The notes under the pieces: generated by a model
What the model saw: only the letters and a program-made list of their open reading frames with translations
Told to the model about the DNA's origin: nothing
The model's database searches: none
Shown here: piece by piece, positions 1 to 64,000 of the stretch
Layout of the letters: every line of letters starts with the position of its first letter
How positions within the stretch are numbered: position 1 is the stretch's first letter
Program-made: the position numbers and the translations under genes
Assembly (NCBI GenBank): GCA_947629825.1
Contig: CANRFF010000004.1
Coordinates: 62,001-126,000, forward strand
DNA length: 64,000 bases
DNA from: an uncultured Anaeroplasmataceae bacterium
GTDB taxonomy: Bacteria > Bacillota_I > Bacilli_A > Acholeplasmatales > Anaeroplasmataceae
Direction of reading: 5' to 3'

Positions 1-887
1 TTCATCAATATCCACGGATGTCCGAATACCTGTTTCGGAAGCGGTAAATCCAATGCCATTAACATGATCGGCCAGTAAATCGTATGAAATCGCAAGATGT
101 CTTTGCCGATGAGATGAACATCTGCCGGCCAGAATTTCCGAAACAACGGATCGCTTTTTCGATCGGTATGATATCCCAATCCCGTGATGTAATTCAAAAG
201 TGCGTCCATCCAGACATAAATAACATGATTCGGTTCGAATGTTACCGGAATTCCCCAAGTGTAAGACGTTCTCGAAACACACAAATCGGGAAGCGGTTTG
301 GAAAGAAAATTATTCAACATTTCGTTTTTTCTCGACTCCGGTTGAATAAAATCCGGATGAGTTTTGATGTGTTCGATCAACCGATCCTGATACGTGGACA
401 ACTTTAAAAAATACGCTTCCTCTTTCATTACCTGAACGACAGATCCGCAATCCGGACATTTCCCGTCGACCAAATCTTTGGAAGTGAAAAAAGACTCGCA
501 CGAAACGCAATAATTTCCTTCGTAAGTTCCTTTGTAGATGTCTTTCTTTTGATATAATTTCTCGAAAACTTTCGCTACTTCTCTGACGTGGCTTTCGTCG
601 GTCGTACGGATAAAACGATCGTATCGAACGTTCATCATCCGATAAATGTTTTGGATTCCCGAGGAAATCCGATCCACATGTTCCTGCGGAGAAATTCCTT
701 CGCTTTCGGCTTTGGTCTGAATTTTTTGACCATGTTCGTCCGTTCCGGTCTGAAAATACGTTTCAAACCCCATTTTTTTCTTATATCGCACAATGGCATC
801 TGCCAGAATCGCTTCATATACGTTTCCGATATGTGGCTTCGAAGAAGTATACGCAATCGCAGTTGTCAAATAAAACTTGTTTGCCAT
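1..887 (-). CDS. metG: Methionyl-tRNA synthetase, N-terminal part (cut by window edge)
   Basis: Charges tRNA-Met with methionine in the cytoplasm. About 295 codons are visible; the C-terminal catalytic end (KMSKS loop) and the anticodon-binding domain lie outside the window. Translation starts MANKFYLTTAIAYTSS and carries the class I signature as HIGN (residues 19-22), followed by the FQTGTDEHGQK block. The zinc-binding connective-peptide region shows CVSC and CPDCG pairs. The start is the ATG at 885-887, preceded by a GGAGAGA ribosome site. A well-formed promoter lies just upstream, so it is probably transcribed on its own. No T-box leader is visible in the short upstream region. Confidence 0.95.
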   Translation of the reverse strand, partial: MANKFYLTTAIAYTSSKPHIGNVYEAILADAIVRYKKKMGFETYFQTGTDEHGQKIQTKAESEGISPQEHVDRISSGIQNIYRMMNVRYDRFIRTTDESHVREVAKVFEKLYQKKDIYKGTYEGNYCVSCESFFTSKDLVDGKCPDCGSVVQVMKEEAYFLKLSTYQDRLIEHIKTHPDFIQPESRKNEMLNNFLSKPLPDLCVSRTSYTWGIPVTFEPNHVIYVWMDALLNYITGLGYHTDRKSDPLFRKFWPADVHLIGKDILRFHTIYWPIMLMALDLPLPKQVFGHPWILM

Positions 888-918
888 AGTTATCTCTCCT
901 CAATCGTAATATAAAAAA

Positions 919-947
919 ATTATATCAAATTTGATTCAAATAATCAA
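919..947 (-). promoter_or_regulatory. Sigma-A type promoter of metG
   Basis: On the minus strand, -35 TTGATT (942-947), a 17-bp spacer and -10 TATAAT (919-924), about 32 bp before the metG start codon. Confidence 0.7.
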
Positions 948-1010
948 TGAAATGATTGTCTGAACCGATGTTATTTCTTCTTTGAAAAAAGAAAAGACAT
1001 CCCGAACAAC

Positions 1011-1041
1011 AAAAAGGAATACCGAAACGATATTCCCTTTG
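1011..1041 (-). terminator. Intrinsic terminator after Rpn copy 1
   Basis: Minus-strand hairpin AAAGGGAATA / TATTCCTTT with a T-rich tail directly after the stop of the nuclease gene. The same hairpin accompanies the second copy at 15757-15787. Confidence 0.6.
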
Positions 1042-1044
1042 ATG

Positions 1045-1896
1045 TTATTCTTCTTTTATCTTTTCGATTTCTTCTTCGGTAAGCCCCGTCGCCAACATCA
1101 TCTCTTTCATCGTAAAATGATTCTTCTTCATATTTCGGATAATTTCATTCTGACGATTCAGATTCCCTTGTTTCAACCCCTGTTCCAAACCTTGTTCTAA
1201 GCCTTCCTGCAACCCCGCTTCTTCTCCGTTTGCGTACGCCGCATTGTAATTGATCTGCTGTTCTTCTTCCGTCTTCTTCCGAATCCGTAAAATCTCTTTC
1301 AATTCCTCATCGGTGTTGATCTCTTCCATTTTCTCCATCGCTTCTTTCATTCCTTCATCGACCTCCTCAATCTTTTCTCCTTCCAATATCTCGATCCATT
1401 TCTTTACCCCTATCTTATCACACTTCCCTTTCTTTGTAAATTCAATGGTGATGACCTTCACTTCCCCTAAAATCTCTTCCCGATCCTGAAACGCAAATTC
1501 ATGAATACATCTTTCATCCGCAAACAATCGGAAATTCAAAAACCAAATACAGTAAATCTTCTTTTCCAGATATGATCTCCCTCTCGGTTCGCTTTCCGTA
1601 ATCATCTGCCCCATATAATACAACATTCTTTGTCGGATATCATAATTCGGTCGTTCCTCCTGCATTTCCATATCCACATCATTTTGACTTTCCAACATCT
1701 TGAACCGAACATCCAACCTTGACGTTTTCAAATCGACTCCCTGACGGATTTCCGTCGGTGACATCGTAATCTCCGTCGGCAAGATCGTTTGTCCCAACAA
1801 TGCGCTCATCATCGACGCCACAGACACCGGATTGGTGAAAATCTTTTTGAATACGACATCATTCGTACCCGTAAATTCGAAACCTTGTTCTTTCAT
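1045..1896 (-). CDS. Rpn family recombination-promoting nuclease / putative transposase, copy 1
   Basis: A 283-residue protein of the PD-(D/E)XK 'Rpn/transposase-like' family, whose characterised members are DNA endonucleases that raise recombination. The N-terminal NDVVFKKIF block, RLDVRFKM, DVDMEMQ (the acidic E-x-Q catalytic pair) and the YMGQMI/YYMG region are typical. The C-terminus has a repeated LEQGLEQGLKQG linker and a short helical tail. SD GGAGG lies just before the ATG at 1896. A second copy at 15792-16646 differs by one inserted Ile codon near the end, and the flanking DNA is shared too. No terminal inverted repeats are obvious, so this is not a classical IS. Confidence 0.8.
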   Translation of the reverse strand: MKEQGFEFTGTNDVVFKKIFTNPVSVASMMSALLGQTILPTEITMSPTEIRQGVDLKTSRLDVRFKMLESQNDVDMEMQEERPNYDIRQRMLYYMGQMITESEPRGRSYLEKKIYCIWFLNFRLFADERCIHEFAFQDREEILGEVKVITIEFTKKGKCDKIGVKKWIEILEGEKIEEVDEGMKEAMEKMEEINTDEELKEILRIRKKTEEEQQINYNAAYANGEEAGLQEGLEQGLEQGLKQGNLNRQNEIIRNMKKNHFTMKEMMLATGLTEEEIEKIKEE

Positions 1897-1980
1897 TTTT
1901 CTTTTTCCTCCTTTGATGGTCTCTGTCTATATCAATAGTCACCTCAAAAGAAAAAATAAAAAAATTTTTTAATCCCAGAC

Positions 1981-2010
1981 AAAAAAATACGAAACTTCTT
2001 CGTTTCGTAT
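1981..2010 (-). terminator. Intrinsic terminator after the Ig-protein/YwaF operon
   Basis: Minus strand: ATACGAAAC paired with GTTTCGTAT around a short loop, followed by a run of Ts. It lies 3 bp after the stop of the YwaF-like gene. Confidence 0.8.
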
Positions 2011-2012
2011 CT

Positions 2013-2846
2013 TTATGTTTTCTTTTTTCGGCGGATCAAGTCTAAAATCGCAAACGGACTCGATAATATCATATCCAGCGGAGTCAAAAAGACCACCGCC
2101 GGTCCGATGAGCCATAACACCGGAAAATAAAACGGAGTTCCGCCGTTGATATGAAAAGCGTCGGTTTTGAAAAACCACGGAACCAACGGATCGAATACCT
2201 GTGCCGACCATGCAAAATCGGGACGTACGCCGAAAACAAAACTGCTGTTGCGAAAACCGGCATTCAATAAGTCGCTGTATTCGGCATCGACCAGCCCCAC
2301 TCCGATTAAGAAAAACTCATTCAGACAAATGATGGTTTCCCCCACCAAAAACAGGAAAGGAATTGTCCAGAATTTCGAAAACCTCGGCCGGTAAACACCC
2401 AAAACAGCCGCACTCAAAGGAACGACAAGCAACGTCGTATGCGTAAAGTAAAACCGCAAGGTATCAAACGCAAACGCCGGTTGATTGATTGCTTCCGTCG
2501 GCAAAAGGATTCCACCCAATCCACCGCAGATTCCGATAAAATACATATAATCATGTAAAACATTCTGCTTTTTGAACAGGAAGAGCAACGGAAAGAATAC
2601 CGTCGAAACGGCACAGATATTCTGTAACGTCGAACTGCGAAGCGAAATCGGAAAATCCGACACATAAGGAGGGAACGCCTGTTTCAAAAAATGCAAAACC
2701 AAATTCAAAATCAGAATCACCCATAAAACCGTATGAACCGTCTTATGACTTTTCTTTCGCAAAACCAAATTCAAAATCACAAAATATAAAATTGCAATTG
2801 AAAGATACAAAAAGTAAAATCCATTCCCGATTTGAACCTTATTCAT
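2013..2846 (-). CDS. YwaF-like (TIGR02206) integral membrane protein
   Basis: A 277-residue, very hydrophobic protein with about seven membrane helices. It resembles the TIGR02206/YwaF family of unknown function; the conserved pattern of Trp, Asn and His residues within helices near the end (WLIGPAVVFLTPLDMI) fits. It follows the giant surface-protein gene by 12 bp, so it is probably the last gene of the ABC transporter operon and ends at a strong terminator. The family assignment rests on overall pattern and length; no catalytic residues are known. Confidence 0.6.
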   Translation of the reverse strand: MNKVQIGNGFYFLYLSIAILYFVILNLVLRKKSHKTVHTVLWVILILNLVLHFLKQAFPPYVSDFPISLRSSTLQNICAVSTVFFPLLFLFKKQNVLHDYMYFIGICGGLGGILLPTEAINQPAFAFDTLRFYFTHTTLLVVPLSAAVLGVYRPRFSKFWTIPFLFLVGETIICLNEFFLIGVGLVDAEYSDLLNAGFRNSSFVFGVRPDFAWSAQVFDPLVPWFFKTDAFHINGGTPFYFPVLWLIGPAVVFLTPLDMILSSPFAILDLIRRKKKT

Positions 2847-2858
2847 ACGCCAAACCCA

Positions 2859-5800
2859 TTAACCCATACACGAATCCGCCGTTGTCGAATCCGGCCAAAC
2901 CACACCGGCCAACGTCTTTTTCAAGTTGGTAATATGATCTTCTCTTCCGACAAGCAAAGCGGTATCCCGATAAACTTGATTCATGTGCCACTGAATATGT
3001 TCGACATTCTTTACGCCCGGTTCCTTATATTCACAAAGCAAACGAATATAACGTTGGTCTGTAAAGATATCATTCATACTCTTGCGATCCGCTGTTATTT
3101 TCGGTCCGTTGCCGGAAACTGTAATTGTTCCGCCCTCCAAAGTGTTTTTATAATCATAAGTCCAGGCAAAATATGCATTAAATGCCAAACACTTATTGAC
3201 AATCGTTCTATTCCCCTGCAGTTTTAGAGTCGAACTCCCTTTTTCATAGGAGCCTGTTTCTTCATTCCAAGAGAACACCTTACCTTCCAAAGAATAGGTT
3301 GAGTAAATCAAGACATTCACATAGTACCGATCAATAATCTCGTCACTGCCCATAGTAGCATTTACTTCCGGAATCGTTTTTCCGTGCCATTCGAGATAAT
3401 CTTTGATTCCCGTTATCACTTCACCGAATAAAAGACCAATCAGATTATTCGTCATCTTATTAAGCCCCGTCTTATTGTTGTAATCAAGAATGTCGATATC
3501 CCCTTTGAAGTAGATATGTGCGTTTTTCTTTTTGCTTTCCGCATTGCCTGGACTGCCTGTGTCGAATTCAACGGAAATTCCCGCTCCGCATTCGACAATC
3601 GTTATATTTTCCGCATAAAGACTTTGACTATAATAAAGTTGGATTGCCGTCTTCGCAACACAAGAGAACACGGTGTTCTTGACATAAAGTCGTCCCGTCT
3701 CACTCGCCTCTTTCGGTGTAAGTTTCCAATAATACTGCATATCGCAATAATATAAATATCTTGTATAGAAATATACTTTTTGATTATTCTGATTTAATTC
3801 GCTATTAGCGTTGGCTCCCATCATCTTTACGTTGTAAAGGTTATCAAATTGAATGTATTGGCTTTCATTTTTATTTGGTAATTCTTCATTGTAGGCTTGG
3901 AGATTGACTTGATGACCGTTTCCGTAAATCGTCGTTTTGGCGACATTGGAAGACTGACTCAAAACCTGAGAATCGTCGGTCCCCTCCGGAAGAGTTTCGT
4001 CTTTACCATACAAGTTTTCCTGCAAAACAACTTTATTATGGTTATAATATCCCGTTGCATTGAACACATTCACAACGGAATCGTCATTTAAAACATTAAA
4101 ATTGAAATGCGTGTTGGCACTACTGTCTTTTGCTCCGTCACCGACTTCCGCTTTCAAGTATGCGTAGGCATTTGCCGACGGAGTTACATCCCGTTGATCA
4201 TTTTCATCATCTTTGTTTTTCAACGCAGTCGGTGTTTGTGTCCAATTTTTCAATTCGGCAAAATTTCCGAAATAATCGTTTTGTATATCTTTTTCTTCCA
4301 ATCCCGCAAAATTTCCGAAATAAATCTCGGCAGAACCCTCCGTCGCATACAGATCTACCCAAGGCACTTTCGTTTGCCCCGCTTGATATGTTCCGTTTTG
4401 CGCAATCGTCGTTCCGTCTTTTTTCTTCAACGTGGATTTGGTTCCGGCACTGCCCTTTTCGATTACATACTCTTCGCCTTGATAAATCAGTTTTGTTCCT
4501 CTTTGAATGATCAGTTCTTTCTCGGCAGAATTTCCGACATATCTGGTCAGTTTCCATGTGATCGAATCCAAATCCGCAGAATCTTTGTCTACATTTTTGT
4601 ATGCCTGAATCGGAACGCTGAAATAGTCGACCGTCCCGTCGCCGTAATCACTGTGTTTTGCGAACACTCTTACTTGTTGATAGCCGGCATAGTTATCGGT
4701 TTTATAATCAAAACCCGGCATTTCCACCGTCACCAGATCAATCCGATTCAACAGTAATTCCACTGTTTTCGTGCCGCTGTGAAGCGTGATTTTCTCATCC
4801 AAAAAATAGTTGTTTCCGACCGTGATTGTGATTTTCGCCGAAGCGGAAAATTCGATTCCCCACTCATTGTTTTTATCAAAAGTGAAAAACTTTTTCATTG
4901 CGTCAAAATCCATTCCGCCGAGACTATCCGTCAAATCGTAAGAAATCACAATATCGAAAGTTCCCATCATCGCCTGTGGGAACGTAAATTCCTTTGTCGT
5001 TCCGTCGCATTCGAATTCGTCCAGAACCCGTAAAGATCCGTTTTCGGTATATTCGATATGGAAACGGAAATCCATCTCGGAAAGTTCGAGTTTTCTCAAA
5101 GTGATCCGGAATTCCGCATCTCCGCTTTTCAATACCAAAACATTTTCTTTTTCATTCAATGACAAGGAAAGAGTTCCGCTGGTTCCTGCAATGACCAAAT
5201 TCGAAAGCGGTTGATCGTTCAGTAAACATTGAACGTCGGTATCCGTAATCTGATATCCGTCGTTTCGACTGAGCGTTACCATAAAATCAAGCGATGACAA
5301 TAATGTCGTATATTCTTTTCCCGACTGTAATGCCGAAGTTCCGTATTTTACTTCAATCTTGTGGGCAATGACCGGAATCTCGATTTTCAACTCCAGACTT
5401 TGTCCCGCAACTTTTAAAATCGTCGTGTCGCTTCCGGATACCGAAGCGCTCGCAGTCAGAGAAATGGTGGCAATCTGATTTTCTACGGAAAGAACCTCAA
5501 ACGAAAATTTGACCATAGAACTAAAAGAAATCATACTTTCCACCAATTCGAAATCGCTTGGATTCGGATTTGTCGTATCGATCGTCAAAACGATTTGCGC
5601 CCCCAAATCTTTAAAATGAAGCGTGTCGCCGGCCTGAATCTCTTCTTTCGTATCACGATAAGAAACTTTCGGTTGACTCAGGAGATTTCCTCTGGTCGTA
5701 TGAACCATTACTTCTTTCGGAGAACAACATTCTCCCACACAAAATCCTTCTTTTTTCGCATACGTCTGGACTTCTTCCGCATACTTGATCGACGCCGTCA

Positions 5801-7793
5801 AAGACAAATCGGACATTCCGCTTGCGAAAGGTTGCGAAAAAGAATATGTCTGCGAATGCGGTTGTTTGGTCAACTTGTTCCCGTTGAGCCAAAGTTCTTT
5901 TCCTTCCATGGCTCCTTCGGGTACATTCAGCGTAATGGTTCCCTCAACTTGATCTTTGGCCGTATATGAATCATTTTCCAAATTGAACGTAATGTCCGAA
6001 GTATCCATTTGCCGATCCGCATAAATCTCAACCGTACAAACGACCGGCGCTTCCGCACCACTTTCGTCTTCAAACGTGATATTTACCGTCGCAAATCCGC
6101 CTTTCAATATCGTCAAAGAATTGTCGTCCAAACGAACCACATCTGAGGCGATTTCGCCAATCGTGGCTTTCCACCCCAATGGTTCGACAATATTCAAAAA
6201 GCCCGTTTCCATAGAACCGTTCCGATAAAACATCAAAGAAATTTGTTGATGAGTCATTTCTTTCGTAACTTCAATAATTCTTTCACTGCTTTCCGGTTCG
6301 TGATAAGTGATTTCCACCTCTGCGGTCAAAATGACGGAGCCTTCATCGTCTTTGGCAGTCACTTGAATTCTTGCGGTTCCCGCTTCTGTGAAAGAAAGCG
6401 TCGTTCCCGCAAACACAGCCGGCCCTTCCAGTACCTGATAACTCAAATGATTGGTATGATTCAAAGGCGTTACCGAAACTCCGATCATATGTTCGGCCAA
6501 TGTTTCGCTGAAACTGATACTTTGTTCGGTAATCGTCGCGGATTCAATCGGCATTCCCCGCCAGTAGAAAGAAATATTTCCGACATTTCGGCGAAGAATG
6601 ATTTCACACCCGTCTGTGACAAATTCTTTTACCGAAGAATCATTCAAATCGAATTTCAACGCTTTGATCGTCACCCGAATGGTTCCGAGCGCTTCCGTAT
6701 CACCGACATTTTTCAACCGGAATTGATTGGTTTCCTCATCGAACGAAATCATATCCGTCGGAACTCCGTCCTTTTCAAACGTCACCTCTTCGATTTGCCG
6801 ATAAGATCCTTCCGGATTGGCCAAAAGACGAATTTCGTCCAAAGTCTTTCCTTTATTTGCGTCATAATCGATGACATACCGAGCCGTTTCAAACAACGCC
6901 CCCACATAATATCCGTCCGTAAAGATATACGGAACCGATACTTTCGCATGATTTTGCCGGGCATCTGTGGCATTTGCGGTCAAAACGACGGATCCTGCCC
7001 GATGAAATTGAATTTTACCCGAAGAATCCACTGTCGCAACCTCTTCGTCCGAAGACTCGTATTCAACAGAATACGTCGCAACGGAAGGTGTTACCGAAAG
7101 GGTTGGGAACTGTTCTGTTTTTTTCGCAGTAACCACCGAAGAAACCCCAACGGAAATACTGATCAACGCTTCATGACAACGTACTTCCGCCGAAGCGGAA
7201 ATTTCCGGTTTTTCCACCGAAGTCGCCGTAATCGTCGCCGTTCCCGCCCGATGACACGTCACATCTCCGTTTTGCGTTACCGAAAGAATCGATTCGTCGG
7301 AACTGGACCAAGTGACTTGTTTGTTGGTCGCTTCTACCGGAAGCACTTCCGCAAAAAATCGCTGAGTTTCGCCTTGATACATATCATTTTCAAAAGCGCC
7401 GATCGAAAGTGCATGAACCGTACTATCCGTGACTCGAACTTTTCGCTTCGCACTGGCAGCCGTATTTTCTTTGCTGGCAACGGTAACGACCGTTTCCCCG
7501 AAATATTTGGCGGTAATCTTTCCCGTTTCATCTACGGAAGCGATGCTTTCGTCTTCTACCGTAAACACCAAATCCCGATTTTCCGCTTCAAACGGCAAAA
7601 TCGTTACTTCCAGTTTTTCACTCGGAGGAGTCTGTTCGTTTTTCATTACGAGAACCAACGTTTCGTTTTCGACAAATTCCACCGATTCCACATAAATGTG
7701 GGTCACAATGCTCATAATCGCTCCGCTGACCAACATGATTGCCAAAAGCAATAACGGCAATAATATAATCGTAGACGTCATCAATTTTCTCAT
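2859..7793 (-). CDS. Giant secreted/membrane-anchored protein with BIG2 Ig-like domains and beta-helix C-terminus
   Basis: 1644 residues. An N-terminal hydrophobic segment (about residues 7-30) acts as signal anchor. Residues ~35-290 hold three BIG2-type immunoglobulin-like domains, recognised by repeated 'GTATITATS' / 'AGSVVLTAN' / 'GETVVTVAS' strands and 'D..VATVD.SGKI' motifs. Two more divergent copies lie near 440-500 and 530-610. The last ~400 residues read like a right-handed beta-helix (repeated short polar strands such as IYGNGHQVNL and IQFDNLYNVKMMG, Asn and Tyr rich). No LPXTG motif or lipobox is present. It lies 14 bp downstream of an ABC permease gene, so it may be exported or assembled with that transporter. 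Function unknown; adhesion or surface-layer roles are possible. Confidence 0.75.
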   Translation of the reverse strand: MRKLMTSTIILLPLLLLAIMLVSGAIMSIVTHIYVESVEFVENETLVLVMKNEQTPPSEKLEVTILPFEAENRDLVFTVEDESIASVDETGKITAKYFGETVVTVASKENTAASAKRKVRVTDSTVHALSIGAFENDMYQGETQRFFAEVLPVEATNKQVTWSSSDESILSVTQNGDVTCHRAGTATITATSVEKPEISASAEVRCHEALISISVGVSSVVTAKKTEQFPTLSVTPSVATYSVEYESSDEEVATVDSSGKIQFHRAGSVVLTANATDARQNHAKVSVPYIFTDGYYVGALFETARYVIDYDANKGKTLDEIRLLANPEGSYRQIEEVTFEKDGVPTDMISFDEETNQFRLKNVGDTEALGTIRVTIKALKFDLNDSSVKEFVTDGCEIILRRNVGNISFYWRGMPIESATITEQSISFSETLAEHMIGVSVTPLNHTNHLSYQVLEGPAVFAGTTLSFTEAGTARIQVTAKDDEGSVILTAEVEITYHEPESSERIIEVTKEMTHQQISLMFYRNGSMETGFLNIVEPLGWKATIGEIASDVVRLDDNSLTILKGGFATVNITFEDESGAEAPVVCTVEIYADRQMDTSDITFNLENDSYTAKDQVEGTITLNVPEGAMEGKELWLNGNKLTKQPHSQTYSFSQPFASGMSDLSLTASIKYAEEVQTYAKKEGFCVGECCSPKEVMVHTTRGNLLSQPKVSYRDTKEEIQAGDTLHFKDLGAQIVLTIDTTNPNPSDFELVESMISFSSMVKFSFEVLSVENQIATISLTASASVSGSDTTILKVAGQSLELKIEIPVIAHKIEVKYGTSALQSGKEYTTLLSSLDFMVTLSRNDGYQITDTDVQCLLNDQPLSNLVIAGTSGTLSLSLNEKENVLVLKSGDAEFRITLRKLELSEMDFRFHIEYTENGSLRVLDEFECDGTTKEFTFPQAMMGTFDIVISYDLTDSLGGMDFDAMKKFFTFDKNNEWGIEFSASAKITITVGNNYFLDEKITLHSGTKTVELLLNRIDLVTVEMPGFDYKTDNYAGYQQVRVFAKHSDYGDGTVDYFSVPIQAYKNVDKDSADLDSITWKLTRYVGNSAEKELIIQRGTKLIYQGEEYVIEKGSAGTKSTLKKKDGTTIAQNGTYQAGQTKVPWVDLYATEGSAEIYFGNFAGLEEKDIQNDYFGNFAELKNWTQTPTALKNKDDENDQRDVTPSANAYAYLKAEVGDGAKDSSANTHFNFNVLNDDSVVNVFNATGYYNHNKVVLQENLYGKDETLPEGTDDSQVLSQSSNVAKTTIYGNGHQVNLQAYNEELPNKNESQYIQFDNLYNVKMMGANANSELNQNNQKVYFYTRYLYYCDMQYYWKLTPKEASETGRLYVKNTVFSCVAKTAIQLYYSQSLYAENITIVECGAGISVEFDTGSPGNAESKKKNAHIYFKGDIDILDYNNKTGLNKMTNNLIGLLFGEVITGIKDYLEWHGKTIPEVNATMGSDEIIDRYYVNVLIYSTYSLEGKVFSWNEETGSYEKGSSTLKLQGNRTIVNKCLAFNAYFAWTYDYKNTLEGGTITVSGNGPKITADRKSMNDIFTDQRYIRLLCEYKEPGVKNVEHIQWHMNQVYRDTALLVGREDHITNLKKTLAGVVWPDSTTADSCMG

Positions 7794-7807
7794 TTGTTTC
7801 TCCTCCT

Positions 7808-9409
7808 TTACATTTCGATATGTTCGTATTTTTTATTCACGGTAAACCAAAATACCGTAAAATTCACAATCATATAAATCGCCGAAACACCCAGTGCCGT
7901 AAAATATGCCCAGAATGTCCCGTTTTCGAAAATTCTCGGAAAAATCAAACAACAAGCCCCCAACATCGCCGCCAAACCAAAGCCGATAAACAACATATAG
8001 GTAATGTTGATTTCTTCCACATCTCCGTTGGCTTTCAATTTGAGATTCGGATTGACCAGATTCAAGTTGATTCCCTGAAATACCAATCCCACACACAACA
8101 AAATCTGCGTAATCGAAAGTACAGCGATTTCCGCCCAATCGATAAACTTCAAACTGGCGACAATCACAGAACTGATCAATAATGCTCCAAACCCGACACA
8201 GATATTCAATATCCCTTTGATCCCTAATTGTTTCCGATAGGAAATCGGCACCAATTTGGTAATATAAAACGTCTTTCCTTCCATGCTTAATATCGATCCC
8301 GTAAAAGAACAGATCATCGCAATGAAAACGGAAAAAACCAACATGGAAACGCCGAAATTGATTCCTTTTCCGATCTGGGCTTCTCCTACGATCTGTACCA
8401 GACGATTACAGAAAAAAATCATCACCGGTGTGGAAATCGCCACTCCCAGATAAAAATAAGAATACGTTCGATTTCGTAAAATTTCTTTCAGTCCGTAACG
8501 GAAGATCGCTTTCGAAGCCGAATATCCGTCTATTTTGGACTTTTTTTCGTATCGGCCGAATCCACCCTCCAAAGCCTGATTCCGAATCTTCCGACAAACC
8601 GCTTTGGCAATCAATCCGCCCAACACAATCAATCCGACTCCCGATCCGATCAAAACGCCGATTCCCATTCCGAACCGGTCGAAAAAGATCACATTTTTCA
8701 AATAATATGCCGGATTATACGGTTGATCCAATCCCAACAACAATTTTTCCCAAATTTCCAGTGTTCCGACTTCCCAATTCCGATGAATGAAAAATTGCGT
8801 CAATATGGTCAGCAAATAGTCATAAAGGAAAAAGCCACCCACCAAAAAAACGACGAACAAAACAAGACGGAGAATATTCTGTTTTTCGAGAATCGCCGAA
8901 AGATAAACCAACGGAATCGCAATAAATACCGACAATGCAAACGGAACCAAAGGTAAAACGAAAAAGCCCACCAGAATTCCTCCGAGATAAACCGGTGTCA
9001 TACACTCCATCGCAAAACCGAACACCAACATCATCGGAAAAAAGAAAATGGCCGAATAAATACATAAATCGATATAATTCAATATCAGATAACTGATAAA
9101 TATTTTGAACGGACTCAACGGAAATCTTGCCGTAATCAACAAATCGCCCGGTTGATACAATCGTTTCATCTGCATTCCCGTTGCCGCAATCGTCAATATA
9201 ATCATGCTGATGGTCAAATACAACACCGAAAGTCTCGGAACCGAAACGTCCAGACTGTTTTTCAAAACGAACGCTAGTCCCCAGATCAAAGCCAGAACGA
9301 TCAAAACCACCAAAAAAGTCGCAACGGCGGTCATAATCGCACTTTTTTTGTCGTTATTGCGGTTGAATCCCCATTTTAATTTGAACTGAAGCCGAATGAA
9401 CTCAAACAT
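7808..9409 (-). CDS. ABC transporter permease (large ABC-2-like subunit)
   Basis: About 533 residues with roughly 12 hydrophobic helices in two halves. It is a polytopic partner for the adjacent ATPase gene, and the layout fits the large 'putative ABC exporter permease' families of Firmicutes. The start is probably the ATG at 9409 (MFEFIRLQFK), because a GAGG site lies ten bases before it; a longer in-frame start at 9424 is possible. Either start lies inside the 3' end of the ATPase gene, so the two genes are translationally coupled. The substrate is not evident. The giant Ig-like protein and YwaF-like gene downstream suggest a surface-related role. Confidence 0.75.
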   Translation of the reverse strand: MFEFIRLQFKLKWGFNRNNDKKSAIMTAVATFLVVLIVLALIWGLAFVLKNSLDVSVPRLSVLYLTISMIILTIAATGMQMKRLYQPGDLLITARFPLSPFKIFISYLILNYIDLCIYSAIFFFPMMLVFGFAMECMTPVYLGGILVGFFVLPLVPFALSVFIAIPLVYLSAILEKQNILRLVLFVVFLVGGFFLYDYLLTILTQFFIHRNWEVGTLEIWEKLLLGLDQPYNPAYYLKNVIFFDRFGMGIGVLIGSGVGLIVLGGLIAKAVCRKIRNQALEGGFGRYEKKSKIDGYSASKAIFRYGLKEILRNRTYSYFYLGVAISTPVMIFFCNRLVQIVGEAQIGKGINFGVSMLVFSVFIAMICSFTGSILSMEGKTFYITKLVPISYRKQLGIKGILNICVGFGALLISSVIVASLKFIDWAEIAVLSITQILLCVGLVFQGINLNLVNPNLKLKANGDVEEINITYMLFIGFGLAAMLGACCLIFPRIFENGTFWAYFTALGVSAIYMIVNFTVFWFTVNKKYEHIEM

Positions 9410-10124
9410 TTTTGGAGACCTCATTCAACTGCATATAGAATCGATCCAAATCGAATTCTTTTTCCGACTTCAGATCGGCAATATGAACCAACTTCCCTTT
9501 TTTGATAAAAATGACACGATCACATATTTTTTGAACCACGTCCAGATTATGCGAAGAAAAAAGTACGGAATTGCCCGAATCGGCATATTTACGGATAAAT
9601 TCGCACAGTTGTATCATCGTCTGATGATCCAATCCCACCATCGGTTCATCCAGAATCCATAATTTCGGTTGATGAACCAACGAACCCAAAATACATACTT
9701 TCTGTCGCATACCGTGAGAATAACCGGCAATCTGCAAGTCCAATGCCGATTCCAGATCAAACTCTTTCGCAAGCACATTCACGACATACTCTTTCTGTTC
9801 TTTGGTCGCATGATACAAACTGCCCATATAGTTGATATATTCCCTGCCCGTCAGTTTTTCATAAACCGAATGGTCATCCGGAACATACCCGATCAACTGT
9901 TTGGCCGATTCCGGTTCTTTGACGATATTGAATCCGCCGATATTGATTGTTCCTTCCTGAAACGGAAGAACGCCGATAATACTTTTGATGATGGTGGATT
10001 TCCCGGCACCGTTACTGCCGACCAATCCGACCACTTGTCCGTCCCATACTTCAAAATTGACATGTTGAACGGAATAGTTTTTATTATTTCTGTATTTTTT
10101 TGAAAAATTATTTACTTCCAACAA
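9402..10124 (-). CDS. ABC transporter ATP-binding subunit
   Basis: Energises the adjacent permease. Walker A is GSNGAGKST, the signature is the divergent YSHGMRQK, Walker B is LWILDEP, and the switch His is in SSHNLD. The best start is TTG at 10124 (MLEVNNFSKKY), where the family normally begins. Nine Gs ending eight bases before it are the only purine-rich ribosome site. An in-frame ATG at 10187 would add 21 residues encoded across the G run but has no SD. The operon runs ATPase, permease, Ig protein, YwaF-like protein. Expression may depend on the length of the G tract. Confidence 0.85.
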   Translation of the reverse strand: MLEVNNFSKKYRNNKNYSVQHVNFEVWDGQVVGLVGSNGAGKSTIIKSIIGVLPFQEGTINIGGFNIVKEPESAKQLIGYVPDDHSVYEKLTGREYINYMGSLYHATKEQKEYVVNVLAKEFDLESALDLQIAGYSHGMRQKVCILGSLVHQPKLWILDEPMVGLDHQTMIQLCEFIRKYADSGNSVLFSSHNLDVVQKICDRVIFIKKGKLVHIADLKSEKEFDLDRFYMQLNEVSKNV

Positions 10125-10132
10125 AGTATAGT

Positions 10133-10141
10133 CCCCCCCCC
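10133..10141. repeat. C9/G9 homopolymer acting as possible ribosome site
   Basis: Nine consecutive Cs (Gs on the transcribed minus strand), rare in this AT-rich DNA. It ends eight bases before the TTG start of the ABC ATPase gene. Confidence 0.9.
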
Positions 10142-10228
10142 ACACAGAATATATAGGATCCGAAAAGATTCTATAAAGTACATACATTCATTGACGTACC
10201 ATTTCAATTTACGTACAACTTCGGTTTT

Positions 10229-10257
10229 ATTATATTTCGTTTGGGAAAAAATTACAA
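10229..10257 (-). promoter_or_regulatory. Promoter of the ABC/Ig-protein operon
   Basis: Minus strand -35 TTGTAA (10252-10257), 17-bp spacer, -10 TATAAT (10229-10234). The leader of roughly 100 bases contains repeated GTACGTAAAT / GTACGTCAAT motifs at about 10190-10215 that could be an operator; this is a guess. Confidence 0.6.
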
Positions 10258-10411
10258 TACTCAAAAAATACAAACATTTTGTTCTTTGTTACAGAGTCCA
10301 TTCTTTTTTTCGCAAACCGAAAGGGTTTGAACCGGTTATTTTCTTTCGAAGATTACCGATTCTATGATACTTTATTTTCGGCAGAAGCGCTCAACCAGAT
10401 TTTACCAAAAT
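10258..10411. other. Intergenic space with no gene seen
   Basis: Between the ABC operon promoter and the rpoE terminator. AT-rich, with no convincing open frame or RNA structure. Confidence 0.5.
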
Positions 10412-10442
10412 AAAAAAACAGAGAATTTTTTCCTCTGTTTTT
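10412..10442 (-). terminator. Intrinsic terminator after rpoE
   Basis: AAAACAGAG pairs with CTCTGTTTT around an AT-rich loop, and the minus-strand transcript ends in Us. It closes the dnaX-to-rpoE gene string. Confidence 0.75.
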
Positions 10443-10475
10443 CAAATGGATTTGTCTTTTTCGATCCACTTTCGT

Positions 10476-11036
10476 TTATTCTTCGTACATATCCTCGTAA
10501 TCGTCCATTAAATCATTGTACTTGTCTTCGTTGAAGTCTTCGTCTTCTTCGTCATAACGTTGAACCAAATCGTCGTCGATAATCGAATCATCTTCCTCAT
10601 CTTCGTCGTCCAAAGACTCTTCGTACTCATCTTCTTCTTCGTATTCTTCATCTTCTTCATGATCATACTCATCTTCGTACTCGTCGTCGTCTTCATCGAT
10701 TTCTTCCTCGTCTTCATCTTCGTCGTCGAGATTCGTTTGCTCCAACAAGTCCTCGTCTTCTTCGTCGTCTTTGGAATTGAATGCGGAACCGTCTTTATCG
10801 TATTCTTCCAACGATTGTCTCGACTTCAAATCCCACTCTTCGTCTCCCATATAAACGAATTTCGAACTGGTGGTAATATCCGTATATAAAGATGTGGCAT
10901 ATTCCCCGTCTGGATCTTCGATTCCTTTCATTTCCAATGTTTCTTTAATCAAAGTCCGAATGGATTGCGGTGCTCTTTTTTGTTCCATTAAAGAAATGGC
11001 CACTTCCAGTAATGACATCTGCATTAAATTCTCCAT
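10476..11036 (-). CDS. rpoE: DNA-directed RNA polymerase delta subunit
   Basis: About 186 residues. The N-terminal half is a HARE-HTH domain (MSLLEVAISLMEQKR ... SLYTDITTSSKFV), which binds RNA polymerase. The C-terminal half is an unstructured run of Asp and Glu, the hallmark of the delta subunit. In Bacillus the protein helps recycle RNA polymerase and tune promoter choice. The start is ATG 11036 (MENLMQM), with GGAGG eight bases upstream; the longer frame from 11060 has no SD. It is the last gene of the dnaX-recR-bofA-DUF1934 string. Delta is restricted to Firmicutes and their relatives, which supports the lineage. Confidence 0.92.
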   Translation of the reverse strand: MENLMQMSLLEVAISLMEQKRAPQSIRTLIKETLEMKGIEDPDGEYATSLYTDITTSSKFVYMGDEEWDLKSRQSLEEYDKDGSAFNSKDDEEDEDLLEQTNLDDEDEDEEEIDEDDDEYEDEYDHEEDEEYEEEDEYEESLDDEDEEDDSIIDDDLVQRYDEEDEDFNEDKYNDLMDDYEDMYEE

Positions 11037-11068
11037 TTTTATTCCTCCAAACAAACGCATTATTTATT

Positions 11069-11461
11069 TTACTCAAAAAAACAACTTTTGGCAAGAGGTT
11101 CTTGGAAGAATAGTGATATTTTATGCCGTGTCTGAATCCGCTCGTCCAAAATCAAAAGATAATGAATCAGAATTCTTCTTTCGGTCATCTCACACTTCTG
11201 ACAAAGAACCTCAAACGAAAATTCAAGTCCTTCCCGATTGCGATATCTTCCGTGAGTTTTTTTCCCATTCCAAAACGTCATTTCCGTTTCAACCGCACCG
11301 ACCCGGCGAAAAACGATCCCCCAGGAATGCCGTTCGATTCCGATTCTCGTTTCCGTCTGACTTCCGTCTTGAAACCATATTTGTCCGTTCTTGAAAGAAA
11401 CTTCCGATTCAAAACAAATTTTATCTCTATTTTCATCTATACTTAAAAACGAAACTTTCAT
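11069..11461 (-). CDS. DUF1934 (YwiB-like) small beta-barrel protein
   Basis: 130 residues matching the DUF1934 pattern: an early FVS-type strand, 'R.GAVETEMTF..GKKT.GRY.N.EG' in the middle, and alternating strands at the end. The family is a calycin-like beta barrel of unknown function. In Bacillus it is found near argS and rpoE, and here it directly precedes rpoE. It follows bofA by 7 bp. Confidence 0.7.
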   Translation of the reverse strand: MKVSFLSIDENRDKICFESEVSFKNGQIWFQDGSQTETRIGIERHSWGIVFRRVGAVETEMTFWNGKKTHGRYRNREGLEFSFEVLCQKCEMTERRILIHYLLILDERIQTRHKISLFFQEPLAKSCFFE

Positions 11462-11468
11462 ATTCCCT

Positions 11469-11651
11469 CTACAAAATCAAAATAATCAACAACACCAGAA
11501 ATCCGGGCAAATGAAAAAACCCGATCAAACCGACAGATAAGATATTAAACGGTAATTGAAGATGAAAAAACTGCCCGATAAAATTAAACAACAATACAGA
11601 TACCACTCCGATCAACACCGATTGAAGCGTAAATTTAATCGCTTTAAGCAT
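11469..11651 (-). CDS. BofA-family small membrane protein
   Basis: About 60 residues with two hydrophobic helices and the conserved C-terminal pattern NILSVGLIGFFHLPGF. In Bacillus, BofA inhibits the SpoIVFB intramembrane protease that processes pro-sigma-K, and the gene sits downstream of recR as it does here. No sporulation gene is seen in this window, so the role may differ. The ATG at 11651 lies at the end of a hairpin (11658-11679) whose arm includes the likely GGTGATT ribosome site, so translation may be controlled by structure. Confidence 0.7.
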   Translation of the reverse strand: MLKAIKFTLQSVLIGVVSVLLFNFIGQFFHLQLPFNILSVGLIGFFHLPGFLVLLIILIL

Positions 11652-11655
11652 AGAA

Positions 11656-11685
11656 TCACCATACAATTATATGGTGATTTTTTCT
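11656..11685. promoter_or_regulatory. Hairpin over the bofA ribosome site
   Basis: AATCACCAT and ATGGTGATT pair around an 8-base AT loop between recR and bofA. On the minus strand it is not followed by a U run but covers the GGTGATT before the bofA ATG. On the plus strand it is followed by Ts, so it could also terminate antisense transcription. Confidence 0.45.
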
Positions 11686-12288
11686 TTAATATTCGCGACG
11701 ACCTTCCATCGCTTTCAAAAGAGTCATTTCATCGGCATAAGACAAATCACTGCCCACCGGTAACCCATGGGCAATCCGTGTGATTTTCATATTTTTCTCC
11801 CGAAGCAATTCTTTGATATATCTCGCCGTGGTTTCGCCTTCCAACGTCGCATTCGTCGCCAGAATAATCTCTTCCGGCGGTTCCTGCGTTACCCGATCCA
11901 AAAAAGAAGAAAGATTCAGATCCGTCATTGTGATTCCTTTCGAAATACTGATGGCCCCGTTTAAAACATGATATACTCCGTGATATTCATTCACATTTTC
12001 TATCGTAAACAAATCTTTGACCGTTTCCACCACCAGAATCTGTCGATGATTTCTCGTTTCGTCCCGGCAAATATCGCAAGTCTCATTTTCGCAAATATTT
12101 CCGCAAATCCGACAGGTGTGAATTTGTTGATGAACCGCCGTCAAATCTTTCCCGAATCGCTCTGCCTCTTCTTTTTCCATTTTCGTATAGACATATAGTG
12201 CCAATCGTTCCGCCGTCTTGCGTCCGATCGAAGGCAAACTCATAAAATCTTCCATCAGATTTTCCAACGCTTTCGGATATTTCAACAT
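11686..12288 (-). CDS. recR: Recombination mediator RecR
   Basis: 200 residues, the usual length. N-terminal helix-hairpin-helix region (LPSIGRKTAERLA), a C4 zinc finger (CRICGNICENETCDIC), a Toprim domain beginning ILVVETVKDL, and the C-terminal GLPVGSDLSYAD motif. It works with RecO/RecF to load RecA at gaps and breaks. Its start overlaps the stop of ybaB by one base (TAATG-type coupling), giving the conserved order dnaX-ybaB-recR. Confidence 0.97.
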   Translation of the reverse strand: MLKYPKALENLMEDFMSLPSIGRKTAERLALYVYTKMEKEEAERFGKDLTAVHQQIHTCRICGNICENETCDICRDETRNHRQILVVETVKDLFTIENVNEYHGVYHVLNGAISISKGITMTDLNLSSFLDRVTQEPPEEIILATNATLEGETTARYIKELLREKNMKITRIAHGLPVGSDLSYADEMTLLKAMEGRREY

Positions 12289-12587
12289 CAGAAAATCCCC
12301 ATTCCTCCGCCGAATGCGCCCAGTACTCTTTGAGATTCTTCTTCGATTTTGGTCATTGCGTCATTGACCGCAGCCACAATCGTATCCTCAATCATTTCGA
12401 TATCTTCTTTGGATTCGAAAGCCTCCGGATCGATATGAACCGAAAGCAATTCGTGAGTTCCTTTGACTTCCACCGTCACCATTCCTCCGCCGGCCGTTCC
12501 TTTGAAAACCGAATTTTCCAATTTTTCCTGCGCTTCCATCATTTGTTTTTGCATTTTCTTCAAACGCATCATTGCTTGTTGATTCAT
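12288..12587 (-). CDS. YbaB/EbfC family nucleoid-associated protein
   Basis: 99 residues. It begins with the long coiled helix MMRLKKMQKQMMEAQEKLE and continues with the conserved G.GMVTVEVKG core and a second helix VAAVNDAM. Members form DNA-binding dimers. It is placed between dnaX and recR with 1-bp gaps or overlaps, as in most bacteria. Confidence 0.95.
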   Translation of the reverse strand: MNQQAMMRLKKMQKQMMEAQEKLENSVFKGTAGGGMVTVEVKGTHELLSVHIDPEAFESKEDIEMIEDTIVAAVNDAMTKIEEESQRVLGAFGGGMGIF

Positions 12588-12588
12588 C

Positions 12589-14322
12589 TTATTCCTCCAC
12601 CATTTCTACTTTTTCATTAAAATATTCCTGTACTTGTTCTTCCAAGGTTGACTCTTTCGGCGATTCGTTTTGCGACGGAACTTTTCTTTTTAAAACCCCC
12701 GTTGAAATCGGCGAAAGTTCCACCATCGGCTGATCCGGCCGATATTTCAAACGATAGTCCGCTTTGATTTTATTCCAAACCGCCTTCGGAATGCAAATAT
12801 AATCTTTAAAATTCAACTGATAATTTCGCAAAATTTCCCGAATCTTGACAAAACTTTCATAACTCATCAATCGATTACAGAACCCGACATCCTGCAAAAC
12901 CACGATAAACGAATCTTCATTGACCGCAACCAACTCTCCCGCTACCAGAATCTGAACGATAAATACGCTCGCATAATCTTCGGCCATCCGGTTCCAATAT
13001 TCCGATAGTTTCGCCTTTTTATCTTTTCTTGCGGTATTCAGAATTTCCTGAATTTGCCGAACGTCAATCTCTTCAGCACTCTGAGAAACCGAAGTTTGCG
13101 GTACTATGGTTTCCTTGACCGGTTCAATTTCTTTAACCGAAGGCACTGTCGGTTCTTTCGCCGTATTTTCTTTTTCTTTGATTTCCCCGAGTCGCCGTTC
13201 CAGTTGGGATAACCGATCTTCCACCGATTCGTCTCTTTGTAATTTCGCATCGGCCATTTTCAAAATCGCCAATTCCAAAAACGCCCGTTTCTGATTGGAA
13301 AACCGCATATTGTTGAGCGATTCGTTCAATACGTCCAACCAAAAATAGATCACACCGGTATAAATCGTTTTGGCAAATTTCTGAAAATCTTCCTGATGAA
13401 ACAACAATTTGTCTTCGGTTTTCGCATTGTTTTTATACAACAAGGTATCTCTCAAAAACAACATCAGATCATTGATCACTCTCGGAACTTCTTTTCCCTC
13501 TTTTAAAATCCGATCGATAAACATCAACGCTTTCGCTCCGTCCTGATCCAAACAAGCATTCAAAAGTTCATTGAGCGTTTTGGAAGAAACGTTTCCGCTG
13601 ACAGATAAAACATCCGAAAGAGTAATCGTATCCGAAACGCTGAATGATACGGCCTGATCCAATAAAGATAACGCATCTCTCATCGCCCCTTCTGCCGAAC
13701 TTGCGATTTGATAGAGCGCTTCTTCGTCAATCGAAATCCGTTCCTGTTCACAGACGACTTTCAGCCTTTTGGAAATATCCTCGATGGAAAGCGACTGAAA
13801 ATCGAATCTTTGACAACGGGATAAAATCGTATTCGGCAATTTATACGGCTCCGTGGTTGCCAGAACAAAAATGACATGTTTCGGCGGTTCTTCCAACGTC
13901 TTCAACAACGCATTGAAAGCCGCATTGGAAAGCATATGAACTTCGTCGATGATATACACTTTGTATTTCCCGACCGAAGGCAGATACTTGACGCTGTCTC
14001 TCAAAGAACGGATATCGTCGGCTCCGTTATTGGAAGCCGCATCGATTTCAATGACATCGGGAATCGTTCCTTTTTGAATTCCCAAACAAATCTCACATTC
14101 GTCGCAAGGTTCTGTCGCAGGCCCTCTTTCGCAATTCAGCGCTTTGGCAAGAATTTTCGCAAGAGAAGTCTTTCCCGTTCCCCGAGGACCGCAAAACAAA
14201 TACGCATGAGCCACTTTGTTGAGCCGAATCGCATTCTGCAACGTTTTGATGATATGTTGTTGCCCGACGACCTCCGAAAATTTTTGCGGTCGATACGCCC
14301 GATATAATGCCGTATATGCCAT
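12589..14322 (-). CDS. dnaX: DNA polymerase III subunit gamma/tau
   Basis: Clamp-loader ATPase, about 577 residues. Walker A GPRGTGKTS near residue 45, zinc module with spaced cysteines (CERGPATEPCDECEIC), Walker B VYIIDEVHML, the SRC arginine-finger motif in ILSRCQRFDF, then domains III and a tau-like tail. The ATG at 14322 (MAYTALYRAYRP) is preferred over the one at 14328 because GGAGG lies seven bases before it. I see no strong slippery-site/hairpin combination, so a separate gamma form is not evident. First gene of the recR operon. Confidence 0.96.
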   Translation of the reverse strand: MAYTALYRAYRPQKFSEVVGQQHIIKTLQNAIRLNKVAHAYLFCGPRGTGKTSLAKILAKALNCERGPATEPCDECEICLGIQKGTIPDVIEIDAASNNGADDIRSLRDSVKYLPSVGKYKVYIIDEVHMLSNAAFNALLKTLEEPPKHVIFVLATTEPYKLPNTILSRCQRFDFQSLSIEDISKRLKVVCEQERISIDEEALYQIASSAEGAMRDALSLLDQAVSFSVSDTITLSDVLSVSGNVSSKTLNELLNACLDQDGAKALMFIDRILKEGKEVPRVINDLMLFLRDTLLYKNNAKTEDKLLFHQEDFQKFAKTIYTGVIYFWLDVLNESLNNMRFSNQKRAFLELAILKMADAKLQRDESVEDRLSQLERRLGEIKEKENTAKEPTVPSVKEIEPVKETIVPQTSVSQSAEEIDVRQIQEILNTARKDKKAKLSEYWNRMAEDYASVFIVQILVAGELVAVNEDSFIVVLQDVGFCNRLMSYESFVKIREILRNYQLNFKDYICIPKAVWNKIKADYRLKYRPDQPMVELSPISTGVLKRKVPSQNESPKESTLEEQVQEYFNEKVEMVEE

Positions 14323-14334
14323 ATTCATTCCTCC

Positions 14335-15105
14335 TCACACCAAATAATAAACCGATTTGACGCCGTCCGAATCGTAATGATGATAATAAGAAATCATCGT
14401 TTCCCCACTGACCACCAGATCATAAACCGACGTCGTAAATCCGTCTTTGTTCAGATTCACACCGACAGAAGCGTAAGATTTCATGACCAGATCGCTACAA
14501 TATGTCGTGTTTTTCGTGTTCGCAATAAAACTGTAATTATACGGATCTCCAATCAAAGAAGTGGCGGTGGAAAGAACTTTTTTTCTCTTTTCTTCCGTCA
14601 AATTTTTGACCCGCAGACCAATCACATTTTCATAAGGTTCCGATGTTCCCCAATAATCTTTTTCGGAAAACAAAACTTCCTGTTCGATGATCAATCCCGA
14701 TGTTTCGATGATGTCCCAGGAACTCAACGAGCCGGTAAGTTGTGCGTCTTCGAATTCGTCCATAACCAATGCGGCATGACCGCCCGCAAAAAAAGAAATA
14801 AATTCACGAACCAAAGGAATTTCGATTTCCGACGTCAATCCCACCATAATATCCAACGAATTTCCCGGATATACGGAGTTTCCCCGTTTCGTAACGGCAG
14901 GTCGATCTTCGGTATCGGAAAAAACTTCATATACCCGAACCGTCGATGAAGACAACTCTTCGTTATAAACCCCTCTGTTTTTAAATTGTTCCACCATAAT
15001 ATCCACATATATATTTTTGGTAATCGCCGTACAAAGCGCCCCGATAACAATAAACAGGAAAATGGATTCCAAACCGATTCCCATTATTTTCAAATATTTT
15101 CTCAT
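14335..15105 (-). CDS. Membrane-anchored YiiX/NlpC-P60-like papain-fold hydrolase
   Basis: 256 residues with one N-terminal membrane helix (about 8-30). The fold looks like the permuted NlpC/P60 (YiiX/YebB) group: a His in FFAGGHAALVMDE and a Cys in TTYCSDLVMKSY, in the order expected for permuted members (His before Cys). Such enzymes cleave amide or ester bonds in peptidoglycan or lipids. It lies directly upstream of dnaX with a 12-bp gap and probably shares its transcript. The substrate is unknown. Confidence 0.6.
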   Translation of the reverse strand: MRKYLKIMGIGLESIFLFIVIGALCTAITKNIYVDIMVEQFKNRGVYNEELSSSTVRVYEVFSDTEDRPAVTKRGNSVYPGNSLDIMVGLTSEIEIPLVREFISFFAGGHAALVMDEFEDAQLTGSLSSWDIIETSGLIIEQEVLFSEKDYWGTSEPYENVIGLRVKNLTEEKRKKVLSTATSLIGDPYNYSFIANTKNTTYCSDLVMKSYASVGVNLNKDGFTTSVYDLVVSGETMISYYHHYDSDGVKSVYYLV

Positions 15106-15196
15106 AAGTTTATTGTATCATAAAAGGAAACAAAAGAAAACAAAAGACCGACATTTTGACGAATTTATTCTCGGAACATCGCTTTTTCGAAACCTC

Positions 15197-15228
15197 AAAA
15201 AAAAGAGCATCTGACTCGATGCTCTTAA
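15197..15228 (-). terminator. Intrinsic terminator after the frameshifted AWY gene
   Basis: AAGAGCATC / GATGCTCTT stem with a 6-base loop followed on the minus strand by eight Ts. It overlaps the reconstructed stop codon. Confidence 0.8.
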
Positions 15229-15640
15229 GAAGCCCAATCGGCAATCTGACTTTCACCGCTTTTTTGGGAATTCGACGGAAGAACAGCCACCGTCGATTCG
15301 GCATCATAATAAATGACATACGATGAAATCGTCCCGCTTCCCTGAAATTTCACTATCCCGATGTTGCTTTCTTTGAAATAAACTTCGAATTGTACATCTT
15401 TAACAATCCCGTCAAAAGATCTCCCTTGACATATTCCGTTTCGGAAGTTCCCGCTTTGTTCGCAATATATCTGTTCATTTGTACATCATAAATACCCGTG
15501 TTCTTTGTTGATATTTCCGATGCGTCCATGGTTGCCTGAGTGTTTTGCACATACCATCCCAAACAAATCAATATCAAAACCGTCAAAGCCAACCCGATGG
15601 AAATGAACGACAAAACAAAATTGATTTTTGTTCCTTTCAT
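15225..15640 (-). pseudogene. Frameshifted small secreted 'AWY-type' protein
   Basis: Starts at ATG 15640 (MKGTKINFVLSF) with an AAGGAAG ribosome site. An N-terminal membrane segment ends in CLGWYVQNTQA, like the two larger proteins encoded at 18970-21601. In the starting frame it stops at 15353 after an unrelated tail. In the next frame a coherent continuation (RSFDGIVKDVQFEVYF ... SQIADWAS) runs to TAA at 15225-15227, exactly at a terminator. A one-base change near 15415-15425 (within GTCAAGGGAGA) accounts for it. Either a broken gene, an assembly error, or a switchable gene. It has its own consensus promoter. Confidence 0.7.
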
Positions 15641-15681
15641 ACTTTTTCGCTTCCTTGAACATTCCACAACGTTATACTTTG

Positions 15682-15709
15682 ATTATAATCAAAAAATAAA
15701 AGATGTCAA
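15682..15709 (-). promoter_or_regulatory. Consensus promoter of the frameshifted AWY gene
   Basis: Minus strand TTGACA (15704-15709), 16-bp spacer, TATAAT (15682-15687). A ten-base G tract begins five bases upstream of the -35. Confidence 0.8.
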
Positions 15710-15714
15710 TTATA

Positions 15715-15724
15715 CCCCCCCCCC
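15715..15724. repeat. C10/G10 homopolymer upstream of a -35 box
   Basis: Ten Cs in the context ATA-C10-TATT. The same flanks surround the 12-C run at 25341-25352. Confidence 0.9.
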
Positions 15725-15756
15725 TATTGAAAAGTTTTTTTCTTGAATTTTTTTCA

Positions 15757-15787
15757 AAAAAAGGAATACCAAAACGATATTCCCTTT
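15757..15787 (-). terminator. Intrinsic terminator after Rpn copy 2
   Basis: Same hairpin as at 1011-1041, AAAGGGAATA / TATTCCTTT with T tail on the minus strand. Confidence 0.6.
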
Positions 15788-15791
15788 AATG

Positions 15792-16646
15792 TTATTCTTC
15801 TTTTATAATCTTTTCGATTTCTTCTTCGGTAAGCCCCGTCGCCAACATCATCTCTTTCATCGTAAAATGATTCTTCTTCATATTTCGGATAATTTCATTC
15901 TGACGATTCAGATTCCCTTGTTTCAACCCCTGTTCCAAACCTTGTTCTAAGCCTTCCTGCAACCCCGCTTCTTCTCCGTTTGCGTACGCCGCATTGTAAT
16001 TGATCTGCTGTTCTTCTTCCGTCTTCTTCCGAATCCGTAAAATCTCTTTCAATTCCTCATCGGTGTTGATCTCTTCCATTTTCTCCATCGCTTCTTTCAT
16101 TCCTTCATCGACCTCCTCAATCTTTTCTCCTTCCAATATCTCGATCCATTTCTTTACCCCTATCTTATCACACTTCCCTTTCTTTGTAAATTCAATGGTG
16201 ATGACCTTCACTTCCCCTAAAATCTCTTCCCGATCCTGAAACGCAAATTCATGAATACATCTTTCATCCGCAAACAATCGGAAATTCAAAAACCAAATAC
16301 AGTAAATCTTCTTTTCCAGATATGATCTCCCTCTCGGTTCGCTTTCCGTAATCATCTGCCCCATATAATACAACATTCTTTGTCGGATATCATAATTCGG
16401 TCGTTCCTCCTGCATTTCCATATCCACATCATTTTGACTTTCCAACATCTTGAACCGAACATCCAACCTTGACGTTTTCAAATCGACTCCCTGACGGATT
16501 TCCGTCGGTGACATCGTAATCTCCGTCGGCAAGATCGTTTGTCCCAACAATGCGCTCATCATCGACGCCACAGACACCGGATTGGTGAAAATCTTTTTGA
16601 ATACGACATCATTCGTACCCGTAAATTCGAAACCTTGTTCTTTCAT
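15792..16646 (-). CDS. Rpn family recombination-promoting nuclease / putative transposase, copy 2
   Basis: 284 residues, identical in translation to the protein encoded at 1045-1896 except for one extra Ile near the C-terminus (KIIKEE versus KIKEE). It has the same PD-(D/E)XK core (RLDVRFKM, DVDMEMQ), GGAGG ribosome site and terminator. The near-absence of silent changes means recent duplication or gene conversion. It sits between the promoter of the frameshifted AWY gene and the MacB-like gene. Confidence 0.8.
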   Translation of the reverse strand: MKEQGFEFTGTNDVVFKKIFTNPVSVASMMSALLGQTILPTEITMSPTEIRQGVDLKTSRLDVRFKMLESQNDVDMEMQEERPNYDIRQRMLYYMGQMITESEPRGRSYLEKKIYCIWFLNFRLFADERCIHEFAFQDREEILGEVKVITIEFTKKGKCDKIGVKKWIEILEGEKIEEVDEGMKEAMEKMEEINTDEELKEILRIRKKTEEEQQINYNAAYANGEEAGLQEGLEQGLEQGLKQGNLNRQNEIIRNMKKNHFTMKEMMLATGLTEEEIEKIIKEE

Positions 16647-16731
16647 TTTTCTTTTTCCTCCTTTGATGGTCTCTGTCTATATCAATAGTCTCCTCAAAAG
16701 AAAAAATAAAAAAATTTTTAAAATTCCCGAC

Positions 16732-16768
16732 AAAAAACGGAAGACTTTTTACAAATCTTCCGTTTTTT
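16732..16768 (-). terminator. Intrinsic terminator overlapping the end of the MacB-like gene
   Basis: AAAACGGAAG and CTTCCGTTTT pair around a loop containing the TAA stop of the gene at 16749, followed by Ts on the minus strand. Confidence 0.75.
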
Positions 16769-18785
16769 CGAGTTTTTTGGAATAAATCCGATTCATTACC
16801 ACCGTGATTGCCGACGCAATCAACAATAACGATAAATATAAAATTCCCGCCGATTTATAAGAAAAAGCCAAATAAGAAATCGCCGTTTGAAAGGAGTGAT
16901 TCAAATATTCGTTTGCCCCAAACAACAACAAAACCCCCACCAAAATCGAACCGATCATACAAAAAGTCGTAATCAGAAAAGACTGAATGACGAAAATATT
17001 TCGCAAATTTCCCGGAGTAATTCCCAACGATTTCAGAATTCGGATTTTATTTTGATTGAAAGTGACGGAAAAACGAATAAACCCGATGAAAATCAACAAA
17101 GATAACACCACAAAAATCAAAGATACCGGCACCGCCACGGTTTTCATATAGACTTCTCTCAATTCAATGATGTTTTCCACCACCGAATCCAATTTCATCA
17201 TTTTCGATATCCGGATTCCCATAGAAGTAAAGTCGGAAATCAAGGAATCGACTTTAAAATAATTCTGATTCCCGGCCAAGATATATACATTCCCCCAGCC
17301 GTCTGTCTGATCATCGATCTTGTCCGACCAACCCAATAGTCTTTGAAAACCGGTATCTCGATTCAAAAACAACATCATATGAAGATCGGGAAACCGTTGA
17401 AAGCCCGGCGTATCCGCAGAAGCGAGCGTGTCCATAATTCCCGTAATCCGAAATACGACCGGATTTCCGGCCACAGGTTCCGCCGAAGTATAAATGAAAA
17501 AACGACGGTCGTCAAGAATCTTTTGAAAAACATTTTCTTGATCCATCTGATCTTCTTCGACCCACCCCAGTGCATAACAACCGTATTTGGTCAAAACAAT
17601 CTCGTCTTCCGTTTGCGGTAACCGACCGATCAGCGAAAAACCACACTGTTTACGTTGTTCTTCGGAAATACAGGAAATCCCTAAGCTCAGATTCCGATTC
17701 GACAGTTCTTTCAACCGACTCCGGTCGTCATCGTCATTATGATTATACGCAAACGATATTTCGTTGCTATGGTATGTCGGAATCACTTCCAGAGGAAAAA
17801 AGCGATCGATCATTTCCATTTCTTCATCCGAAAAACGACGGTCGTCCAAATACGTTCCTTCTTTTTGTAACCCGAAATAAGTAATGTTTTCACTTTGAAT
17901 CAATGATTTGGTTGCTTCGGTAATATCAAAAACATACATACTGATCGCCACCATCAACATCGCTATCCCAAGCACAAACGATATCATCGTGAAAATCAAC
18001 CGAACCATTCCTCTTCGAAACGATTCCGCCGCCATCCGAACCATAAATCGAAACGGTAATCTCGGTGGCCGGTTCATTTCCGTCTTTTCCATCTCGGAAC
18101 TTGAAACCAATTCCGTCTTGATTGTTTCTTTCTTGATCCTTCCTTCTTCGATTTGAAGAATCTGATCTCCGTATTTTTCCGAAAGAACCTTATCATGACT
18201 GACCACAATCACCAGTCTTTCCCGGGAAATCTCTTTTAATATCTTCAAAATCCCTTCCGCATTCTCTTCGTCCAACGATCCCGTCGGTTCATCGCAGATC
18301 ATCACTTTCGAATCTTTCAACAATGCCCGGGCGATCGCCACCCTTTGACGTTGTCCTCCGCTCAAATGATAGATCTTCTCTTTTAAAATATCTTCCGGTA
18401 ATCCCAACCGTTTCATCACTTCTTTGATTTCTTCTTCGTTGATTTCTTTCTTTTGAAGTCTCAGTCCCATTACCATATTTTCAAATACCGAAAACTCCGG
18501 AATCAAATTGATATTCTGGAACACAATTCCGAAATAATGGTTTCGGAAAATCGCTTTTTCTTTCGCTTTCAAATGCGTTACATCTTTTCCGTCGATATCA
18601 ATCGTTCCGCTACTTACTTCATCCTGTAAAGAAATCAAATTCAACAATGTTGTTTTTCCGCCACCGCTTTCTCCGACCACAAAATACAATCCTTGAGAGG
18701 CAAAGGTCAGATTGATATTTTTCAATGCTTCCGTTTTTCTTCTTTTCGTCTGATAGGTTTTTGTCACATTCCGAAGTCTGATCAT
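16749..18785 (-). CDS. MacB-like ABC transporter, fused ATPase and FtsX-type permease
   Basis: 678 residues. Residues 1-225 form the ATPase: Walker A GESGGGKTT, signature LSGGQRQR, Walker B VMICDEPTGSLD, His switch VVSHD. A membrane helix near 260-285, a large extracytoplasmic domain (~290-540) and three C-terminal helices (~545-670, FtsX/MacB permease) follow. Such proteins act as mechanotransmitters or export peptides, lipids or drugs and usually work as dimers. Neighbouring genes encode AWY-type secreted proteins, possible clients. The SD AGGGAGAAAAG lies before ATG 18785. Confidence 0.85.
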   Translation of the reverse strand: MIRLRNVTKTYQTKRRKTEALKNINLTFASQGLYFVVGESGGGKTTLLNLISLQDEVSSGTIDIDGKDVTHLKAKEKAIFRNHYFGIVFQNINLIPEFSVFENMVMGLRLQKKEINEEEIKEVMKRLGLPEDILKEKIYHLSGGQRQRVAIARALLKDSKVMICDEPTGSLDEENAEGILKILKEISRERLVIVVSHDKVLSEKYGDQILQIEEGRIKKETIKTELVSSSEMEKTEMNRPPRLPFRFMVRMAAESFRRGMVRLIFTMISFVLGIAMLMVAISMYVFDITEATKSLIQSENITYFGLQKEGTYLDDRRFSDEEMEMIDRFFPLEVIPTYHSNEISFAYNHNDDDDRSRLKELSNRNLSLGISCISEEQRKQCGFSLIGRLPQTEDEIVLTKYGCYALGWVEEDQMDQENVFQKILDDRRFFIYTSAEPVAGNPVVFRITGIMDTLASADTPGFQRFPDLHMMLFLNRDTGFQRLLGWSDKIDDQTDGWGNVYILAGNQNYFKVDSLISDFTSMGIRISKMMKLDSVVENIIELREVYMKTVAVPVSLIFVVLSLLIFIGFIRFSVTFNQNKIRILKSLGITPGNLRNIFVIQSFLITTFCMIGSILVGVLLLFGANEYLNHSFQTAISYLAFSYKSAGILYLSLLLIASAITVVMNRIYSKKLEKTEDL

Positions 18786-18921
18786 TTCTTTTCTCCCTCA
18801 TTTTACCATATTTATGTTTCGACATTTTTCTACATTTAAAAATGTTTTCGGGAATTAAAAAACAAAAAAATAATTAAATTACTACTTTATCATTATAATC
18901 GATTCCTTTTTTCTTTGCAAG

Positions 18922-18951
18922 AAAAAAAGCGGTGATTTTTCAACCGCTTTT
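18922..18951 (-). terminator. Intrinsic terminator after the AWY protein operon
   Basis: AAAGCGGT / ACCGCTTT stem, T-rich tail on the minus strand, about 20 bp beyond the stop at 18970. Confidence 0.8.
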
Positions 18952-18969
18952 CCTTTTGAAAATCGCTAT

Positions 18970-20886
18970 TTAACTCTCGCAATCCGCTGTTCTCGCCTGT
19001 TGTTTGTCTCCGTTTCCAAGCAACGTCAACGCCAGTCCGTTTTCTTCCGGCTCCACAAAGTAATAAACAATATCCGTTTCCCCGTTTTTCTTTCTCCGGA
19101 AATAGAACACTACGGCATTTGAACTCGTTCCGTCAATCGCAAATAAAACATCACTCAGATCGTCCGCAATATTCAAAGACGTATCGTAAACAAAATCCAC
19201 ATCCGTAATTTCTCCGCTGTATTCTTGAGAAGAACCGCCGGCAGCACCGATATCCAAATACCAGAAATAGGCTCCGTTACTTCCCGTATCTCTGGATAAC
19301 ACAAATTCATAACAGTCATCAATCATTTCCTGTGTGATTTCTACAGTAAAATAATACGCCAATCCCATGTCCTCTTTAAAATTATATACTTCGTTATTCA
19401 GTCGGATTTCTCCTGTTCCGTAAGTCAATCCTCCGAATGTATTCGCATCGATGATTGCGGTCGGATCCGTCATTGAACTGCTATAGTCCCCTGTGACCGT
19501 CCCATCCGGGTGGGTGATCTTTGCACTTCTGGTCAAATAACTCAAAGTAAAATTTTCTCCGTTGTTCGGATTCACAATGATAAACTTCAACGTCCCTGTT
19601 TTTTGAGGAACAAACCAGATACATCTTCTCGGTACGATAATCGTTTCAAATTGTTTTCCCCACAACGTTCCGTTTTCAATCGTTACCAAATTATTATGAG
19701 TATCTATTTTCGATTGTAATCTTAACGTATAAATCTCCGATTCCGGACTATTGAACGTCGCATCGATAATGTTTTGATCCGGCGCTTCATAATACTGGTC
19801 ATAATCTTGATACGGCAACGAGAAAATCGATTTGGTCGCACCGGCCGGATGATAAAATGAAGTGAGATCTATATTTTGTTTATTTTTCGTATTGATCTTC
19901 AAATCACCACCGATATAATATCCCATATTATTGTCGGCGGCTTTTTCTCCAACGATACTTCCGTCGGAAGTGGCTGCTTCCCCGGTTCCCTGAAACGGCA
20001 AATATTGTTTGTTTGCCAATTCCGAAGCTCCGAAAAGCGAAATCATACGATCGTTGAGTTCAGACAAATCCGTCGCTGTTCCGTATCCCGGCCCACCGGC
20101 TCCCGGACGATCCTGCCATTCCAGTTTATTTGTATCATAAGAACCGATCAACGCATATTCGCTCACTTTTTGGTTTTCCAAATGAGAAATGCCCACTTTG
20201 GATAATTGAATCTGCGAATAAGTAACCCCGATATTTTGTAAGGTGGCTCCGGCATATCCCGCTACGATTCCAATCAAAGTGGAACTTGCGGAAGATTCCA
20301 CCTGCACATTATCCAAATCGAAATTCGCAACCGAATTGATCTTGCTGGAATATGTCGCACCTTCCGGCAAATTCAACGATCCGCTGTCGCCAACTACTCC
20401 GAAGAATCCGACAATCGCTCCCAAATCATCGAAACTTTCCAATGCCGGACGAGTTTTCAGCGTCGTCAGATTATTCGATGTCACCGCATTGGAAATCACA
20501 CAGTCTTTTCCGTCGAAATGCCCGATAAACGGATATTTTTCCGTCCCGATCGGCGGAATTGCCAACCCGTTCATATCGATATTGTCAATCCCGTCGGCCA
20601 CTTCGAAATAATATTGTTTTACCTTGGTGCCTTCGCTATCTTCTTCCGTTTGCGTATTAAACGTTCCCAGATACTGTAACCATGCCAAATTATACATATG
20701 GATTCGGTTCGTCAACAGATAAGGAGATTCCGCAGAACCGTTTCCGCCCGCAAAATACGCTCCTTTGACCCGCCCGTCCAACGAATGAAATTGATTGTCC
20801 ATATACCATGCGAAACAAAAAATCACAACCAGACTCAAACTCAGTAAAGACGCAATTCCGATAATCATCATTTTCAGTTTTTTCAT
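18970..20886 (-). CDS. Large membrane-anchored secreted protein, AWY signal type
   Basis: 638 residues. An N-terminal hydrophobic stretch ends in FCFAWYMDNQFHS, then an extracytoplasmic body with GLUG-like features (PYLLTNRIHMYNLAWLQYLGTFN, IPPIGTEKYPFIGHFDG, beta-strand and Gly/Asn rich). This pattern occurs in surface adhesin-like proteins. Lacks a lipobox and LPXTG motif. SD AAAGGAGG precedes ATG 20886, one base after the stop of the upstream gene, so the two are co-expressed. Possibly a cell-surface fibre or adhesin; no enzyme motif is visible. Confidence 0.6.
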   Translation of the reverse strand: MKKLKMMIIGIASLLSLSLVVIFCFAWYMDNQFHSLDGRVKGAYFAGGNGSAESPYLLTNRIHMYNLAWLQYLGTFNTQTEEDSEGTKVKQYYFEVADGIDNIDMNGLAIPPIGTEKYPFIGHFDGKDCVISNAVTSNNLTTLKTRPALESFDDLGAIVGFFGVVGDSGSLNLPEGATYSSKINSVANFDLDNVQVESSASSTLIGIVAGYAGATLQNIGVTYSQIQLSKVGISHLENQKVSEYALIGSYDTNKLEWQDRPGAGGPGYGTATDLSELNDRMISLFGASELANKQYLPFQGTGEAATSDGSIVGEKAADNNMGYYIGGDLKINTKNKQNIDLTSFYHPAGATKSIFSLPYQDYDQYYEAPDQNIIDATFNSPESEIYTLRLQSKIDTHNNLVTIENGTLWGKQFETIIVPRRCIWFVPQKTGTLKFIIVNPNNGENFTLSYLTRSAKITHPDGTVTGDYSSSMTDPTAIIDANTFGGLTYGTGEIRLNNEVYNFKEDMGLAYYFTVEITQEMIDDCYEFVLSRDTGSNGAYFWYLDIGAAGGSSQEYSGEITDVDFVYDTSLNIADDLSDVLFAIDGTSSNAVVFYFRRKKNGETDIVYYFVEPEENGLALTLLGNGDKQQARTADCES

Positions 20887-20887
20887 C

Positions 20888-21601
20888 TTATGCTACCTCC
20901 TTTACATTGAAAGTAACATCTTGTCTGAACACAAGTTCTCCGTTTTCGGACAAATCCACATGATCCAAATTATTACTGTAAAAATAATTCAACGAAATTT
21001 CGTGATAAAAAATCACATAATAATACCTTGTCGGATCCGTCGTTGCGATCAGTTCATACTGCAATACCTGTTTTTTCTCTTGTTTCGGTGTCAGCCCGTC
21101 TTCTTCGAGTTCGACAAAACTGTCTTCTGTTCCCGTTATCGTATGCGTAACGGTATCGGAAGTCTCTGTCGGAGATCCCAAATTCGCAAAACTGATAATA
21201 TTGCTGACATAATTGTTATGAGAAGCATCGGGATATGTCGTCGAATATTCCCGATGAGAACATTGAATTTCGAAAAGCGCATCCGTCGGTCCTTGTTGTG
21301 CCTGTAAAGAAAGTTCAACCACAATCGCATTATTCGCCGTCGCCGCCAAAAGAGAATCGTAAATCGGCATCGTCGTCGGTTCTTTGCCGTCTTTGGCATA
21401 CGTAATCCGATCTCCTTCTTTTCTGGCTTCGTAAAAGCGGATCTCGGCCGTCAGATTACGATCCTGAGACAAAATGGTCAGCGAATTGACATCGGCTTGG
21501 ACGTTTTGGATATACCACGCATAGGAAACCAAAATAAAAACCAAAAGACCCATGGTCAAAGAAATACATGATAAGATTAAATTGGCTTTTTTCTCGTTCA
21601 T
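20888..21601 (-). CDS. Membrane-anchored secreted protein, AWY signal type
   Basis: About 237 residues from ATG 21601 (MNEKKANLILSCISL). The membrane segment ends SYAWYIQNVQAD, followed by a beta-rich soluble domain. The same [AG]WY-x-[QD]N signature marks the proteins encoded at 18970-20886 and 15225-15640. First gene of a two-gene operon with its own promoter. Similar N-termini occur in pilin-like and TasA-like exported proteins, but homology is not certain. Confidence 0.55.
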   Translation of the reverse strand: MNEKKANLILSCISLTMGLLVFILVSYAWYIQNVQADVNSLTILSQDRNLTAEIRFYEARKEGDRITYAKDGKEPTTMPIYDSLLAATANNAIVVELSLQAQQGPTDALFEIQCSHREYSTTYPDASHNNYVSNIISFANLGSPTETSDTVTHTITGTEDSFVELEEDGLTPKQEKKQVLQYELIATTDPTRYYYVIFYHEISLNYFYSNNLDHVDLSENGELVFRQDVTFNVKEVA

Positions 21602-21664
21602 CTTACCCCACACCTTTTGATTCAAATCGATATCTTTTTTGTTTCACGGAATACTTTACTTAAT

Positions 21665-21693
21665 ATTATATTCCTTTTTGTTTTTTTTATCAA
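21665..21693 (-). promoter_or_regulatory. Promoter of the AWY protein operon
   Basis: Minus strand TTGATA (21688-21693), 17-bp spacer, TATAAT (21665-21670). Confidence 0.75.
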
Positions 21694-21744
21694 CTTTCAA
21701 AATGAGATTTCTTATTTTCGAAACTTCTCATTTTTGACGAATTA

Positions 21745-21753
21745 TGATACAAT
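21745..21753 (+). promoter_or_regulatory. Extended -10 promoter of the U32 gene
   Basis: TGATACAAT with no good -35. It gives a very short leader before ATG 21769. The same 13-base context TATGATACAATGA occurs at the mnmE promoter. Confidence 0.6.
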
Positions 21754-21768
21754 GACACCGGTGATATT

Positions 21769-24018
21769 ATGAAAGAACTCCTTGCGCCCGCAGGAAATTT
21801 CGAATCCCTTGTCGCAGCAATTTCCAATGGGGCAGACGCCGTCTATTTGGGATATAAATCCTTTGGCGCCCGAGCCTATGCCGACAACTTCGATTTGGAA
21901 GAATTACAACGTGCCGTAGATTACGCTCATTTGCGAAAAGTCAAAATCTACGTAACCTTGAATACCATCGTTTTCGAAAACGAACTCTCGGAAGTTTATT
22001 CGCTGATGGATCGATTCTATCAAATCGGAGTCGATGCATTGATTGTACAGGATTTGGCCTTGATTGAATACGGGTTACATCATCTACCGCAAATGGAAAT
22101 TCATTGTTCGACACAAATGGGAATCGACGATGTCGAAGGCGCCCTGTTTTTCAAACGTTGGGGCGTTCACCGCATTGTTCTTGCCAGAGAAACCTCTTGG
22201 AAAACCGCCAAAAAAATCAAAGAAGAAACTCAACTTTCCATCGAAATTTTCATTCACGGGGCGCTCTGTGTTTCTTATTCCGGAAATTGTCTGATGTCCG
22301 GTTTGATCGGTTCCCGCAGCGGAAATCGGGGAAGGTGCGTCGGCGCCTGCAGGAAAGCGTATCGTCTCGTCAATCAAACCACCGGAACAATTTATCCCAA
22401 ATCCTATTTGTTATCCATGAAAGATCTCAATACCCTGAACAATCTTTCTTCTTTGGATTTTGCCGATTCTTTTAAAATCGAAGGCCGAATGAAAGAAGCG
22501 ACCTATGTAGCCAATGTCGTCAAAAGTTATCGACAACAGATCGACCATCCCGATTCGGATCTTTCTTCTTTACAACAAGATTTACTGAAAACTTTTCACC
22601 GGACATATACCAAAGGATATCTGTTGGATGAAAAACCGAAAAATATGGTTCAAAGTCGCCAACCGAATCACTGTGGATTTCCCATCGGAATCATTGAAGG
22701 AAAAAATTCTTTGGGATATCGTTTGTCTTTAACTTATCCGCTCGCTCAAAACGATATCATCCGGATTCGTCATCAACCCCGGGATATTCTTCTTCCGGTA
22801 ACCAAAATATACAACCGAAAAAAAGAACTGATTCGTCAGGCAACCAAAGAATGTTGGATTCCCGTCAAAGAACCGCTTGCGATCGGCGATATCGTCGATA
22901 AATTTCAGGAAACTTCTTATCTGAAAGAACTGAAATCCACCTATCCCAAAGAATTTCGACGGTTTCCTTTGGATATCGTCGTTTCCGGCCAAGCCAGAGA
23001 ATGTCTCGAATTGACAGTTACCTGTGAAGATACCATGCTTTCTTATTCTTCTTCTTTTCGTTTGGAAGAAGCCAAAACCACTCCGACAACCGAAGAAGAT
23101 TTTGCTCGTTCGTTCGGCAAATTATCCGATAGCGTCTACGAATTACGCCGGTTATCCTACTTAGTCAAAAATTGTTTTATCCCCGTCGGAAAAATCAATG
23201 AACTCCGTCGATCCGTCATTTCGCAACTCAATGCGAAAAGAATCCTTTGTCAAAGACACAAAAATGTCGAACCGCTTCCGTTCGTGCCGATCGTATTTGC
23301 GCAACAAGAACCGCAACTGGCTGTTTTCGCTACCACGGAAGAACAGAAAAAAGCCGCCGAAGATTGTCAAATTCGCATTATTTATACTCCGGCGCAAATG
23401 ATCGAAAGAAATCATGCGGACTACCGAAACTCTTCCGATACCGTCTTGGTCGGCGGATACGGAGCGCTTGTTGCCTGTGACGATAAAACCATCGTTACGG
23501 ATTACTCTTTTAACGTTACCAACGCCCAAACCGTTTCTCTTTTGCACCGAAACCACGTTCATCGGATTACGCTTTCTTATGAACTGAATTTTACGCAAAT
23601 TCAACAACTTTTGGCTTCTTATGCCCGTCAAAACGGCGGATACCCGAATGTCGAACTCATCGTCTACGGCAGGGCGCCTCTTATGGTCAGCAAATACTGC
23701 CCCATTTCGCATGAAAAATCTTGCGGTTTATGTCGGAAAAATTCTTTTGCCATTCAAGACGACTACGCCACTTTTCCGATTCTGACCCATACAGACTGTT
23801 CCGTAACGATTCTCAACTCCAAAACGCTCAACTTGATCGATGAACTCGAAAAAATCAAACATATCTCGGTATTCCGTCTCCAATTCACAACCGAAAATTA
23901 CGACGAAACGTATCAAATTATTCGCCAATATCAACACAAATTAAAAACGAAAGAGCCTACCGAACTCTTTCGCTCTTCCACGGATACCCATGGTCATTTT
24001 TATCATGAAACTTTATAA
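21769..24018 (+). CDS. Peptidase U32 family protein (RlhA-like RNA hydroxylation protein)
   Basis: 749 residues, plus strand. N-terminal U32 core begins MKELLAPAGNFESLVAAI with DAVYLGYKSFGARAYADNF and the LNTIVFENE block. The conserved cysteine cluster is HGALCVSYSGNC ... RGRCVGACRKAYRL. Long members with an extra C-terminal region include RlhA, which hydroxylates C2501 of 23S rRNA; shorter ones (TrhO/TrhP type) modify tRNA U34. Length favours the RlhA type, but the substrate is inferred. Late cysteines (KYCPISHEKSCGLCRK) may complete an Fe-S or zinc site. SD GGTGAT. The 3' end overlaps the convergent aminotransferase gene by 6 bp. Confidence 0.85.
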   Translation: MKELLAPAGNFESLVAAISNGADAVYLGYKSFGARAYADNFDLEELQRAVDYAHLRKVKIYVTLNTIVFENELSEVYSLMDRFYQIGVDALIVQDLALIEYGLHHLPQMEIHCSTQMGIDDVEGALFFKRWGVHRIVLARETSWKTAKKIKEETQLSIEIFIHGALCVSYSGNCLMSGLIGSRSGNRGRCVGACRKAYRLVNQTTGTIYPKSYLLSMKDLNTLNNLSSLDFADSFKIEGRMKEATYVANVVKSYRQQIDHPDSDLSSLQQDLLKTFHRTYTKGYLLDEKPKNMVQSRQPNHCGFPIGIIEGKNSLGYRLSLTYPLAQNDIIRIRHQPRDILLPVTKIYNRKKELIRQATKECWIPVKEPLAIGDIVDKFQETSYLKELKSTYPKEFRRFPLDIVVSGQARECLELTVTCEDTMLSYSSSFRLEEAKTTPTTEEDFARSFGKLSDSVYELRRLSYLVKNCFIPVGKINELRRSVISQLNAKRILCQRHKNVEPLPFVPIVFAQQEPQLAVFATTEEQKKAAEDCQIRIIYTPAQMIERNHADYRNSSDTVLVGGYGALVACDDKTIVTDYSFNVTNAQTVSLLHRNHVHRITLSYELNFTQIQQLLASYARQNGGYPNVELIVYGRAPLMVSKYCPISHEKSCGLCRKNSFAIQDDYATFPILTHTDCSVTILNSKTLNLIDELEKIKHISVFRLQFTTENYDETYQIIRQYQHKLKTKEPTELFRSSTDTHGHFYHETL

Positions 24019-25242
24019 ACACTCTTTGATGATTTTCGGAAGTTTACGGCATTCTTCTACGGACAAAGACGATATCGATACCCGCAAACACGAATCCATC
24101 GGAACAATATAAACTTTTCTGCGCACCAAATTTTCGTAGGTTTTCTGCGGATCGGGTGCCGGAATGGTAATGAAAAATCCACAAGTAAACGGCAACGTTT
24201 TTAATCCCGCTTTTTCCGCTTCTTCCAAAAAAGTTCTTGACCGCAATTTCAATAAATTTCTCGCCCGTTCCAACTCTTCTTCAAAAGATTGTCTTCGCTC
24301 GGCATTCAAAAACACTTTTGACACGACATTCATCCCCAGATTTGTCGCCATAGACCATTTGGCTCTGGCGGAAAATTCCGCTGCCCGTTCAAAGTCGTCT
24401 AAAATTTCTTGATCCGGACATACCGCAATCTGCGCTCCGACTCTCAATCCGTATAATCCCAACGTTTTCGAACCGCTGAACGCCAAAATCGAAAGAACAT
24501 ACGGAGGAAGTTTTTTCAATAACCGCAAATGCTTTCTGGTATCTTCGAATCCCCGATCGTCATAATCGATATAAGCCAAATCATAAAGAAAAACAAAAGG
24601 CGTTTGTTCATCGGCCACTTCGGCAATAATGGCAATCAGACTTTCCCATTCCGCATCGGTCATACAATATCCCGTCGGATTGTGGCAGGGGTCATTCAAC
24701 ACAAAAACCACTCTGCCCTGTCGCTTTTTACAACGAAGCATCTGGTTGCGGACACTTTTCAAATTGAACTGCGTCCCGTCAAACAAATCATACGTTTCGT
24801 AGGAAGCAAAATTTTCATAGGCAAACTGAATATAGTTACTCCACATATAATTCGGCAACAAGACCACATCATTCGGATTCAGATAATCCGAAAACGTATT
24901 GGATATCGCTCCGCTGCCGCCGGGAGTCGCAATAACCCGACACCCATATTCACTCGTAAATTCTTCATAGGCATCTCTGAACACCCAGCGAAGAACCGCT
25001 TCTTGAAAATCCGGATTTCCTTTGGTGGTAGAATAGGCATATTTTTCTTCATTGTTCAATTCAAACAGTGCCTGATTTACACTTCGGAAGGTCATCAGTT
25101 GCCCGGTTTCATCATAAAGCATTCCAATCGTCCCGTCGGAAATCGTCGGGTCTTTTTTCTTGGCGACTTTGGCCTGTGCGGACAAAGTCAAAATCGTACT
25201 GGTGTCTTTTTTGGACTCACTGTGCTGCGATAATACTTTCAT
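24013..25242 (-). CDS. Class I/II pyridoxal-phosphate aminotransferase
   Basis: 409 residues with the fold-type I aminotransferase layout: TPGGSGAISNTF (phosphate-binding loop), LNDPCHNPTGY (the NP.NPTG motif), YDLAYIDYD, the PLP lysine in FSGSKTLGLYGLR, and the C-terminal Arg that binds the carboxylate in CLRVSI. It resembles aromatic or broad-specificity amino-acid aminotransferases; the exact substrate cannot be read from sequence. Single gene, convergent with the U32 gene. Confidence 0.85.
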   Translation of the reverse strand: MKVLSQHSESKKDTSTILTLSAQAKVAKKKDPTISDGTIGMLYDETGQLMTFRSVNQALFELNNEEKYAYSTTKGNPDFQEAVLRWVFRDAYEEFTSEYGCRVIATPGGSGAISNTFSDYLNPNDVVLLPNYMWSNYIQFAYENFASYETYDLFDGTQFNLKSVRNQMLRCKKRQGRVVFVLNDPCHNPTGYCMTDAEWESLIAIIAEVADEQTPFVFLYDLAYIDYDDRGFEDTRKHLRLLKKLPPYVLSILAFSGSKTLGLYGLRVGAQIAVCPDQEILDDFERAAEFSARAKWSMATNLGMNVVSKVFLNAERRQSFEEELERARNLLKLRSRTFLEEAEKAGLKTLPFTCGFFITIPAPDPQKTYENLVRRKVYIVPMDSCLRVSISSLSVEECRKLPKIIKECL

Positions 25243-25261
25243 AGAAATCCCTCCGCCATTG

Positions 25262-25270
25262 ATTATATCA
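25262..25270 (-). promoter_or_regulatory. Extended -10 promoter of the aminotransferase gene
   Basis: Minus strand TGATATAAT about 20 bp before ATG 25242; no clear -35. Confidence 0.5.
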
Positions 25271-25340
25271 TTTTATTCCTGCGGAAAAAAGCACCAATTC
25301 GTTTTTTCGTGCCAAGCGCTTAAAACATCAAAAAATAATA

Positions 25341-25352
25341 CCCCCCCCCCCC
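25341..25352. repeat. C12/G12 homopolymer between divergent genes
   Basis: Twelve Cs in the context ATA-C12-TATT, about 100 bp upstream of both the aminotransferase start and the LytTR promoter. Confidence 0.9.
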
Positions 25353-25442
25353 TATTTAATTGGATTTTGACAACTTTTGAAAATTTTTTCATTTTTCGGT
25401 CGTTTAAATGTAACAAAATGCTTGATAATTGTCATTTATTTT

Positions 25443-25472
25443 TTGTCGATTTTTGTAAAAATTTGTTATACT
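25443..25472 (+). promoter_or_regulatory. Promoter of the LytTR gene
   Basis: TTGTCG (25443-25448), 18-bp spacer, TATACT (25467-25472). An AGAGGTGAT ribosome site follows before the start. Confidence 0.5.
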
Positions 25473-25508
25473 TTTGGTAGAGAGTCGTTGACAAAAGAGG
25501 TGATCCGT

Positions 25509-26198
25509 TTGAAGATGTTTTTTTTAAATGATCAAAAAGATGTGACCAAAGAATTGTGTGATTGCATTATGGAAATCTATCCCGACTTTCAAATTGTCTT
25601 GTTCGATACCGTCCGTGATCTGAAATCCGCCGTTTTGAAAACCGGGGCCGCCGTTGTCTTTATCAACGTCATCGTTCCGGATTGTTTGGGAATTGCGCTG
25701 GCCAATCAAATCAATCAATTCAATCCGATTTTGCCGATTATTCTATATAGTAATTATTCTTATGAAAATTTTGACGTATATGAGGCGAAACACGTTTACT
25801 TTTTGGAAAGTCCGTTTCGTCTGGAAAAAATCAAAAAAGCCGTCAACTATGCGATTAAATATCTGAATCATCTCTTTTTTTCTTATTTTATCGGAAAAAA
25901 AGAATACCACTGCCCTTTGGACTCGATTTGTTATTTTGAATCCTTCGGAAGAAAAATCAGATTGGTCGGTACTTGTTCCACCAATTTGTTTTATCATAAA
26001 CTGGACGACGTGGAAGCCCGTTTGTCTCTTCCGTTTCTTCGGGTCAGCAAATATTTTTTGATCAATCCGATTTTTATCCGGCAAATTGTCGGAAATAAAA
26101 TCTATCTGAAACAAATCGACAATGAGGATTCCGTATCGGAAATATCCATTACGAAGAATTACAAAGAAAATGTATCCAATTTCCAACTTTTTATCTGA
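25509..26198 (+). CDS. LytTR response regulator with a degenerate receiver
   Basis: About 229 residues. Residues 1-120 have the receiver fold (MKMFFLNDQK..., then VVFINVIVPDCLG), but the phosphoacceptor Asp of the usual FLD-x-x-MP motif is replaced by Asn (FINVIVP). Residues ~125-229 form the LytTR DNA-binding domain (SICYFESFGRKIRLVG ... FLRVSKYFLINPIFI). TTG 25509 is the likely start, eight bases after AGAGG; ATG 25515 is an alternative, and a longer upstream frame has no SD. No histidine kinase gene is adjacent. It ends in TGA. Likely a phosphorylation-independent regulator of unknown targets. Confidence 0.8.
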   Translation: MKMFFLNDQKDVTKELCDCIMEIYPDFQIVLFDTVRDLKSAVLKTGAAVVFINVIVPDCLGIALANQINQFNPILPIILYSNYSYENFDVYEAKHVYFLESPFRLEKIKKAVNYAIKYLNHLFFSYFIGKKEYHCPLDSICYFESFGRKIRLVGTCSTNLFYHKLDDVEARLSLPFLRVSKYFLINPIFIRQIVGNKIYLKQIDNEDSVSEISITKNYKENVSNFQLFI

Positions 26199-26213
26199 CA
26201 TTTCAGTCTTTGA

Positions 26214-26250
26214 CAAAAAGGTGTGTTTGTTTTGAAAACACACTTTTTTT
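26214..26250 (+). terminator. Intrinsic terminator after the LytTR gene
   Basis: AAAGGTGTGTTT pairs with AAACACACTTT, followed by Ts on the plus strand. Confidence 0.85.
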
Positions 26251-26262
26251 ATCAGGTAAAAA

Positions 26263-26278
26263 TCGGGTGATGATACGA
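26263..26278 (+). repeat. Left 16-bp direct repeat flanking the AbrB/ABC cassette
   Basis: TCGGGTGATGATACGA. Matches 28653-28668 with one mismatch, same orientation, at the other side of the AT-rich three-gene cassette. Confidence 0.6.
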
Positions 26279-26393
26279 CCACTTAAACTTTCATCAAAAT
26301 AAGCAATTCAGCACGCTTGAAATTTATTTGCAACAAAACGAGTGTAAATTACTGTTGCAAATTGTTGCAAATATGGCATTTTTTCTCCTTTAA

Positions 26394-27326
26394 TTAAGCT
26401 TTTTTGTGTTCTTTTTGGCGTAGTTTTCGCTTTTTTAGATGTGAAATGAAAATATAAAGCCCTAATAGCAATAAACTCGTGCCTATAATAACTGTGAAAA
26501 GTGCCCAAGTTGGCATTGTAGTATCAAACAAAACAAGTTTACCGTCAAAAGAAAGGCGGATTTGCTCGGCGATTTCGGCAGGCACATGTTCTGCTGTTTG
26601 CAGGTGATTGATAACCCCGTTCATATAATACTGTCTAAACAAAACCGTTCCAAAAGTGCTTGGAAGAAAACTTAAAAATGTTTTTATCCCCACGCCGAAT
26701 TGAGAAATTGGCATATACGCACCACTTATAAATCCATACATGGAAGAAACAAGTGATGAAACGGCGGAGTGTGCGCCTTGTGAAGAAACAAGCATTCCAA
26801 CAATAGACGCCAGCAAACTGCCAAATAAACACATACAAATTGTCGAAACGAAAAGCATAAAGACATCAAAAAATATCAAGAAAAAGCCAACGCAGGCAAG
26901 ATATATAAAACTTATAATAAGCACAATTACGCATATTAAAAATGTTGTTAAAAAGTCAGAGATAAAATATGAAATGAGAAGTGTTGATTTTTTTACAGGC
27001 GTGATATTCAAATCGTTTATAGATTTATTTATTTTGTCTAACACCATAATATTTGAACAAAAGGCGACGGTCACGCAAGAAACAGCAACAATGGAAGAAA
27101 ATAGCCAACCGCCGCAAAAGGCTTCAATAGTTTGTTTACTAATTTCAACTCCTTCTGGCAAAAGATTTGTTATAGTGCTTGCATACACTCCCTTTAAGAA
27201 AGTTAAGAATAAGACTACTAAAATTATTGGAGTGAGCAGCGAAATAAAGAAAGTCATTTTATCTTTAAAATAAAGCTTAATGTTTCTGCCAACAAGAGCA
27301 GAGAGCTTTTTAAATTCACTTAACAT
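26394..27326 (-). CDS. ABC-2 type exporter permease
   Basis: 310 residues with a cytoplasmic start, one helix, a large loop and five further helices; typical of DrrB/ABC-2 permeases (MTFFISLLTPIILVVLFL ... STFGTVLFRQYYMNG). It is encoded 3' of and overlapping its ATPase gene by 11 bp. Likely exports a drug, lipid or peptide. The DNA is clearly more AT-rich, with codon use unlike the flanking genes (TTT, AAA, ATT), suggesting transfer. Confidence 0.85.
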   Translation of the reverse strand: MLSEFKKLSALVGRNIKLYFKDKMTFFISLLTPIILVVLFLTFLKGVYASTITNLLPEGVEISKQTIEAFCGGWLFSSIVAVSCVTVAFCSNIMVLDKINKSINDLNITPVKKSTLLISYFISDFLTTFLICVIVLIISFIYLACVGFFLIFFDVFMLFVSTICMCLFGSLLASIVGMLVSSQGAHSAVSSLVSSMYGFISGAYMPISQFGVGIKTFLSFLPSTFGTVLFRQYYMNGVINHLQTAEHVPAEIAEQIRLSFDGKLVLFDTTMPTWALFTVIIGTSLLLLGLYIFISHLKKRKLRQKEHKKA

Positions 27327-28248
27327 ACGCTACCTCTTTCAAATCTTTGCCGGTTATGTTCAAAAAGACATTATCCATTTTGCCTTTAAGCACTTCAAAA
27401 TCGAAAATCAATTTTTGGTATTTGACAATGAAATTTTTTGCTTGTTCAATGTCGGCAACTTCGATTTCAACAGTTTTTTCATTTTGTGTAAATTTTATTT
27501 TGTCCTTTGCGAGAATTTCAGGCAAAGAGTTATCATATTTATAAATTCTTAAAAAGTCATTTGCATATTTGTTTTTCAAATTGTTTGGGGTGTCGTTTGC
27601 GACAATCTTTCCGCTATCAATAATAACTATCGTGTCCGCTTCATTTGCTTCTTCCATATAGTGAGTGGTCAAAATAATCGTAAGTTCTTTTGTCTTTCTC
27701 AATGATGACAAAAGTTCCCATACCAAAATTCTTGTCTTTGGATCAAGTCCCGTTGTAGGCTCGTCTAATATGAGAATTTGCGGGTTATGAATAAGCGCTC
27801 GTGCAAGGTCTATTCTTCTTTTTTGTCCGCCACTTAATTTGTAAAGTGGGCGATTAAGTATATCTTTAAATTCTAACTTGTCGGACAAAAATTCCAAGTT
27901 ATTTTTAAATTTTTCATTGTTTATATCATAGAGTTTGGCTTTTATTTTTAAGTTTTCCAAAACGGTCAATTTGTTGTCAAGTACTGAATTTTGAAAAACA
28001 ACGCCAAGTGTTGGCTTAATTTTTTCAATGTCTTTGTCTAAATCATAGCCACACGCATAAATCTTGCCATTGTCTTTGTCAAGTTGTCCGCAAAGAATGT
28101 TTATTGTTGTGGATTTTCCTGCGCCATTAAGCCCTAAGAACGCAAAAAGTTCTCCCTTTTTAACCGAAAAAGAGATGTCATCAACCGCTTTAACGTCTTT
28201 AAAATATTTTTTTAAGTGCTGGATTTCAATTATGTTATTTGTTGTCAT
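27316..28248 (-). CDS. ABC-2 exporter ATP-binding protein
   Basis: 310 residues. Walker A GLNGAGKST, Q loop, signature LSGGQKRR, Walker B ILILDEPTTGLDP, His switch TTHYMEEA, and the long C-terminal extension of the DrrA/CcmA-like exporters. Overlaps the permease gene downstream and the AbrB gene upstream by 14 bp, forming a three-gene unit. Confidence 0.9.
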   Translation of the reverse strand: MTTNNIIEIQHLKKYFKDVKAVDDISFSVKKGELFAFLGLNGAGKSTTINILCGQLDKDNGKIYACGYDLDKDIEKIKPTLGVVFQNSVLDNKLTVLENLKIKAKLYDINNEKFKNNLEFLSDKLEFKDILNRPLYKLSGGQKRRIDLARALIHNPQILILDEPTTGLDPKTRILVWELLSSLRKTKELTIILTTHYMEEANEADTIVIIDSGKIVANDTPNNLKNKYANDFLRIYKYDNSLPEILAKDKIKFTQNEKTVEIEVADIEQAKNFIVKYQKLIFDFEVLKGKMDNVFLNITGKDLKEVAYVK

Positions 28249-28462
28249 TTCCGCCTTCTTTCAACTTAAAAATTTCTTCTGCAAATTTCAAATAGTCATC
28301 ATACTTTGCAATAGCAATACCTTTGCTTAAATCCCCAAGCAAAATAAGGGTGTCGCCTTCTTTAAAGCCAAAAACATCTCTCGCTTGTTTTGGCAACACA
28401 ATTTGTCCTTTGCTTGTGATTTTTGTTGTCCAAATAAATTTGTCTTGTTGATCGTCTTTCAT
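28235..28462 (-). CDS. SpoVT/AbrB-type transcription regulator
   Basis: 75 residues with the swapped-hairpin AbrB DNA-binding domain: TTKITSKGQIVLPKQARDVFGFKEGD. First gene of the ABC-2 exporter unit, so probably its autoregulator. The promoter region just upstream carries repeated AAGTAAGAAA motifs that could be its operator. Confidence 0.85.
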   Translation of the reverse strand: MKDDQQDKFIWTTKITSKGQIVLPKQARDVFGFKEGDTLILLGDLSKGIAIAKYDDYLKFAEEIFKLKEGGNDNK

Positions 28463-28475
28463 AATTACCCCTTTA

Positions 28476-28528
28476 CTACATTTCTTACTTTTCTTACTTA
28501 TTATACAAAATAAAAAATATTATGTCAA
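28476..28528 (-). promoter_or_regulatory. Consensus promoter and repeat operator of the AbrB/ABC unit
   Basis: Minus strand TTGACA (28523-28528), 17-bp spacer, TATAAT (28500-28505). Immediately downstream are the near-repeats AAGTAAGAAA, AAGTAAGAAA and TGTAGTAAA, spaced by about one helical turn, in a place suited to AbrB repression. Confidence 0.7.
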
Positions 28529-28652
28529 GGATTTTTCATTAGATAAAGAAGATTTTTCTGTTCAAAAATTTGGACTTTTACAATAATCGGCAAAGAATGT
28601 TGTCACAAATGCAAGATTCTTAATTGTTTTTGTGTTAAAATGAATTTGTGGT

Positions 28653-28668
28653 TCGGGTGATGATCCGA
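28653..28668 (+). repeat. Right 16-bp direct repeat flanking the AbrB/ABC cassette
   Basis: TCGGGTGATGATCCGA, 15/16 identical to 26263-26278. The space between 28529 and here holds no gene. Confidence 0.6.
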
Positions 28669-28693
28669 AACAAACCCTCGATCAAGAAATATA

Positions 28694-28733
28694 AAAACAA
28701 GGTGTCGCAAAACAAATTCGCAACACCTTGTTC
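28694..28733 (-). terminator. Intrinsic terminator after the Hsp20 genes
   Basis: CAAGGTGTCGC / GCAACACCTTG-type stem (one unpaired position) followed by TTTTT on the minus strand. Confidence 0.7.
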
Positions 28734-28770
28734 TTTCCTATAAACCTCTGACAAACTTCTGCCCGTGTTT

Positions 28771-29184
28771 TTATTCTACGGAAATGGATTTTCTGGTATC
28801 GACTTCCGGCGTTTTTGCCAAATGAACCGTCAAAATACCGTTTTCCATTTTTGCGGTAATTCCATTCTCATCGGCTTTATCCAAATAATAACTTCTGGAA
28901 TAGGAATACGCGCTTCTTTCCTTGCGGATATACTTCTCTTTATCCTTTTCCTCTTTGGATTCTTCCTGATGTACGGATAGTGTCAGATACTGATTATTGA
29001 AATCCAACTGTACGTCTTTTTTATCTACTCCCGGAAGTTCTACCTTTAAAACGTACTCTTTTTCATTTTCCAAAATATCCGTTTTCAATGCTTTGGTAGA
29101 AAAGAAAGAATCCACAAAGAAATTCTGAAATTCATCAATGAAATTATTTCTTTTTTCTTCATTCGTTTTTTTAACAAAATACAT
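28771..29184 (-). CDS. Hsp20 / alpha-crystallin small heat-shock protein (downstream copy)
   Basis: 137 residues from ATG 29184 (MYFVKKTNEEKR), with GGAG eight bases upstream. The alpha-crystallin domain runs YVLKVELPGVDKKDVQLDF ... ITAKMENGILTVHLAK (the conserved A-x-x-x-N-G-x-L motif). The Ser/Glu ending ISVE resembles that of its neighbour. Holds unfolding proteins in an ATP-independent way. It lies 40 bp downstream of the other Hsp20 gene, so both are probably transcribed from the CIRCE-controlled promoter. Confidence 0.92.
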   Translation of the reverse strand: MYFVKKTNEEKRNNFIDEFQNFFVDSFFSTKALKTDILENEKEYVLKVELPGVDKKDVQLDFNNQYLTLSVHQEESKEEKDKEKYIRKERSAYSYSRSYYLDKADENGITAKMENGILTVHLAKTPEVDTRKSISVE

Positions 29185-29224
29185 ATTCTTCACTCCAATC
29201 TTATTATATGTTTTTTTCCCGTTT

Positions 29225-29602
29225 TTATTCAATTTCGATGGTTCTTTTCGGTTTTTCTTCTGCAACCTTGGTCTTGATCGTAACCATCAATAACCCGTTT
29301 TCCATTTTCGCGGTAATCGTATCTTCATCGATATCCCCAAACGAAATACTTCTTTTCAAAGGAAGTGTATCTCTTTCGTTAATCAGATACGTTGCGTGTT
29401 CGTCTTTGGACTTTTTGGCCGAAATCGTCAGAATGCCGTCTTCAAATTCGATTTTCACATTTTCTTTCGTAACTCCCGGCATTTCGGCAACCACAAGATA
29501 GCCGTTTTCGATTTCCGACAGATCCAATGGAAAACTGCGATACCCTCCGTTTCCGTAAAACATATTATCCAATTCATTAAATACTTTTTCCAAACTTGTC
29601 AT
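29225..29602 (-). CDS. Hsp20 / alpha-crystallin small heat-shock protein (first copy)
   Basis: 125 residues from ATG 29602 (MTSLEKVFNELDNM), with GAGGAGG upstream; a longer frame from 29782 would run through the operator and is rejected. The alpha-crystallin domain has GYLVVAEMPGVTKENVKIEF and the A-x-M-E-N-G-L motif. Paralogous to the downstream gene. First gene after a promoter with two CIRCE-like sites. Confidence 0.93.
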   Translation of the reverse strand: MTSLEKVFNELDNMFYGNGGYRSFPLDLSEIENGYLVVAEMPGVTKENVKIEFEDGILTISAKKSKDEHATYLINERDTLPLKRSISFGDIDEDTITAKMENGLLMVTIKTKVAEEKPKRTIEIE

Positions 29603-29621
29603 TTTCTTTTCCTCCTCATTG

Positions 29622-29648
29622 TTGGCACTCTTGTTGTCTCTCTGCCAA
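29622..29648. promoter_or_regulatory. CIRCE-like operator 2 (leader of Hsp20 genes)
   Basis: TTGGCACTC - 9 bp - CTCTGCCAA, with the exact 9-bp spacing of HrcA sites. Three mismatches in the inner part of one arm. It overlaps the 5' leader. Confidence 0.65.
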
Positions 29649-29658
29649 CTACAATTAT

Positions 29659-29686
29659 AGTATATCACATTTTTTGGCAATGTCAA
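29659..29686 (-). promoter_or_regulatory. Promoter of the Hsp20 genes
   Basis: Minus strand TTGACA (29681-29686), 16-bp spacer, TATACT (29659-29664) with a TG extension. Confidence 0.8.
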
Positions 29687-29700
29687 CACTTGAGTGCCAA
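29674..29700. promoter_or_regulatory. CIRCE-like operator 1 (over the -35 box)
   Basis: TTGGCAATG - 9 bp - GAGTGCCAA, overlapping the -35 region. Two mismatches between arms. The classic consensus is TTAGCACTC-N9-GAGTGCTAA. Confidence 0.65.
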
Positions 29701-29738
29701 CTTTTTTAATTTTTTTATTATTTTTTTTCAGACAAAAG

Positions 29739-29766
29739 AAAAAACACTCTTGAAGAGTGCTTTTTT
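29739..29766 (-). terminator. Intrinsic terminator after the purA-DUF523 genes
   Basis: AAAAACACTCTT / AAGAGTGCTTTTT stem (one mismatch); U run on the minus strand. May work in both directions. Confidence 0.65.
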
Positions 29767-29824
29767 CCAATGCAAACACCAAGAAATTCTCAAATTTACT
29801 GATGTTTTTTATTGAATCGTTTTC

Positions 29825-30262
29825 CTATTCCAATAATTGTTTTATTGTTTTTTCCGAATAAACTTCGATTCCCAAATTCTTAAGGCGTTCGGTCGTAACT
29901 CCGGAGCGGAAAATCTTTTTTCCGGAAAATGTCCCGTCATAACATTCTTCCACTCCGCAAGAGGGAGACCCTTCTTTCAACAATGCCTTTTTAATCCGAT
30001 ATTTCCGAATTAAAAAACACGCCGTTTCCGCCCCTTTTTGAAACTCTTTTGTAACGTCCTTACCTTCCCGGTTGATGACTCTATCGTTTGTACGTTCACT
30101 GGGAAGACGGGGAATTTCAAGACCACCCGCTACTTCGGGACAAACCAAAATCAAATGGTATTTTTCTTTCAACTGTTCCCACTCGCAGATTTGGTTGTCT
30201 TTGCCGTTATACTTGGTGGGCTTTCCGACCAAACAAGCGGAAACCAACAAAGGTTCTTTCAT
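29825..30262 (-). CDS. DUF523 family protein (TudS-like desulfurase fold)
   Basis: 145 residues with the family cysteines: SACLVG near the start, LVCPEVAGGL, and EGSPSCGV. These three Cys bind a [4Fe-4S] cluster in the characterised member TudS, which removes sulfur from thiouracil. Whether this protein does so is unknown. Its start overlaps the purA stop by 4 bp (ATGA-type), so it is co-translated with purA. Confidence 0.8.
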   Translation of the reverse strand: MKEPLLVSACLVGKPTKYNGKDNQICEWEQLKEKYHLILVCPEVAGGLEIPRLPSERTNDRVINREGKDVTKEFQKGAETACFLIRKYRIKKALLKEGSPSCGVEECYDGTFSGKKIFRSGVTTERLKNLGIEVYSEKTIKQLLE

Positions 30263-31542
30263 TTCAACAACGGCTCCCGTTCAATTGTCTGCATGCGATC
30301 CGGCCCCACCGAAAACAACGAAATCGGAAGAGACGTCAACTCTTCGATTTTTTTCAGATACGCCTGACAATTTTTCGGTAGTTCTTCAAACGAAGAAACC
30401 CTGCTGATATCTTCTTTCCATCCCGGAAGTTCCACATAAAGCGGTTCTGCCCTCATCAATTCTTCCACCGTAGACGGAACGGTTGTCAAAATTTTTCCGT
30501 CCAAACGGTAAGCATAACAGATTTTCAACACCGGAACCTCCGTCAAAACGTCCAACAACATCAACGCCAAGTGATTGATTCCCGAAACCCGTTTGGCGTG
30601 ATTGAGCGCTACCGCATCCAAATATCCGACTCTTCTCGGCCGTTTCGTCACCGTTCCGTATTCATGTCCTCTTTCTCTGATTTGTTCAGCCAAATCTTCA
30701 CACATTTCCGTCGGGAACGGACCTTCTCCCACTCGGGTGGTATAAGCCTTACAGATCCCCAAAACATCTGTGATGTATCTCGGGGCGATGCCGACATTCA
30801 AAGAAACGGAAGATCCGGTCGGAGAAGACGATGTTACATACGGGTATGTCCCATGATCCAGACAAAGCATTACTCCTTGAGCACCTTCAAACAATATCTT
30901 CGAATGTTTTTCGATTTCTTCGTTCAACAAAACGGAAGTGTCGCAAACATACGGCCGAATCCGTTCGGCATATTCCGAATATTCTTTCAACAACGAATCG
31001 TAATCAAACGGCGGTAATCCCAGCATACGCAGTTCCATATTTTTAATGACCAACGTCGACTTCAATGCCTCTTTAAACACGTTCGGTTGAATCAGTTGGC
31101 CGATACGAATCCCGATACGATTGGCCTTATCGGCATAACAGGGGCCGATTCCTCTTTTGGTCGTCCCGATTTTGCCGTTTTCTTTCAACGCCTCATAAGC
31201 ACCATCCAAGACTTCATGATACGGAAATACCACATGAGCCCGATCGGAAATATATAGTTGTATCTCGGTAATTCCCCGCTCTTTCAACATCTGCAGTTCT
31301 TCAAGCATTTGTTTCGGATGAATCACCATTCCACTCGCCATCACGTTTTTCGTTTTCGGATTGAAAATTCCGGAAGGAATACTTCTCAGCGCAAACTTTT
31401 GTCCCTGAAAGACAATCGTGTGCCCCGCATTGTTTCCTCCTTGACTTCTGACGACGACATCGGCTCTCTGAGCCAGATAGTCCGTTACTTTTCCTTTTCC
31501 TTCGTCTCCCCACTGAGAGCCGACAATCACCAATCGTTCCAT
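30259..31542 (-). CDS. purA: Adenylosuccinate synthetase
   Basis: 427 residues, normal length. First committed step from IMP to AMP, using GTP and aspartate. Motifs: WGDEGKGKVTDYLA (P-loop and catalytic Asp), QGGNNAGHTI (catalytic His), TTKRGIGPCYADK, GAQGVMLCLDHGTYPYVTSS, GTVTKRPRRVGYLD. Lies 12 bp after mnmE and is coupled to DUF523 downstream. Confidence 0.97.
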   Translation of the reverse strand: MERLVIVGSQWGDEGKGKVTDYLAQRADVVVRSQGGNNAGHTIVFQGQKFALRSIPSGIFNPKTKNVMASGMVIHPKQMLEELQMLKERGITEIQLYISDRAHVVFPYHEVLDGAYEALKENGKIGTTKRGIGPCYADKANRIGIRIGQLIQPNVFKEALKSTLVIKNMELRMLGLPPFDYDSLLKEYSEYAERIRPYVCDTSVLLNEEIEKHSKILFEGAQGVMLCLDHGTYPYVTSSSPTGSSVSLNVGIAPRYITDVLGICKAYTTRVGEGPFPTEMCEDLAEQIRERGHEYGTVTKRPRRVGYLDAVALNHAKRVSGINHLALMLLDVLTEVPVLKICYAYRLDGKILTTVPSTVEELMRAEPLYVELPGWKEDISRVSSFEELPKNCQAYLKKIEELTSLPISLFSVGPDRMQTIEREPLLK

Positions 31543-31554
31543 TTTTCTCTCCTT

Positions 31555-32895
31555 TTATTTACCCAAACAAAATTTGGAAAACAACGCCGTCAAAAGTTCT
31601 TCCGGTGTCGCTTCTCCCGTAATCTGTCCCAACGCATCGAATGCTTCTTTCAAATCAATTTCGATCAAATCCACTTCCACTCCGTTCATACAACTTTCCT
31701 TGGCGTTTTTCAGGGCTTGATGTGCTTCTTTCATCCACCTTGTCTGTCTTTCATTGGTCAGAAAATCTTCCTGATAGACATCGATTTGTTCGATTTTAGT
31801 CATTTCTTTGATCCGTCGCAACAACTCGTCTATCCCGCTTCCCGAAACGGTGGATATTTCAATTTGTCCTTCTATTTTCCATTGATGAGGCAAATCCGCT
31901 TTGTTTGCTACCAAAATCCGCGGTTTTTTTTCGGTCAGATTCCATAAAAACCGATCTTCTTCGTCCAAAGGTCGAGACAAATCCAATACCAATAAAACCA
32001 GTTGGGCTTGTTCCAATTTTTTTTGTGTTCGTTCGATTCCGATTTTTTCGACTTCGTCCTCGCTTTGATGAATCCCCGCCGTATCCAACAAATGAAGCGT
32101 GAGGTTTCCGATGGTAAGTGTTCCGTCTACCAGATCTCTGGTTGTTCCCGCAACCGAAGAAACAATGGCTTTGTCTTCTTCCAAAAGAGTATTCAATAAA
32201 CTGGATTTTCCCACATTGGGTTTTCCCACAATAATGGTTTGTATCCCGTGAATGGCCATAGTGGAAATGGCGGACGTTTCCAGAATCTTTTCCATTTCTT
32301 CCGTCGTTTCATTGAGAACCGGCAAAATCCATTCTCTTGTCACCGTTACACTATCCTCATATTCGGGATAATCGATATTTACTTCTATTTTGGCCAAAAC
32401 GTCCAATAAACGTTCTCGCAACCGATGAATCAACTGCGTGGTTTTTTTGCGCAAGGACGCTTCCGCACTCTTTAACGCAAATTCATTTTTGGCACTGACC
32501 AAATCCATTATGGCTTCCGCTTGCGTCAGATCCAATTTTCCGTTCAAAAACGCTCTTTTGGAAAATTCTCCGCGTTCCGCCAAACGAAACCCGATATCCA
32601 AAAGAACTTCCAACACTTTCTCGGTCACCAAAATTCCGCCATGACAGTTGATTTCAACCATATTTTCACCGTCAAAAGAAGTCGGCGCCCGAAAAATTCC
32701 GCACAATACTTCGTCGATGATTTCATTTTGATAAACGATTTGTCCGTGCTGAAGTGTATGGGAAGCCTTTTTTGTCAGATCGGCTCCTTGAAATACCTGT
32801 TGTACGAGTTCGATGGCATTCGGTCCGCTACACCGAATCACGGCGATGGCTCCCATTCCGTAAGGTGTCGCAACCGCACAAATGTTTTCGTTCAT
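31555..32895 (-). CDS. mnmE: tRNA modification GTPase MnmE
   Basis: 446 residues. With MnmG it installs the aminomethyl group on U34 of several tRNAs. N-terminal folate-binding domain (ATPYGMGAIAVIRCSG), helical domain, inserted G domain with GKPNVGKSS, the K-loop region SSVAGTTRD, DTAG and NKAD, and the C-terminal F-C-L-G-K version of the CIGK motif. An extended -10 promoter lies 40 bp upstream. Confidence 0.97.
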   Translation of the reverse strand: MNENICAVATPYGMGAIAVIRCSGPNAIELVQQVFQGADLTKKASHTLQHGQIVYQNEIIDEVLCGIFRAPTSFDGENMVEINCHGGILVTEKVLEVLLDIGFRLAERGEFSKRAFLNGKLDLTQAEAIMDLVSAKNEFALKSAEASLRKKTTQLIHRLRERLLDVLAKIEVNIDYPEYEDSVTVTREWILPVLNETTEEMEKILETSAISTMAIHGIQTIIVGKPNVGKSSLLNTLLEEDKAIVSSVAGTTRDLVDGTLTIGNLTLHLLDTAGIHQSEDEVEKIGIERTQKKLEQAQLVLLVLDLSRPLDEEDRFLWNLTEKKPRILVANKADLPHQWKIEGQIEISTVSGSGIDELLRRIKEMTKIEQIDVYQEDFLTNERQTRWMKEAHQALKNAKESCMNGVEVDLIEIDLKEAFDALGQITGEATPEELLTALFSKFCLGK

Positions 32896-32932
32896 GAAAT
32901 CACCTCTTTCACATTCACTTTCATTGTATCAT

Positions 32933-32941
32933 AAACCCGCC
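32933..32941 (-). promoter_or_regulatory. Extended -10 promoter of mnmE-purA-DUF523
   Basis: Minus strand TGATACAAT; same core as the U32 promoter. No convincing -35. Confidence 0.55.
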
Positions 32942-33002
32942 TTGATTTCCACGAAAAACCATTCCCTTTCCCAAGAAAAAAAGAAAGAAGTTTCTCTTTC
33001 TT

Positions 33003-33680
33003 TTACTTAACGGATTTTTTTGCGTTTTTGCGAATCATCAACAACACCAATAATTTCAACCCATTCAAAAGGATTGCCCCTACCGAATTGGCAAGCGTAT
33101 TGACGAAAATAAAAAGAACCGCTTTTCCGCTCCATACATTCGCAAAAGCGAAATAAAAAATATTTGCGATACAGTGATTGAGTTTCAGATAAACAAAGGT
33201 TCCGATCAGCCCAATGACCAAAAGAATTCGGATTCCCAAAACCCATTTTTTGATTTTATAACTTTCGACCGCCGCATATACGAACATTCCGCAAAACATT
33301 CCGCTGAAAAACAAATCCCAAAAACGAAAATTTTCCAATTTGGATTGAACCGTTGTTTCATTTATGGAAAAAAGAGGGGTGTTTCTCAAAATGCCGAATG
33401 CCAAATATCCGACGGCAAGCGCTCCGAACAAATTGCCGACGAACATCAACAAATACTCCCAAACGGAAAATTTTCTTTCTATCGCATAAGCAATTTTACC
33501 GGTAAACAGCCACAATCCGAACACCAATACGAGAATCAGTCCGATACTAAACGCATAGGACGCAATCACATTCCAGTAAACTTGCGTTCCGACAGACTTG
33601 ATTCCCCAAAAAACAATGCCGCCAAGCGCAATCGCCATACCGGCCAAAATCGATAAAATGCTTTTTTTATACCATGGCAT
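33003..33680 (-). CDS. Formate/nitrite transporter (FNT) family channel
   Basis: About 225 residues with six membrane helices. Diagnostic segments are the central His in KLNHCIANIFYFAFANVW and the repeated half-helix regions (FVGNLFGALAVGYL, VNTLANSVGAIL). FNT pentamers pass formate, nitrite, lactate or hydrosulfide. The substrate is not decided by sequence. ATG 33680 is chosen because GGAGGAG lies 6-7 bases before it. Followed by a weak hairpin near 32975-33003. Confidence 0.85.
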   Translation of the reverse strand: MPWYKKSILSILAGMAIALGGIVFWGIKSVGTQVYWNVIASYAFSIGLILVLVFGLWLFTGKIAYAIERKFSVWEYLLMFVGNLFGALAVGYLAFGILRNTPLFSINETTVQSKLENFRFWDLFFSGMFCGMFVYAAVESYKIKKWVLGIRILLVIGLIGTFVYLKLNHCIANIFYFAFANVWSGKAVLFIFVNTLANSVGAILLNGLKLLVLLMIRKNAKKSVK

Positions 33681-33710
33681 ATTCACTCCTCCTTCTTTTG
33701 TTTTTTCGAT

Positions 33711-33833
33711 TTATTTTTTGTGTATCTTAAATTCACATTTCGGATAGTTGGAACAGCCGTAAAATTGCCCGTAAGGTCCTTTTCTTTCGACCAATTTTCC
33801 ACCACATCGAGGACAAATCCCCTGTTTGAGATT
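33711..33833 (-). pseudogene. topA: 3'-terminal fragment of topA (zinc ribbon only)
   Basis: An open stretch of 41 codons between TAG and TAA reads LKQGICPRCGGKLVERK ... GCSNYPKCEFKIHKK. This is the last C4 zinc ribbon of bacterial topoisomerase I (C-P-x-C-G-x, Y-G-C-x-N-Y-P-x-C). The rest of topA should lie on the higher-coordinate side, but AT-rich foreign DNA begins there, and no topA occurs in the rest of the window. It marks an insertion or rearrangement boundary near 33830. Confidence 0.8.
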
Positions 33834-33863
33834 CTATTGTATTTTATCAACTAGCTATATGAA

Positions 33864-34394
33864 TTAAAATTTAAAGTCGCTAGTATCGACTTCAATATCA
33901 TCATCAGGTTCATCGTTTATTGCAAATTTTTCAAGCATTTGATTAATACTTGTTAAATAATCCTCATATCGTAAATTAGTATCTAAAATTAAATTTTCAT
34001 ATAATTCATCTAATCCACCCAACATATACTTTTCAAATAAAGTATAGTTATCATCAGTTTCAGGATTTCTAAATGTTTTATTTAATCTTTCAACAGGATC
34101 AGGATTATCAATTTCGCTTGTCAATAATACAAATTTAAATGCTAATTTTAATTCATTACTATGATTATAAAATTGATTAGCCATTATTCTAAGTGTCCTA
34201 CTATTATCTTTTTCGGGCTCGGCTTTTCTCTTTTTTAGAGCACCAACTAAAGATGCAAATACAAATAATTCAACTGCCGAAGTGAAAATTTGGCTATTAG
34301 AATCAGTATCAATTTTTGATGTTAAAGCAATTACTTTATCTCTTTGAGTTCCTTTAAATAAGTAATCTTCTTGAAACATTGATTTTTTTGCCAT
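33864..34394 (-). CDS. Unrecognised 176-residue protein, last gene of the Ssp-like operon
   Basis: Not recognised. Mostly helical, with a basic N-terminal part (MAKKSMFQEDYLFKGTQRDKV) and a strongly acidic C-terminal tail (NDEPDDDIEVDTSDF). No catalytic motif or membrane segment. It is the last gene of the defence operon, one base after the Rad50-like ATPase gene with a good GAGGTGA ribosome site, so it is probably a partner of that ATPase. The fixed position suggests a subunit of the restriction-like arm, but this is inference. Confidence 0.7.
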   Translation of the reverse strand: MAKKSMFQEDYLFKGTQRDKVIALTSKIDTDSNSQIFTSAVELFVFASLVGALKKRKAEPEKDNSRTLRIMANQFYNHSNELKLAFKFVLLTSEIDNPDPVERLNKTFRNPETDDNYTLFEKYMLGGLDELYENLILDTNLRYEDYLTSINQMLEKFAINDEPDDDIEVDTSDFKF

Positions 34395-34395
34395 T

Positions 34396-36378
34396 CTATT
34401 TCACCTCTCTTATTTCAGAATGATATGTATCTTCTTTTATTAAAGACCATTCACTGCCTATTTGACCACTCATCTGTTCTTTTAAAATTGGTCCATCTTT
34501 ATCATTAATAAACACAATAATTTGTTCAGTAATTTTTGGCATAATTTCACAGAAGCTTCTCATTTGTTTCATCCCAAAATTTGAAGTTGGTGCATCCATA
34601 ACTAATGGATATTCTTCGAAATTATCATCTTCCATAATACTTTCAGGATCGTTATCTTTTTCTCTTATAAGTTTAATAATTGCACCAATAAATGCTAATG
34701 CTATTGCTACATCTTGTCCACCTGATGTAAAATCATCAGATAATTCAGAATCATATGTTCTTATTTGAACACCATAATTTTCATCTAACTTAAATTCTAT
34801 TTTCTCAGTATAAAAATCTTTGAATATTTCATTAATTGCGGCTTCTAATGCTTTACGTTTTTCAGCTTCTTTCTTTTCACAAAATCTTTCAATTCTTTTT
34901 CTTAAATATTCAGATTCATTATAGTATGAGTTTAATTTTTTTACCTTTTCATCATAAATTTTAAATTGTTTTCTTTCTTCTTCTAATTGTTCAACAGTAT
35001 TCTCATATTCTTTTTTTCGATTTGTTTTAACTTCCTTTTCAGTTGAAAGATCAATGACTTTTTGCTCATAATCTTTTTCTTGTTCTTTTAACAAGGAAAT
35101 ATCATCATTAATTTTAATTTCCTCATCTAATTTATTTTTTTCATCAATTAATTCATTGTTTTGTTCTAATAATTGGGCATAATCTTTTCGAGATTTTGTA
35201 AAATCTTCAGAAAAAGATAAATATGATTTTTTAACGTTTTTTATTTCAGATGTAAATTTATCAATTTCAAAACCAATGTTATTTGGTGGCAAGAAAGAAA
35301 TCCAATCGTTTAATTTTTCCCATTCTTTACTATTTTCAACTAATTCATGACCACAAATGCATTTATGATTTTTTAGCATAAATTCTACAGCTTCTACATT
35401 AATGCCAGGAATTCCTTTATCAAGGCAATCTGAATTTTCTAATGTTTTTTCAGCTAAAGGAATCAAAGAATTCATAATTAAATAAATACCATTTGAACTA
35501 AATTTTTTCATAATGTATGTTCTTTGTTCTTGGATTCTTGAATTTATTGGACCTAAATCTGAATTTATTTTATTTCTTCTTCTTTGCTTTTCTTCCACTT
35601 CTGAATATTGTTGGATTTTTGCATTGGTTTCTTCTCTTTTACTTTTATTATATTCTATTTCTGTATCAATATTTTCGAATCTAGAATTTATTTTATTTAT
35701 TTCTTCTTTTGCATCATCAATTTTCTTTAAAATTTCTCTTAATTTATCATCTTTGGTGTTTTTTTCAATTTCAGCCTGATATTCATCGGAAACAGATTTC
35801 AAATGTTTTTTTGCTTCATATAAATGATTAAATCCTAGTAATCCTTTAATTGCCTTTACAAATTCATTATTATTTCCAACCTTACCTTTAGACATTTGTT
35901 CGCCGACTTTAGTTAAACTTTCACCTTCTATGAAGAAATAAGGGAATAAATCGCTATGCATTATTTCTTTAACAACTTTAAAAGCTTCTTTACCCCTTTT
36001 TTGTTGAGTAATTCCATCACTTTCTTTTATATCAACTAAAAGCACTGGCTCTTCAGAACTAATTTGAACATTTTGTTTTCTAAAAGTTTGTTTTCTTGTA
36101 ATTGTATATTCCTTATTATTGTGATTTAAACTAATTGAACACTCTGTCGTTGTTGCTTCTCCTGGTGATAATAGCTGTTTTGTATAGGTATTCAAAGGAT
36201 TTTTATATTTTGAAGTTCCATAAAGAATCCATTGAAAACATTGAATGAGAGTAGTTTTTCCTACACCACTTTCAGCAATAATAATTGTAACTTTTTTGTT
36301 TGGATCAGTAGAAAATGATATGTTTTGCTCTCCAACAAATTGTCTAAAATTTTTAATTCTTAAACTATTTATTATCAT
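34396..36378 (-). CDS. Rad50/DndD-like SMC-type ATPase with zinc hook
   Basis: About 660 residues. Walker A AESGVGKTT near residue 35, a coiled coil to ~310, a CxC-type hook (NHKCICGHELVE) near residue 345, a second coiled coil to ~520, ABC signature TSGGQDVAIAL, and Walker B YPLVMDAPTSNFG. This is the DndD/Rad50 layout: an ATP-driven clamp with zinc-hook dimerisation. In known phosphorothioate-linked defence modules an ATPase of this type belongs to either the modification or the restriction arm; the position here after the helicase suggests the latter. The ATG at 36378 is better spaced from GAGG than the one at 36384. Confidence 0.8.
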   Translation of the reverse strand: MIINSLRIKNFRQFVGEQNISFSTDPNKKVTIIIAESGVGKTTLIQCFQWILYGTSKYKNPLNTYTKQLLSPGEATTTECSISLNHNNKEYTITRKQTFRKQNVQISSEEPVLLVDIKESDGITQQKRGKEAFKVVKEIMHSDLFPYFFIEGESLTKVGEQMSKGKVGNNNEFVKAIKGLLGFNHLYEAKKHLKSVSDEYQAEIEKNTKDDKLREILKKIDDAKEEINKINSRFENIDTEIEYNKSKREETNAKIQQYSEVEEKQRRRNKINSDLGPINSRIQEQRTYIMKKFSSNGIYLIMNSLIPLAEKTLENSDCLDKGIPGINVEAVEFMLKNHKCICGHELVENSKEWEKLNDWISFLPPNNIGFEIDKFTSEIKNVKKSYLSFSEDFTKSRKDYAQLLEQNNELIDEKNKLDEEIKINDDISLLKEQEKDYEQKVIDLSTEKEVKTNRKKEYENTVEQLEEERKQFKIYDEKVKKLNSYYNESEYLRKRIERFCEKKEAEKRKALEAAINEIFKDFYTEKIEFKLDENYGVQIRTYDSELSDDFTSGGQDVAIALAFIGAIIKLIREKDNDPESIMEDDNFEEYPLVMDAPTSNFGMKQMRSFCEIMPKITEQIIVFINDKDGPILKEQMSGQIGSEWSLIKEDTYHSEIREVK

Positions 36379-36553
36379 TTGCATTTACCTCTTTTTCTAT
36401 GATTAATTTAATTCTTTTAACCATATCTTGATTATTAAACTCTTTTTGGTTATAGTTATATTTTTCTAAACCAAGAACCTTTTTTCTAATGTTTTTCCTT
36501 AAATCACTTTCTACAAACTTTGTTGTATTATTATTGTTATTCGTTTGTTCCAT
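36365..36553 (-). CDS. Small 62-residue protein of the Ssp-like operon
   Basis: Very polar, Asn- and Lys-rich, with a likely helix pair (DLRKNIRKKVLGLEKY and MVKRIKLIIEKEV). It overlaps the helicase gene by 17 bp and the ATPase gene by up to 20 bp. A strong GGGAGG site inside the helicase gene is correctly spaced for ATG 36553, which makes it a real gene despite its size. Perhaps an adaptor between helicase and ATPase; no family recognised. Confidence 0.7.
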   Translation of the reverse strand: MEQTNNNNNTTKFVESDLRKNIRKKVLGLEKYNYNQKEFNNQDMVKRIKLIIEKEVNANDNK

Positions 36554-38732
36554 CTTCTAATTCCTCCCATTCTATTTTTTCAAATATTTCACTTTCGTTA
36601 ATTTTATTTAAACCAAATTTATTGGTTATTTCATTAATAATTATATCACTTTCATGCTCGTTTTCAGCAAGACTAGAAAATTCTTTCATTCGATTAACTT
36701 CATTTCTAGCTAATGCAGTAAAACTTTCAACAATATTTTCGTTATAATCCTCCGTTTCATCTAATGAAAATGGCAATGTAACAAAATCGTAAATATATGA
36801 ATACGCCTTACCTTTAAATTTTCTTAGAACACGACCTCTTCTTTGTATGTATTCTCTAGGATTTGTGCTACTTGCTAATATAAATGCTGTTTCAATACTT
36901 GGTATATTTACACCTTCATCTAAACATTTTATAGCAACAACTGCTTGGAGATCATCTCCATTTTTATATCTTTCCGAAATTATGTGCCTTTCTTCTGTTG
37001 TTTCTCTTGACGTATATCTAGCAATTTTCATACCAAGTTCATTCCCTAACATTTTGCATACTTCATCAATTTGCTTTTCTTCTTCACCATGATCACCTGA
37101 TATTTTTCCAGTTCCACAATATACTAATAAATTGTGTTTGTCAGTAAAACCTTTTTCAATCATTAATTTTTTCAAAGCACCAAGTTTGTTTTTTGCAGAA
37201 GCTATTACTCTTGCTCTTAATAAAGCATATATTTCTCCTTGCTTTGTAAGTTTCATTACATTTCCTTGCAAATAACTATTTTTTCTAATTTTGTCAGTAA
37301 GTTCTACATATTTTTCTTGTTCTTCTTCATTCAAATATACAAGAATAGGATAGTAATAGTATCTAGTTAATACCCCATTATCAATTGCTTCTTTCAAACC
37401 ATAATGAATTACGGGTTTACCAAAATATTCGTATATAGCATCAGTTCCTTCTTCATCTCTATGTCTATCAATTGTGGCTGATAATCCAATTCGGAATTTA
37501 AAATTGTCAATCAATGCATTTCGCATTCCCTCAGCCCCAAAATTATGAACTTCATCGGCAATGAATAACACATTACCTTTTAATTGTCTTAATATTTTTT
37601 GGACTTTTTCAAGTTTAAACGAAGATGTTGTTGTAATAAAATAAAAATAATTTGTAATTCCATCATTAAAATCCTGAACTAATTGATTTAATTTTGATAA
37701 ATAATTAGAGTATTTTTTAATAGAATATCCAATTAAAAAATTGATGTTAAAATTTGATTGTTCTTCAACCCATTGTTCAACAAGATGTGTGTAAGGACAA
37801 ACAATGATTGTTGCCATCTTATATTTTAAACGCTCTAACAATTTAACACTTGCAGTTAAAGCTGTTATAGTCTTACCTGTTCCTGTTCCCATATCAAACA
37901 AACCAATAAAATTTTGATTGGCCCATTTATTAATTGCATTTTTTTGATATTCGTATAGTTCAAATTTACAATTATATTTTGGATAAGTTTCAATAATTTT
38001 TCTTTTTTCCTTTTCAACTTTTTCATATTCATCTATATTTTTGATATAAGAAGGCTTTTGATATTTAAATAATTTTTTTGATACAGCTTCTGGAAAATCA
38101 CAAACAAATAATAAATGTGTTTTATTTTCCCATAATCTTTCAAAATCATCATCTATAATTGAAACTCGTTTAGTTTCTTCCCAACTTTTAAAAACTTGAA
38201 TTGATTCAAAGTTTCTAGAATATGCATTATCAGATTCATTTAATGAACCGCTGAAAGCAACTTTATCTTCATTTTCGTCAATAAACAAACCAATTTTTTC
38301 ATGAAACATTCCAATATCGTTTTCATCATATTCATCCAACTTATTAGCCACTTTAATATCTAAAATCCCTTTTTCTATTAAATGACATAAATAATTTAAT
38401 CTTTCGCACTCAAATTCATCAGTGGTATCTTTAAATTCCCTTAATAATGCATTTTCAATAACTTGATTACGATTTTGATATCCTTTTTTTATAGCTTCAA
38501 CATCTTCTTTATATAAAATAGGAGATACAACAAAATAAATATGACATCCTTCTCTCTCTGCCATAAAACTAATCCCTCTTGAAAGTTTTATCAATGCAGA
38601 TGAAGAAAAGAATCCAACAGCTCTTTTATAAATAACAGAATGTTCAAGCATTTTAGAAACAAAAAATGTTCCTAAATCTGAACAAGTATCAGATCTATAA
38701 GAATCTTTAATTTCAATATTTCTAAAACTCAT
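36537..38732 (-). CDS. PLD-type nuclease fused to SF2 helicase
   Basis: About 731 residues. Residues ~1-200 resemble a phospholipase D superfamily nuclease with one H-x-K motif (MFHEKIGLFID) followed by SGSLNES. Residues ~245-700 are a DEAD/DEAH-like SF2 helicase: GTGTGKT (motif I), ADEVHNFG (II), LSATI (III), and QRRGRVLRK (VI). Such fusions unwind and cut DNA in restriction systems. ATG 38732 is preferred, five bases after GGAGG; a TTG at 38744 is possible. It starts the second half of the operon, just after the cysteine desulfurase gene. Probably the effector that attacks unmodified DNA. Confidence 0.8.
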   Translation of the reverse strand: MSFRNIEIKDSYRSDTCSDLGTFFVSKMLEHSVIYKRAVGFFSSSALIKLSRGISFMAEREGCHIYFVVSPILYKEDVEAIKKGYQNRNQVIENALLREFKDTTDEFECERLNYLCHLIEKGILDIKVANKLDEYDENDIGMFHEKIGLFIDENEDKVAFSGSLNESDNAYSRNFESIQVFKSWEETKRVSIIDDDFERLWENKTHLLFVCDFPEAVSKKLFKYQKPSYIKNIDEYEKVEKEKRKIIETYPKYNCKFELYEYQKNAINKWANQNFIGLFDMGTGTGKTITALTASVKLLERLKYKMATIIVCPYTHLVEQWVEEQSNFNINFLIGYSIKKYSNYLSKLNQLVQDFNDGITNYFYFITTTSSFKLEKVQKILRQLKGNVLFIADEVHNFGAEGMRNALIDNFKFRIGLSATIDRHRDEEGTDAIYEYFGKPVIHYGLKEAIDNGVLTRYYYYPILVYLNEEEQEKYVELTDKIRKNSYLQGNVMKLTKQGEIYALLRARVIASAKNKLGALKKLMIEKGFTDKHNLLVYCGTGKISGDHGEEEKQIDEVCKMLGNELGMKIARYTSRETTEERHIISERYKNGDDLQAVVAIKCLDEGVNIPSIETAFILASSTNPREYIQRRGRVLRKFKGKAYSYIYDFVTLPFSLDETEDYNENIVESFTALARNEVNRMKEFSSLAENEHESDIIINEITNKFGLNKINESEIFEKIEWEELEDGTNE

Positions 38733-38746
38733 ACTGCCCTCCAATT

Positions 38747-39871
38747 TTATAATGTATTTAATGCATCAATCAATACATTGATTTCTTCTTTAGTGTTAAA
38801 TGCTCCAAAACTAACTCTAACTGTGCCACCATTTTCTTTTGTTTCAATAAAGTCGTGAACCAACGGACTACAATGATATCCAGTTCTTACGCAAATATCA
38901 AATTCATCGGACAAAATATTTCCTACTTCTTCAGGCGAATAGCCATCTACATTAAATGAAACAATACCAAGATTTTTATCTAATGGTGGCATATATATTT
39001 TTATTTTATCATTTTTTTGCAACTTTTCTAAAAAATATGTGACTAGCTCACGCTCATGAGATTGTAAGTCTATTTCTTTTAACCAGTCAATGCTTTTAAT
39101 TATACTGTAAATAGCAATTATATTTTGAGTTCCAGATTCATATCGTCTATATGAACCTTCTGGCATTTTATGATTAAGTGAATTAGATCCATTTCCTCCA
39201 CTTTTAACTATATTTAATTTATAATCATTAACATTAATGAAACCAGCAATTCCAAACGATGCATATAAAGATTTGTGCCCAGCAAAAACAATAAAATCAC
39301 AATTATTTTTTTGAGGATTTATAATTCCAAATGACTGAGCACAATCTACAATGTTTATGGAACCATATTCTTTTCCTTTTTTAAATATTTCTTGATATGG
39401 CACAATATACCCAGTAACATTGCTGACATGTGAAATAAAAATGTAATTTGGATTATTTCTAGCAAACATATTTGTTAATATATCATTTTTAATTTGCCAA
39501 GTTTTATTATCAAATGGAAGAATATGTATATTAAATTTTATTTTTTCCATTAAATTATATAAAGGTCTAATTATTGCATTATGTTCAAACGGCGAAATAT
39601 AAACATTGTCATTTTCTTTTATTCCAAGACCATTAATAATAATATTTAATGATTCAGTAGCACTAGAAAAGAAAGCAACATTCTCACTATCAGAATTTAC
39701 TAAATCAGCAATGTTTTTTCTTGCTAAATTTATAATATTCATAGCATCATTTGCTTTTTTATATGTTCCTCTTCCAGCATTAAAAGCAAGATTTCTACTT
39801 GCAAAATTAATTGCATCATAAACCACTTCTGGTTTTGGATATGTTGTAGCACTATTATCAAAATAAATCAT
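38747..39871 (-). CDS. Cysteine desulfurase, SspA/DndA-like
   Basis: About 374 residues, fold-type I PLP enzyme. MIYFDNSATTYPKP at the start, a PLP lysine in FAGHKSLYASFG, and the mobile catalytic Cys in VRTGYHCSPL. It transfers sulfur from cysteine as a persulfide to the SspD-like protein for DNA phosphorothioation. Embedded in the operon between the SspC-like ATPase and helicase genes (gaps of a few bases). ATG 39871 is seven bases after AGGAG. A housekeeping IscS role is less likely given the AT-rich defence context. Confidence 0.85.
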   Translation of the reverse strand: MIYFDNSATTYPKPEVVYDAINFASRNLAFNAGRGTYKKANDAMNIINLARKNIADLVNSDSENVAFFSSATESLNIIINGLGIKENDNVYISPFEHNAIIRPLYNLMEKIKFNIHILPFDNKTWQIKNDILTNMFARNNPNYIFISHVSNVTGYIVPYQEIFKKGKEYGSINIVDCAQSFGIINPQKNNCDFIVFAGHKSLYASFGIAGFINVNDYKLNIVKSGGNGSNSLNHKMPEGSYRRYESGTQNIIAIYSIIKSIDWLKEIDLQSHERELVTYFLEKLQKNDKIKIYMPPLDKNLGIVSFNVDGYSPEEVGNILSDEFDICVRTGYHCSPLVHDFIETKENGGTVRVSFGAFNTKEEINVLIDALNTL

Positions 39872-39881
39872 ACACATACTC

Positions 39882-42800
39882 CTATAACATTTTTTTGACT
39901 AATTCGCTTAGTATAGAAATTTTTTCATTTGTTGAAACACTGTCTGAAAACTCATCTAATATACTTTCTAAATTATTTTTTAAAAGGCTTCCCATAGGTG
40001 TTTCTTCAGAAATGCCATTATATATATTTAATGGAGCTTCTTTAATTTGCTCTGAATTTTTAATACTATCAATAAATTTAATTATTATCTCATATACTTC
40101 ACTTGTTTTATCATTATCCCAATCTTCTATATACAAATGAACACAAGCTTTACAAATACTATTAACTGTTTCTAAATCATCATATGATAAATCATTTTGT
40201 ATTGTATTGAAAATTAATCTTTCGTTATCATTTAAAATTAATTTATAACCGGTTTTAGTATAATTATTCATTATTTTGTTTAATTCCATTTTTAAGCTAG
40301 ACTGAAAATTAATAGTAAATAATTCTTTAATTTTTTTAACGATAGAGTTTTTATAAGCATTTAACTTTGTTTCAAATATGTCTTTTGTTTTTTCAATACA
40401 TTTATATAAATCTTTATAATTTTTAATTGTAAATATTTTTTTGGGATTTTCAAAAATAGATTCATATGGATTAATATTAAATGATAAGAATAGTGATTTA
40501 AATGCTATTGTGCTTTCATCTAATTGTAAATAATTATTTTTTAAATTGTTTGATCGTATTATTTGAGGTTGTCCAACAAAAAATTTTTTAATTGCATTAG
40601 ATAATAAAATTGTATCTTTTCTAAAATTATCAACAGAAGCAACATTAAATAGCTTTAATAACTTTTCTAAATAAATTTTTTGCTCGTTAGAACTTTTAGA
40701 AAAACTTATATTATAATTATCATTCGAAATTGATTTAACTATATTTCCTGAATCTAAGTCAATTTCTTTACCCTGATAATACAAAATTACATTATCAGAT
40801 AATTCTGAAATTGCTTTCGCTAATATTAATGGTAAAATACCAATTCTAATTCCATATGGAGGCAAAGTAAGACTCATCATATGTCTACAAATATTAAATT
40901 TTTTATCGTTACTATTACTAATTTTGTGTTTAATGTCATCAATAATATATCTAAAATTTTGATTTTTTAAATTAGAATCAATAACAGCATTTTTTATTGA
41001 CATTTCAGGACTAGTAGGTGAATAAATAAATTCATCATTTTTTTCAATGAGATAATCAATAACATGATTAATTGCCTTTTGATATTGAGTTGTTACACTC
41101 TTTTTATTTATCAATTCATTATTAAAAGTTATAGGAACAGTATAAATTCTTTCTAATGTTAAACTTAATAATTCATTAAAGCAAACATCCTCATTTAAAC
41201 TCGAATAAAATCTCACTCCTATTTCATAATATTTTCTAATCAATTCTTTTACATCTATTTCAGTTTCTTCTAGTAATAAATCTATTTCGTGACTTGATAT
41301 TTCATCAATACCCTTTTTATTTTTAATTTCAAGCAAACATGCATATCGTAATAATAATTTGTCAAAATTATTTCCTATAAATTCATCAGGATATTTAATT
41401 ATTACACTTGGATTATTAATTTCATTGATTTTATTATGTATTTTGTTTTCGGAAATAGTCTTACGTAATAAATAAATAACTAAGCCATCACAATATTTAT
41501 CTTCTAAAACATAATCAAAATTATATAATTCCAAAAATTCATTTTCATCTAAAAATACAACTCTAAAAAATCTAGTTATTTTATTTTTCTCATTATATTT
41601 TCTGGGAATCATATATTTTCGATCATTTATTAATTCAGCATATTCACTTACTTTCAAATTTTTAAATTTTGTTTTTGATAAATATTCTATCCTGTCTTCA
41701 ATATGTTTTGAATTAGATAATGCAAATGATAATAAATTATTAAGTATGTTTTTTCTTAAATAATGTTTTTCTAATAATTTAATAATTGATTCTTTAACTT
41801 TGTTTAAATCTGAGTTTAAAGCTAAAGAAATAATTTCATCTGATGGAGGTAATCTATCAAAATCATTAATCATTAATATTAAAGCTAAAACTTTAATTAT
41901 TTTCTTTTCATTTATGTCTTCTGTTTTAGATAAAACTGATTCTGCTCTATACCATATGTTTCTTATGTGATTAGTTTCTTCTTTTTGAAGTAAATTGTAA
42001 AAATAATCATATATTTTATCAACATTAAATAGACCATCATTATTATTATGAATAAAAGAATTAAATGAATTTTCATCACTATCTGATAAAAATGTAAATA
42101 AAGTTCTTTCATTTTGAGCTACAAATTCTGATAATTGAATTAAAACATACACAGTTATAGGATTTAAAGGAAAACAACCAGCAAATAATTCTTCATCAAT
42201 TTTATTTGAATTAAAAACAGAAATATTTTTTATTTCTTCATAAAATTTTTTGTTTTTTGATAAATAATCATTTGTAATTGATGTTGCAGTATTTTTCTTT
42301 TTTATAGCATATGAAATGATTTGATAGTTTTCATCTAAACTTCTATTAAATTTAATTTCTTTAAATCTACCCTCAACAGTTTTAAAATTATCCATTCCAT
42401 TATTTTTCTTTTCATTTGAAAAATATAAAGAAATACTTTTATGAGTTACACAACATAAATTAATTTGCTGTTTTGTATTACTTCTTGAACATAACTCAGC
42501 CATATCTTGAATAATTTTTAAATCTTTCATTAAATTTTTGGAATTGCTTTCCAAGAATTTTGAAAACTCATCAAATACAATGAACATTCCAGAATATCCA
42601 TTTTTTATTAATTCTGCATTTATATCTGAATATATTTTTATAATATCGTTATTGACCAATGGATTAAAATTCAATCCAATATTCATGCAATTATATAATT
42701 TCTCAAATTGCTTATATGCTACAGGAGAATAATTTTTTAATTCATTTTCTAATTCTTTAATGTTAATTTTATATAATTCTAAACATTTATTTAATATATC

Positions 42801-43313
42801 TTTTTTTATTTTTTCATCATTCATCCATTTTTCAATTAAATTTAGACATACATTATATGCTGTTTCAGGAATTAAATCTTCTAATTTTTCTCTTTTTAAT
42901 GCATCATTTAAAGCTAATTGGAATGATTGTGTAATATTGTCATAATTGGAATTTACAATTATTGTCATTAATGAAATTTTTTTTGCTTTTAAATCAGTAA
43001 TCATTTCATACAATTCTAAATCAACATTTTTAATTTTTCTTGCTAAATTATTCCAGCATTTAGAATTTTTATTATTGCTTAAAAGATAAGATAACACTAA
43101 TAATAAAAATGATTTCCCTTTACCATAGGGACCAACAAGTGTAGTTGCTCTCTCATTATTGAATCCAAGAATTGATTTAATGTATATTTTTAAAACATCG
43201 CAGATATCTGTTGTAGGGATGTATTCATCAATTTTATTTTCATTTTCTAAATCTAATTCCAAATTAATTGAAGATTGGAAATTTTTATTTATGTAAAAAT
43301 TATTGCTATACAT
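39882..43313 (-). CDS. Large P-loop ATPase, SspC-like
   Basis: 1143 residues. Walker A VGPYGKGKS at residues 60-68 and a Walker B-like GMFIVFDEFSKFLES near residue 270 mark an AAA-type core at the N-terminus. The rest is a long, mainly helical body without clear domains, ending in a probable helical bundle. In Ssp phosphorothioation modules the C protein is a large ATPase working with the B nickase and D sulfurtransferase. Very AT-rich, Asn- and Lys-rich. TAATG coupling with the DUF4007 gene. The N-terminus also recalls BREX BrxC and DUF499-type ATPases, but no other BREX gene is present. Confidence 0.75.
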   Translation of the reverse strand: MYSNNFYINKNFQSSINLELDLENENKIDEYIPTTDICDVLKIYIKSILGFNNERATTLVGPYGKGKSFLLLVLSYLLSNNKNSKCWNNLARKIKNVDLELYEMITDLKAKKISLMTIIVNSNYDNITQSFQLALNDALKREKLEDLIPETAYNVCLNLIEKWMNDEKIKKDILNKCLELYKINIKELENELKNYSPVAYKQFEKLYNCMNIGLNFNPLVNNDIIKIYSDINAELIKNGYSGMFIVFDEFSKFLESNSKNLMKDLKIIQDMAELCSRSNTKQQINLCCVTHKSISLYFSNEKKNNGMDNFKTVEGRFKEIKFNRSLDENYQIISYAIKKKNTATSITNDYLSKNKKFYEEIKNISVFNSNKIDEELFAGCFPLNPITVYVLIQLSEFVAQNERTLFTFLSDSDENSFNSFIHNNNDGLFNVDKIYDYFYNLLQKEETNHIRNIWYRAESVLSKTEDINEKKIIKVLALILMINDFDRLPPSDEIISLALNSDLNKVKESIIKLLEKHYLRKNILNNLLSFALSNSKHIEDRIEYLSKTKFKNLKVSEYAELINDRKYMIPRKYNEKNKITRFFRVVFLDENEFLELYNFDYVLEDKYCDGLVIYLLRKTISENKIHNKINEINNPSVIIKYPDEFIGNNFDKLLLRYACLLEIKNKKGIDEISSHEIDLLLEETEIDVKELIRKYYEIGVRFYSSLNEDVCFNELLSLTLERIYTVPITFNNELINKKSVTTQYQKAINHVIDYLIEKNDEFIYSPTSPEMSIKNAVIDSNLKNQNFRYIIDDIKHKISNSNDKKFNICRHMMSLTLPPYGIRIGILPLILAKAISELSDNVILYYQGKEIDLDSGNIVKSISNDNYNISFSKSSNEQKIYLEKLLKLFNVASVDNFRKDTILLSNAIKKFFVGQPQIIRSNNLKNNYLQLDESTIAFKSLFLSFNINPYESIFENPKKIFTIKNYKDLYKCIEKTKDIFETKLNAYKNSIVKKIKELFTINFQSSLKMELNKIMNNYTKTGYKLILNDNERLIFNTIQNDLSYDDLETVNSICKACVHLYIEDWDNDKTSEVYEIIIKFIDSIKNSEQIKEAPLNIYNGISEETPMGSLLKNNLESILDEFSDSVSTNEKISILSELVKKML

Positions 43314-44173
43314 TAAATCATTTCCCCCTTAAAATATTCTCTAAAAATATCTTCTAAATTCAATTTCTTATCAAAATAAACTGTATTTAGTCCAGCAGTT
43401 TTATTAATAGTAATCAATTGATTTTTTTTCATCTCTTCTAAATATTGTAAATACATATTTTTATCTAAATTAAAAATTTTCATCGGCGAATTAATTTCAT
43501 CAATTGAATCTTCTATATTAAATGAATTACCTTCATACAAATCTTGCAAACAAATATAAATTATTAAATATGACAAACCTTGATATAATGGTTTTGTTTT
43601 AATATACTTATCATCTTTCTTTTCAAGTAGTCTAAGATATGACAATGGACAGACATAATTATCTTCAGGATTGTCAACTTTGTTTTCGTTAATATAAGAT
43701 TTTAACAAAACCCCCGTATCTTCTTCTATGTATTCTTTCTTTACGTTTAAGTCTAAAGTTTGAAAATATGTATTAATTAATGCAACAAAATCATTTTTTG
43801 TAAATGTTTTAATATCCATATTGAATAATCCATAAAATAGTGGACATTCTTTCATGTTTTTCACTAAATTATAGTGAATTAAAAAAATTGAAAAATTATC
43901 TTCTAAATATCTATCATATTTATATAAAAGATTTCCAAACAAAGATAATTCTGTTTTTGTATTTGAGGCAACTATAACATTAGAAGCTTGTAACCAATAC
44001 TTTAAACTCTTTACCATGTTTGATCCTATACCTAATATAGAAATTCCATTATTTTTACTAAAAATATTTACTTGATTATTTTCATAGATCAAATTTATTG
44101 CTTTTTCTAACCAACCATCTCTTAAATAGAAGCTTTCATTTTTTTTAAATTTTAATGTAAGAGTATTATTCAT
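43313..44173 (-). CDS. DUF4007 protein, SspB-like nickase component
   Basis: About 286 residues. The DUF4007 pattern is clear: FYLRDGWLEKAINLI, then ISILGIGSNMVKSLKYWLQAS, then YLEDNFSIFLIHYNL. DUF4007 occurs in phosphorothioation clusters next to the PAPS-reductase-like gene, where the SspB protein nicks DNA to allow sulfur insertion. ATG 44173 fits AGGGTGA better than GTG 44182. Overlaps the SspD-like gene by 8 bp and the SspC-like gene by 1 bp. Confidence 0.8.
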   Translation of the reverse strand: MNNTLTLKFKKNESFYLRDGWLEKAINLIYENNQVNIFSKNNGISILGIGSNMVKSLKYWLQASNVIVASNTKTELSLFGNLLYKYDRYLEDNFSIFLIHYNLVKNMKECPLFYGLFNMDIKTFTKNDFVALINTYFQTLDLNVKKEYIEEDTGVLLKSYINENKVDNPEDNYVCPLSYLRLLEKKDDKYIKTKPLYQGLSYLIIYICLQDLYEGNSFNIEDSIDEINSPMKIFNLDKNMYLQYLEEMKKNQLITINKTAGLNTVYFDKKLNLEDIFREYFKGEMI

Positions 44174-45920
44174 TATATTCACCCTGTTTAGTTCTCAATA
44201 CCTTTTTCATATAGCATCCTCCATCAAAATGTTTAACACATTCAAGGCACCCTACACATTTTGATTCATCTATTGTATATGAGATGGAATTGTTGCTAAC
44301 TTCTCCTTTCATTAAATTGTTTACTTTTAACGCATTAAATTTACATACACTTTGACAATAAGTGCATCCAATACATGTTTGATATTTTGTTATTTGATTT
44401 TTTATTAATTCGGTGATTTGCTTAAAATTTTTAAAAGGTGGAATAACATTCAAAATAGTAATTTTTAATTCTCTTTTTCCGGTTTTTCCAGTTAATTTTA
44501 ATAATGGATCTGAAGTATTTCTGGATAATACATATACTTCACCTAATCTTTTGTTACCAATTTCAAAATTCAATGTTCCAAATGGTTTGAATAAAGTATA
44601 TATAGTAGAATCTATATCCTTTGATAAACTAAAATTTATACTATTTTCATCGAAAGCACATGGTTTAAATGTGACAACCGCATTTTTACTATGTTCTAAT
44701 CCATTTCCACCTTGTCTAGCTTTCCATTTACCTTCATCCACATATATTTTCCAATCTTCTTTACCTACTTTTTTTGCAAAATCATATAAAATATTTTTAA
44801 ACTTTACGTATTGTTGATTCATATAAATAGAAGCTAAAAATTCAGACCAACCACTATTGTTAGGACAACACCAACAACCCACTCTCGAAAATCCTTGTCT
44901 ATAAGCGTAGTTAAATGGAATTTTATTTGCAAGTATATATAACCAAACATCAAAGTCCATCCAATCTATTATTGGAGATGAAACTTTTTGTTTAGTAATT
45001 TTAGGGCTATCAGTATCTCTATCATACTTGCTTCTAGATGAAGATTCAGCTCTTCTAATTCCTTGAAAAGATAAAAGCTTCGTTTTATTTTTAAATAATT
45101 GTTCAATTTTTTTTGTTATTGCTCCAGTTTTAAAAATAGTGCAACACCATCTCATTACTCTGCTTGGTGGACCAACAACTTCACATAAATTATTAAAATC
45201 TTGTTCAGTGTTTTTAGCGATTAATAGCGGTGTTTTAGGATAGCTTTTTTTGAATTCAGAAATATATTGTGCAGAAGTAGGATATTCTAAAGTAGTATCA
45301 CCATATATGTGTAAAATGCTTTCGGTTCCTAAAGCTCTAACAACCAAATTACTTGTTACAGTAGAGTCTTTTCCTCCGCTAAAAGAAACAAAAATACTTG
45401 ATAAATCATATTTTGAGGAAATTTCTTTAATATACTCTATTGCCTCAGATGTAATTAAATTTAATCTTAATTTATTACAGTTGATAAAATCATTTATAAA
45501 CTTATTAGTCAAATCTGTTTCAATATATTTTCTGTTTTCTTTTTCATATTTTTTTAGTTTGTCTATAATTTCTAGAGGTTCTCTTTTTCTTAATTCAGAA
45601 AATGAAATTTTAAATTTTTTTCCATTTAATAAATAATTATTTGATCCTGTACACCACAATGATTTTTCAGCAAATTCAAATGGTCTATTTAGTAACACTT
45701 CAAGAAGTAATCGTTCTTCTGCAAACACAGGTCTTAAATCTGTTCCCACTTTTCTACATTCAGAGTCACAAATAGGACAACTATTAGAAAAAAGAGGTGA
45801 ATTGCATTTATCACAATAATAAACTTCAGTAGATAATAAATCAGCTCTATTTCCACATACCGGGCATGTGCTAGTTTCACAAATTAAATTGTCACAATTC
45901 TTGCATACAAACTTTTGCAC
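44166..45920 (-). CDS. PAPS-reductase-fold sulfurtransferase with zinc ribbons and ferredoxin, SspD/DndC-like
   Basis: 584 residues. Residues 1-60 have several C-x2-C zinc-ribbon pairs. The PP-loop SFSGGKDSTVTS (about 179-190) binds ATP, and MRWCCTIFKTGA is the typical later motif. The C-terminus has two 4Fe-4S clusters: CIGCTYCQSVC and CVGCLECVKHF. It would activate the DNA backbone phosphate by adenylation and deliver sulfur. First gene of the operon, starting with GTG 45920 eight bases after GAGGGG. Known DndC/SspD proteins share the PP-loop and Fe-S chemistry. The N-terminal ribbons resemble those of phosphoadenosine reductase-like proteins in other Ssp/Dnd clusters. Confidence 0.85.
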   Translation of the reverse strand: MQKFVCKNCDNLICETSTCPVCGNRADLLSTEVYYCDKCNSPLFSNSCPICDSECRKVGTDLRPVFAEERLLLEVLLNRPFEFAEKSLWCTGSNNYLLNGKKFKISFSELRKREPLEIIDKLKKYEKENRKYIETDLTNKFINDFINCNKLRLNLITSEAIEYIKEISSKYDLSSIFVSFSGGKDSTVTSNLVVRALGTESILHIYGDTTLEYPTSAQYISEFKKSYPKTPLLIAKNTEQDFNNLCEVVGPPSRVMRWCCTIFKTGAITKKIEQLFKNKTKLLSFQGIRRAESSSRSKYDRDTDSPKITKQKVSSPIIDWMDFDVWLYILANKIPFNYAYRQGFSRVGCWCCPNNSGWSEFLASIYMNQQYVKFKNILYDFAKKVGKEDWKIYVDEGKWKARQGGNGLEHSKNAVVTFKPCAFDENSINFSLSKDIDSTIYTLFKPFGTLNFEIGNKRLGEVYVLSRNTSDPLLKLTGKTGKRELKITILNVIPPFKNFKQITELIKNQITKYQTCIGCTYCQSVCKFNALKVNNLMKGEVSNNSISYTIDESKCVGCLECVKHFDGGCYMKKVLRTKQGEYNE

Positions 45921-45964
45921 ATTATTCGCCCCTCTATTTGAAAATCATTTTGTAAATTTATCTT

Positions 45965-45973
45965 ATTATATCA
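45965..45973 (-). promoter_or_regulatory. Extended -10 promoter of the Ssp-like operon
   Basis: Minus strand TGATATAAT, about 45 bp before the GTG start; only T-rich sequence at -35. The only good promoter found for the eight genes. Confidence 0.55.
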
Positions 45974-46259
45974 CATTTACTGGAGAAAAAAAAGTAATTA
46001 GATTATTTATAGCCAGCGGTTCCTTAAAACTTAATTTTTAATTATATTAAATAATAATCAATATATTACGAATCGGTTTAAAAATCACTTAAGACATGAT
46101 TCGAGTTTGCCTTAAAATTCAAATATTTAATAAATTTTTGTTTTATTGTGAGGACATTGTTGAGAGGATAAAAAGAGGCCGATTATGGACAATTTTAAAA
46201 AATAATAAGTCTTTTCTTCGAACGTTTGATTAATATTTGATTGATAACGCCTATCATCA
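45974..46259. other. Intergenic AT-rich stretch, no gene seen
   Basis: Between the defence operon promoter and the broken lipoprotein gene. No sustained open frame on either strand; likely decayed DNA. Confidence 0.5.
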
Positions 46260-46630
46260 TCAAAAGAATCCCATGGCGATAAATAAATCTATATGCATGT
46301 ATTGCCATTTTCTTTTGATGTTTGTTCATAACTAACACTAGTAAGGGTAATGAAATAGTTCTTAGTTGAAATTCAAAACCAGTGACATCCTGACCTTCTT
46401 TGGAAGGATATGCGTTGGTTGCGGTTTTGGATCTAAGTTATGCCATTGTAAAATTTGGCATATCCATTTGATGTTTAGTAGGTGTTGGTTCCAGAGTAAA
46501 AACATCTTCAAATGTTAATTTGGAATAATCAACGTTTTCTTCCTCTTCTTTTTTGCTACAGCCGGTAAATAACCCTAGACACAAGGTAACCATAAATGGC
46601 AAGGTAAATAATTTAAAAATTTTTTTTCAT
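46260..46630 (-). pseudogene. Broken lipoprotein gene (poly-A frameshift and internal stop)
   Basis: ATG 46630 has a GGAG site six bases upstream, but with eight As after it the frame stops at codon 6. With seven As it would read MKKIFKLFTLPFMVTLCLGL then F-T-G-C, a lipoprotein signal with lipobox, and go on through SKKEEEENVDYSKL. A TAA after FTMA interrupts a still-coherent continuation (LRSKTATNAYPSKEGQD) to a TGA near 46260. Two lesions make a dead gene more likely than phase variation. Function unknown. Confidence 0.6.
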
Positions 46631-46657
46631 ATTCTTCTCCTTCTTCTTACTCATAAG

Positions 46658-46905
46658 TTATTTTGTTAATTTTTTTTCTTGAGATTTGTTAGAAATCAAA
46701 TCCTTGAACTGCATTGGACTTTGTAAATTCAATTTAAAAGGTTTTGTCGATGCAAAATCTTTATCTTGGAAGACCTGTCCATCAGAGATCCTTTTTAACG
46801 TTGCCACGTCTTTTGTTTGTCCGGGCAACAATTCTAAATCTTGAATTATAAATTCTTCTCCGTCCATTTTAAAAGATGATCCAATTAATGTATATGGCTC
46901 TGCTT
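46658..46905 (-). pseudogene. Short open frame, fragment of unknown protein
   Basis: 69 codons from ATG 46867 (MDGEEFIIQDLELLPGQTK), but the frame is open and protein-like upstream (RYKEAEPYTLIGSSFK) to a stop near 46905, with no SD before the ATG. It probably belonged to a larger gene, perhaps together with the broken lipoprotein 27 bp downstream. Not recognised. Confidence 0.4.
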
Positions 46906-46940
46906 CTTTGTATCGAACTTTTTTATTTTTTTAATAGTTC

Positions 46941-47513
46941 TTACTCTGTTAAGATGTTTTTATTTGTACCTTGTTTAGCAATCCACTCTAAACACTTTTG
47001 TTCTAATAATGTGAAGTCTACTGTTGCATTTAAGTATCCAGGCACTATTTTTTCTTTCCAATAATTTTTATTGGTTTCATTAAGTTTTTGACTATATACC
47101 AAATTTGCACTTGTATTTATTTCTTTTTTTATTAACGATATGGCTGCTAATTGTTTTTTTAACAAACGAATATATTTTTTTTCGTTCTCGGTTTTATTAG
47201 AAAAAGATAAGTCTATAGGCTCAATTTCTGATTTTGGGGCCGGAATCATATTATTTAAAAGCAATTTCCCAACAAATTCATTTTTAAAATTTAATCGTTT
47301 AATGGCAAGAGTTGACTTTCTGGGGTTACCATTAATATAGTCCTTTTGATCTGGAGAAGACAAAGGAATAAAGTAAGGCATATTAGAATTGTTTATGACA
47401 ATGCCCAAATGTGGCCTTTGAAAGGTTCTATCCTTCTTATGGCTAGACAAAACTTTGCTGTCATTATCGGCCAAAAAAGATATATATTCATCTGTTATTT
47501 TATATAAAATCAT
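46941..47513 (-). CDS. ToxN/AbiQ-like type III toxin endoribonuclease
   Basis: About 190 residues. The start MILYKITDEYISFL, then RPHLGIVINNSNMPYFIPLSSPDQKD, a basic LAIKRLNFKNEF region and a helical end (LLKKQLAAISLIKKEI) match the ToxN/AbiQ/TenpN family in order and length. These toxins are sequence-specific RNases that are inhibited by, and cleave, the repeat RNA encoded upstream. Exactly that arrangement is present: promoter, three 40-bp repeats, terminator, toxin. ATG 47513 has AGGGTGAT upstream; upstream GTG/ATG codons are less well spaced. Such loci cause abortive infection during phage attack and stabilise plasmids. Confidence 0.85.
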   Translation of the reverse strand: MILYKITDEYISFLADNDSKVLSSHKKDRTFQRPHLGIVINNSNMPYFIPLSSPDQKDYINGNPRKSTLAIKRLNFKNEFVGKLLLNNMIPAPKSEIEPIDLSFSNKTENEKKYIRLLKKQLAAISLIKKEINTSANLVYSQKLNETNKNYWKEKIVPGYLNATVDFTLLEQKCLEWIAKQGTNKNILTE

Positions 47514-47575
47514 TGACATCACCCTTTTCTCGTATTTTAGATAATTATATTATCAGACGCATTTTTTTACAAGGA

Positions 47576-47608
47576 AAAAGGACATTAAAATAATGTTAAT
47601 GTCCTTTT
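47576..47608 (-). terminator. Intrinsic terminator between antitoxin repeats and toxin
   Basis: A perfect 13-bp stem (AAAAGGACATTAA / TTAATGTCCTTTT) with a 7-base loop and a TTTTT tail on the minus strand. It limits toxin read-through, as in known toxIN loci. Confidence 0.9.
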
Positions 47609-47612
47609 CTAT

Positions 47613-47732
47613 GATTTTTTAGGTTCGCCTTTATACGGTAGCGAATCACCGAGATTTTTTAGGTTCGCCTTTATACGGTAGCGAATCACCGAGATTTTTT
47701 AGGTTCGCCTTTATACGGTAGCGAATCACCGA
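47613..47732. repeat. Three perfect tandem 40-bp repeats
   Basis: Units 47613-47652, 47653-47692 and 47693-47732 are identical, with no unique spacers. They form the body of the antitoxin RNA. Confidence 0.97.
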
Positions 47733-47757
47733 GATTTTATGTGGTATTTCTACCTAC
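47613..47757 (-). ncRNA. Type III antitoxin RNA (ToxI-like), three repeats
   Basis: Transcribed from the promoter at 47764-47792 through three 40-bp repeats to the terminator. Each repeat on the minus strand contains GGTGATTCGCTACC, where GGT and ACC can pair, while the enclosed TTCGC pairs with a downstream GCGAA. This is an H-type pseudoknot like that of ToxI. From memory, the ToxI repeat of Pectobacterium shares the GGTGATTTGCTACC core. An A-rich linker separates units and is the likely cleavage site. Confidence 0.85.
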
Positions 47758-47763
47758 ATTTTT

Positions 47764-47792
47764 ATTATATGCTAAAATTAAAAATATTACAA
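47764..47792 (-). promoter_or_regulatory. Promoter of the type III toxin-antitoxin locus
   Basis: Minus strand TTGTAA (47787-47792), 17-bp spacer, TATAAT (47764-47769), about 30 bp before the first repeat. Confidence 0.8.
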
Positions 47793-47804
47793 TAGTAAAT
47801 TTAC

Positions 47805-48495
47805 CTTTTATGAAAACCTGTTTAATATAGGCTTCGAGCTCCTCTTTTGTAGAAAAGATTTTTTCAATAGCCTCTATATGCTCTGGATCTATATTTTTGT
47901 AGTAAATAGATAATTAAAATTTTGTTTTACCGTAGAATATAATTTTTTGACGAATTTATGTAATTGTTCAAACACAGTAATATCCAATCCTTTCGCAGTC
48001 AACTCTTCTCTTAAATTGTGTCTTTCTTCATAAGATGAATCAAACAATAGATTGTCGTTATTTTCGGCTATCTTTTTAGCTTCTAAAGTATTATTAATAT
48101 CTGTATTATTTGTGTTAAATTTCTTTACCTCTTGAAGTTCAATTTTTAAACCTCTTGACATTAAATTGTTTTAAATAAATCAGCGATGGATTTCCTAACC
48201 CTTGTTTTTTCCGCTCTATAAGACCTTTTTCTTTTAATTCTTTTTGAATTTTTGAGATTGTTGCATTAGATGTCCTTAAAATTTCATTCATTTCTTCTCT
48301 AGTAAAAATTATATAAACATTTCCATCGTTGTCACACCAATCATTGATTCTGGATAAACTCATTCGATCTAAAAATAACCCATACAATACTTTGGCATCA
48401 GTCGAAAAATCCGTTTCGTTATTCTTTTTAATAATCCCATAATCAAATGCCTTTCTGTATTTACGATATTCGTTTGGATGATCCATTTTTAACAA
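47805..48495 (-). pseudogene. Frameshifted RepA-type replication initiator
   Basis: The first part (48139-48495, 118 codons) has the RepA_N replication-initiator pattern: FSTDAKVLYGLFLDRMSLSR, VYIIFTREEMNEIL, EKGLIERKKQGLGNPSLIYL. It then shifts frame near 48165 into SRGLKIELQEVKKFN and NTNNTDINNT (47889-48161), the usual next segment of these proteins. Another frame continues IDPEHIEAIEKIF to about 47805. Such initiators belong to Gram-positive plasmids and integrated conjugative elements. Remnant of a mobile element that may have brought the toxin-antitoxin locus. Confidence 0.65.
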
Positions 48496-48504
48496 GTTCT
48501 GTGA

Positions 48505-48530
48505 ATGAGGGAATCAAAGTCCCTTGCCTT
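48505..48530. repeat. 26-bp partial copy of tRNA-Gln (possible attachment-site relic)
   Basis: 25 of 26 bases match 50119-50144, the anticodon arm and adjoining D-arm side of tRNA-Gln, in the same orientation. The single difference lies in the anticodon loop. Only the DUF4143 ATPase gene lies between the copies. Confidence 0.75.
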
Positions 48531-48548
48531 TTGAGAAAATTCAAGCCT

Positions 48549-49892
48549 TTAGTACTCTTGTATTAAAAAAGCAAGATAGTGCGGAATATAAAGAACGTTT
48601 TCTTTGAACGCAATATTGCCTTCTCTGATTTTAATGGCACTATCAACGTGATAGCGATCATAATTTTCAAGAATGGTCGTTAATGCTTTGGCTTTGCTGT
48701 TGCTGGCTTTTACTTCAATCAAGGTACATTTCCCTTTAAACCGCGTGACAAAATCAATTTCAAGACCGCTTTCTTTATAATAATAATACAGTTTTCTATT
48801 CATCTTAGAAAAAACATCTGCTATGATGTTTTCGTATATGGCACCTTTGTAAATCAATAAATTTCCATTTAAAATGTCTGCGTAAGTTCCATCTTCAAGC
48901 ATCGCAACAAATAAACCGCTATCTTGCATGTAAACCTTAAAGACGTCCTCTTTTTTATTTCCTTCCAGCGGTAGTTCTGTCGTTGACAGAGCATAGCAAC
49001 GACTGATGATGCCGGCATCTTCAAGCCATTCCAAAGCCCTTTTAAAATCTTCATTCTTCTTGTTTGCTTTAATTTTTGAAAATTGAAATTTTTTATTTTC
49101 TTTAGCCAATTGATTGGGTATAGATTTAAACACAGAAAGAATCGTCGCAAGTTCTTTCTTATCAACATACAAAGAATTGTCTTGTTTTAAGTGTCTGCCG
49201 AAATCATCTTGATAAGATTCTAAAATGTTACGTTGCAATTTCAAGACCCTATTCAGATCTCCCGTTTCAATAAATGCCTCAACCACTTCCGGCATGCCGC
49301 CAACACATATATATTTACGAAACAAATCTGACATTCTTGAATGTATTGCCGGTAAAACTTCCCTGCATTCTATAAAACAAGTTTTCAATTCGTCAATGGT
49401 TTTTGTTGAAATGCCGTTGGCCCACATAAACTCTTCAAAATCCATAGGCTTCATATAAATTACGTCTTCATAGCCGACAGGAATCGCATTATCTCCTTTT
49501 TTACTATATCCTTTGATACCAAGTAAAGATCCGGTACAAATAACATCAAATCTGCCGTCTTCATAAAAATACTTTAAAGACGATCTTGCATTGGGACAAT
49601 CCTGCACTTCATCAAAAATAAGAAGTGTTTTGTATGGAACGGCATTAACATCGGGAATATTTGCGGTTATTTGGCTGATTAAATCGTTAATAACAAAAGA
49701 TCGATCAAAAATAGAACGCAATTCATGATTTTTTCGAAAATCAAGATAAATAACATTTTCATAGTTTTTTTTAGCAAATTGTTTGACAATATAAGTCTTG
49801 CCAACCTGCCTTAATCCTTTAATCACTAATGGTTTTTTATTCTCGTTTTCTTTCCATTTTAAAAGTTCACTATACATCTTTCTTTTTAACAT
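48549..49892 (-). CDS. AAA ATPase with DUF4143 C-terminal domain
   Basis: 447 residues. Walker A GLRQVGKTYIVKQ at the N-terminus, Walker B LLIFDEVQDCP, sensor-like ICTGSLLG, and a C-terminal DUF4143 region with the PD-(D/E)XK-like pair EIDFVTRF ... LIEVKAS. The family is widespread, often mobile or phage-associated, and its exact function is unknown. It has its own promoter and lies between the partial and complete tRNA-Gln sequences. Composition is less extreme than the Ssp-like operon but more AT-rich than the housekeeping genes. Confidence 0.85.
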   Translation of the reverse strand: MLKRKMYSELLKWKENENKKPLVIKGLRQVGKTYIVKQFAKKNYENVIYLDFRKNHELRSIFDRSFVINDLISQITANIPDVNAVPYKTLLIFDEVQDCPNARSSLKYFYEDGRFDVICTGSLLGIKGYSKKGDNAIPVGYEDVIYMKPMDFEEFMWANGISTKTIDELKTCFIECREVLPAIHSRMSDLFRKYICVGGMPEVVEAFIETGDLNRVLKLQRNILESYQDDFGRHLKQDNSLYVDKKELATILSVFKSIPNQLAKENKKFQFSKIKANKKNEDFKRALEWLEDAGIISRCYALSTTELPLEGNKKEDVFKVYMQDSGLFVAMLEDGTYADILNGNLLIYKGAIYENIIADVFSKMNRKLYYYYKESGLEIDFVTRFKGKCTLIEVKASNSKAKALTTILENYDRYHVDSAIKIREGNIAFKENVLYIPHYLAFLIQEY

Positions 49893-49913
49893 AGCGCACT
49901 CCCCTTTAACCTT

Positions 49914-49941
49914 ATTATATCAAACAAAGAAAAAAATTCAA
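49914..49941 (-). promoter_or_regulatory. Promoter of the DUF4143 ATPase gene
   Basis: Minus strand TTGAAT (49936-49941), 16-bp spacer, TATAAT (49914-49919), with an AAGGGGAG ribosome site further down. Confidence 0.7.
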
Positions 49942-50050
49942 GCGAAAAACACATCTATTTGGCAAATTTTTATAGGGAATGTTGCCCGTTTTTGGTAAAT
50001 TTTCAGACGGAATCAATATATTAAGAATTCTTTGCGCAAACAAAAACAAA

Positions 50051-50074
50051 AGAGGATTCCATATAAATCCTCTT
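50051..50074 (-). terminator. Intrinsic terminator after tRNA-Gln
   Basis: AGAGGATT / AATCCTCT stem with a 7-base loop, followed by TTTTGTTTTTG on the minus strand. Confidence 0.75.
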
Positions 50075-50088
50075 GAGTAACTATGAAA

Positions 50089-50163
50089 TGGCAGGACTAG
50101 CTAGATTCGAACTAGCGCATGAGGGAGTCAAAGTCCCTTGCCTTACCACTTGGCTATAGTCCT
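50089..50163 (-). tRNA. tRNA-Gln (anticodon TTG)
   Basis: 75 bases including an encoded CCA end. Acceptor AGGACTA pairs with TAGTCCT, the anticodon stem is AGGGA/TCCCT with loop CTTTGAC (anticodon TTG), and the T arm carries the usual GTTCGAATC. This is the boundary of the foreign region, and part of it is copied at 48505-48530. Confidence 0.95.
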
Positions 50164-50228
50164 ATCTGGACTTCTTTTGAAGTCCTTATTTATTTTACTT
50201 GATTTACTGTTCTTTTTCAAGTCTTTTT

Positions 50229-51179
50229 TTACTTTTCCGTCAGTGACCGAAAATAATCCCGAACCAACAGATCGGCTTTTTTCACAAAGCCTTCCAGATC
50301 TTCCCACCGATCCAATCTTGCACCGGAAGCCTTGGCATGCCCTCCGCCGTGATATTCTTCTGCTAATTTGTTAATCATCGGCCCTCTCGATCTCAGTCGG
50401 ATCCGGATTTCATTGTGCGGATATTCCAAAAATATCGCCCATACCGGACACCCCTCAATCGTGGAAATCGTTGAAACCTGCGATGCCGCCTCTTCATCGG
50501 AAACATGAAATTGTTCGATTTCGTTTCTCTTTAAAGTAATATACGCAAATCCGTTTTCCGTTACTTTGAAATTGGAAAGAACATATCCTTTCAGTTTTAA
50601 ATTGTTCATCGTTTCAACCGAAAGTTGATTCTCAATCTCCTGTAAAGAAATCCCCTGTCCCAACAACTTGGCAGCACACAAAAAGGTTTCCGGACGAACG
50701 CTATCGAATTTGAATCTGCCCGTATCGGTATAAATGCCGACATAAAGCGCCGTTGCCGCCTCCAAATTCCATTTCCAACCGAACTCAAAAGCCATTTGAG
50801 TAATGATTTGCGCACAAGCCGGAGATTCTTCGTCGACATACTGCATATCTCCGTAAGAATCCACCACAATATGATGATCGATCTTGATGACATAAGCCCC
50901 TTGGGAATATCTTTGATCGGACAAGCGGTCTTTGGTCGCACAATCCAGACAAAGAATCAAAGCTCCCGGAAACAAATCGTCGGAAACCAACGAAGGCGCC
51001 CCGATAAATTTAACGCTGTCGCTGGATTCTCCGCTGATATAAATTTCTTTCTTCGGAAAATTTTCTTTTAAAAGTTCGTATAATCCGAACTGAGAACCAA
51101 TACAATCTCCGTCCGGACGAACATGTCCCAAAATAATAATTCTCGAATATTCCTTGATTTTTTCCAATATTTTTTTCAT
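50229..51179 (-). CDS. nrnA: NrnA-type DHH oligoribonuclease / pAp phosphatase
   Basis: 316 residues. DHH motifs GHVRPDGDCIGSQFGL, LDCATKDRL and KIDHHIVVDSYGD bind two metals; the DHHA1 motif is GGGHAKASGARL near the end. It degrades 2-5-base oligonucleotides and 3'-phosphoadenosine 5'-phosphate. 12 bp downstream of the ComEC-like gene, so it may finish the breakdown of nucleic acids as well as doing its housekeeping job. Confidence 0.9.
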   Translation of the reverse strand: MKKILEKIKEYSRIIILGHVRPDGDCIGSQFGLYELLKENFPKKEIYISGESSDSVKFIGAPSLVSDDLFPGALILCLDCATKDRLSDQRYSQGAYVIKIDHHIVVDSYGDMQYVDEESPACAQIITQMAFEFGWKWNLEAATALYVGIYTDTGRFKFDSVRPETFLCAAKLLGQGISLQEIENQLSVETMNNLKLKGYVLSNFKVTENGFAYITLKRNEIEQFHVSDEEAASQVSTISTIEGCPVWAIFLEYPHNEIRIRLRSRGPMINKLAEEYHGGGHAKASGARLDRWEDLEGFVKKADLLVRDYFRSLTEK

Positions 51180-51191
51180 CGCATATCTCCT

Positions 51192-52466
51192 CTATTCCGA
51201 GTTGGGCCAAACTCTTCTTTTTACTTTTGTAACGCCCTTGGTATTTTGATCGTAGAAATCCGTTTTTCCCGCACCGGAACTGATATATTTTCCGCTTTTG
51301 ACATAGATTTCCTCATTGAACCATTTCGTATCTTTCAAAATCGTCGTATCGTGGGTCGCCGAAACATGAATTTCGGTTCCGTCGCTTGAAATCGTGATAT
51401 TTCCGTTCATCGATTCCACCTTTTTCGAATTTTGATTATAAATGCTGGTCACATAAACTTTGTCGGTGTATTTGGCAATTCGGTTGACAAAATCCTGTGT
51501 CGGAAAAATAGATTGATAATTTGCCGTATATTCGATGGTTCCGGCACAAGTACAAATACAACAAATCTGCGGTTGAATGATTTTCAAAAGACAATCGTTG
51601 GAAGAAGTTTTCGATCCGTGATGTCCCGCTTTGAAAAGTTGACATTTCGGCAATGTTTTTTCCTTAGTGGAACCGTTGTAATAATCTGCCAGTTTTTCTT
51701 CCCCTTTCAGTTCCAAATCCCCCGTAAACAATGCATAAAACGGATTTTCTTTTTGATAGGAAAATAACGTACATACCGAATAATTGTTTTCGCTGTCGTC
51801 ATCGTTGAAATAGTAATAGTTATATAAAATACTCAAAGAAGCATTTTCGCTGATGGCAAATGTCCTTTTTGCCCCGTCGACTTCCAGAAAACATTGACTT
51901 GCGGTATAATGTTTCGTATGTTTGGAAACCAGATAATCCACTGCCGTTGCATATTCCTTACTGATTGTAGAAGTTGTGTTCTTTCGGGAAAAATCAATCA
52001 GAGTTCCGATTTCATATTGATAAAAAATGCCCGTCCTCGACGTTCCGCTTCCTTCACCGACAAACCCCGCAATATGATCCTGATGTGCATGCGTGGCAAT
52101 GACATATTCGAGAACTCCGTCCGTACAATACCGATCGATATAGTTACATAATGTTTTCGCACTGTCTTTTTTAGATCCCGCATCGATTAAAATATCCACA
52201 TCGTCCGCTTTGATATAGACGCTGTCGCCGACATTGTCGTTTCCGAGTTCCAGAAAATGAACTTGAAATTCGTCATATATCGTATCACTGGTACTGATGG
52301 AATCATCAGTATTGGTTAAAAAAGACTGCCCCGTTTTTCCGACAACTTGGTACTGCCAAAAAAAATAGATCCCCAGCCCAAGCAAACAAATCAAAAAAGC
52401 GCATAATATAATGATTCCTAATCGTTTTCTTTTGTGATTATTTTTGTTTTTCGACACATCATTCAC
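51192..52466 (-). CDS. Membrane-anchored ComEC-type metallo-beta-lactamase hydrolase
   Basis: 424 residues with an N-terminal basic segment and one membrane helix (~16-36). A metallo-beta-lactamase domain faces outside: FQVHFLELGNDNVGDS, DILIDAGS, and the metal motif THAHQDHIAGF, with later KAGHHGSKTSS. This is the layout of the hydrolase domain of ComEC, which is thought to degrade one strand during DNA uptake, but without the channel. A small beta-rich tail follows. Next to NrnA and upstream of nuclease and importer genes, so a secreted nuclease or phosphodiesterase role is plausible. Confidence 0.75.
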   Translation of the reverse strand: MNDVSKNKNNHKRKRLGIIILCAFLICLLGLGIYFFWQYQVVGKTGQSFLTNTDDSISTSDTIYDEFQVHFLELGNDNVGDSVYIKADDVDILIDAGSKKDSAKTLCNYIDRYCTDGVLEYVIATHAHQDHIAGFVGEGSGTSRTGIFYQYEIGTLIDFSRKNTTSTISKEYATAVDYLVSKHTKHYTASQCFLEVDGAKRTFAISENASLSILYNYYYFNDDDSENNYSVCTLFSYQKENPFYALFTGDLELKGEEKLADYYNGSTKEKTLPKCQLFKAGHHGSKTSSNDCLLKIIQPQICCICTCAGTIEYTANYQSIFPTQDFVNRIAKYTDKVYVTSIYNQNSKKVESMNGNITISSDGTEIHVSATHDTTILKDTKWFNEEIYVKSGKYISSGAGKTDFYDQNTKGVTKVKRRVWPNSE

Positions 52467-52556
52467 CTGATGTTATTGTATCATAGTTTTTCATCTTTTT
52501 AAATATTTTCTTGATTGTTGTCGGAAATTTGAAAAAAACAGATGAAACAATCAAAG

Positions 52557-52594
52557 AAAAAGCAGATTCGAGTTTTCTCAAAATCTGCTTTTTT
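52557..52594 (-). terminator. Intrinsic terminator after the OB-repeat lipoprotein gene
   Basis: AAAAGCAGATT / AATCTGCTTTT stem with T tail on the minus strand. Confidence 0.8.
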
Positions 52595-52608
52595 CTTGTT
52601 TTTCAAAT

Positions 52609-54330
52609 TTACATAATGTCTTCTGTCGCAATCGTCCAGATATGCGGATTTGGTCCGTCGTACCAGTACATAAATCCGTAAACCGTAACTTCCGTTCCGA
52701 CTTGCAAACCTTGAAGTGTTTCCAAAAGTTTACTGTAATCATTGTGGCTATCAAACGCAATGAATTTACCAAAATCGTCATATCGTTCCACACAACAGTT
52801 GATCGTTACTCCGTTTTCATCGACCAACGTGAAATACAAATCATCGGTCGGTTCATCGCCTTTATATCCAAATGCTTTGCTTTCAGCAACTTTCGCATTG
52901 GCGTCTGTCGTTTTGTATTCTGCGATTTTCATCGTTGCTATAAAAAGATAATTTTGATATCCTTCGTCCACATCAAATGCAGTAATCGAAGACTCTTCGT
53001 CGGCAACATTGATTAAAAGCGGTTGTTCCAATCCGACATAATCCTCTCCCAAAGTTGTCGCCGGTGTGATTGTCGCATCGGTAATCTCCATTTGTCCTTC
53101 GTAAACCGATTTGGTTCCCGTAATCGTATAAACTCCGTTTAAAACAGTTGCGGATATTTCGTTGAATTTTGCTTCCGTACATTCATAGTCATATACATAA
53201 TACCCGGAGGCGTCGGGATTGACAAAGTACAAATTGGCTTTTCCCTGATACCAAGTGGAAGTCATCAGAAGTATGGAAGTTACCGTTACTTCGCTTCCGA
53301 CAGGAACACTCATAAAGTTGGCATATTCTTTTGCCTGTTTGATCAGAGATTCTTCATCCGGTAAAATTTCAATCGATGTGATGTGCGCATTTGCGCCGTT
53401 ATACCAATACATATATCCACGTACACGAACGGTAGCACCCACAACGAAATCTGCGGATAATACGGTTTTATAAACGTCGGTATCCGTTCCCGTCAGATAA
53501 CTTTCGATACATGCGGACAATGTTTCGTTTTTGTCGTTTTTCAATTTCAAATACAAGTCGTTGTCCGGTTGATTTCCTTTAAAACCATACGCCTTGTTGG
53601 CAGAAACATGCTCATCGGCACCTGCAGCGGTATATTCAACCACTTCCAGCGTTGCGGTAAAGTAAGCATTCTGTACTTTCAATAAATCTTCCGTTTTCAA
53701 TGAGTTGGTTACATCTGTAACATGACGGCGCATTGCCGGAACATTTTCGACTACCGTCGTCAAAGCAGAATCAACATCGGAAATTTCTTGTTCTCCGGCA
53801 TATTCCGCTTTCACTCCGTAAAAGCGAACATAAGCACCTACCGTATATTTTTCGTTGTATTCTTTTTCAGTCATCGGCATTTCATAAACAAAATACCCTT
53901 CTCCGGCATTTCCGGTAGAAACATATAATGTCGCCTTATTGTTCCACCAACTTTGGCGATCCTGAATATATCCTTCAACGACTACATTATCTCCCGTGTC
54001 GGCAGTCATAAATTGCTGATAAGACATTCCGTCTGTCACGAGTTCCCACTTTGCGTAAAGTGTGGTATCTTTGGCAAAAGTCTCCGTTGAAAAATCAATC
54101 TGACTTCCGCTGTAACTTTCCGTTAAATACCAGCCGTCAAAATCATAAAATGCTTTGGTAGGATCCGCAGGTTTGGAAATTTTTCCGTCTTCGCGAGTTG
54201 TCATATCGGCCACTTCGCTTCCTCCTTTGGAATCGAAACTAACGGTATACAATGTGGCTTCTTTTTTCCCACAACCAATCACCGTGGTTATTGCCAAAAC
54301 ACCCAAAAACAATCCTAATATTTTTTTCAT
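52609..54330 (-). CDS. Lipoprotein with InlB-type repeat and OB-like domains
   Basis: 573 residues. The signal ends in the lipobox TTVIGCGK. Residues ~30-75 are one InlB B-repeat-like module (VSFDSKGGSEVADM ... YDFDGWYL). Then come three to four copies of an OB-like unit, recognised by the pattern 'G..V.V.GYI...S.W.N.A..YV' followed by 'YTVGAYVRFYGVKAEYAGEQEI'. The first and last copies are near 95-190 and 470-570. Related units occur in the lipoprotein and nuclease genes at 57784-61347. OB-like folds often bind nucleic acid or sugars. Likely surface-exposed. Ends in a terminator. Confidence 0.65.
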   Translation of the reverse strand: MKKILGLFLGVLAITTVIGCGKKEATLYTVSFDSKGGSEVADMTTREDGKISKPADPTKAFYDFDGWYLTESYSGSQIDFSTETFAKDTTLYAKWELVTDGMSYQQFMTADTGDNVVVEGYIQDRQSWWNNKATLYVSTGNAGEGYFVYEMPMTEKEYNEKYTVGAYVRFYGVKAEYAGEQEISDVDSALTTVVENVPAMRRHVTDVTNSLKTEDLLKVQNAYFTATLEVVEYTAAGADEHVSANKAYGFKGNQPDNDLYLKLKNDKNETLSACIESYLTGTDTDVYKTVLSADFVVGATVRVRGYMYWYNGANAHITSIEILPDEESLIKQAKEYANFMSVPVGSEVTVTSILLMTSTWYQGKANLYFVNPDASGYYVYDYECTEAKFNEISATVLNGVYTITGTKSVYEGQMEITDATITPATTLGEDYVGLEQPLLINVADEESSITAFDVDEGYQNYLFIATMKIAEYKTTDANAKVAESKAFGYKGDEPTDDLYFTLVDENGVTINCCVERYDDFGKFIAFDSHNDYSKLLETLQGLQVGTEVTVYGFMYWYDGPNPHIWTIATEDIM

Positions 54331-54399
54331 TTTTTAGTCCTTTCTTCTTTTTGGATTTTTACAATCCTATTATACCAATGAATCACCGATTCTTCAAGT

Positions 54400-55806
54400 T
54401 TATTTTGCAACGCCGCAGTTGGTCAAGGCTCTTTTGAATAATTCTTCGACGTTAATTTCGTTTTTCTTGCTGAGAACGGCTCGATCCAACAATTTTCCCA
54501 CTTCGTCCCGAACAACCGCAGAACCATTGAACGCCGGTGTGATAAACGTTCTGTCTTTAAAATCCATGACATTTTGAATTGCGTCTTTCTGAACGCTGTA
54601 AATTTCATCGGAATTCAAAAAACTTCGGAACGCTTCCGATTGAATCGCCTTGGTGGTTACGGGAGAATACCCTTCGGTCTTCGCAAAAGCCACTTGTGTA
54701 TCTTCGGTCAACAGATACTGCATAAAAATCCACGAAGCCAAAACTTCCTGCGGATCTTCTTTATTGAACACACAAAGGCTCGGCCCCTGTGAAATAACTT
54801 TCGGGTGATCGACATCAACTTGAGGGATCGTTGTTACCAATACATCGAAATTTTTCTTTCCTTTGGCTCCCAAAGGAGAATTCGGCCCCATCCAAGTCGA
54901 ACCGGCCGAAGAATCGATTCCGAAAATACATTCCCTATCGTTGAATTTATCTCCGGGATAAAATCCCGTATTTTGCCATGTGACAAACAAGTTCTGTTTA
55001 TATAATTCATTGAGTTTACGAATCATCTTTTTGTTGTCTTCGTTCGCAAACAGAATTTTCCCGTCTTCCGTCGTATAATCATATCCGTTTTGATAAGCCA
55101 GTTCGATAAAGAAGTTGTCGCTGGATTTGTAAATCAACGGAATTATTCCCGGGTCCTGCTGTTGCGCATAGGCACAGATTTCCCAAATCTGATCCCACGA
55201 GAAAATATTGTTTTTCGGAAGAGTGAATCCGTTTTTTTCCAGCCAAGTCCGATTGGCATACAGACATTCCGTCGAACGCATAAAAGGTAACGTATATAAT
55301 TTTTTGACCCCTTCGGATTCAATATAACCTTCAACGAGATATTCGGAAACGAATTCTTCTTCTTTCGGTGAATCAAATAACAGTTTGTTTCCACCCAAAC
55401 CGTAATCGGTATTCTGAATCAAATCATTCAGTTCCACGACCAAAGAAGGATTCTCCAGATAGGTGGCCACATGGTCGGGATAAGCAATCGCCACATTCGG
55501 CGTTGTGTTGGTTCCGATATTTTGAAGAACGGCTTCATATAATTCCGGATAAGAAGTATAGTGGCTGATTTCTACGGTAATATTCGGATAAAGGGCTTCG
55601 AAATCGGCAATGGCATTTTCGAAAATTCTTCTTTGCGTGGGATTGCTGTCGTTTTTCGCCCAAAATGTCAGATTGTGATGAACGGACATATCAAACGTAT
55701 CCGGAAGAACAAAATTCGGAATATAAATTCTACCATGACAAGCACACAACACTCCGAGGTTTGCGATTATCATCAAAACCGAAATTATTTTTTTGATCAT
55801 TTTCAT
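54400..55806 (-). CDS. ABC importer solute-binding lipoprotein (family 1), second system
   Basis: 468 residues. Lipobox in LGVLCACHG. The family-1 extracellular solute-binding fold is seen in LTFWAKNDSNPTQRR, VAIAYPDHVATYLEN, LYTLPFMRSTECLYANR and the late ITPAFNGSAVVRDEVG. Overlaps the downstream-acting permease gene (55806) by one base. Paralogous to the binding protein at 61362-62738, but the two are clearly diverged, so the systems may prefer different ligands. The usual ligands are sugars or glycerol phosphodiesters; nucleosides or oligonucleotides are possible from context. Confidence 0.85.
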   Translation of the reverse strand: MKMIKKIISVLMIIANLGVLCACHGRIYIPNFVLPDTFDMSVHHNLTFWAKNDSNPTQRRIFENAIADFEALYPNITVEISHYTSYPELYEAVLQNIGTNTTPNVAIAYPDHVATYLENPSLVVELNDLIQNTDYGLGGNKLLFDSPKEEEFVSEYLVEGYIESEGVKKLYTLPFMRSTECLYANRTWLEKNGFTLPKNNIFSWDQIWEICAYAQQQDPGIIPLIYKSSDNFFIELAYQNGYDYTTEDGKILFANEDNKKMIRKLNELYKQNLFVTWQNTGFYPGDKFNDRECIFGIDSSAGSTWMGPNSPLGAKGKKNFDVLVTTIPQVDVDHPKVISQGPSLCVFNKEDPQEVLASWIFMQYLLTEDTQVAFAKTEGYSPVTTKAIQSEAFRSFLNSDEIYSVQKDAIQNVMDFKDRTFITPAFNGSAVVRDEVGKLLDRAVLSKKNEINVEELFKRALTNCGVAK

Positions 55807-56684
55807 TACCCCTTTACTCCCGTGCGGGCCACACCGCTCATAATTTGTTTTCTGAAAAATACAAACAACAACAACAGCGGAATTGATACGATGACCACTG
55901 CCGCCATCATTGCCGGAATATTTTCCCGACCGAATCCGGAAGTTCTCAATTCTTCAATTCCGTTGCTGACCAAAAAATAATTCGCTTTGGTCGTTACCAA
56001 TCTCGGCCATACATAAGAATTCCAGCATTCGATAAATTTTAAAATCACAATCGAAACGATCGTCGGTTTCGAAAGAGGAACCAATACTTTCCAAAGATAT
56101 TTCATATCGTTTGTTCCGTCCACTTTCGCCGCATAATACGTCTGATCCGGTACTTGCATAAAATTCTGTCTCAACAGATAGATATAAAACACCGAGATGA
56201 CCGACGGTAAAATCAATCCGACAAATGTGTTTCGCAAGTTCATATGAACCACGGTCGCATAATTCGTAATCGTAAATAATTCCATAGGAATCATCATCGT
56301 TGCCAAAAAAACCGTAAATACGATTTCTTTTCCTTTGAAATTCAATCTCGCAAACGCAAACGCCGCAAAAATACATACCACAACCATAATGGCGGTTGTG
56401 ATTGTCGAAAAAATCAACGTGTTGATCATATAATTTCCGAGTTGTACACTCGTCCATGCAATTTGATAGTTTTCCATGGTAGCGTGTGTCGGCACAAAGG
56501 TCGGTACGGTCTGTGAGGTATAATCCGCAAACGTTTTGACAGAAGATAAAATCATCCAATAAAACGGAAACAGAACCGTAATGGCCGCAACGGTCAGAAA
56601 AAGATAAATGAGAATCATTCCGATGCGATTGAGAACGGCAAATTGTTTTTCTTCTTTTTGAATCTTCGTCGATGTCAATTCCAC
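55806..56684 (-). CDS. Carbohydrate-type ABC permease (MalG-like), second system
   Basis: 292 residues, six membrane helices. The EAA loop is YYAAKVDGTNDMKYLWKVLVPLSKP. Typical MalG-type ending GVARTGVKG. It forms the membrane channel with the MalF-like partner encoded at 56697-57596. No ATPase gene is seen near; such systems often share an MsmX-like ATPase encoded elsewhere. Confidence 0.9.
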   Translation of the reverse strand: MELTSTKIQKEEKQFAVLNRIGMILIYLFLTVAAITVLFPFYWMILSSVKTFADYTSQTVPTFVPTHATMENYQIAWTSVQLGNYMINTLIFSTITTAIMVVVCIFAAFAFARLNFKGKEIVFTVFLATMMIPMELFTITNYATVVHMNLRNTFVGLILPSVISVFYIYLLRQNFMQVPDQTYYAAKVDGTNDMKYLWKVLVPLSKPTIVSIVILKFIECWNSYVWPRLVTTKANYFLVSNGIEELRTSGFGRENIPAMMAAVVIVSIPLLLLFVFFRKQIMSGVARTGVKG

Positions 56685-56696
56685 TTCTTTTTCCTC

Positions 56697-57596
56697 CTAG
56701 TAATAAACTTTCTTTTTGCTGACCAGCAAATTGACCAATGTAATGGCCATAATAATCGCAAACAAAACAATGGCTGCGGCGGCCGCTCTGGACGGATATC
56801 CTCCGGTTGCCGCATACAAATAGTCATAAACACAGCCGACAATCGTATTCATTCCGTAAAAGTTCAAATCTTTTCCGTAGATTCCCACTGCATTATTGTA
56901 CTCTTTGAATGCTCCGATAAATCCCGTAATCACCAGATACGACGTAATCGGCGATATCATCGGAATCGTGATCTTGCGGAATCGTTTGAGACGGGAAGCC
57001 CCGTCTACTTTCGCCGCATCGTAAAGTTCTTTTTTTACCGACTGCAACGCTCCTGCGAAAACCAAAATCTTAAATGGCATGACATTCCAAATAATATAGG
57101 TACACAAGACAAACATTTTACTCCAATATGCCCCGTTGAGCCAATCCACGGCCGAAATGCCGAACCAAGACAAAATCGTATTCATTACCCCGATTGTATC
57201 CGGAGTCAGATCGAACATTACCATAAAAACCAAGCCGACCGCAAGGGTGTTGGTAACATACGGTAAAAAGAAAATCGTTTGAAAAATTTTTTTGAGCGGA
57301 CGAATCGCATTCAGTGCCGCCGCAATCAACAATGCCAAAACGGTCGAAACCGGAACGGTAATCACAACCAACAAAAAAGTGTTTTTCAAAGCGTCGACAA
57401 AACGATAATCGGAAAAAACATATTGATAGTTTTGAAATCCGACGCCGGTGTAACTTTGGGTGGTGAACTTGAAATTTTCCTCGAAAGAATAAATAAAAAC
57501 ATCGATCAGAGGATAAATCATAAATGCGCCCAAAAAGAACAATGCCGGTGCCAAATACAGCCACGCTTTCCAATGATTTTTCGCTTCCATACTCAA
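56697..57596 (-). CDS. Carbohydrate-type ABC permease (MalF-like), second system
   Basis: 299 residues, six membrane helices. EAA loop YDAAKVDGASRLKRFRKITIPMISP. First gene of the second importer operon (MalF, MalG, binding protein, and perhaps the OB-repeat lipoprotein at 52609). A good promoter lies upstream. Confidence 0.9.
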   Translation of the reverse strand: MSMEAKNHWKAWLYLAPALFFLGAFMIYPLIDVFIYSFEENFKFTTQSYTGVGFQNYQYVFSDYRFVDALKNTFLLVVITVPVSTVLALLIAAALNAIRPLKKIFQTIFFLPYVTNTLAVGLVFMVMFDLTPDTIGVMNTILSWFGISAVDWLNGAYWSKMFVLCTYIIWNVMPFKILVFAGALQSVKKELYDAAKVDGASRLKRFRKITIPMISPITSYLVITGFIGAFKEYNNAVGIYGKDLNFYGMNTIVGCVYDYLYAATGGYPSRAAAAAIVLFAIIMAITLVNLLVSKKKVYY

Positions 57597-57689
57597 CCCT
57601 CTTTTCGTTGTTTGACTTTTTCGCCTGTTTCTTCGATCATTTTCGTTTTTAAAATTCCGTATTTTGAAAAATGGAAATCATCTGTTCTT

Positions 57690-57718
57690 ATTATAACAAT
57701 TTTGTTTCTTTTTTTCAA
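57690..57718 (-). promoter_or_regulatory. Promoter of the second importer operon
   Basis: Minus strand TTGAAA (57713-57718), 17-bp spacer, TATAAT (57690-57695). Confidence 0.75.
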
Positions 57719-57728
57719 TTTCAAGAAC

Positions 57729-57763
57729 AAAAAAGAGATAAAATCCGTATGGATCTTATCCCT
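57729..57763 (-). terminator. Intrinsic terminator after the large lipoprotein gene
   Basis: GGGATAAGATCC pairs imperfectly with GGATTTTATCTC, with TTTTTTG following on the minus strand. Confidence 0.65.
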
Positions 57764-57783
57764 TTTCCATTTGTCATATCAAA

Positions 57784-60072
57784 TTACGAATTTACCGTAA
57801 TCGCAAGCGGAGTAATTTGCGCTTTGTTGTACCAATTGACAAAACCCGTAATCGTTACGTTTTGTCCTTCGACCGGAATGTCAAATCCAGTAGCCGACTT
57901 GAAATATACAACAACGTCAACGGTTCCGACCGTCAAGAACATGCCGGAACTTTTATTTGCTGCCCAAGTTCCTTTTACCACTCCGGTAATCGTAATGTAA
58001 TTTGCCTGATCTTTGGCTTCCAGTGCTGTTCCGCCGGAAATTTTTGCGGTAATGTCTGTCGGAGTCGGTGCCGTTACTTTCTTTCCTTTGACAACTTGGT
58101 CTTCCAAAGAAGTGATATTTGCTTCATGAAGTCCGCTATAAATTGCTTTTTGGAAATTGGAAATGGTGGTTTCATATCCGACAACAAATGTCTTTTCCCA
58201 ATCGGCCTGTGTAATGGCATTGTTCTTCTTATAAACATAGACGCTTCCGGATTCACTCCATACAATCGCAAAGCCGGTGCCGACAACGCTGGTTACACCC
58301 TTGAAACTTCCTGCCAGTTGCGCATTGTTTGCGGCAGCAAGATAATCATCAAAAGTGATCACAAAAGATTCTTTGGTCGATAACGTCCAAGTAACTGTTT
58401 CTGTCAATTCTTTATACGTAATCGTTGCGGTTAATGTTGCCGAATGAAGATCGGCTTCTACTTTGTTGACTTTGTAATAGTATTGTTGAGTCGATGCTGT
58501 TTTCGCAAGCGAAATATAATCGTTTTCAGGTAATGTATAAGTTACCGATGCTGCCGATTTCGACGGAGAAACAACACCTACCAAAGTATGAATGGTTCCT
58601 TTAGTGCTGGCATCCAGACTGGTTACCAATGTTTGGCCGGAAACGGCTTTCTTCAATTCGTTCATAACATCGGCATCTGTTTTCGTTGTGATTGTCCAAG
58701 TAACCGTTTTGGTTTCCGTTGTTCCGGAATGACTGATGGTTGCGGTCAATTTTGCCGTAGCAACGTTTGCATAGTCTACAACGACATTCAATTTATGATC
58801 GTCGGATAAAGTGATCGCACCGGTACCGCCGTTATTGTTTTCGTCGGAAAGTGCATAAGTAATCGTACACTCATTTAATGTTGTCGGTAATTCTTGCGGT
58901 GCTGTCCAACTGTCGTAAACATAGTTCACATTGTTGCTTACCGTACCGAATGTCATCGCTTTGAGTTCGGATTCTGTTCCGGCAACCATATCTTCCGGAG
59001 TTACTACTGTGGAATCCACTTTAATGGAATCAGTTGGTTTTGTAAGCAGGTAAAGTTGTGCTGTATTATAAACGCCAACCAGTCCGGATACGGTAATGGT
59101 ATAACCGATCTTGAGCGTCTGACTCAAATCTTCCAATTCAGGAACAAATCCGTTACTCTTATCCATATAAACTTTATAATCGTTTCCGCCGACTTTGATT
59201 CCCAAAGACGCATTCGATGCGGTTGCCGAGAATGTCGGAATGGACGTTACTTTTCCGGTTACTTTCGCAAGAGTGCTTTGCGGAGCAATTGCTTCGACAC
59301 TTCCGGCAGCATTACTGCTCCATAATGTCGTCAGATCCTGATAATCGAAATCCGTTTTTTCCGGAGCGTCTGTAATCGCATAATACGTTCCGCCCGCAGC
59401 GATTTCAACCCATTTGTTATATGGAGAAACCGTTCCGTCAATTGCCATTTTCTTACCTACGGCAAAATATTCGTCATAATCTGCTTGACTGCCGACTTTG
59501 ACTCTGTATCCGTAATATCCGCCATCTTCATCTTGTAAGAATACGCTGGTGTTTCCGTAAGATGCGGAATATCCCGTTGCGAAGACAACCCAACCTTGAA
59601 CAACGACTTTTGTTCCGCTTGCCGCTGCAGCGAATGTTGCATGATTAACCGGATTCATTGCGTCGATTTCGGCTTGTGTCTTTCTCATAGAGAGATCTTT
59701 TTTATCGATTTTAAATGACCACGTTTTTGTCTTTTTCAAAACCGTTGCGGTCAGATCGAAAGTTTGTTCTTCCGCTGTTTGAGTGATTGCGATTGTGGTA
59801 GTTGTATTTTCTTCATCCACCTTGACTTCCGCATTTGTATTGTTTGTCTTATATTCGACAACATAATCCTTATCTTTTACGCTGATACTGTAAGGAACAC
59901 TCAAATCACTTGATAGAGAAGTTTCTGTTTTTTCATCTAACAATAAAGATAATCTCGTAATTGCTTCGTCGCCGAGTTTTCCATTGTTTCCGCAAGAAGC
60001 AAGACCTAGTCCGGCTGCGGCAACCAAAAGCGCCGAGCCAAATAGGGAAATTCCTTTTCTAAATAATTTCAT
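57784..60072 (-). CDS. Large lipoprotein with OB-like domains flanking Ig-like repeats
   Basis: 762 residues. Lipobox GLASCGNN. An OB-like unit at ~135-245 (GTKVVVQGWVVFATG ... YFAVGKKMAIDGTVSPYNKW), a second near 270-330, and a final pair at ~590-760 (GTGFAIVWSESGSVYVYKK; NYITITGVVKGTWAANKSSG). Between these are repeated 'KTVTWTITTK' Ig-like strands. It follows the nuclease lipoprotein gene by 21 bp, so the two are co-expressed and may act together on the cell surface. Binding role inferred. Confidence 0.65.
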   Translation of the reverse strand: MKLFRKGISLFGSALLVAAAGLGLASCGNNGKLGDEAITRLSLLLDEKTETSLSSDLSVPYSISVKDKDYVVEYKTNNTNAEVKVDEENTTTTIAITQTAEEQTFDLTATVLKKTKTWSFKIDKKDLSMRKTQAEIDAMNPVNHATFAAAASGTKVVVQGWVVFATGYSASYGNTSVFLQDEDGGYYGYRVKVGSQADYDEYFAVGKKMAIDGTVSPYNKWVEIAAGGTYYAITDAPEKTDFDYQDLTTLWSSNAAGSVEAIAPQSTLAKVTGKVTSIPTFSATASNASLGIKVGGNDYKVYMDKSNGFVPELEDLSQTLKIGYTITVSGLVGVYNTAQLYLLTKPTDSIKVDSTVVTPEDMVAGTESELKAMTFGTVSNNVNYVYDSWTAPQELPTTLNECTITYALSDENNNGGTGAITLSDDHKLNVVVDYANVATAKLTATISHSGTTETKTVTWTITTKTDADVMNELKKAVSGQTLVTSLDASTKGTIHTLVGVVSPSKSAASVTYTLPENDYISLAKTASTQQYYYKVNKVEADLHSATLTATITYKELTETVTWTLSTKESFVITFDDYLAAANNAQLAGSFKGVTSVVGTGFAIVWSESGSVYVYKKNNAITQADWEKTFVVGYETTISNFQKAIYSGLHEANITSLEDQVVKGKKVTAPTPTDITAKISGGTALEAKDQANYITITGVVKGTWAANKSSGMFLTVGTVDVVVYFKSATGFDIPVEGQNVTITGFVNWYNKAQITPLAITVNS

Positions 60073-60093
60073 TTCCTCTTTCCTTTCTGATTT

Positions 60094-61347
60094 TTAAGCG
60101 AAGACAACGTCTCCGAAAGATACAATTTGTAACTGATATACATTCTGATATTCCGTAACAATTCCGGAAACACTTGAAATTAGTTTGTTTCTGAAGTCAT
60201 TTTCCGTAATCGGACGGGCATTATCATATAATGCGGAAGTTCTCAACTGAACTTTTTGTCCGTTGACGGTACAAGTAACCGTCATTTGTTTGGAGATGGA
60301 ATCTCCGACAATTTCACTGCCGGAATAGATGTCCGTCACCGTTAAATCTTTCAATGTGACAAATGTCCGCATTTTTACTGTTTTATTATTTAATTCCGTC
60401 GCAGTAATTTCTTTGGCTTCTACTTGTTGTCCTGTCGCAAGAACACGAACGTATTGATCCCACTTCGAATCGGTCGAACCTTTTTCGAATCGGTCGTAGA
60501 TACAACCGGAAATCTGATACAGTCCGTTATATTCCTGAACAAAACCATGAACTCTCAACTTGTTGCCCTTTTTAAATGCGGCCAATAAGTTCTGATCATA
60601 TCCCAAATAAACGAGCATTCCGTAAGTTTCTCCGTCAACGTCATTCTGAACATAAGCATAATTGTTGTCGATTCTGCTGACAAAGGCTTCGAAATTCACT
60701 CTTCTTCCATAATAATCCGCCGCTTGTTCGCAAACTTCTTTGATCGTCATCAACTGACCGGTTCCGTAATCGTAATTCGGGTCTTGTTCCGAAGACCAAA
60801 CATACGCTTTTCGTTTCATCGCTGCGGTTGCCGCACTGTTAAAATCGTCCTGATAAAGTGCGGTGCTGTCTACTTTGGATTTGGAATACCCTTCTTCCAC
60901 AAGTTCGAGATTCAAATTCCGGAAATCATCGGCTTCCTGCAGTTGATACCATACAAAAGCAAGATATCGTGTTCCCGTACTGTCCAACGTCGCCGCTTTG
61001 CCGTCTTGAGCCTGCAACACCAATGTGTGTGCCTTTTTCAAGATGTTTGAAGTGAAAGTCGACGCTGCTTTTCCCCATGGTTCGATGGCACCTGTCGATT
61101 CCGGTGTGTCAACACATGAGAAACGAATTTTGATTTCCGTTCCCGCACTTTTAAACCAAGCGGTATCTCCGTCGACGGTGGAATACAATTCCACTTTGCC
61201 GATGCCGTCTTTAATGAATTCTTTACCTTCATAAGAAGCACTCAATTTCAATGAGTTTGTATAGTTTTTGCCGCCTCCGCAGGAGAGCAACACCAAAGTG
61301 AAAGCCAATAAGAATACTGCCGCAAAAATTTTTTTTGCAGTTTTCAT
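60094..61347 (-). CDS. Secreted staphylococcal-nuclease-like lipoprotein
   Basis: 417 residues with a lipobox (VLLSCGGG). Residues ~45-175 are a thermonuclease domain: STVDGDTAWF, IRFSCVDTPES (catalytic Arg and acidic residues), EPWGKAAS, GTRYLAFVWYQ (second Arg) and NLELVEEGYSKS. The core catalytic positions look intact. Residues ~200-417 hold two OB-like units (GRRVNFEAFVSRIDNN...). It would cut DNA or RNA outside the cell while tethered to the membrane. Located between binding-protein and lipoprotein genes of ABC importers, like the nuclease-transporter clusters of mollicutes. Confidence 0.85.
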   Translation of the reverse strand: MKTAKKIFAAVFLLAFTLVLLSCGGGKNYTNSLKLSASYEGKEFIKDGIGKVELYSTVDGDTAWFKSAGTEIKIRFSCVDTPESTGAIEPWGKAASTFTSNILKKAHTLVLQAQDGKAATLDSTGTRYLAFVWYQLQEADDFRNLNLELVEEGYSKSKVDSTALYQDDFNSAATAAMKRKAYVWSSEQDPNYDYGTGQLMTIKEVCEQAADYYGRRVNFEAFVSRIDNNYAYVQNDVDGETYGMLVYLGYDQNLLAAFKKGNKLRVHGFVQEYNGLYQISGCIYDRFEKGSTDSKWDQYVRVLATGQQVEAKEITATELNNKTVKMRTFVTLKDLTVTDIYSGSEIVGDSISKQMTVTCTVNGQKVQLRTSALYDNARPITENDFRNKLISSVSGIVTEYQNVYQLQIVSFGDVVFA

Positions 61348-61361
61348 ATCAAATCCTATGA

Positions 61362-62738
61362 TTATGCAATACAGTTGGCAATGGCATCTTTGAAAGCCGA
61401 ATCAATGGTGCTATCCAAATTAGATGCTGTCTTTACATTTTTGATGACTTTCTGAATCAAAGCACCTACTTCGTCACGAGCGGTTGAAGAACCGTTGAAT
61501 GCCGGTGAAACGAAGAAGTGATCCGAAAGTGTACTGGAAGTCTTTGCGGAAAGTGCCGTAACATTCTGACTTTCTACTGTGGCAAACGGTTCGTCTGCTT
61601 CTGCCAAGAATTCCTTATAAGTCGGATTCTGATAAACGGATTCCAAAACCGGATTGTATCCGGAAGCCATAGAGAACGAAGCCTGGAATTCGGTTGTCAA
61701 CAAGTAATCTCTCATAAATTTCCAAGTCATCAACATCTTTTCTTCGCTGGTCTGAGTCAACATACAAAGAGAAGGACCCTGAGAAATACACTTCAGACTT
61801 GCTTCTGCCGTAGAGCCTTCTTTTACGAAGGTAGGAATCGGAGCAATTCCGACTTCAAATGCCTTGCTGTCCGGTTTCTGATGGTTTGCACCACCGGTAG
61901 AACCGATTGACATATAACTTGTCTGAGCCACAAACAAACTGGAAGTATAAGTTCCGTTTTCCGTCTGTGTCATAACATATCCTTTATTAAACCAGTCGGC
62001 AATCATCTTCACTGTATCACGGTTTGCCTGATTGTCAAACAAATAATGATCTTTGTTGGTTGGTTTGTTATCCGAAGTAACTGCCGTATAAGCTGCACCT
62101 TTTTGTTCTGCCGTTGTAATAAAGAAGTTGGCTTCGGAATCCAGTCCGAGCGGATAAGTTCCCGGGAACATTGCTTTGATGGTTGCACAAACTTCTTCCA
62201 TTTCATCCCATGTTGTCGGCACTGTTAATCCCCAGTCGTCGAAGAACGTCTTGTTATAGTACAAAACTTCCGTTGATTTGGAGAATGGCAGTGTATACAT
62301 CACGTTCGGATCCCCGAAAGAACTACCTTCCGCATAATAACCCGGAACGAAATCATTGACTTGTGCCTCCGTCAATCCGATTTCCGGATCGGTACTCTTG
62401 ATGTACTGATTCAAATCGACAACAGCATTTGCTTTATTGTATGCTGCCACGTGGTCCGGATAACAATAAACCAAACTTGGATTATTTCCGGCTGCAATAT
62501 AACTGATTGTCTGGTTCCGCACGTCATCATAACTTCCGATTTGTACGGATTCCACTTTCCAGCCTTCGTCTTTGTACTTTTCTTCAAACTCAGCGATGGC
62601 CGGATTTAATACTGCTTGCAAAGAATCTCCCATCGTGTGCCAAAACGTAATGGTATGGCTGGTATCTTTTCCGCCGCACGATGCCAGAGAAACTCCTGCT
62701 GCTGCTACTAATAAAGCACCAAATAATTTCTTTTTCAT
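61362..62738 (-). CDS. ABC importer solute-binding lipoprotein (family 1), first system
   Basis: About 458 residues from ATG 62738, with AAGGAGA six bases upstream; a longer frame from 62780 lacks an SD. Lipobox GVSLASCGG. Family-1 binding fold: ITFWHTMGDSL, LVYCYPDHVAAYNK, MYTLPFSKSTEVLYYNK, SPAFNGSSTARDEVG. Paralogue of the protein encoded at 54400-55806. Lies between MalG-like permease and nuclease genes, suggesting a common transcript. Confidence 0.9.
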   Translation of the reverse strand: MKKKLFGALLVAAAGVSLASCGGKDTSHTITFWHTMGDSLQAVLNPAIAEFEEKYKDEGWKVESVQIGSYDDVRNQTISYIAAGNNPSLVYCYPDHVAAYNKANAVVDLNQYIKSTDPEIGLTEAQVNDFVPGYYAEGSSFGDPNVMYTLPFSKSTEVLYYNKTFFDDWGLTVPTTWDEMEEVCATIKAMFPGTYPLGLDSEANFFITTAEQKGAAYTAVTSDNKPTNKDHYLFDNQANRDTVKMIADWFNKGYVMTQTENGTYTSSLFVAQTSYMSIGSTGGANHQKPDSKAFEVGIAPIPTFVKEGSTAEASLKCISQGPSLCMLTQTSEEKMLMTWKFMRDYLLTTEFQASFSMASGYNPVLESVYQNPTYKEFLAEADEPFATVESQNVTALSAKTSSTLSDHFFVSPAFNGSSTARDEVGALIQKVIKNVKTASNLDSTIDSAFKDAIANCIA

Positions 62739-62763
62739 TTTTTCTCCTTTTGTTTTATATTTT

Positions 62764-63654
62764 TTAACCTTTTGTTCCACTTCTCGAAACGCTTCTCATA
62801 ATATGTTTCCTAAAGAATACAAAGACAATGAACAGCGGTAATGACACAATGAATACGCCAGCCATACGCATCGGATAGTGTGTCATATTCGTTTGGGCGT
62901 CGGTAAATGAAACCATCAACCAGTTGGCTACGAGTCTCATCGGACGACCGCCGCTGACATTGACCAATCTAGGCCAAATATAAGAATTCCATGCAGCCAT
63001 CAACTTCAAAATGGTAATCGAAGTAATGGTCGGCATAGAAAGTGGAACCATAACTTTCCAAAGATATTTCATATCGCTTGTACCGTCTACTTTCGCAGCA
63101 TAGTACAGTTCGTTTGGAATTTGTTTGAAATTGTTTCTCAACAGATAAATATAGAATACACTGACCAAGAACGGTAAAATAAGCGCAATAAACGAATTTT
63201 GCCATCCCAGTCTCATCGTTGTAACCAAGTTGGTAATCTGGAATAATTCTCCCGGAAGCATCATCGTTGCCAACAATAACGCAAACAACGTGTCTCGTCC
63301 TTTGAAGTGCAGTCTCGCAAACGCAAACGCCGCGAAAATCGTCACAATGATTCCCAAAGCCGTCGAAGTAATTCCGACAATGATCGTATTGATCAGATAA
63401 TCCGAGAAGTTCGCATTATTCAACGCATTGTAATAGTTTTCGAAATGAATCTCGGTCGGAAACCAAGTCTGAGGATTCTGATTGATATAATCCGATTGAC
63501 TTTTCAGCGAAGTATTGATCATCCAGTAAAACGGGAACAACGTCGTAATTGCCACCACAATCAAAAAGGCATATACGAAAATTTTAATGATCACTTTGGT
63601 AACTTTTTGTTTTTTCAACGCCTGTTCGGCATTCAATGTTACTGTATTTTCCAT
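62764..63654 (-). CDS. Carbohydrate-type ABC permease (MalG-like), first system
   Basis: 296 residues, six membrane helices. EAA loop YYAAKVDGTSDMKYLWKVMVPLSMP; ends SVSRSGTKG. Very similar to the MalG-like protein at 55806-56684. Ends 25 bp before the binding-protein gene and starts 14 bp after the MalF-like gene. Confidence 0.92.
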   Translation of the reverse strand: MENTVTLNAEQALKKQKVTKVIIKIFVYAFLIVVAITTLFPFYWMINTSLKSQSDYINQNPQTWFPTEIHFENYYNALNNANFSDYLINTIIVGITSTALGIIVTIFAAFAFARLHFKGRDTLFALLLATMMLPGELFQITNLVTTMRLGWQNSFIALILPFLVSVFYIYLLRNNFKQIPNELYYAAKVDGTSDMKYLWKVMVPLSMPTITSITILKLMAAWNSYIWPRLVNVSGGRPMRLVANWLMVSFTDAQTNMTHYPMRMAGVFIVSLPLFIVFVFFRKHIMRSVSRSGTKG

Positions 63655-63668
63655 TCTGCTGTCCCTCC

Positions 63669-64000
63669 TTAATAATGAACTCTTTTCTTACCGACAAAGA
63701 AGTTGATTGCGGTAAAGAACATAATAATCACCAACAATATTAAGGCTGCCGCAGAAGCCACGCCGTATTGTCCCGCATATTTATCCCCGTCGATATAACG
63801 GTAGATAAAGCCGACAATCGTAATCATATAGTTATCAAACCCCATACTTTCGGAACCCGGGGCACTGAATAACCCGACAACCGAAGTATATTCTTTGAAC
63901 GCTCCGATAAATCCCGTCACAAACAGATAGAAAATCATCGGAGAAATCAACGGAACCGTAATTTTCGTCAATACTCTGCGTCTTGGCGTACCATCGATTT
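63669..64000 (-). CDS. Carbohydrate-type ABC permease (MalF-like), C-terminal part (cut by window edge)
   Basis: The last ~110 codons of a MalF-type permease. The frame is open to the window edge and includes the EAA-loop end DGTPRRRVLTKITVPLISP, then three membrane helices and the ending GKKRVHY. First gene seen of the first importer operon. An in-frame TTG at 63971 is internal, not a start. Confidence 0.88.
   Translation of the reverse strand, partial: IDGTPRRRVLTKITVPLISPMIFYLFVTGFIGAFKEYTSVVGLFSAPGSESMGFDNYMITIVGFIYRYIDGDKYAGQYGVASAAALILLVIIMFFTAINFFVGKKRVHY

Follow-up and report, generated by a model that had tools for sequence, protein, structure and literature searches.

An operon of eight genes, on the minus strand at 33864-45920 of the 64,000-nucleotide stretch of DNA analysed here (the window), very probably encodes a hybrid defence system based on DNA phosphorothioation (PT), in which Ssp proteins would mark the host DNA and PbeABCD would block DNA that is unmarked. 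Genes 1-4 are an Ssp PT module in the order sspD-B-C-A, and genes 5-8 make up PbeABCD, a set also called 'CxC-DndE' that has so far been associated with Dnd systems. Both modules are already known, and it is their pairing that looks undescribed in the open literature consulted. Ssp makes single-strand PT, and 2,211 of 2,678 sspBCD loci are without SspE and SspFGH, for which undiscovered restriction partners are given as one possible reason (PMC8092258); PbeABCD would here be a restriction partner for Ssp of the kind supposed in the open text of that paper. PbeABCD itself was described with Dnd systems (PMC6459918) and has been reinterpreted as a CxC ABC-ATPase/DndE system (PMC10853773). The Ssp-Pbe pairing is named nowhere in the open text consulted on pbeABCD, Ssp and BREX-4, which includes text of PMC6459918, PMC10853773, PMC8092258, PMC12839542, PMC7464106 and PMC11931770. 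Because PMC7464106 pools dnd and ssp strains with pbeA-D, Ssp-Pbe strains may be counted there, and PMC9239217 and PMC8053081 list partners with the writer of each unspecified in their accessible text.

A preliminary description of the window had recognised a tightly packed minus-strand operon with Ssp-type modification genes first and restriction genes last. This holds: all eight open reading frames (ORFs) are present in the order that it gave, PADLOC assigns the two halves in the same way, and the split is backed by co-variation among loci of the ferredoxin-SspD class. Its domain readings (PAPS reductase, DUF4007, P-loop ATPase, cysteine desulfurase, PLD/SF2 and Rad50-like) are reproduced by Pfam and PADLOC.

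The modification and restriction halves

The first gene, sspD (44166..45920, minus strand like all eight; 584 aa), encodes a predicted PAPS-reductase-fold protein (Pfam PAPS_reduct, 1.3e-31) with a zinc-finger-like N-terminus, in which the PAPS reductase domain is accompanied by a C-terminal 4Fe-4S ferredoxin (Fer4_7, 5.7e-7). In PADLOC its nearest model is BrxP (1.8e-85), followed by SspD (8.5e-11), and from its sequence this SspD is of the ferredoxin-bearing, BREX-4-like kind; the SGGKDS loop is present in 26/26 ferredoxin-SspD proteins from Pbe-linked loci. The adjacent genes sspB (43313..44182; 289 aa) and sspC (39882..43313; 1143 aa) supply the side-by-side DUF4007 protein and ATPase expected of Ssp. 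SspB matches Pfam DUF4007 (2.3e-62), PADLOC SspB (2.3e-45) and the solved SspB structures 6juf/6lb9 (3.6e-5), and SspC is a BrxC-related P-loop ATPase (PADLOC SspC 1.3e-86, BrxC 1.4e-24) whose Walker A motif is found in all 40 SspC proteins from Ssp-Pbe loci. The putative cysteine desulfurase SspA (38747..39877; 376 aa; class-V aminotransferase, Pfam Aminotran_5 1.1e-75) completes the SspD-SspA pair, with the caveats that SspD lies nearest BrxP and that PADLOC gives a tie between SspA (2.5e-37) and DndA (8.7e-37). Modification by Dnd was rejected: no protein of the host genome exceeds the DndC family cut-off, the only match being the PAPS domain of SspD itself (44.8 vs 290.4 bits), and Ssp is therefore the only PT writer found in that genome.

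In the restriction half, pbeA (36537..38744; 735 aa from a TTG, although an ATG four codons inside suits relatives better) encodes a predicted PLD (HKD) nuclease fused to an SF2 helicase (Pfam PLDc_2 4.1e-8, ResIII 2.1e-22). It matches PADLOC PbeA at 5.9e-227 and TIGR04095 at 3.1e-151 (504 bits, under the cut-off of 600), and its HxK, Walker A and DExH residues are invariant among seven aligned relatives; the PLD motif pattern is missing in 6/48 Ssp-linked PbeA proteins. The third gene of this half, pbeC (34396..36384; 662 aa), encodes an ABC ATPase of the Rad50/DndD type (AAA_23; PADLOC PbeC 6.2e-97, DndD 3.7e-24), with a C-x-C hook, here CIC, in a coiled coil at mid-protein. Of 38 Ssp-linked PbeC proteins, 24 contain a simple CxC pattern and 31 a Walker A recognisable by pattern, and PbeC has no solved relative at 0.001. 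Both PbeA and PbeC match the PADLOC Pbe models over nearly their full length.

The two small proteins are assigned on other grounds. For pbeB (36365..36553; 62 aa) these are its likeness to other copies and its position between pbeA and pbeC, where 37 of the 38 Ssp-linked loci in which these two genes are of sufficient length have a small ORF; matches in Pfam, PADLOC and other profile searches are at chance level. Ten Bacillota-type copies can be aligned, and E, N and MV positions are conserved among them. The product of pbeD (33864..34394; 176 aa) matches TIGR04062 (dnd_assoc_4) at 5.1e-5, far under its cut-off, and its AF2 model (pLDDT 85.4) has the three DndE entries as its best PDB matches in VIA (7x4e Z 8.1, 4lrv 6.8, 5wtu 6.3; control run). 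Foldseek alone places 4lrv second (E 0.86, prob 0.69), after an unrelated receptor, and because this result is weak the fold link comes from the VIA second look only. Comparison of the PbeD and DndE profiles gives no support (probability 0.4%), and the PbeD profile returned 0 matches at E<=10 when run against PDB sequences. PbeD is thus best matched to DndE as a cognate by predicted fold, not by sequence profile.

Extent, transfer and recurrence of the operon

Neighbouring genes of the operon overlap by 1-20 nt or are spaced by 1-4 nt, and its bounds are exact, as seen from a 97.3%-identical copy of 12.2 kb in the genome of another family, which ends at the last stop codon of the operon and, at the other edge, some 150 bp above the first gene (46068). 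All eight genes have therefore been transferred horizontally together, as one block, along with the upstream stretch (45921..46068, minus strand), in which a candidate extended -10, TGATATAAT, was read by eye at 45973-45965; promoter-like sites are not enriched (88 observed vs a shuffle mean of 99.5). Between the two near-identical copies protein-changing substitutions are few, with pairwise dN/dS of 0.07-0.22 for seven genes and 0.57, on 8 changes only, for the 62-aa gene, in keeping with a small, fast-evolving PbeB. These dN/dS values and the recurrence of this gene set, with its order kept, in other genomes place the operon beyond chance. Its GC content is 21-27%, vs approximately 38-45% for most of the remaining window. 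The stretch from mnmE to tRNA-Gln (32896..50088), which holds the operon together with a type III toxin-antitoxin pair and a RepA_N remnant, looks like an insertion: the two flanking genes lie 145-866 bp apart in 5/8 same-genus stretches, and a partial near-copy of the tRNA-Gln lies at 48505-48530. The toxin-antitoxin repeats have no Rfam match near the gathering score.

The pairing recurs when approached from either side. Ssp lies beside PbeA in 24/78 PbeA loci, which is not a frequency because the scan profile was built from Ssp-linked rows only and the best 80 of 199 were retained. A further 30 of the 78 (again from the best 80 of 199) have neither Ssp nor Dnd in the examined flanks, so that Pbe may not need PT everywhere. 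From the Ssp side, PbeABCD lies beside SspB in 12/29 loci of the Clostridia-type phylum sample around Eubacterium sp. An11 and in 6/26 loci of Bacteroidota (11/28 and 5/25 without the seed genomes L170 and L194, which were picked because they carry the pairing), and beside SspC in 6/8 loci of the sample from the window's own phylum (5/7 without the window's genome, G000); phylum names are inferred from the named seed genome, and many sampled loci stop at contig ends. The order D-B-C-A-PbeA is found in 23/26 ferredoxin-SspD loci, with a sspA-pbeA gap of <=32 bp in 17 of the 23. The 18 Pbe-positive SspB loci include irregular cases, namely pbeA in short pieces (L163), pbeC in two ORFs (L178), a PbeA of 477 aa (L197), Pbe genes placed first (L159) and Pbe on the opposite strand (L205, L206). 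PbeA is also carried on plasmids (28 records). Cultured bacteria with a relative of the operon include Anaerovibrio slackiae (L075) and Peribacillus muralis (L063/L213).

Coupling between the halves

The PbeA tree came from a quick, single-model search in which 28/89 inner branches stayed open; PbeA proteins shorter than 560 aa were excluded, as were three duplicate loci (L071, L170, L194), and L063 was manually placed with Ssp on account of L213. A single Ssp-linked clade as against Dnd-linked PbeA is rejected (AU p=1.3e-7), in a test grouped by gene neighbourhood but made after the tree was seen. The Ssp-linked proteins are thus not one clade, and the pairing therefore originated or was swapped on more than one occasion.

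Co-variation, measured with the near copies L039 and L056 excluded, differs between classes. In the ferredoxin-SspD class it is tight inside each half and looser between them: PbeA-SspC reaches an only moderate 0.40, whereas PbeA-SspD (0.13) and PbeA-SspA (0.08) are not significant. For the Bacteroidota class, co-variation across the halves is as tight as that of PbeA with PbeC, PbeA-SspC (0.69, n=9) equalling PbeA-PbeC (0.70, n=13). The pooled PbeA-SspC value for all Ssp-linked loci is higher (0.72) because these loci span two clades. Co-variation therefore supports a module boundary after gene 4 in the ferredoxin-SspD class.

Rival readings and proposed mechanism

According to the open text of the papers cited, the operon differs from each system that it resembles. 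It shares with DndCDEA-PbeABCD (PMC6459918), the CxC ABC-ATPase/DndE system of PMC10853773, the four restriction genes, their order and their domains (PLD-SF2 helicase, small protein, CxC ABC ATPase and DndE-like protein), but its modification half is SspDBCA rather than DndCDEA. With SspABCD-SspFGH and SspABCD-SspE (PMC8092258) it has the SspB, SspC, SspD and SspA modification genes in common, whereas its SspD bears a ferredoxin and is nearest BrxP, and its restriction arm is PbeABCD. SspE was rejected since Pfam finds no DUF262 effector in the operon; the host genome holds one DUF262 protein elsewhere, in an open frame of 373 aa. BREX type 4 (BrxP/BrxC; PMC12839542) likewise combines a PAPS reductase with a ferredoxin region, DUF4007 and a BrxC/SspC ATPase, and was considered because SspD is closest to BrxP (1.8e-85) and SspC related to BrxC (1.4e-24). 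That the operon is such a system or its remnant is scarcely credible, however, and membership was rejected, as the host genome, which is 96% complete, has 0 matches to PglZ, DUF4007 is encoded by its own gene, unfused to the PAPS reductase, SspC models outscore BrxC, and the effector is PbeABCD.

The preliminary description suspected that the last four genes may form a distinct restriction arm; HMM searches, together with the modelled fold of PbeD, which best matches DndE, point to PbeABCD. An arm unrelated to any named one would account for the 62- and 176-aa proteins having no family match above a curated cut-off, and is nonetheless most improbable given the nearly end-to-end PbeA and PbeC matches (5.9e-227 and 6.2e-97) and the predicted fold of PbeD. 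The PLD-helicase and these two proteins are instead PbeA, PbeB and PbeD, so that the gene set is unusual in pairing Ssp with Pbe and not in the kind of restriction arm. The same description was right that the four are not SspF, G and H: an SspFGH arm was rejected because no such model is among the listed matches of the eight proteins (for PbeC, the best 25 of 57), whereas these models do match another Ssp locus, L063. The Ssp and Pbe halves might also be independent systems sharing a transcription unit, the Ssp marks having another use and PbeABCD acting alone or with another modification. The loci with Pbe and no visible Dnd or Ssp (30/78 scanned, best 80 of 199), the occurrence of Pbe near methyltransferase genes (PMC6459918) and the moderate or, for some pairs, absent co-variation between halves would suit this reading, but it is unlikely in view of a coupling that is repeated, ordered and nearly gapless, that originated more than once and that extends to co-transfer of precisely these eight genes.

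In the hybrid defence operon favoured here, SspA would take sulfur from cysteine and SspD would relay it, perhaps with electrons from its own ferredoxin, to allow the SspB-SspC pair to find sites and place a (probably single-strand) PT mark in host DNA. PbeC-PbeD, the putative counterpart of the DndD-DndE pair, would scan DNA and, where expected marks are absent, turn on PbeA (PLD nuclease plus translocase), which would stop the replication of unmarked DNA or damage it; PbeB may be a small regulator or adaptor. In the open text of PMC6459918, Pbe with Dnd needs PT and every pbe gene matters for protection, and no DNA cleavage by Dnd-Pbe is reported, which argues against a nuclease role for PbeA. 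Counted for the defence reading were the PADLOC and Pfam matches, the DndE fold of PbeD, block transfer of eight genes, ordered recurrence and Ssp as sole PT writer found; counted against it were the moderate or non-significant co-variation between halves, the scanned PbeA loci with neither Ssp nor Dnd in view and the PbeA proteins that fail the PLD pattern.

The same effector family is found beside Dnd as well as Ssp writers, and is swappable between the two, which makes it possible to test directly whether Pbe responds to the PT mark itself, to sequence context or to strandedness. A wider proposal, for which we see the case as evenly balanced, is that PbeABCD is a plug-in arm whose DndD/DndE-like sensor pair has, on two or more occasions, been adapted to recognise or tolerate the asymmetric single-strand PT of Ssp. 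A single effector family would then work with writers of double-strand PT, of single-strand PT and perhaps of methylation, and SspDBCA-PbeABCD would be a class of PT defence so far undescribed and a main partner of 'orphan' Ssp modules.

Identity of the eight genes

Between 45920 and 33864, on the minus strand, eight open reading frames lie tightly packed, and the close-packed eight-gene operon of the preliminary description is thus confirmed in the window. Six of the eight are identified by Pfam, PADLOC and NCBIfam, whose matches assign genes 1-4 as SspD, SspB, SspC and SspA. SspD (584 residues) couples a PAPS-reductase protein to a ferredoxin domain, a layout that, according to a passage in a BREX paper, is found also in a subset of SspD proteins (PMC12839542). 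Among PADLOC models the protein matches BrxP of BREX type 4 best (1.8e-85), ahead of SspD (8.5e-11), and for gene 4 the SspA and DndA models score about equally.

PADLOC identifies genes 5 and 7 as PbeA (5.9e-227) and PbeC (6.2e-97). The 62-residue gene 6 had no credible match in the family search (Pfam, PADLOC, NCBIfam); pbeA and pbeC are separated by a small ORF in 37 of the 38 Ssp-linked loci in which the length of both genes permits a judgement. Ten Bacillota-type copies can be aligned and have positions in common, and the Bacteroidota counterparts differ from them in appearance. For gene 8 (176 residues), the sole family match in the same databases is to dnd_assoc_4, below cutoff, and the argument is carried by its predicted fold, which resembles that of DndE. 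An AlphaFold2 model built with 21 aligned homologues (mean pLDDT 85.4) placed the three DndE entries at the top in a second look with VIA, at Z scores of 8.1 for 7x4e (110 of 114 residues; the structure tool describes Z scores of about 8 as common), 6.8 for 4lrv and 6.3 for 5wtu, with F-plasmid relaxosome chains next (4.8). A control model of DndE from a Dnd locus gave the same ranking with higher Z scores (16.7, 13.6 and 13.4, then 9.2). The link is invisible to sequence profile comparison, and Foldseek alone ranked DndE second (E 0.86). Because PbeD and the control have in common the order of both their match lists and their helices and strands, a DndE-like fold is predicted for PbeD, in agreement with a passage that names it the DndE cognate (PMC10853773).

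The suggestion that the last four genes form a distinct restriction arm does not survive these PbeA, PbeC and PbeD assignments: a new arm is rejected in favour of PbeABCD, and novelty is limited to its combination with Ssp. Both modules are already known and have PADLOC models. Their combination is recurrent and apparently previously undescribed, being named nowhere in the examined passages of the open literature on pbeABCD and of related papers.

Proposed mode of action

Published accounts of the component systems have Ssp placing sulfur on one DNA strand (PMC8092258), and Dnd-Pbe requiring phosphorothioation (PT) and blocking virus replication with no visible cleavage, protection being impaired by loss of each pbe gene (PMC6459918); the PLD domain has been argued to imply cleavage as part of Pbe action (PMC10853773). 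On the most likely reading, host DNA would be marked by Ssp, and PbeC-PbeD, a DndD/DndE-like pair, would inspect DNA for that mark and release PbeA onto DNA that is unmarked, with PbeB as a putative regulator. Searches of the 96%-complete host genome turned up no other DndC-like protein and no PglZ, and Ssp is therefore the sole PT writer found for the host's Pbe.

Recurrence and history of the pairing

The same gene order occurs in six other genomes (G297, G291, G180, G410, G406 and G408). Their PbeA shares some 37-44% identity, and in four of them PbeC or PbeD is lost to contig or stretch ends. Among 26 loci labelled as ferredoxin SspD with Pbe, a number that counts the window and its near copy, SspD, B, C, A and PbeA stand in a row in 23, sspA and pbeA lying at most 32 bp apart in 17 of these. 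A scan of genome contigs, in which the best 80 of 199 loci were kept, found PbeA in 78: SspB or SspC flanks 24, of which 12 have ferredoxin SspD (including Solobacterium, Anaerovibrio slackiae, Selenomonas, Eubacterium An11 and a contig from a Methanobrevibacter bin), a further 2 have short SspD only, 22 have Dnd and 30 have neither, as judged on the available flanks. One of the 30, from Peribacillus muralis (L063), continues into SspB, SspC and short SspD (L213), so that a single stretch carries PbeABCD, SspFGH and then SspB-SspC-short SspD, one Ssp writer adjoining two restriction arms. The Methanobrevibacter bin (L066) is a MAG, and misbinning is possible. Two loci carry a Se_S_carrier family protein of 62-65 residues between sspA and pbeA (L061:7208-7396, 4.7e-13; L081:9800-9997, 1.7e-13), possibly an extra sulfur relay step.

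When Ssp is taken as the starting point, 29 of 398 genomes in the phylum of Eubacterium sp. An11 hold DUF4007, as do 26 of 395 in that of Hyunsoonleella flava. PbeA adjoins 12/29 and 6/26 of these SspB loci, respectively, SspF with SspG 4/29 and 0/26, and an SspF-like protein alone 2/29 and 2/26; 9/29 and 12/26 are cut or have none of the named partners. A third recurrent partner, an SF2 helicase lacking the PLD domain (nearest PbeA) with a GHKL-type ATPase, adjoins 2/29 and 6/26. In the sample of the window's own phylum SspC is present in 8 of 392 genomes, adjoined by PbeA in 6 and by the helicase-GHKL pair in 2. The pair is seen at L054:41-3527 and also in L171, L173, L186, L187, L189, L191, L198, L199 and L212. 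Some Ssp loci carry a DndB-family protein (L111:7056-8818, 7.7e-32) adjacent to one whose GIY-YIG match falls below cutoff, with similar genes in L113, L117, L206, L201, L171 and L068. In L157, sspBCD is followed by a 1524-residue protein (13039-17613) that contains NERD and two kinase-like stretches and whose C-terminal part is SspF-like (1.8e-37).

A tree of PbeA from 92 loci has a Bacillota-centred branch with 32 Ssp-linked rows of 35 and a Bacteroidota branch with 15 of 16, while Ssp-linked L203 lies apart. Constraining the 48 Ssp-linked rows together against 24 Dnd rows was rejected (p-AU 1.3e-7), implying repeated origin, or repeated exchange, of the pairing. Within the ferredoxin class, distances correlate strongly inside each half (PbeA-PbeC 0.885, SspC-SspD 0.59) and less between halves (PbeA-SspC 0.40, p 0.002; PbeA-SspD 0.13 and PbeA-SspA 0.08, both non-significant); PbeA-DndC at Dnd-linked loci gives 0.29. 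This pattern fits two coherent modules with slow recombination between them. The Bacteroidota loci count against such slowly recombining modules, as their correlations have no gap between the halves (PbeA-SspC 0.69, PbeA-SspD 0.71, PbeA-PbeC 0.70; n=9-14).

The operon as one unit and its apparent insertion site

The operon is one unit. G161, a genome from another family of the same class, carries a copy that aligns as a single block (window 33862-46068; 12,211 bp, 97.3%) bounded by the last stop codon and a point 148 bp above the first gene, and outside it the 20 kb compared hold no further match. Between the two copies dN/dS is 0.07-0.22, with PbeB at 0.57, the small genes contributing few changes. 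Operon GC is 21-27%, far under most of the window, and the G161 stretch is alike at 20-30%.

From mnmE to tRNA-Gln the distance is 145-866 bp in five of eight same-genus stretches and 17 kb in the window; tRNA-Gln was not found in the other three, of which one ends beside mnmE and two after >4 kb. Insertion marks (48139-50163) lie at tRNA-Gln: a 118-residue RepA_N remnant (48139-48495) adjoining a partial, 26-bp near-copy of the tRNA (48505-48530), and a DUF4143 ATPase matching the PADLOC candidate PDC-S01 (48549-49892). Abutting the operon end is a 55-residue ORF (33683-33850) that resembles a topoisomerase-type zinc finger by eye, is empty in a Pfam search at 0.01 and may be what is left of a gene where the insertion ends. 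Next to the operon lies a type III toxin-antitoxin pair (46941-47738), with a ToxN/AbiQ toxin (Pfam ToxN 1e-30, PADLOC AbiQ 2e-32) preceded by a 40-nt repeat in 3.2 perfect copies that is probably the antitoxin RNA.

What the first reader, a model, noticed from the sequence alone, without database searches (positions are those of the whole stretch)
50229..64000. Candidate extracellular nucleic-acid scavenging locus
Seen: NrnA, a membrane-anchored ComEC-type hydrolase without the channel, a thermonuclease lipoprotein with intact catalytic residues, two big OB-repeat lipoproteins, and two family-1 ABC importers with all but one gene complete. Known: mollicute-type bacteria couple surface nucleases to ABC importers to gain nucleotides. 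Inferred: a surface system that binds, cuts and imports nucleic-acid pieces, finished by NrnA inside. Sugars or glycerol phosphodiesters remain alternative substrates.
Basis: partly seen in the sequence, partly recalled or inferred. Interest (0 to 1): 0.7.

Follow-up and report, generated by a model that had tools for sequence, protein, structure and literature searches.

The report
Nucleic-acid scavenging and import operon
This stretch carries a bacterial surface system that probably catches stray DNA and RNA, cuts it into very short pieces, pumps those pieces in and finishes them inside; the same gene set recurs in mycoplasma relatives, gut Clostridia and spirochaetes, and a trimmed version may be the missing nucleotide route of plant-infecting phytoplasmas.

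Summary
The run is one locus: ATPase (just outside the window), MalF1, MalG1, SBP1, thermonuclease lipoprotein, OB lipoprotein, a second MalF2-MalG2-SBP2, another OB lipoprotein, membrane ComEC-like hydrolase, NrnA. The nucleic-acid reading is strongly supported by context. Searching 84,980 genomes with the binding protein alone, 79 of 79 testable loci have a thermonuclease lipoprotein directly downstream (median gap 1 nt), in mollicute relatives, Clostridia and Spirochaetales; NrnA lies within 10 kb in 26 of 41 full-length loci. The closest solved structure to both binding proteins is a Thermus dinucleotide-binding protein; the phosphate-holding Tyr/Ser quartet is invariant and the glycerol-3-phosphate Trp clamp absent. 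NrnA degrades 2-5-mers. I favour import of short oligonucleotides over sugars or nucleosides. The host genome lacks PurM, PyrB and the Bmp nucleoside receptor. All 14 phytoplasmas examined keep ATPase-permeases-SBP-NrnA without the nuclease, including P. mali's published 'maltose' importer. The general kind is known (mycoplasma MslA-SNase-ABC operon; Hujiaoplasma locus). New are the breadth, the extra parts and the specific mechanism. Binding and transport are untested.

The parts
63669..64000 (-). MalF1 permease, 3' part (gene continues to C4:126619, outside the window); preceded by the only ATPase of the locus (C4:126621-127682)
62764..63654 (-). MalG1 permease (CUT1)
   Evidence: Pfam BPD_transp_1 8e-15; NCBIfam UgpE-like 6e-30, below cut-off
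61362..62780 (-). SBP1, lipoprotein binding protein; nearest solved = Thermus dinucleotide-binding protein
   Evidence: SBP_bac_8 2e-37; PDB 7c0x 4e-18 single, 6.5e-44 profile; AF2 pLDDT 86; fold match 7c0l
60094..61347 (-). Thermonuclease (SNase) lipoprotein with C-terminal OB-like/DUF5689 part; catalytic residues intact
   Evidence: SNase 8.7e-13, DUF5689 5e-11; only SNase found in the genome
57784..60072 (-). 762-aa lipoprotein with OB-like and Ig-like modules, presumed nucleic-acid binder
   Evidence: tRNA_anti OB 3.7e-4, below cut-off; model and fold search; conserved position after SNase
57597..57783 (-). 187-nt gap with a promoter-like site (57718-57690, 11 of 12), possible second transcription start
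   Evidence: consensus match only
56697..57596 (-). MalF2 permease (45% identical to MalF1)
55806..56684 (-). MalG2 permease (51% identical to MalG1)
54400..55806 (-). SBP2, second binding lipoprotein (about 32-33% identical to SBP1, same site signature)
   Evidence: SBP_bac_8 3e-29; PDB 7c0x 1.5e-10 versus UgpB 5.5e-4
52609..54330 (-). 573-aa lipoprotein: Listeria-Bacteroides repeat + two repeats of a pair of OB-like modules
   Evidence: PF09479 1e-17; internal repeats E 7e-13 and 1e-20; related proteins next to MBL in genus mates
51192..52466 (-). Membrane-anchored MBL hydrolase, ComEC C-terminal type, predicted outside
   Evidence: Lactamase_B 5.7e-10, ComEC_Rec2 1.5e-12 over residues 67-336, below cut-off, PDB ComEC 9vc6 1e-5
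50229..51179 (-). NrnA nano-oligonuclease / pAp phosphatase, cytoplasmic
   Evidence: DHH 2e-18, DHHA1 1e-11; PDB 5j21 2.7e-69

Best explanation
A surface-to-cytoplasm system for feeding on nucleic acids. OB-type lipoproteins hold extracellular DNA/RNA at the membrane (inferred). The SNase lipoprotein, perhaps helped by the outward-facing MBL hydrolase, cuts it to very short pieces (catalytic residues shown intact; activity inferred). SBP1 and SBP2 bind di- or short oligonucleotides through a phosphate-binding site, and the two permease pairs with one shared ATPase import them (ligand inferred from homology to a dinucleotide-binding protein and from context). NrnA cleaves the imported 2-5-mers, and possibly 3',5'-bisphosphates, to 5'-mononucleotides for salvage (activity known for NrnA; its place here inferred). 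Likelihood: nucleic-acid scavenging in general about 0.88; short oligonucleotides as the imported form about 0.6.
For: SBP-only search of 84,980 genomes: 79/79 testable loci have SNase directly downstream, median gap 1 nt. NrnA in 26/41 full-length loci, SurE in 17/41; a few loci have PyNP, DeoD, DeoB, DeoC and cytidine deaminase. Gene order AsnS-ATP-F-G-SBP-SNase-OB-(MBL)-NrnA across families of the order and, in its core, in other orders. Nearest solved SBP to both SBP1 and SBP2 is the Thermus UpG-bound dinucleotide-binding protein. Phosphate quartet Y84/S169/S294/Y375 and Q334 in 33/33; Trp clamp and Glu of UgpB absent (roles from PMC12718374). Profile match to mycoplasma MslA, E 7.6e-11; MslA is reported to bind DNA (PMC4045577). 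No PurM, PyrB or Bmp receptor in the own genome; 10 of 11 genus genomes lack PurM and PyrB. M. bovis NrnA-type pair needed for growth with host cells and rescued by nucleosides/NMPs (PMC7373297). Hujiaoplasma locus with NrnA + ABC + extracellular RNase: many genes induced by DNA/RNA (PMC10470597).
Against: No assay on any protein of this locus. SBP1 is only about 22% identical to the Thermus protein, whose UpG came along during expression; Mtb UgpB (glycerophosphocholine) is tied by fold (Z 38.2 vs 38.8) and E. coli UgpB nearly tied by profile (1.4e-42 vs 6.5e-44). One of eight probed Thermus residues aligns ambiguously and Y246 is His here. Genera of the family that keep PurM/PyrB also have the locus, so it is not simply an auxotrophy gene set. 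Published mycoplasma models assume that nucleotides, not oligonucleotides, cross the membrane. MBL is absent from most loci outside the mollicute relatives (5/80 overall).
Confidence: 0.7

Rival explanations
1. Same scavenging system, but what is imported are mononucleotides or nucleosides made outside by SNase and MBL; NrnA merely cleans up internal nano-RNA.
For: Published model for the mycoplasma operon: the exonuclease releases individual nucleotides for the ABC transporter (PMC4045577, PMC3585158). NrnA is also a housekeeping enzyme.
Against: No extracellular nucleotidase in the locus. The SBP has a phosphodiester-type site related to a dinucleotide binder. NrnA stays next to the importer even where SNase is lost (phytoplasmas). 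No Bmp-type nucleoside receptor, although mycoplasma P48 shows that route exists elsewhere (PMC12892991).
Confidence: 0.2
2. Glycerophosphodiester or glycerol-phosphate importer (Ugp type) that happens to sit beside nucleases.
For: UgpB and GPC-binding proteins are close structural relatives; the phosphate quartet is shared with them (PMC12718374).
Against: Trp clamp (A217, F220 here) and Glu (P108 here) of UgpB missing in the family. No UgpQ-like phosphodiesterase seen in the locus, whereas it sits beside E. coli ugpC. The 79/79 adjacency to SNase would be unexplained.
Confidence: 0.05
3. Ordinary oligosaccharide importer (MalEFG/Msm) next to unrelated genes.
For: CUT1 family membership; usual automatic annotation; the phytoplasma orthologue is annotated as a maltose importer (PMC2459194).
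Against: No glycoside hydrolase among the locus proteins; phosphate-binding quartet, not conserved in glucose binders (PMC12718374); conserved nuclease/NrnA/SurE context.
Confidence: 0.02
4. Defence or virulence locus: the surface nuclease protects against phage DNA or extracellular traps, the importer is incidental.
For: Mycoplasma SNases degrade NETs (PMC9740415); the MBL weakly matches defence MBLs.
Against: Found in many gut and environmental MAGs of Clostridia and Spirochaetales; importer and nuclease adjacent in 79 of 79 testable loci; nucleoside-catabolism neighbours.
Confidence: 0.03

Closest known systems
Mycoplasma MslA/P80/P81 (SBP)-SNase-MsmK-permease operon (M. agalactiae MAG_5030-5070, M. 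bovis MBOVPG45_0307-0311)
   Same: SBP lipoprotein, SNase lipoprotein, ATPase and two permeases together; SBPs homologous by profile; same proposed role (PMC3585158, PMC4045577); NrnA pair about 3 kb downstream in one mycoplasma (L093)
   Different: Order permuted (SBP-SNase-ATP-F-G there; ATP-F-G-SBP-SNase here); here with OB lipoproteins, MBL, NrnA in the run and a second importer; SBP1 scores far below the NCBIfam P68 cut-off (51 vs 200 bits)
Hujiaoplasma nucleasis zrk29 and Xianfuyuplasma coldseepsis zrk13 nucleic-acid degradation loci
   Same: Nuclease(s) and ABC transporters in one locus; with NrnA in zrk29, with thermonuclease in zrk13; genes induced by nucleic acids (PMC10470597, PMC8397711)
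[quoted passage not shown] Chandravanshi et al. 2021, cited in PMC12718374)
   Same: Nearest solved structure to SBP1 and SBP2; phosphate quartet and Gln274 kept
   Different: About 22% identity; genomic context of the Thermus gene not examined; Y246 is His/Tyr/Trp here, N81 is Asp
E. coli UgpBAEC glycerol-3-phosphate importer
   Same: CUT1 components and shared phosphate-binding residues
   Different: Trp clamp and Glu89 missing here; no ugpQ seen; nuclease context instead
Phytoplasma MalKFGE 'maltose' importer
   Same: Same position after asnS, same ATP-F-G-SBP order, SBP profile E 3.9e-64 to this family, NrnA next gene
   Different: No SNase or OB lipoproteins; two of the four phosphate-site residues changed in most phytoplasmas

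Membership tests
Mycoplasma-type SNase-ABC nucleic-acid uptake operon | SBP lipoprotein adjacent to SNase lipoprotein, with CUT1 permeases and ATPase in one run | tested here: met
Mycoplasma-type SNase-ABC nucleic-acid uptake operon | SBP homologous to MslA/P80 | tested here: met
   hhalign probability 97.1, E 7.6e-11; NCBIfam lipo_P68 6e-14, partial
Mycoplasma-type SNase-ABC nucleic-acid uptake operon | SBP binds polynucleotide; nuclease active | not testable with these tools
   needs assays
NCBIfam NF045826 P68 surface lipoprotein (equivalog) | score over curated cut-off (200 bits) | tested here: not met
   51.4 bits; so a relative, not a member
Dinucleotide-binding CUT1 SBP (Thermus type) | Ligand-probed residues kept | tested here: inconclusive
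   Y56, S127, Q274 identical; F79>Y, T240>S conservative; N81>D, Y246>H changed; Y224 alignment ambiguous
Dinucleotide-binding CUT1 SBP (Thermus type) | Dinucleotide bound | not testable with these tools
   needs binding assay or structure
UgpB glycerol-3-phosphate SBP | Trp188/Trp191 clamp and Glu88 (marine UgpB numbering) | tested here: not met
   A217, F220, P108 at these positions (roles in PMC12718374)
SNase / thermonuclease | Catalytic D21, R35, D40, E43, R87 (S. aureus) | tested here: met
   D61, R75, D80, E83, R127
NrnA | DHH and DHHA1 domains with DHH and GGGH motifs | tested here: met
   NCBIfam equivalog score 252 bits is below its 350 cut-off
NrnA | Degrades 2-5-mers and pAp | not testable with these tools
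   needs assay
ComEC competence channel | Transmembrane Competence domain (PF03772) | tested here: not met
   absent from 51192-52466; the genome's full ComEC is at C1:160875
OB-fold nucleic-acid-binding lipoproteins | Significant OB-fold match | tested here: inconclusive
   Pfam OB 3.7e-4, below cut-off; model pLDDT 75, tandem-OB DNA binders among top hits but also Ig/cadherin; 573-aa protein not modelled

The most novel reading that the evidence does not exclude
A widespread, previously unrecognised class of ABC importers for intact di- and short oligonucleotides, paired with a surface SNase (gut and environmental lineages) or with NrnA alone (phytoplasmas), so that NrnA acts as the intracellular half of a nutrient pathway. 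The phytoplasma 'maltose' importer would be its reduced form and the missing nucleic-acid precursor route of these uncultured plant parasites.
Probability: 0.45. Interest if true: 0.8.

Novelty: new variant of a known kind. Interest (0 to 1): 0.63.

Why it matters
How Mollicutes and their relatives obtain nucleotides is an old gap: for 'Ca. P. mali' no nucleotide or precursor transporter was found, and its only sugar importer, called a maltose importer, has no matching maltose-degrading enzymes (PMC2459194); nucleotide acquisition by phytoplasmas was still called unknown in 2021 (PMC7861385). This locus gives a concrete answer to try with one assay: does the binding protein hold dinucleotides? 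If so, many CUT1 importers annotated as sugar transporters in gut Clostridia, Spirochaetales, acholeplasmas and phytoplasmas need a new name, and direct uptake of oligonucleotides becomes a recognised bacterial nutrition route.

Tried and rejected
A 36-row SBP alignment was too diverse for the collection scan and was replaced by an 11-row one. Rfam search for a purine or other riboswitch upstream of the locus: only a T-box before asnS and the tRNA. The full text of the MslA DNA-binding paper (PMC3754236) is not held; I rely on PMC4045577's description. A profile of mycoplasma MslA against PDB gave no hit. Phytoplasma SBPs against PDB do not discriminate: UgpB 1.2e-10, dinucleotide binder 5.7e-10, maltodextrin binder 7e-10. 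The model of the 762-aa lipoprotein is too uncertain for domain counting (pTM 0.47). Considered and rejected: a competence (DNA transformation) locus, since the MBL lacks the channel and ComEC is elsewhere; a strict auxotrophy gene set, since PurM/PyrB-positive genera also carry the locus. My first gene caller missed SBP and SNase in GC-rich contigs because of antisense frames (69/80); the count was repeated with all frames.
Full report
What is there. The window is G000:C4:62001-126000, from a 1.42-Mb, 12-contig genome, 96% complete. All genes of the finding lie on the minus strand. Read 5' to 3' the locus starts outside the window, after asnS: ATPase (C4:126621-127682), MalF1 (to window 63669), MalG1, SBP1, SNase lipoprotein, 762-aa lipoprotein, then after a 187-nt gap MalF2, MalG2, SBP2, 573-aa lipoprotein, MBL hydrolase, NrnA, tRNA-Gln. 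Only one ATPase is present, so both permease pairs presumably share it (inference). A contig of a genus mate (24,771 bases, G130:C25) matches by length a record titled Anaeroplasma bactoclasticum, so the genome is probably an Anaeroplasma (inference).

Conservation inside the order. The SNase lipoprotein was found in 76 of 160 genomes of the order at E 1e-3. Forty of these regions were read: the order AsnS-ATP-MalF-MalG-SBP-SNase-OB lipoprotein, often followed by a second lipoprotein, MBL and one or two NrnA genes, recurs across families f1, f2, f4 and f5, with variations. In five genus mates the lipoprotein after SNase, the OB573-type lipoprotein, MBL and NrnA are directly contiguous, so the second MalF2-MalG2-SBP2 in the window looks like an insertion; in one genus mate a module of the same type (F-G-SBP-OB) lies elsewhere (L208). 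SBP2 and SBP1 are 32-33% identical, the permeases 45-51%.

Conservation beyond. A search of 84,980 genomes with SBP1 relatives only found 485 loci, of which the best 80 were fetched: Anaeroplasmataceae and other Acholeplasmatales, but mostly MAGs labelled Clostridia, Lachnospiraceae, Oscillospiraceae and Spirochaetales. Of 79 with more than 700 nt downstream, 79 have a SNase after the SBP on the same strand, median gap 1 nt. The query did not contain the nuclease, so this is an unbiased test of the pairing, although the loci are not phylogenetically independent, they are the 80 most similar of 485, and MAG labels may be wrong. In the 41 loci of at least 18 kb, NrnA occurs in 26 and SurE in 17; an RDD membrane protein occurs in 37, usually just before the ATPase; in a few loci a nucleoside phosphorylase-DeoB-DeoC-cytidine deaminase set lies beside it (DeoD and DeoC named from their sequences). 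By chance a 20-kb stretch would hold NrnA in a few per cent of genomes (rough estimate). Other orders of the class show the same operon core, and mycoplasmas show the published permuted version.

Phytoplasmas. Almost all genomes of genus g18 have an SBP of this family. In all 14 examined the run is AsnS-ATP-F-G-SBP-NrnA, without SNase; a fifteenth, L108, is the same. One of the 14, L196, comes from a 601,943-base contig, the published length of the 'Ca. P. mali' AT chromosome (PMC2459194). That paper states that MalKFGE is the only sugar importer, that no maltose-degrading enzyme was found and that no nucleotide or precursor transporter was found. Phytoplasma SBPs match this family with E 3.9e-64 and keep S294-, Q334- and R435-equivalents, but Y84 is Trp and Y375 is replaced in most; their ligand may therefore differ.

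What the binding proteins bind. The closest solved structures to SBP1, by single sequence (4e-18), by profile (6.5e-44) and by fold (rank 1, Foldseek 4e-22; VIA Z 38.8), are those of the Thermus thermophilus dinucleotide-binding protein crystallised with UpG. For SBP2 it is again the best (1.5e-10 versus 5.5e-4 for UgpB). Fold alone does not discriminate: Mtb UgpB is tied (Z 38.2). Residues do more. In CUT1 proteins two Tyr and two Ser that hold phosphate are strictly conserved in UgpB, GPC- and UpG-binding proteins but not in glucose binders, and a two-Trp clamp marks UgpB (PMC12718374). SBP1 relatives have the quartet (Y84, S169, S294, Y375) and the Thermus Gln274 equivalent (Q334) in 33 of 33 sequences, and lack the Trp clamp and the UgpB Glu. 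So a phosphate-bearing ligand larger than glycerol phosphate is indicated; together with the neighbours, a short oligonucleotide is the best guess. The mycoplasma DNA-binding SBP MslA is homologous by profile (E 7.6e-11).

Enzymes. The SNase has all catalytic residues and is the only SNase found in the genome. SNases leave 3'-phosphorylated mono- to oligonucleotides (established knowledge). NrnA removes 2-5-mers and is also a pAp phosphatase; a NrnA-type pair of M. bovis is needed for growth with host cells and replaced by added nucleosides or NMPs (PMC7373297). That a 2-5-mer exonuclease so often lies beside the importer is what makes oligonucleotide import attractive. The MBL protein has one predicted N-terminal membrane segment with positive residues before it, so its metal site probably faces outward (inference); it is common in this genus and its relatives but rare elsewhere (5 of 80), so it is accessory.

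Physiology. The genome has no PurM and no PyrB, nor have 9 of the 10 other genomes of its genus, while one (G132) has both; no Bmp-type nucleoside receptor either. But sister genera with PurM and PyrB carry the locus too, so it also serves organisms that can make nucleotides, perhaps as a phosphorus, nitrogen or carbon source.

Judgement. Nucleic-acid scavenging: very likely. Import as short oligonucleotides: more likely than not, untested. The kind of system is known from mycoplasmas (PMC3585158, PMC4045577) and from cultured Izemoplasma-like bacteria (PMC8397711, PMC10470597); what is added is the strict pairing across phyla, the component list, the link to a dinucleotide-binding protein and the phytoplasma reinterpretation.

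Noticed in passing
window 33864-45920 (-): Phosphorothioation/BREX-like defence island: PbeC (DndD-like ATPase), PbeA helicase, SspA/DndA cysteine desulfurase, SspC-like, BrxP-like PAPS-reductase/4Fe-4S protein.
   Followed up: partly
window 46941-47738 (-): ToxN/AbiQ type III toxin gene with a perfect 3.2 x 40-bp tandem repeat directly upstream, the place expected for a ToxI RNA antitoxin.
   Followed up: partly
L189-L202, L108: Phytoplasma 'maltose' importer is collinear with this locus and followed by NrnA in 14/14 genomes examined plus L108, lacking SNase.
   Followed up: yes
L133:1618-8071, L117:3677-8118, L187:10499-13184: In Clostridia and spirochaete MAGs the operon neighbours SurE, NrnA pairs, PyNP, DeoB, DeoC, DeoD, cytidine deaminase, and an RDD membrane protein of unknown role occurs in 37 of 41 full-length loci, usually before the ATPase.
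   Followed up: partly
L002:7382-7584 (-): T-box leader upstream of asnS, the conserved upstream neighbour of the locus in the order.
   Followed up: no
L003:4591-19622 (G000:C4:146591-161622): Region with a second, different ABC importer set (two permeases, ATPase, 659-aa binding lipoprotein), a NagB-like gene and repeat-type lipoproteins resembling a polysaccharide utilisation cluster (read by eye).
   Followed up: no
window 48549-49892 (-) and L002:7779-9254: An AAA_14/DUF4143 ATPase lies just downstream of the locus, and an ORF that looks similar by eye lies just upstream of asnS.
   Followed up: no
L054:8136-10545: Tandem duplicated SNase lipoproteins in one relative.
   Followed up: no
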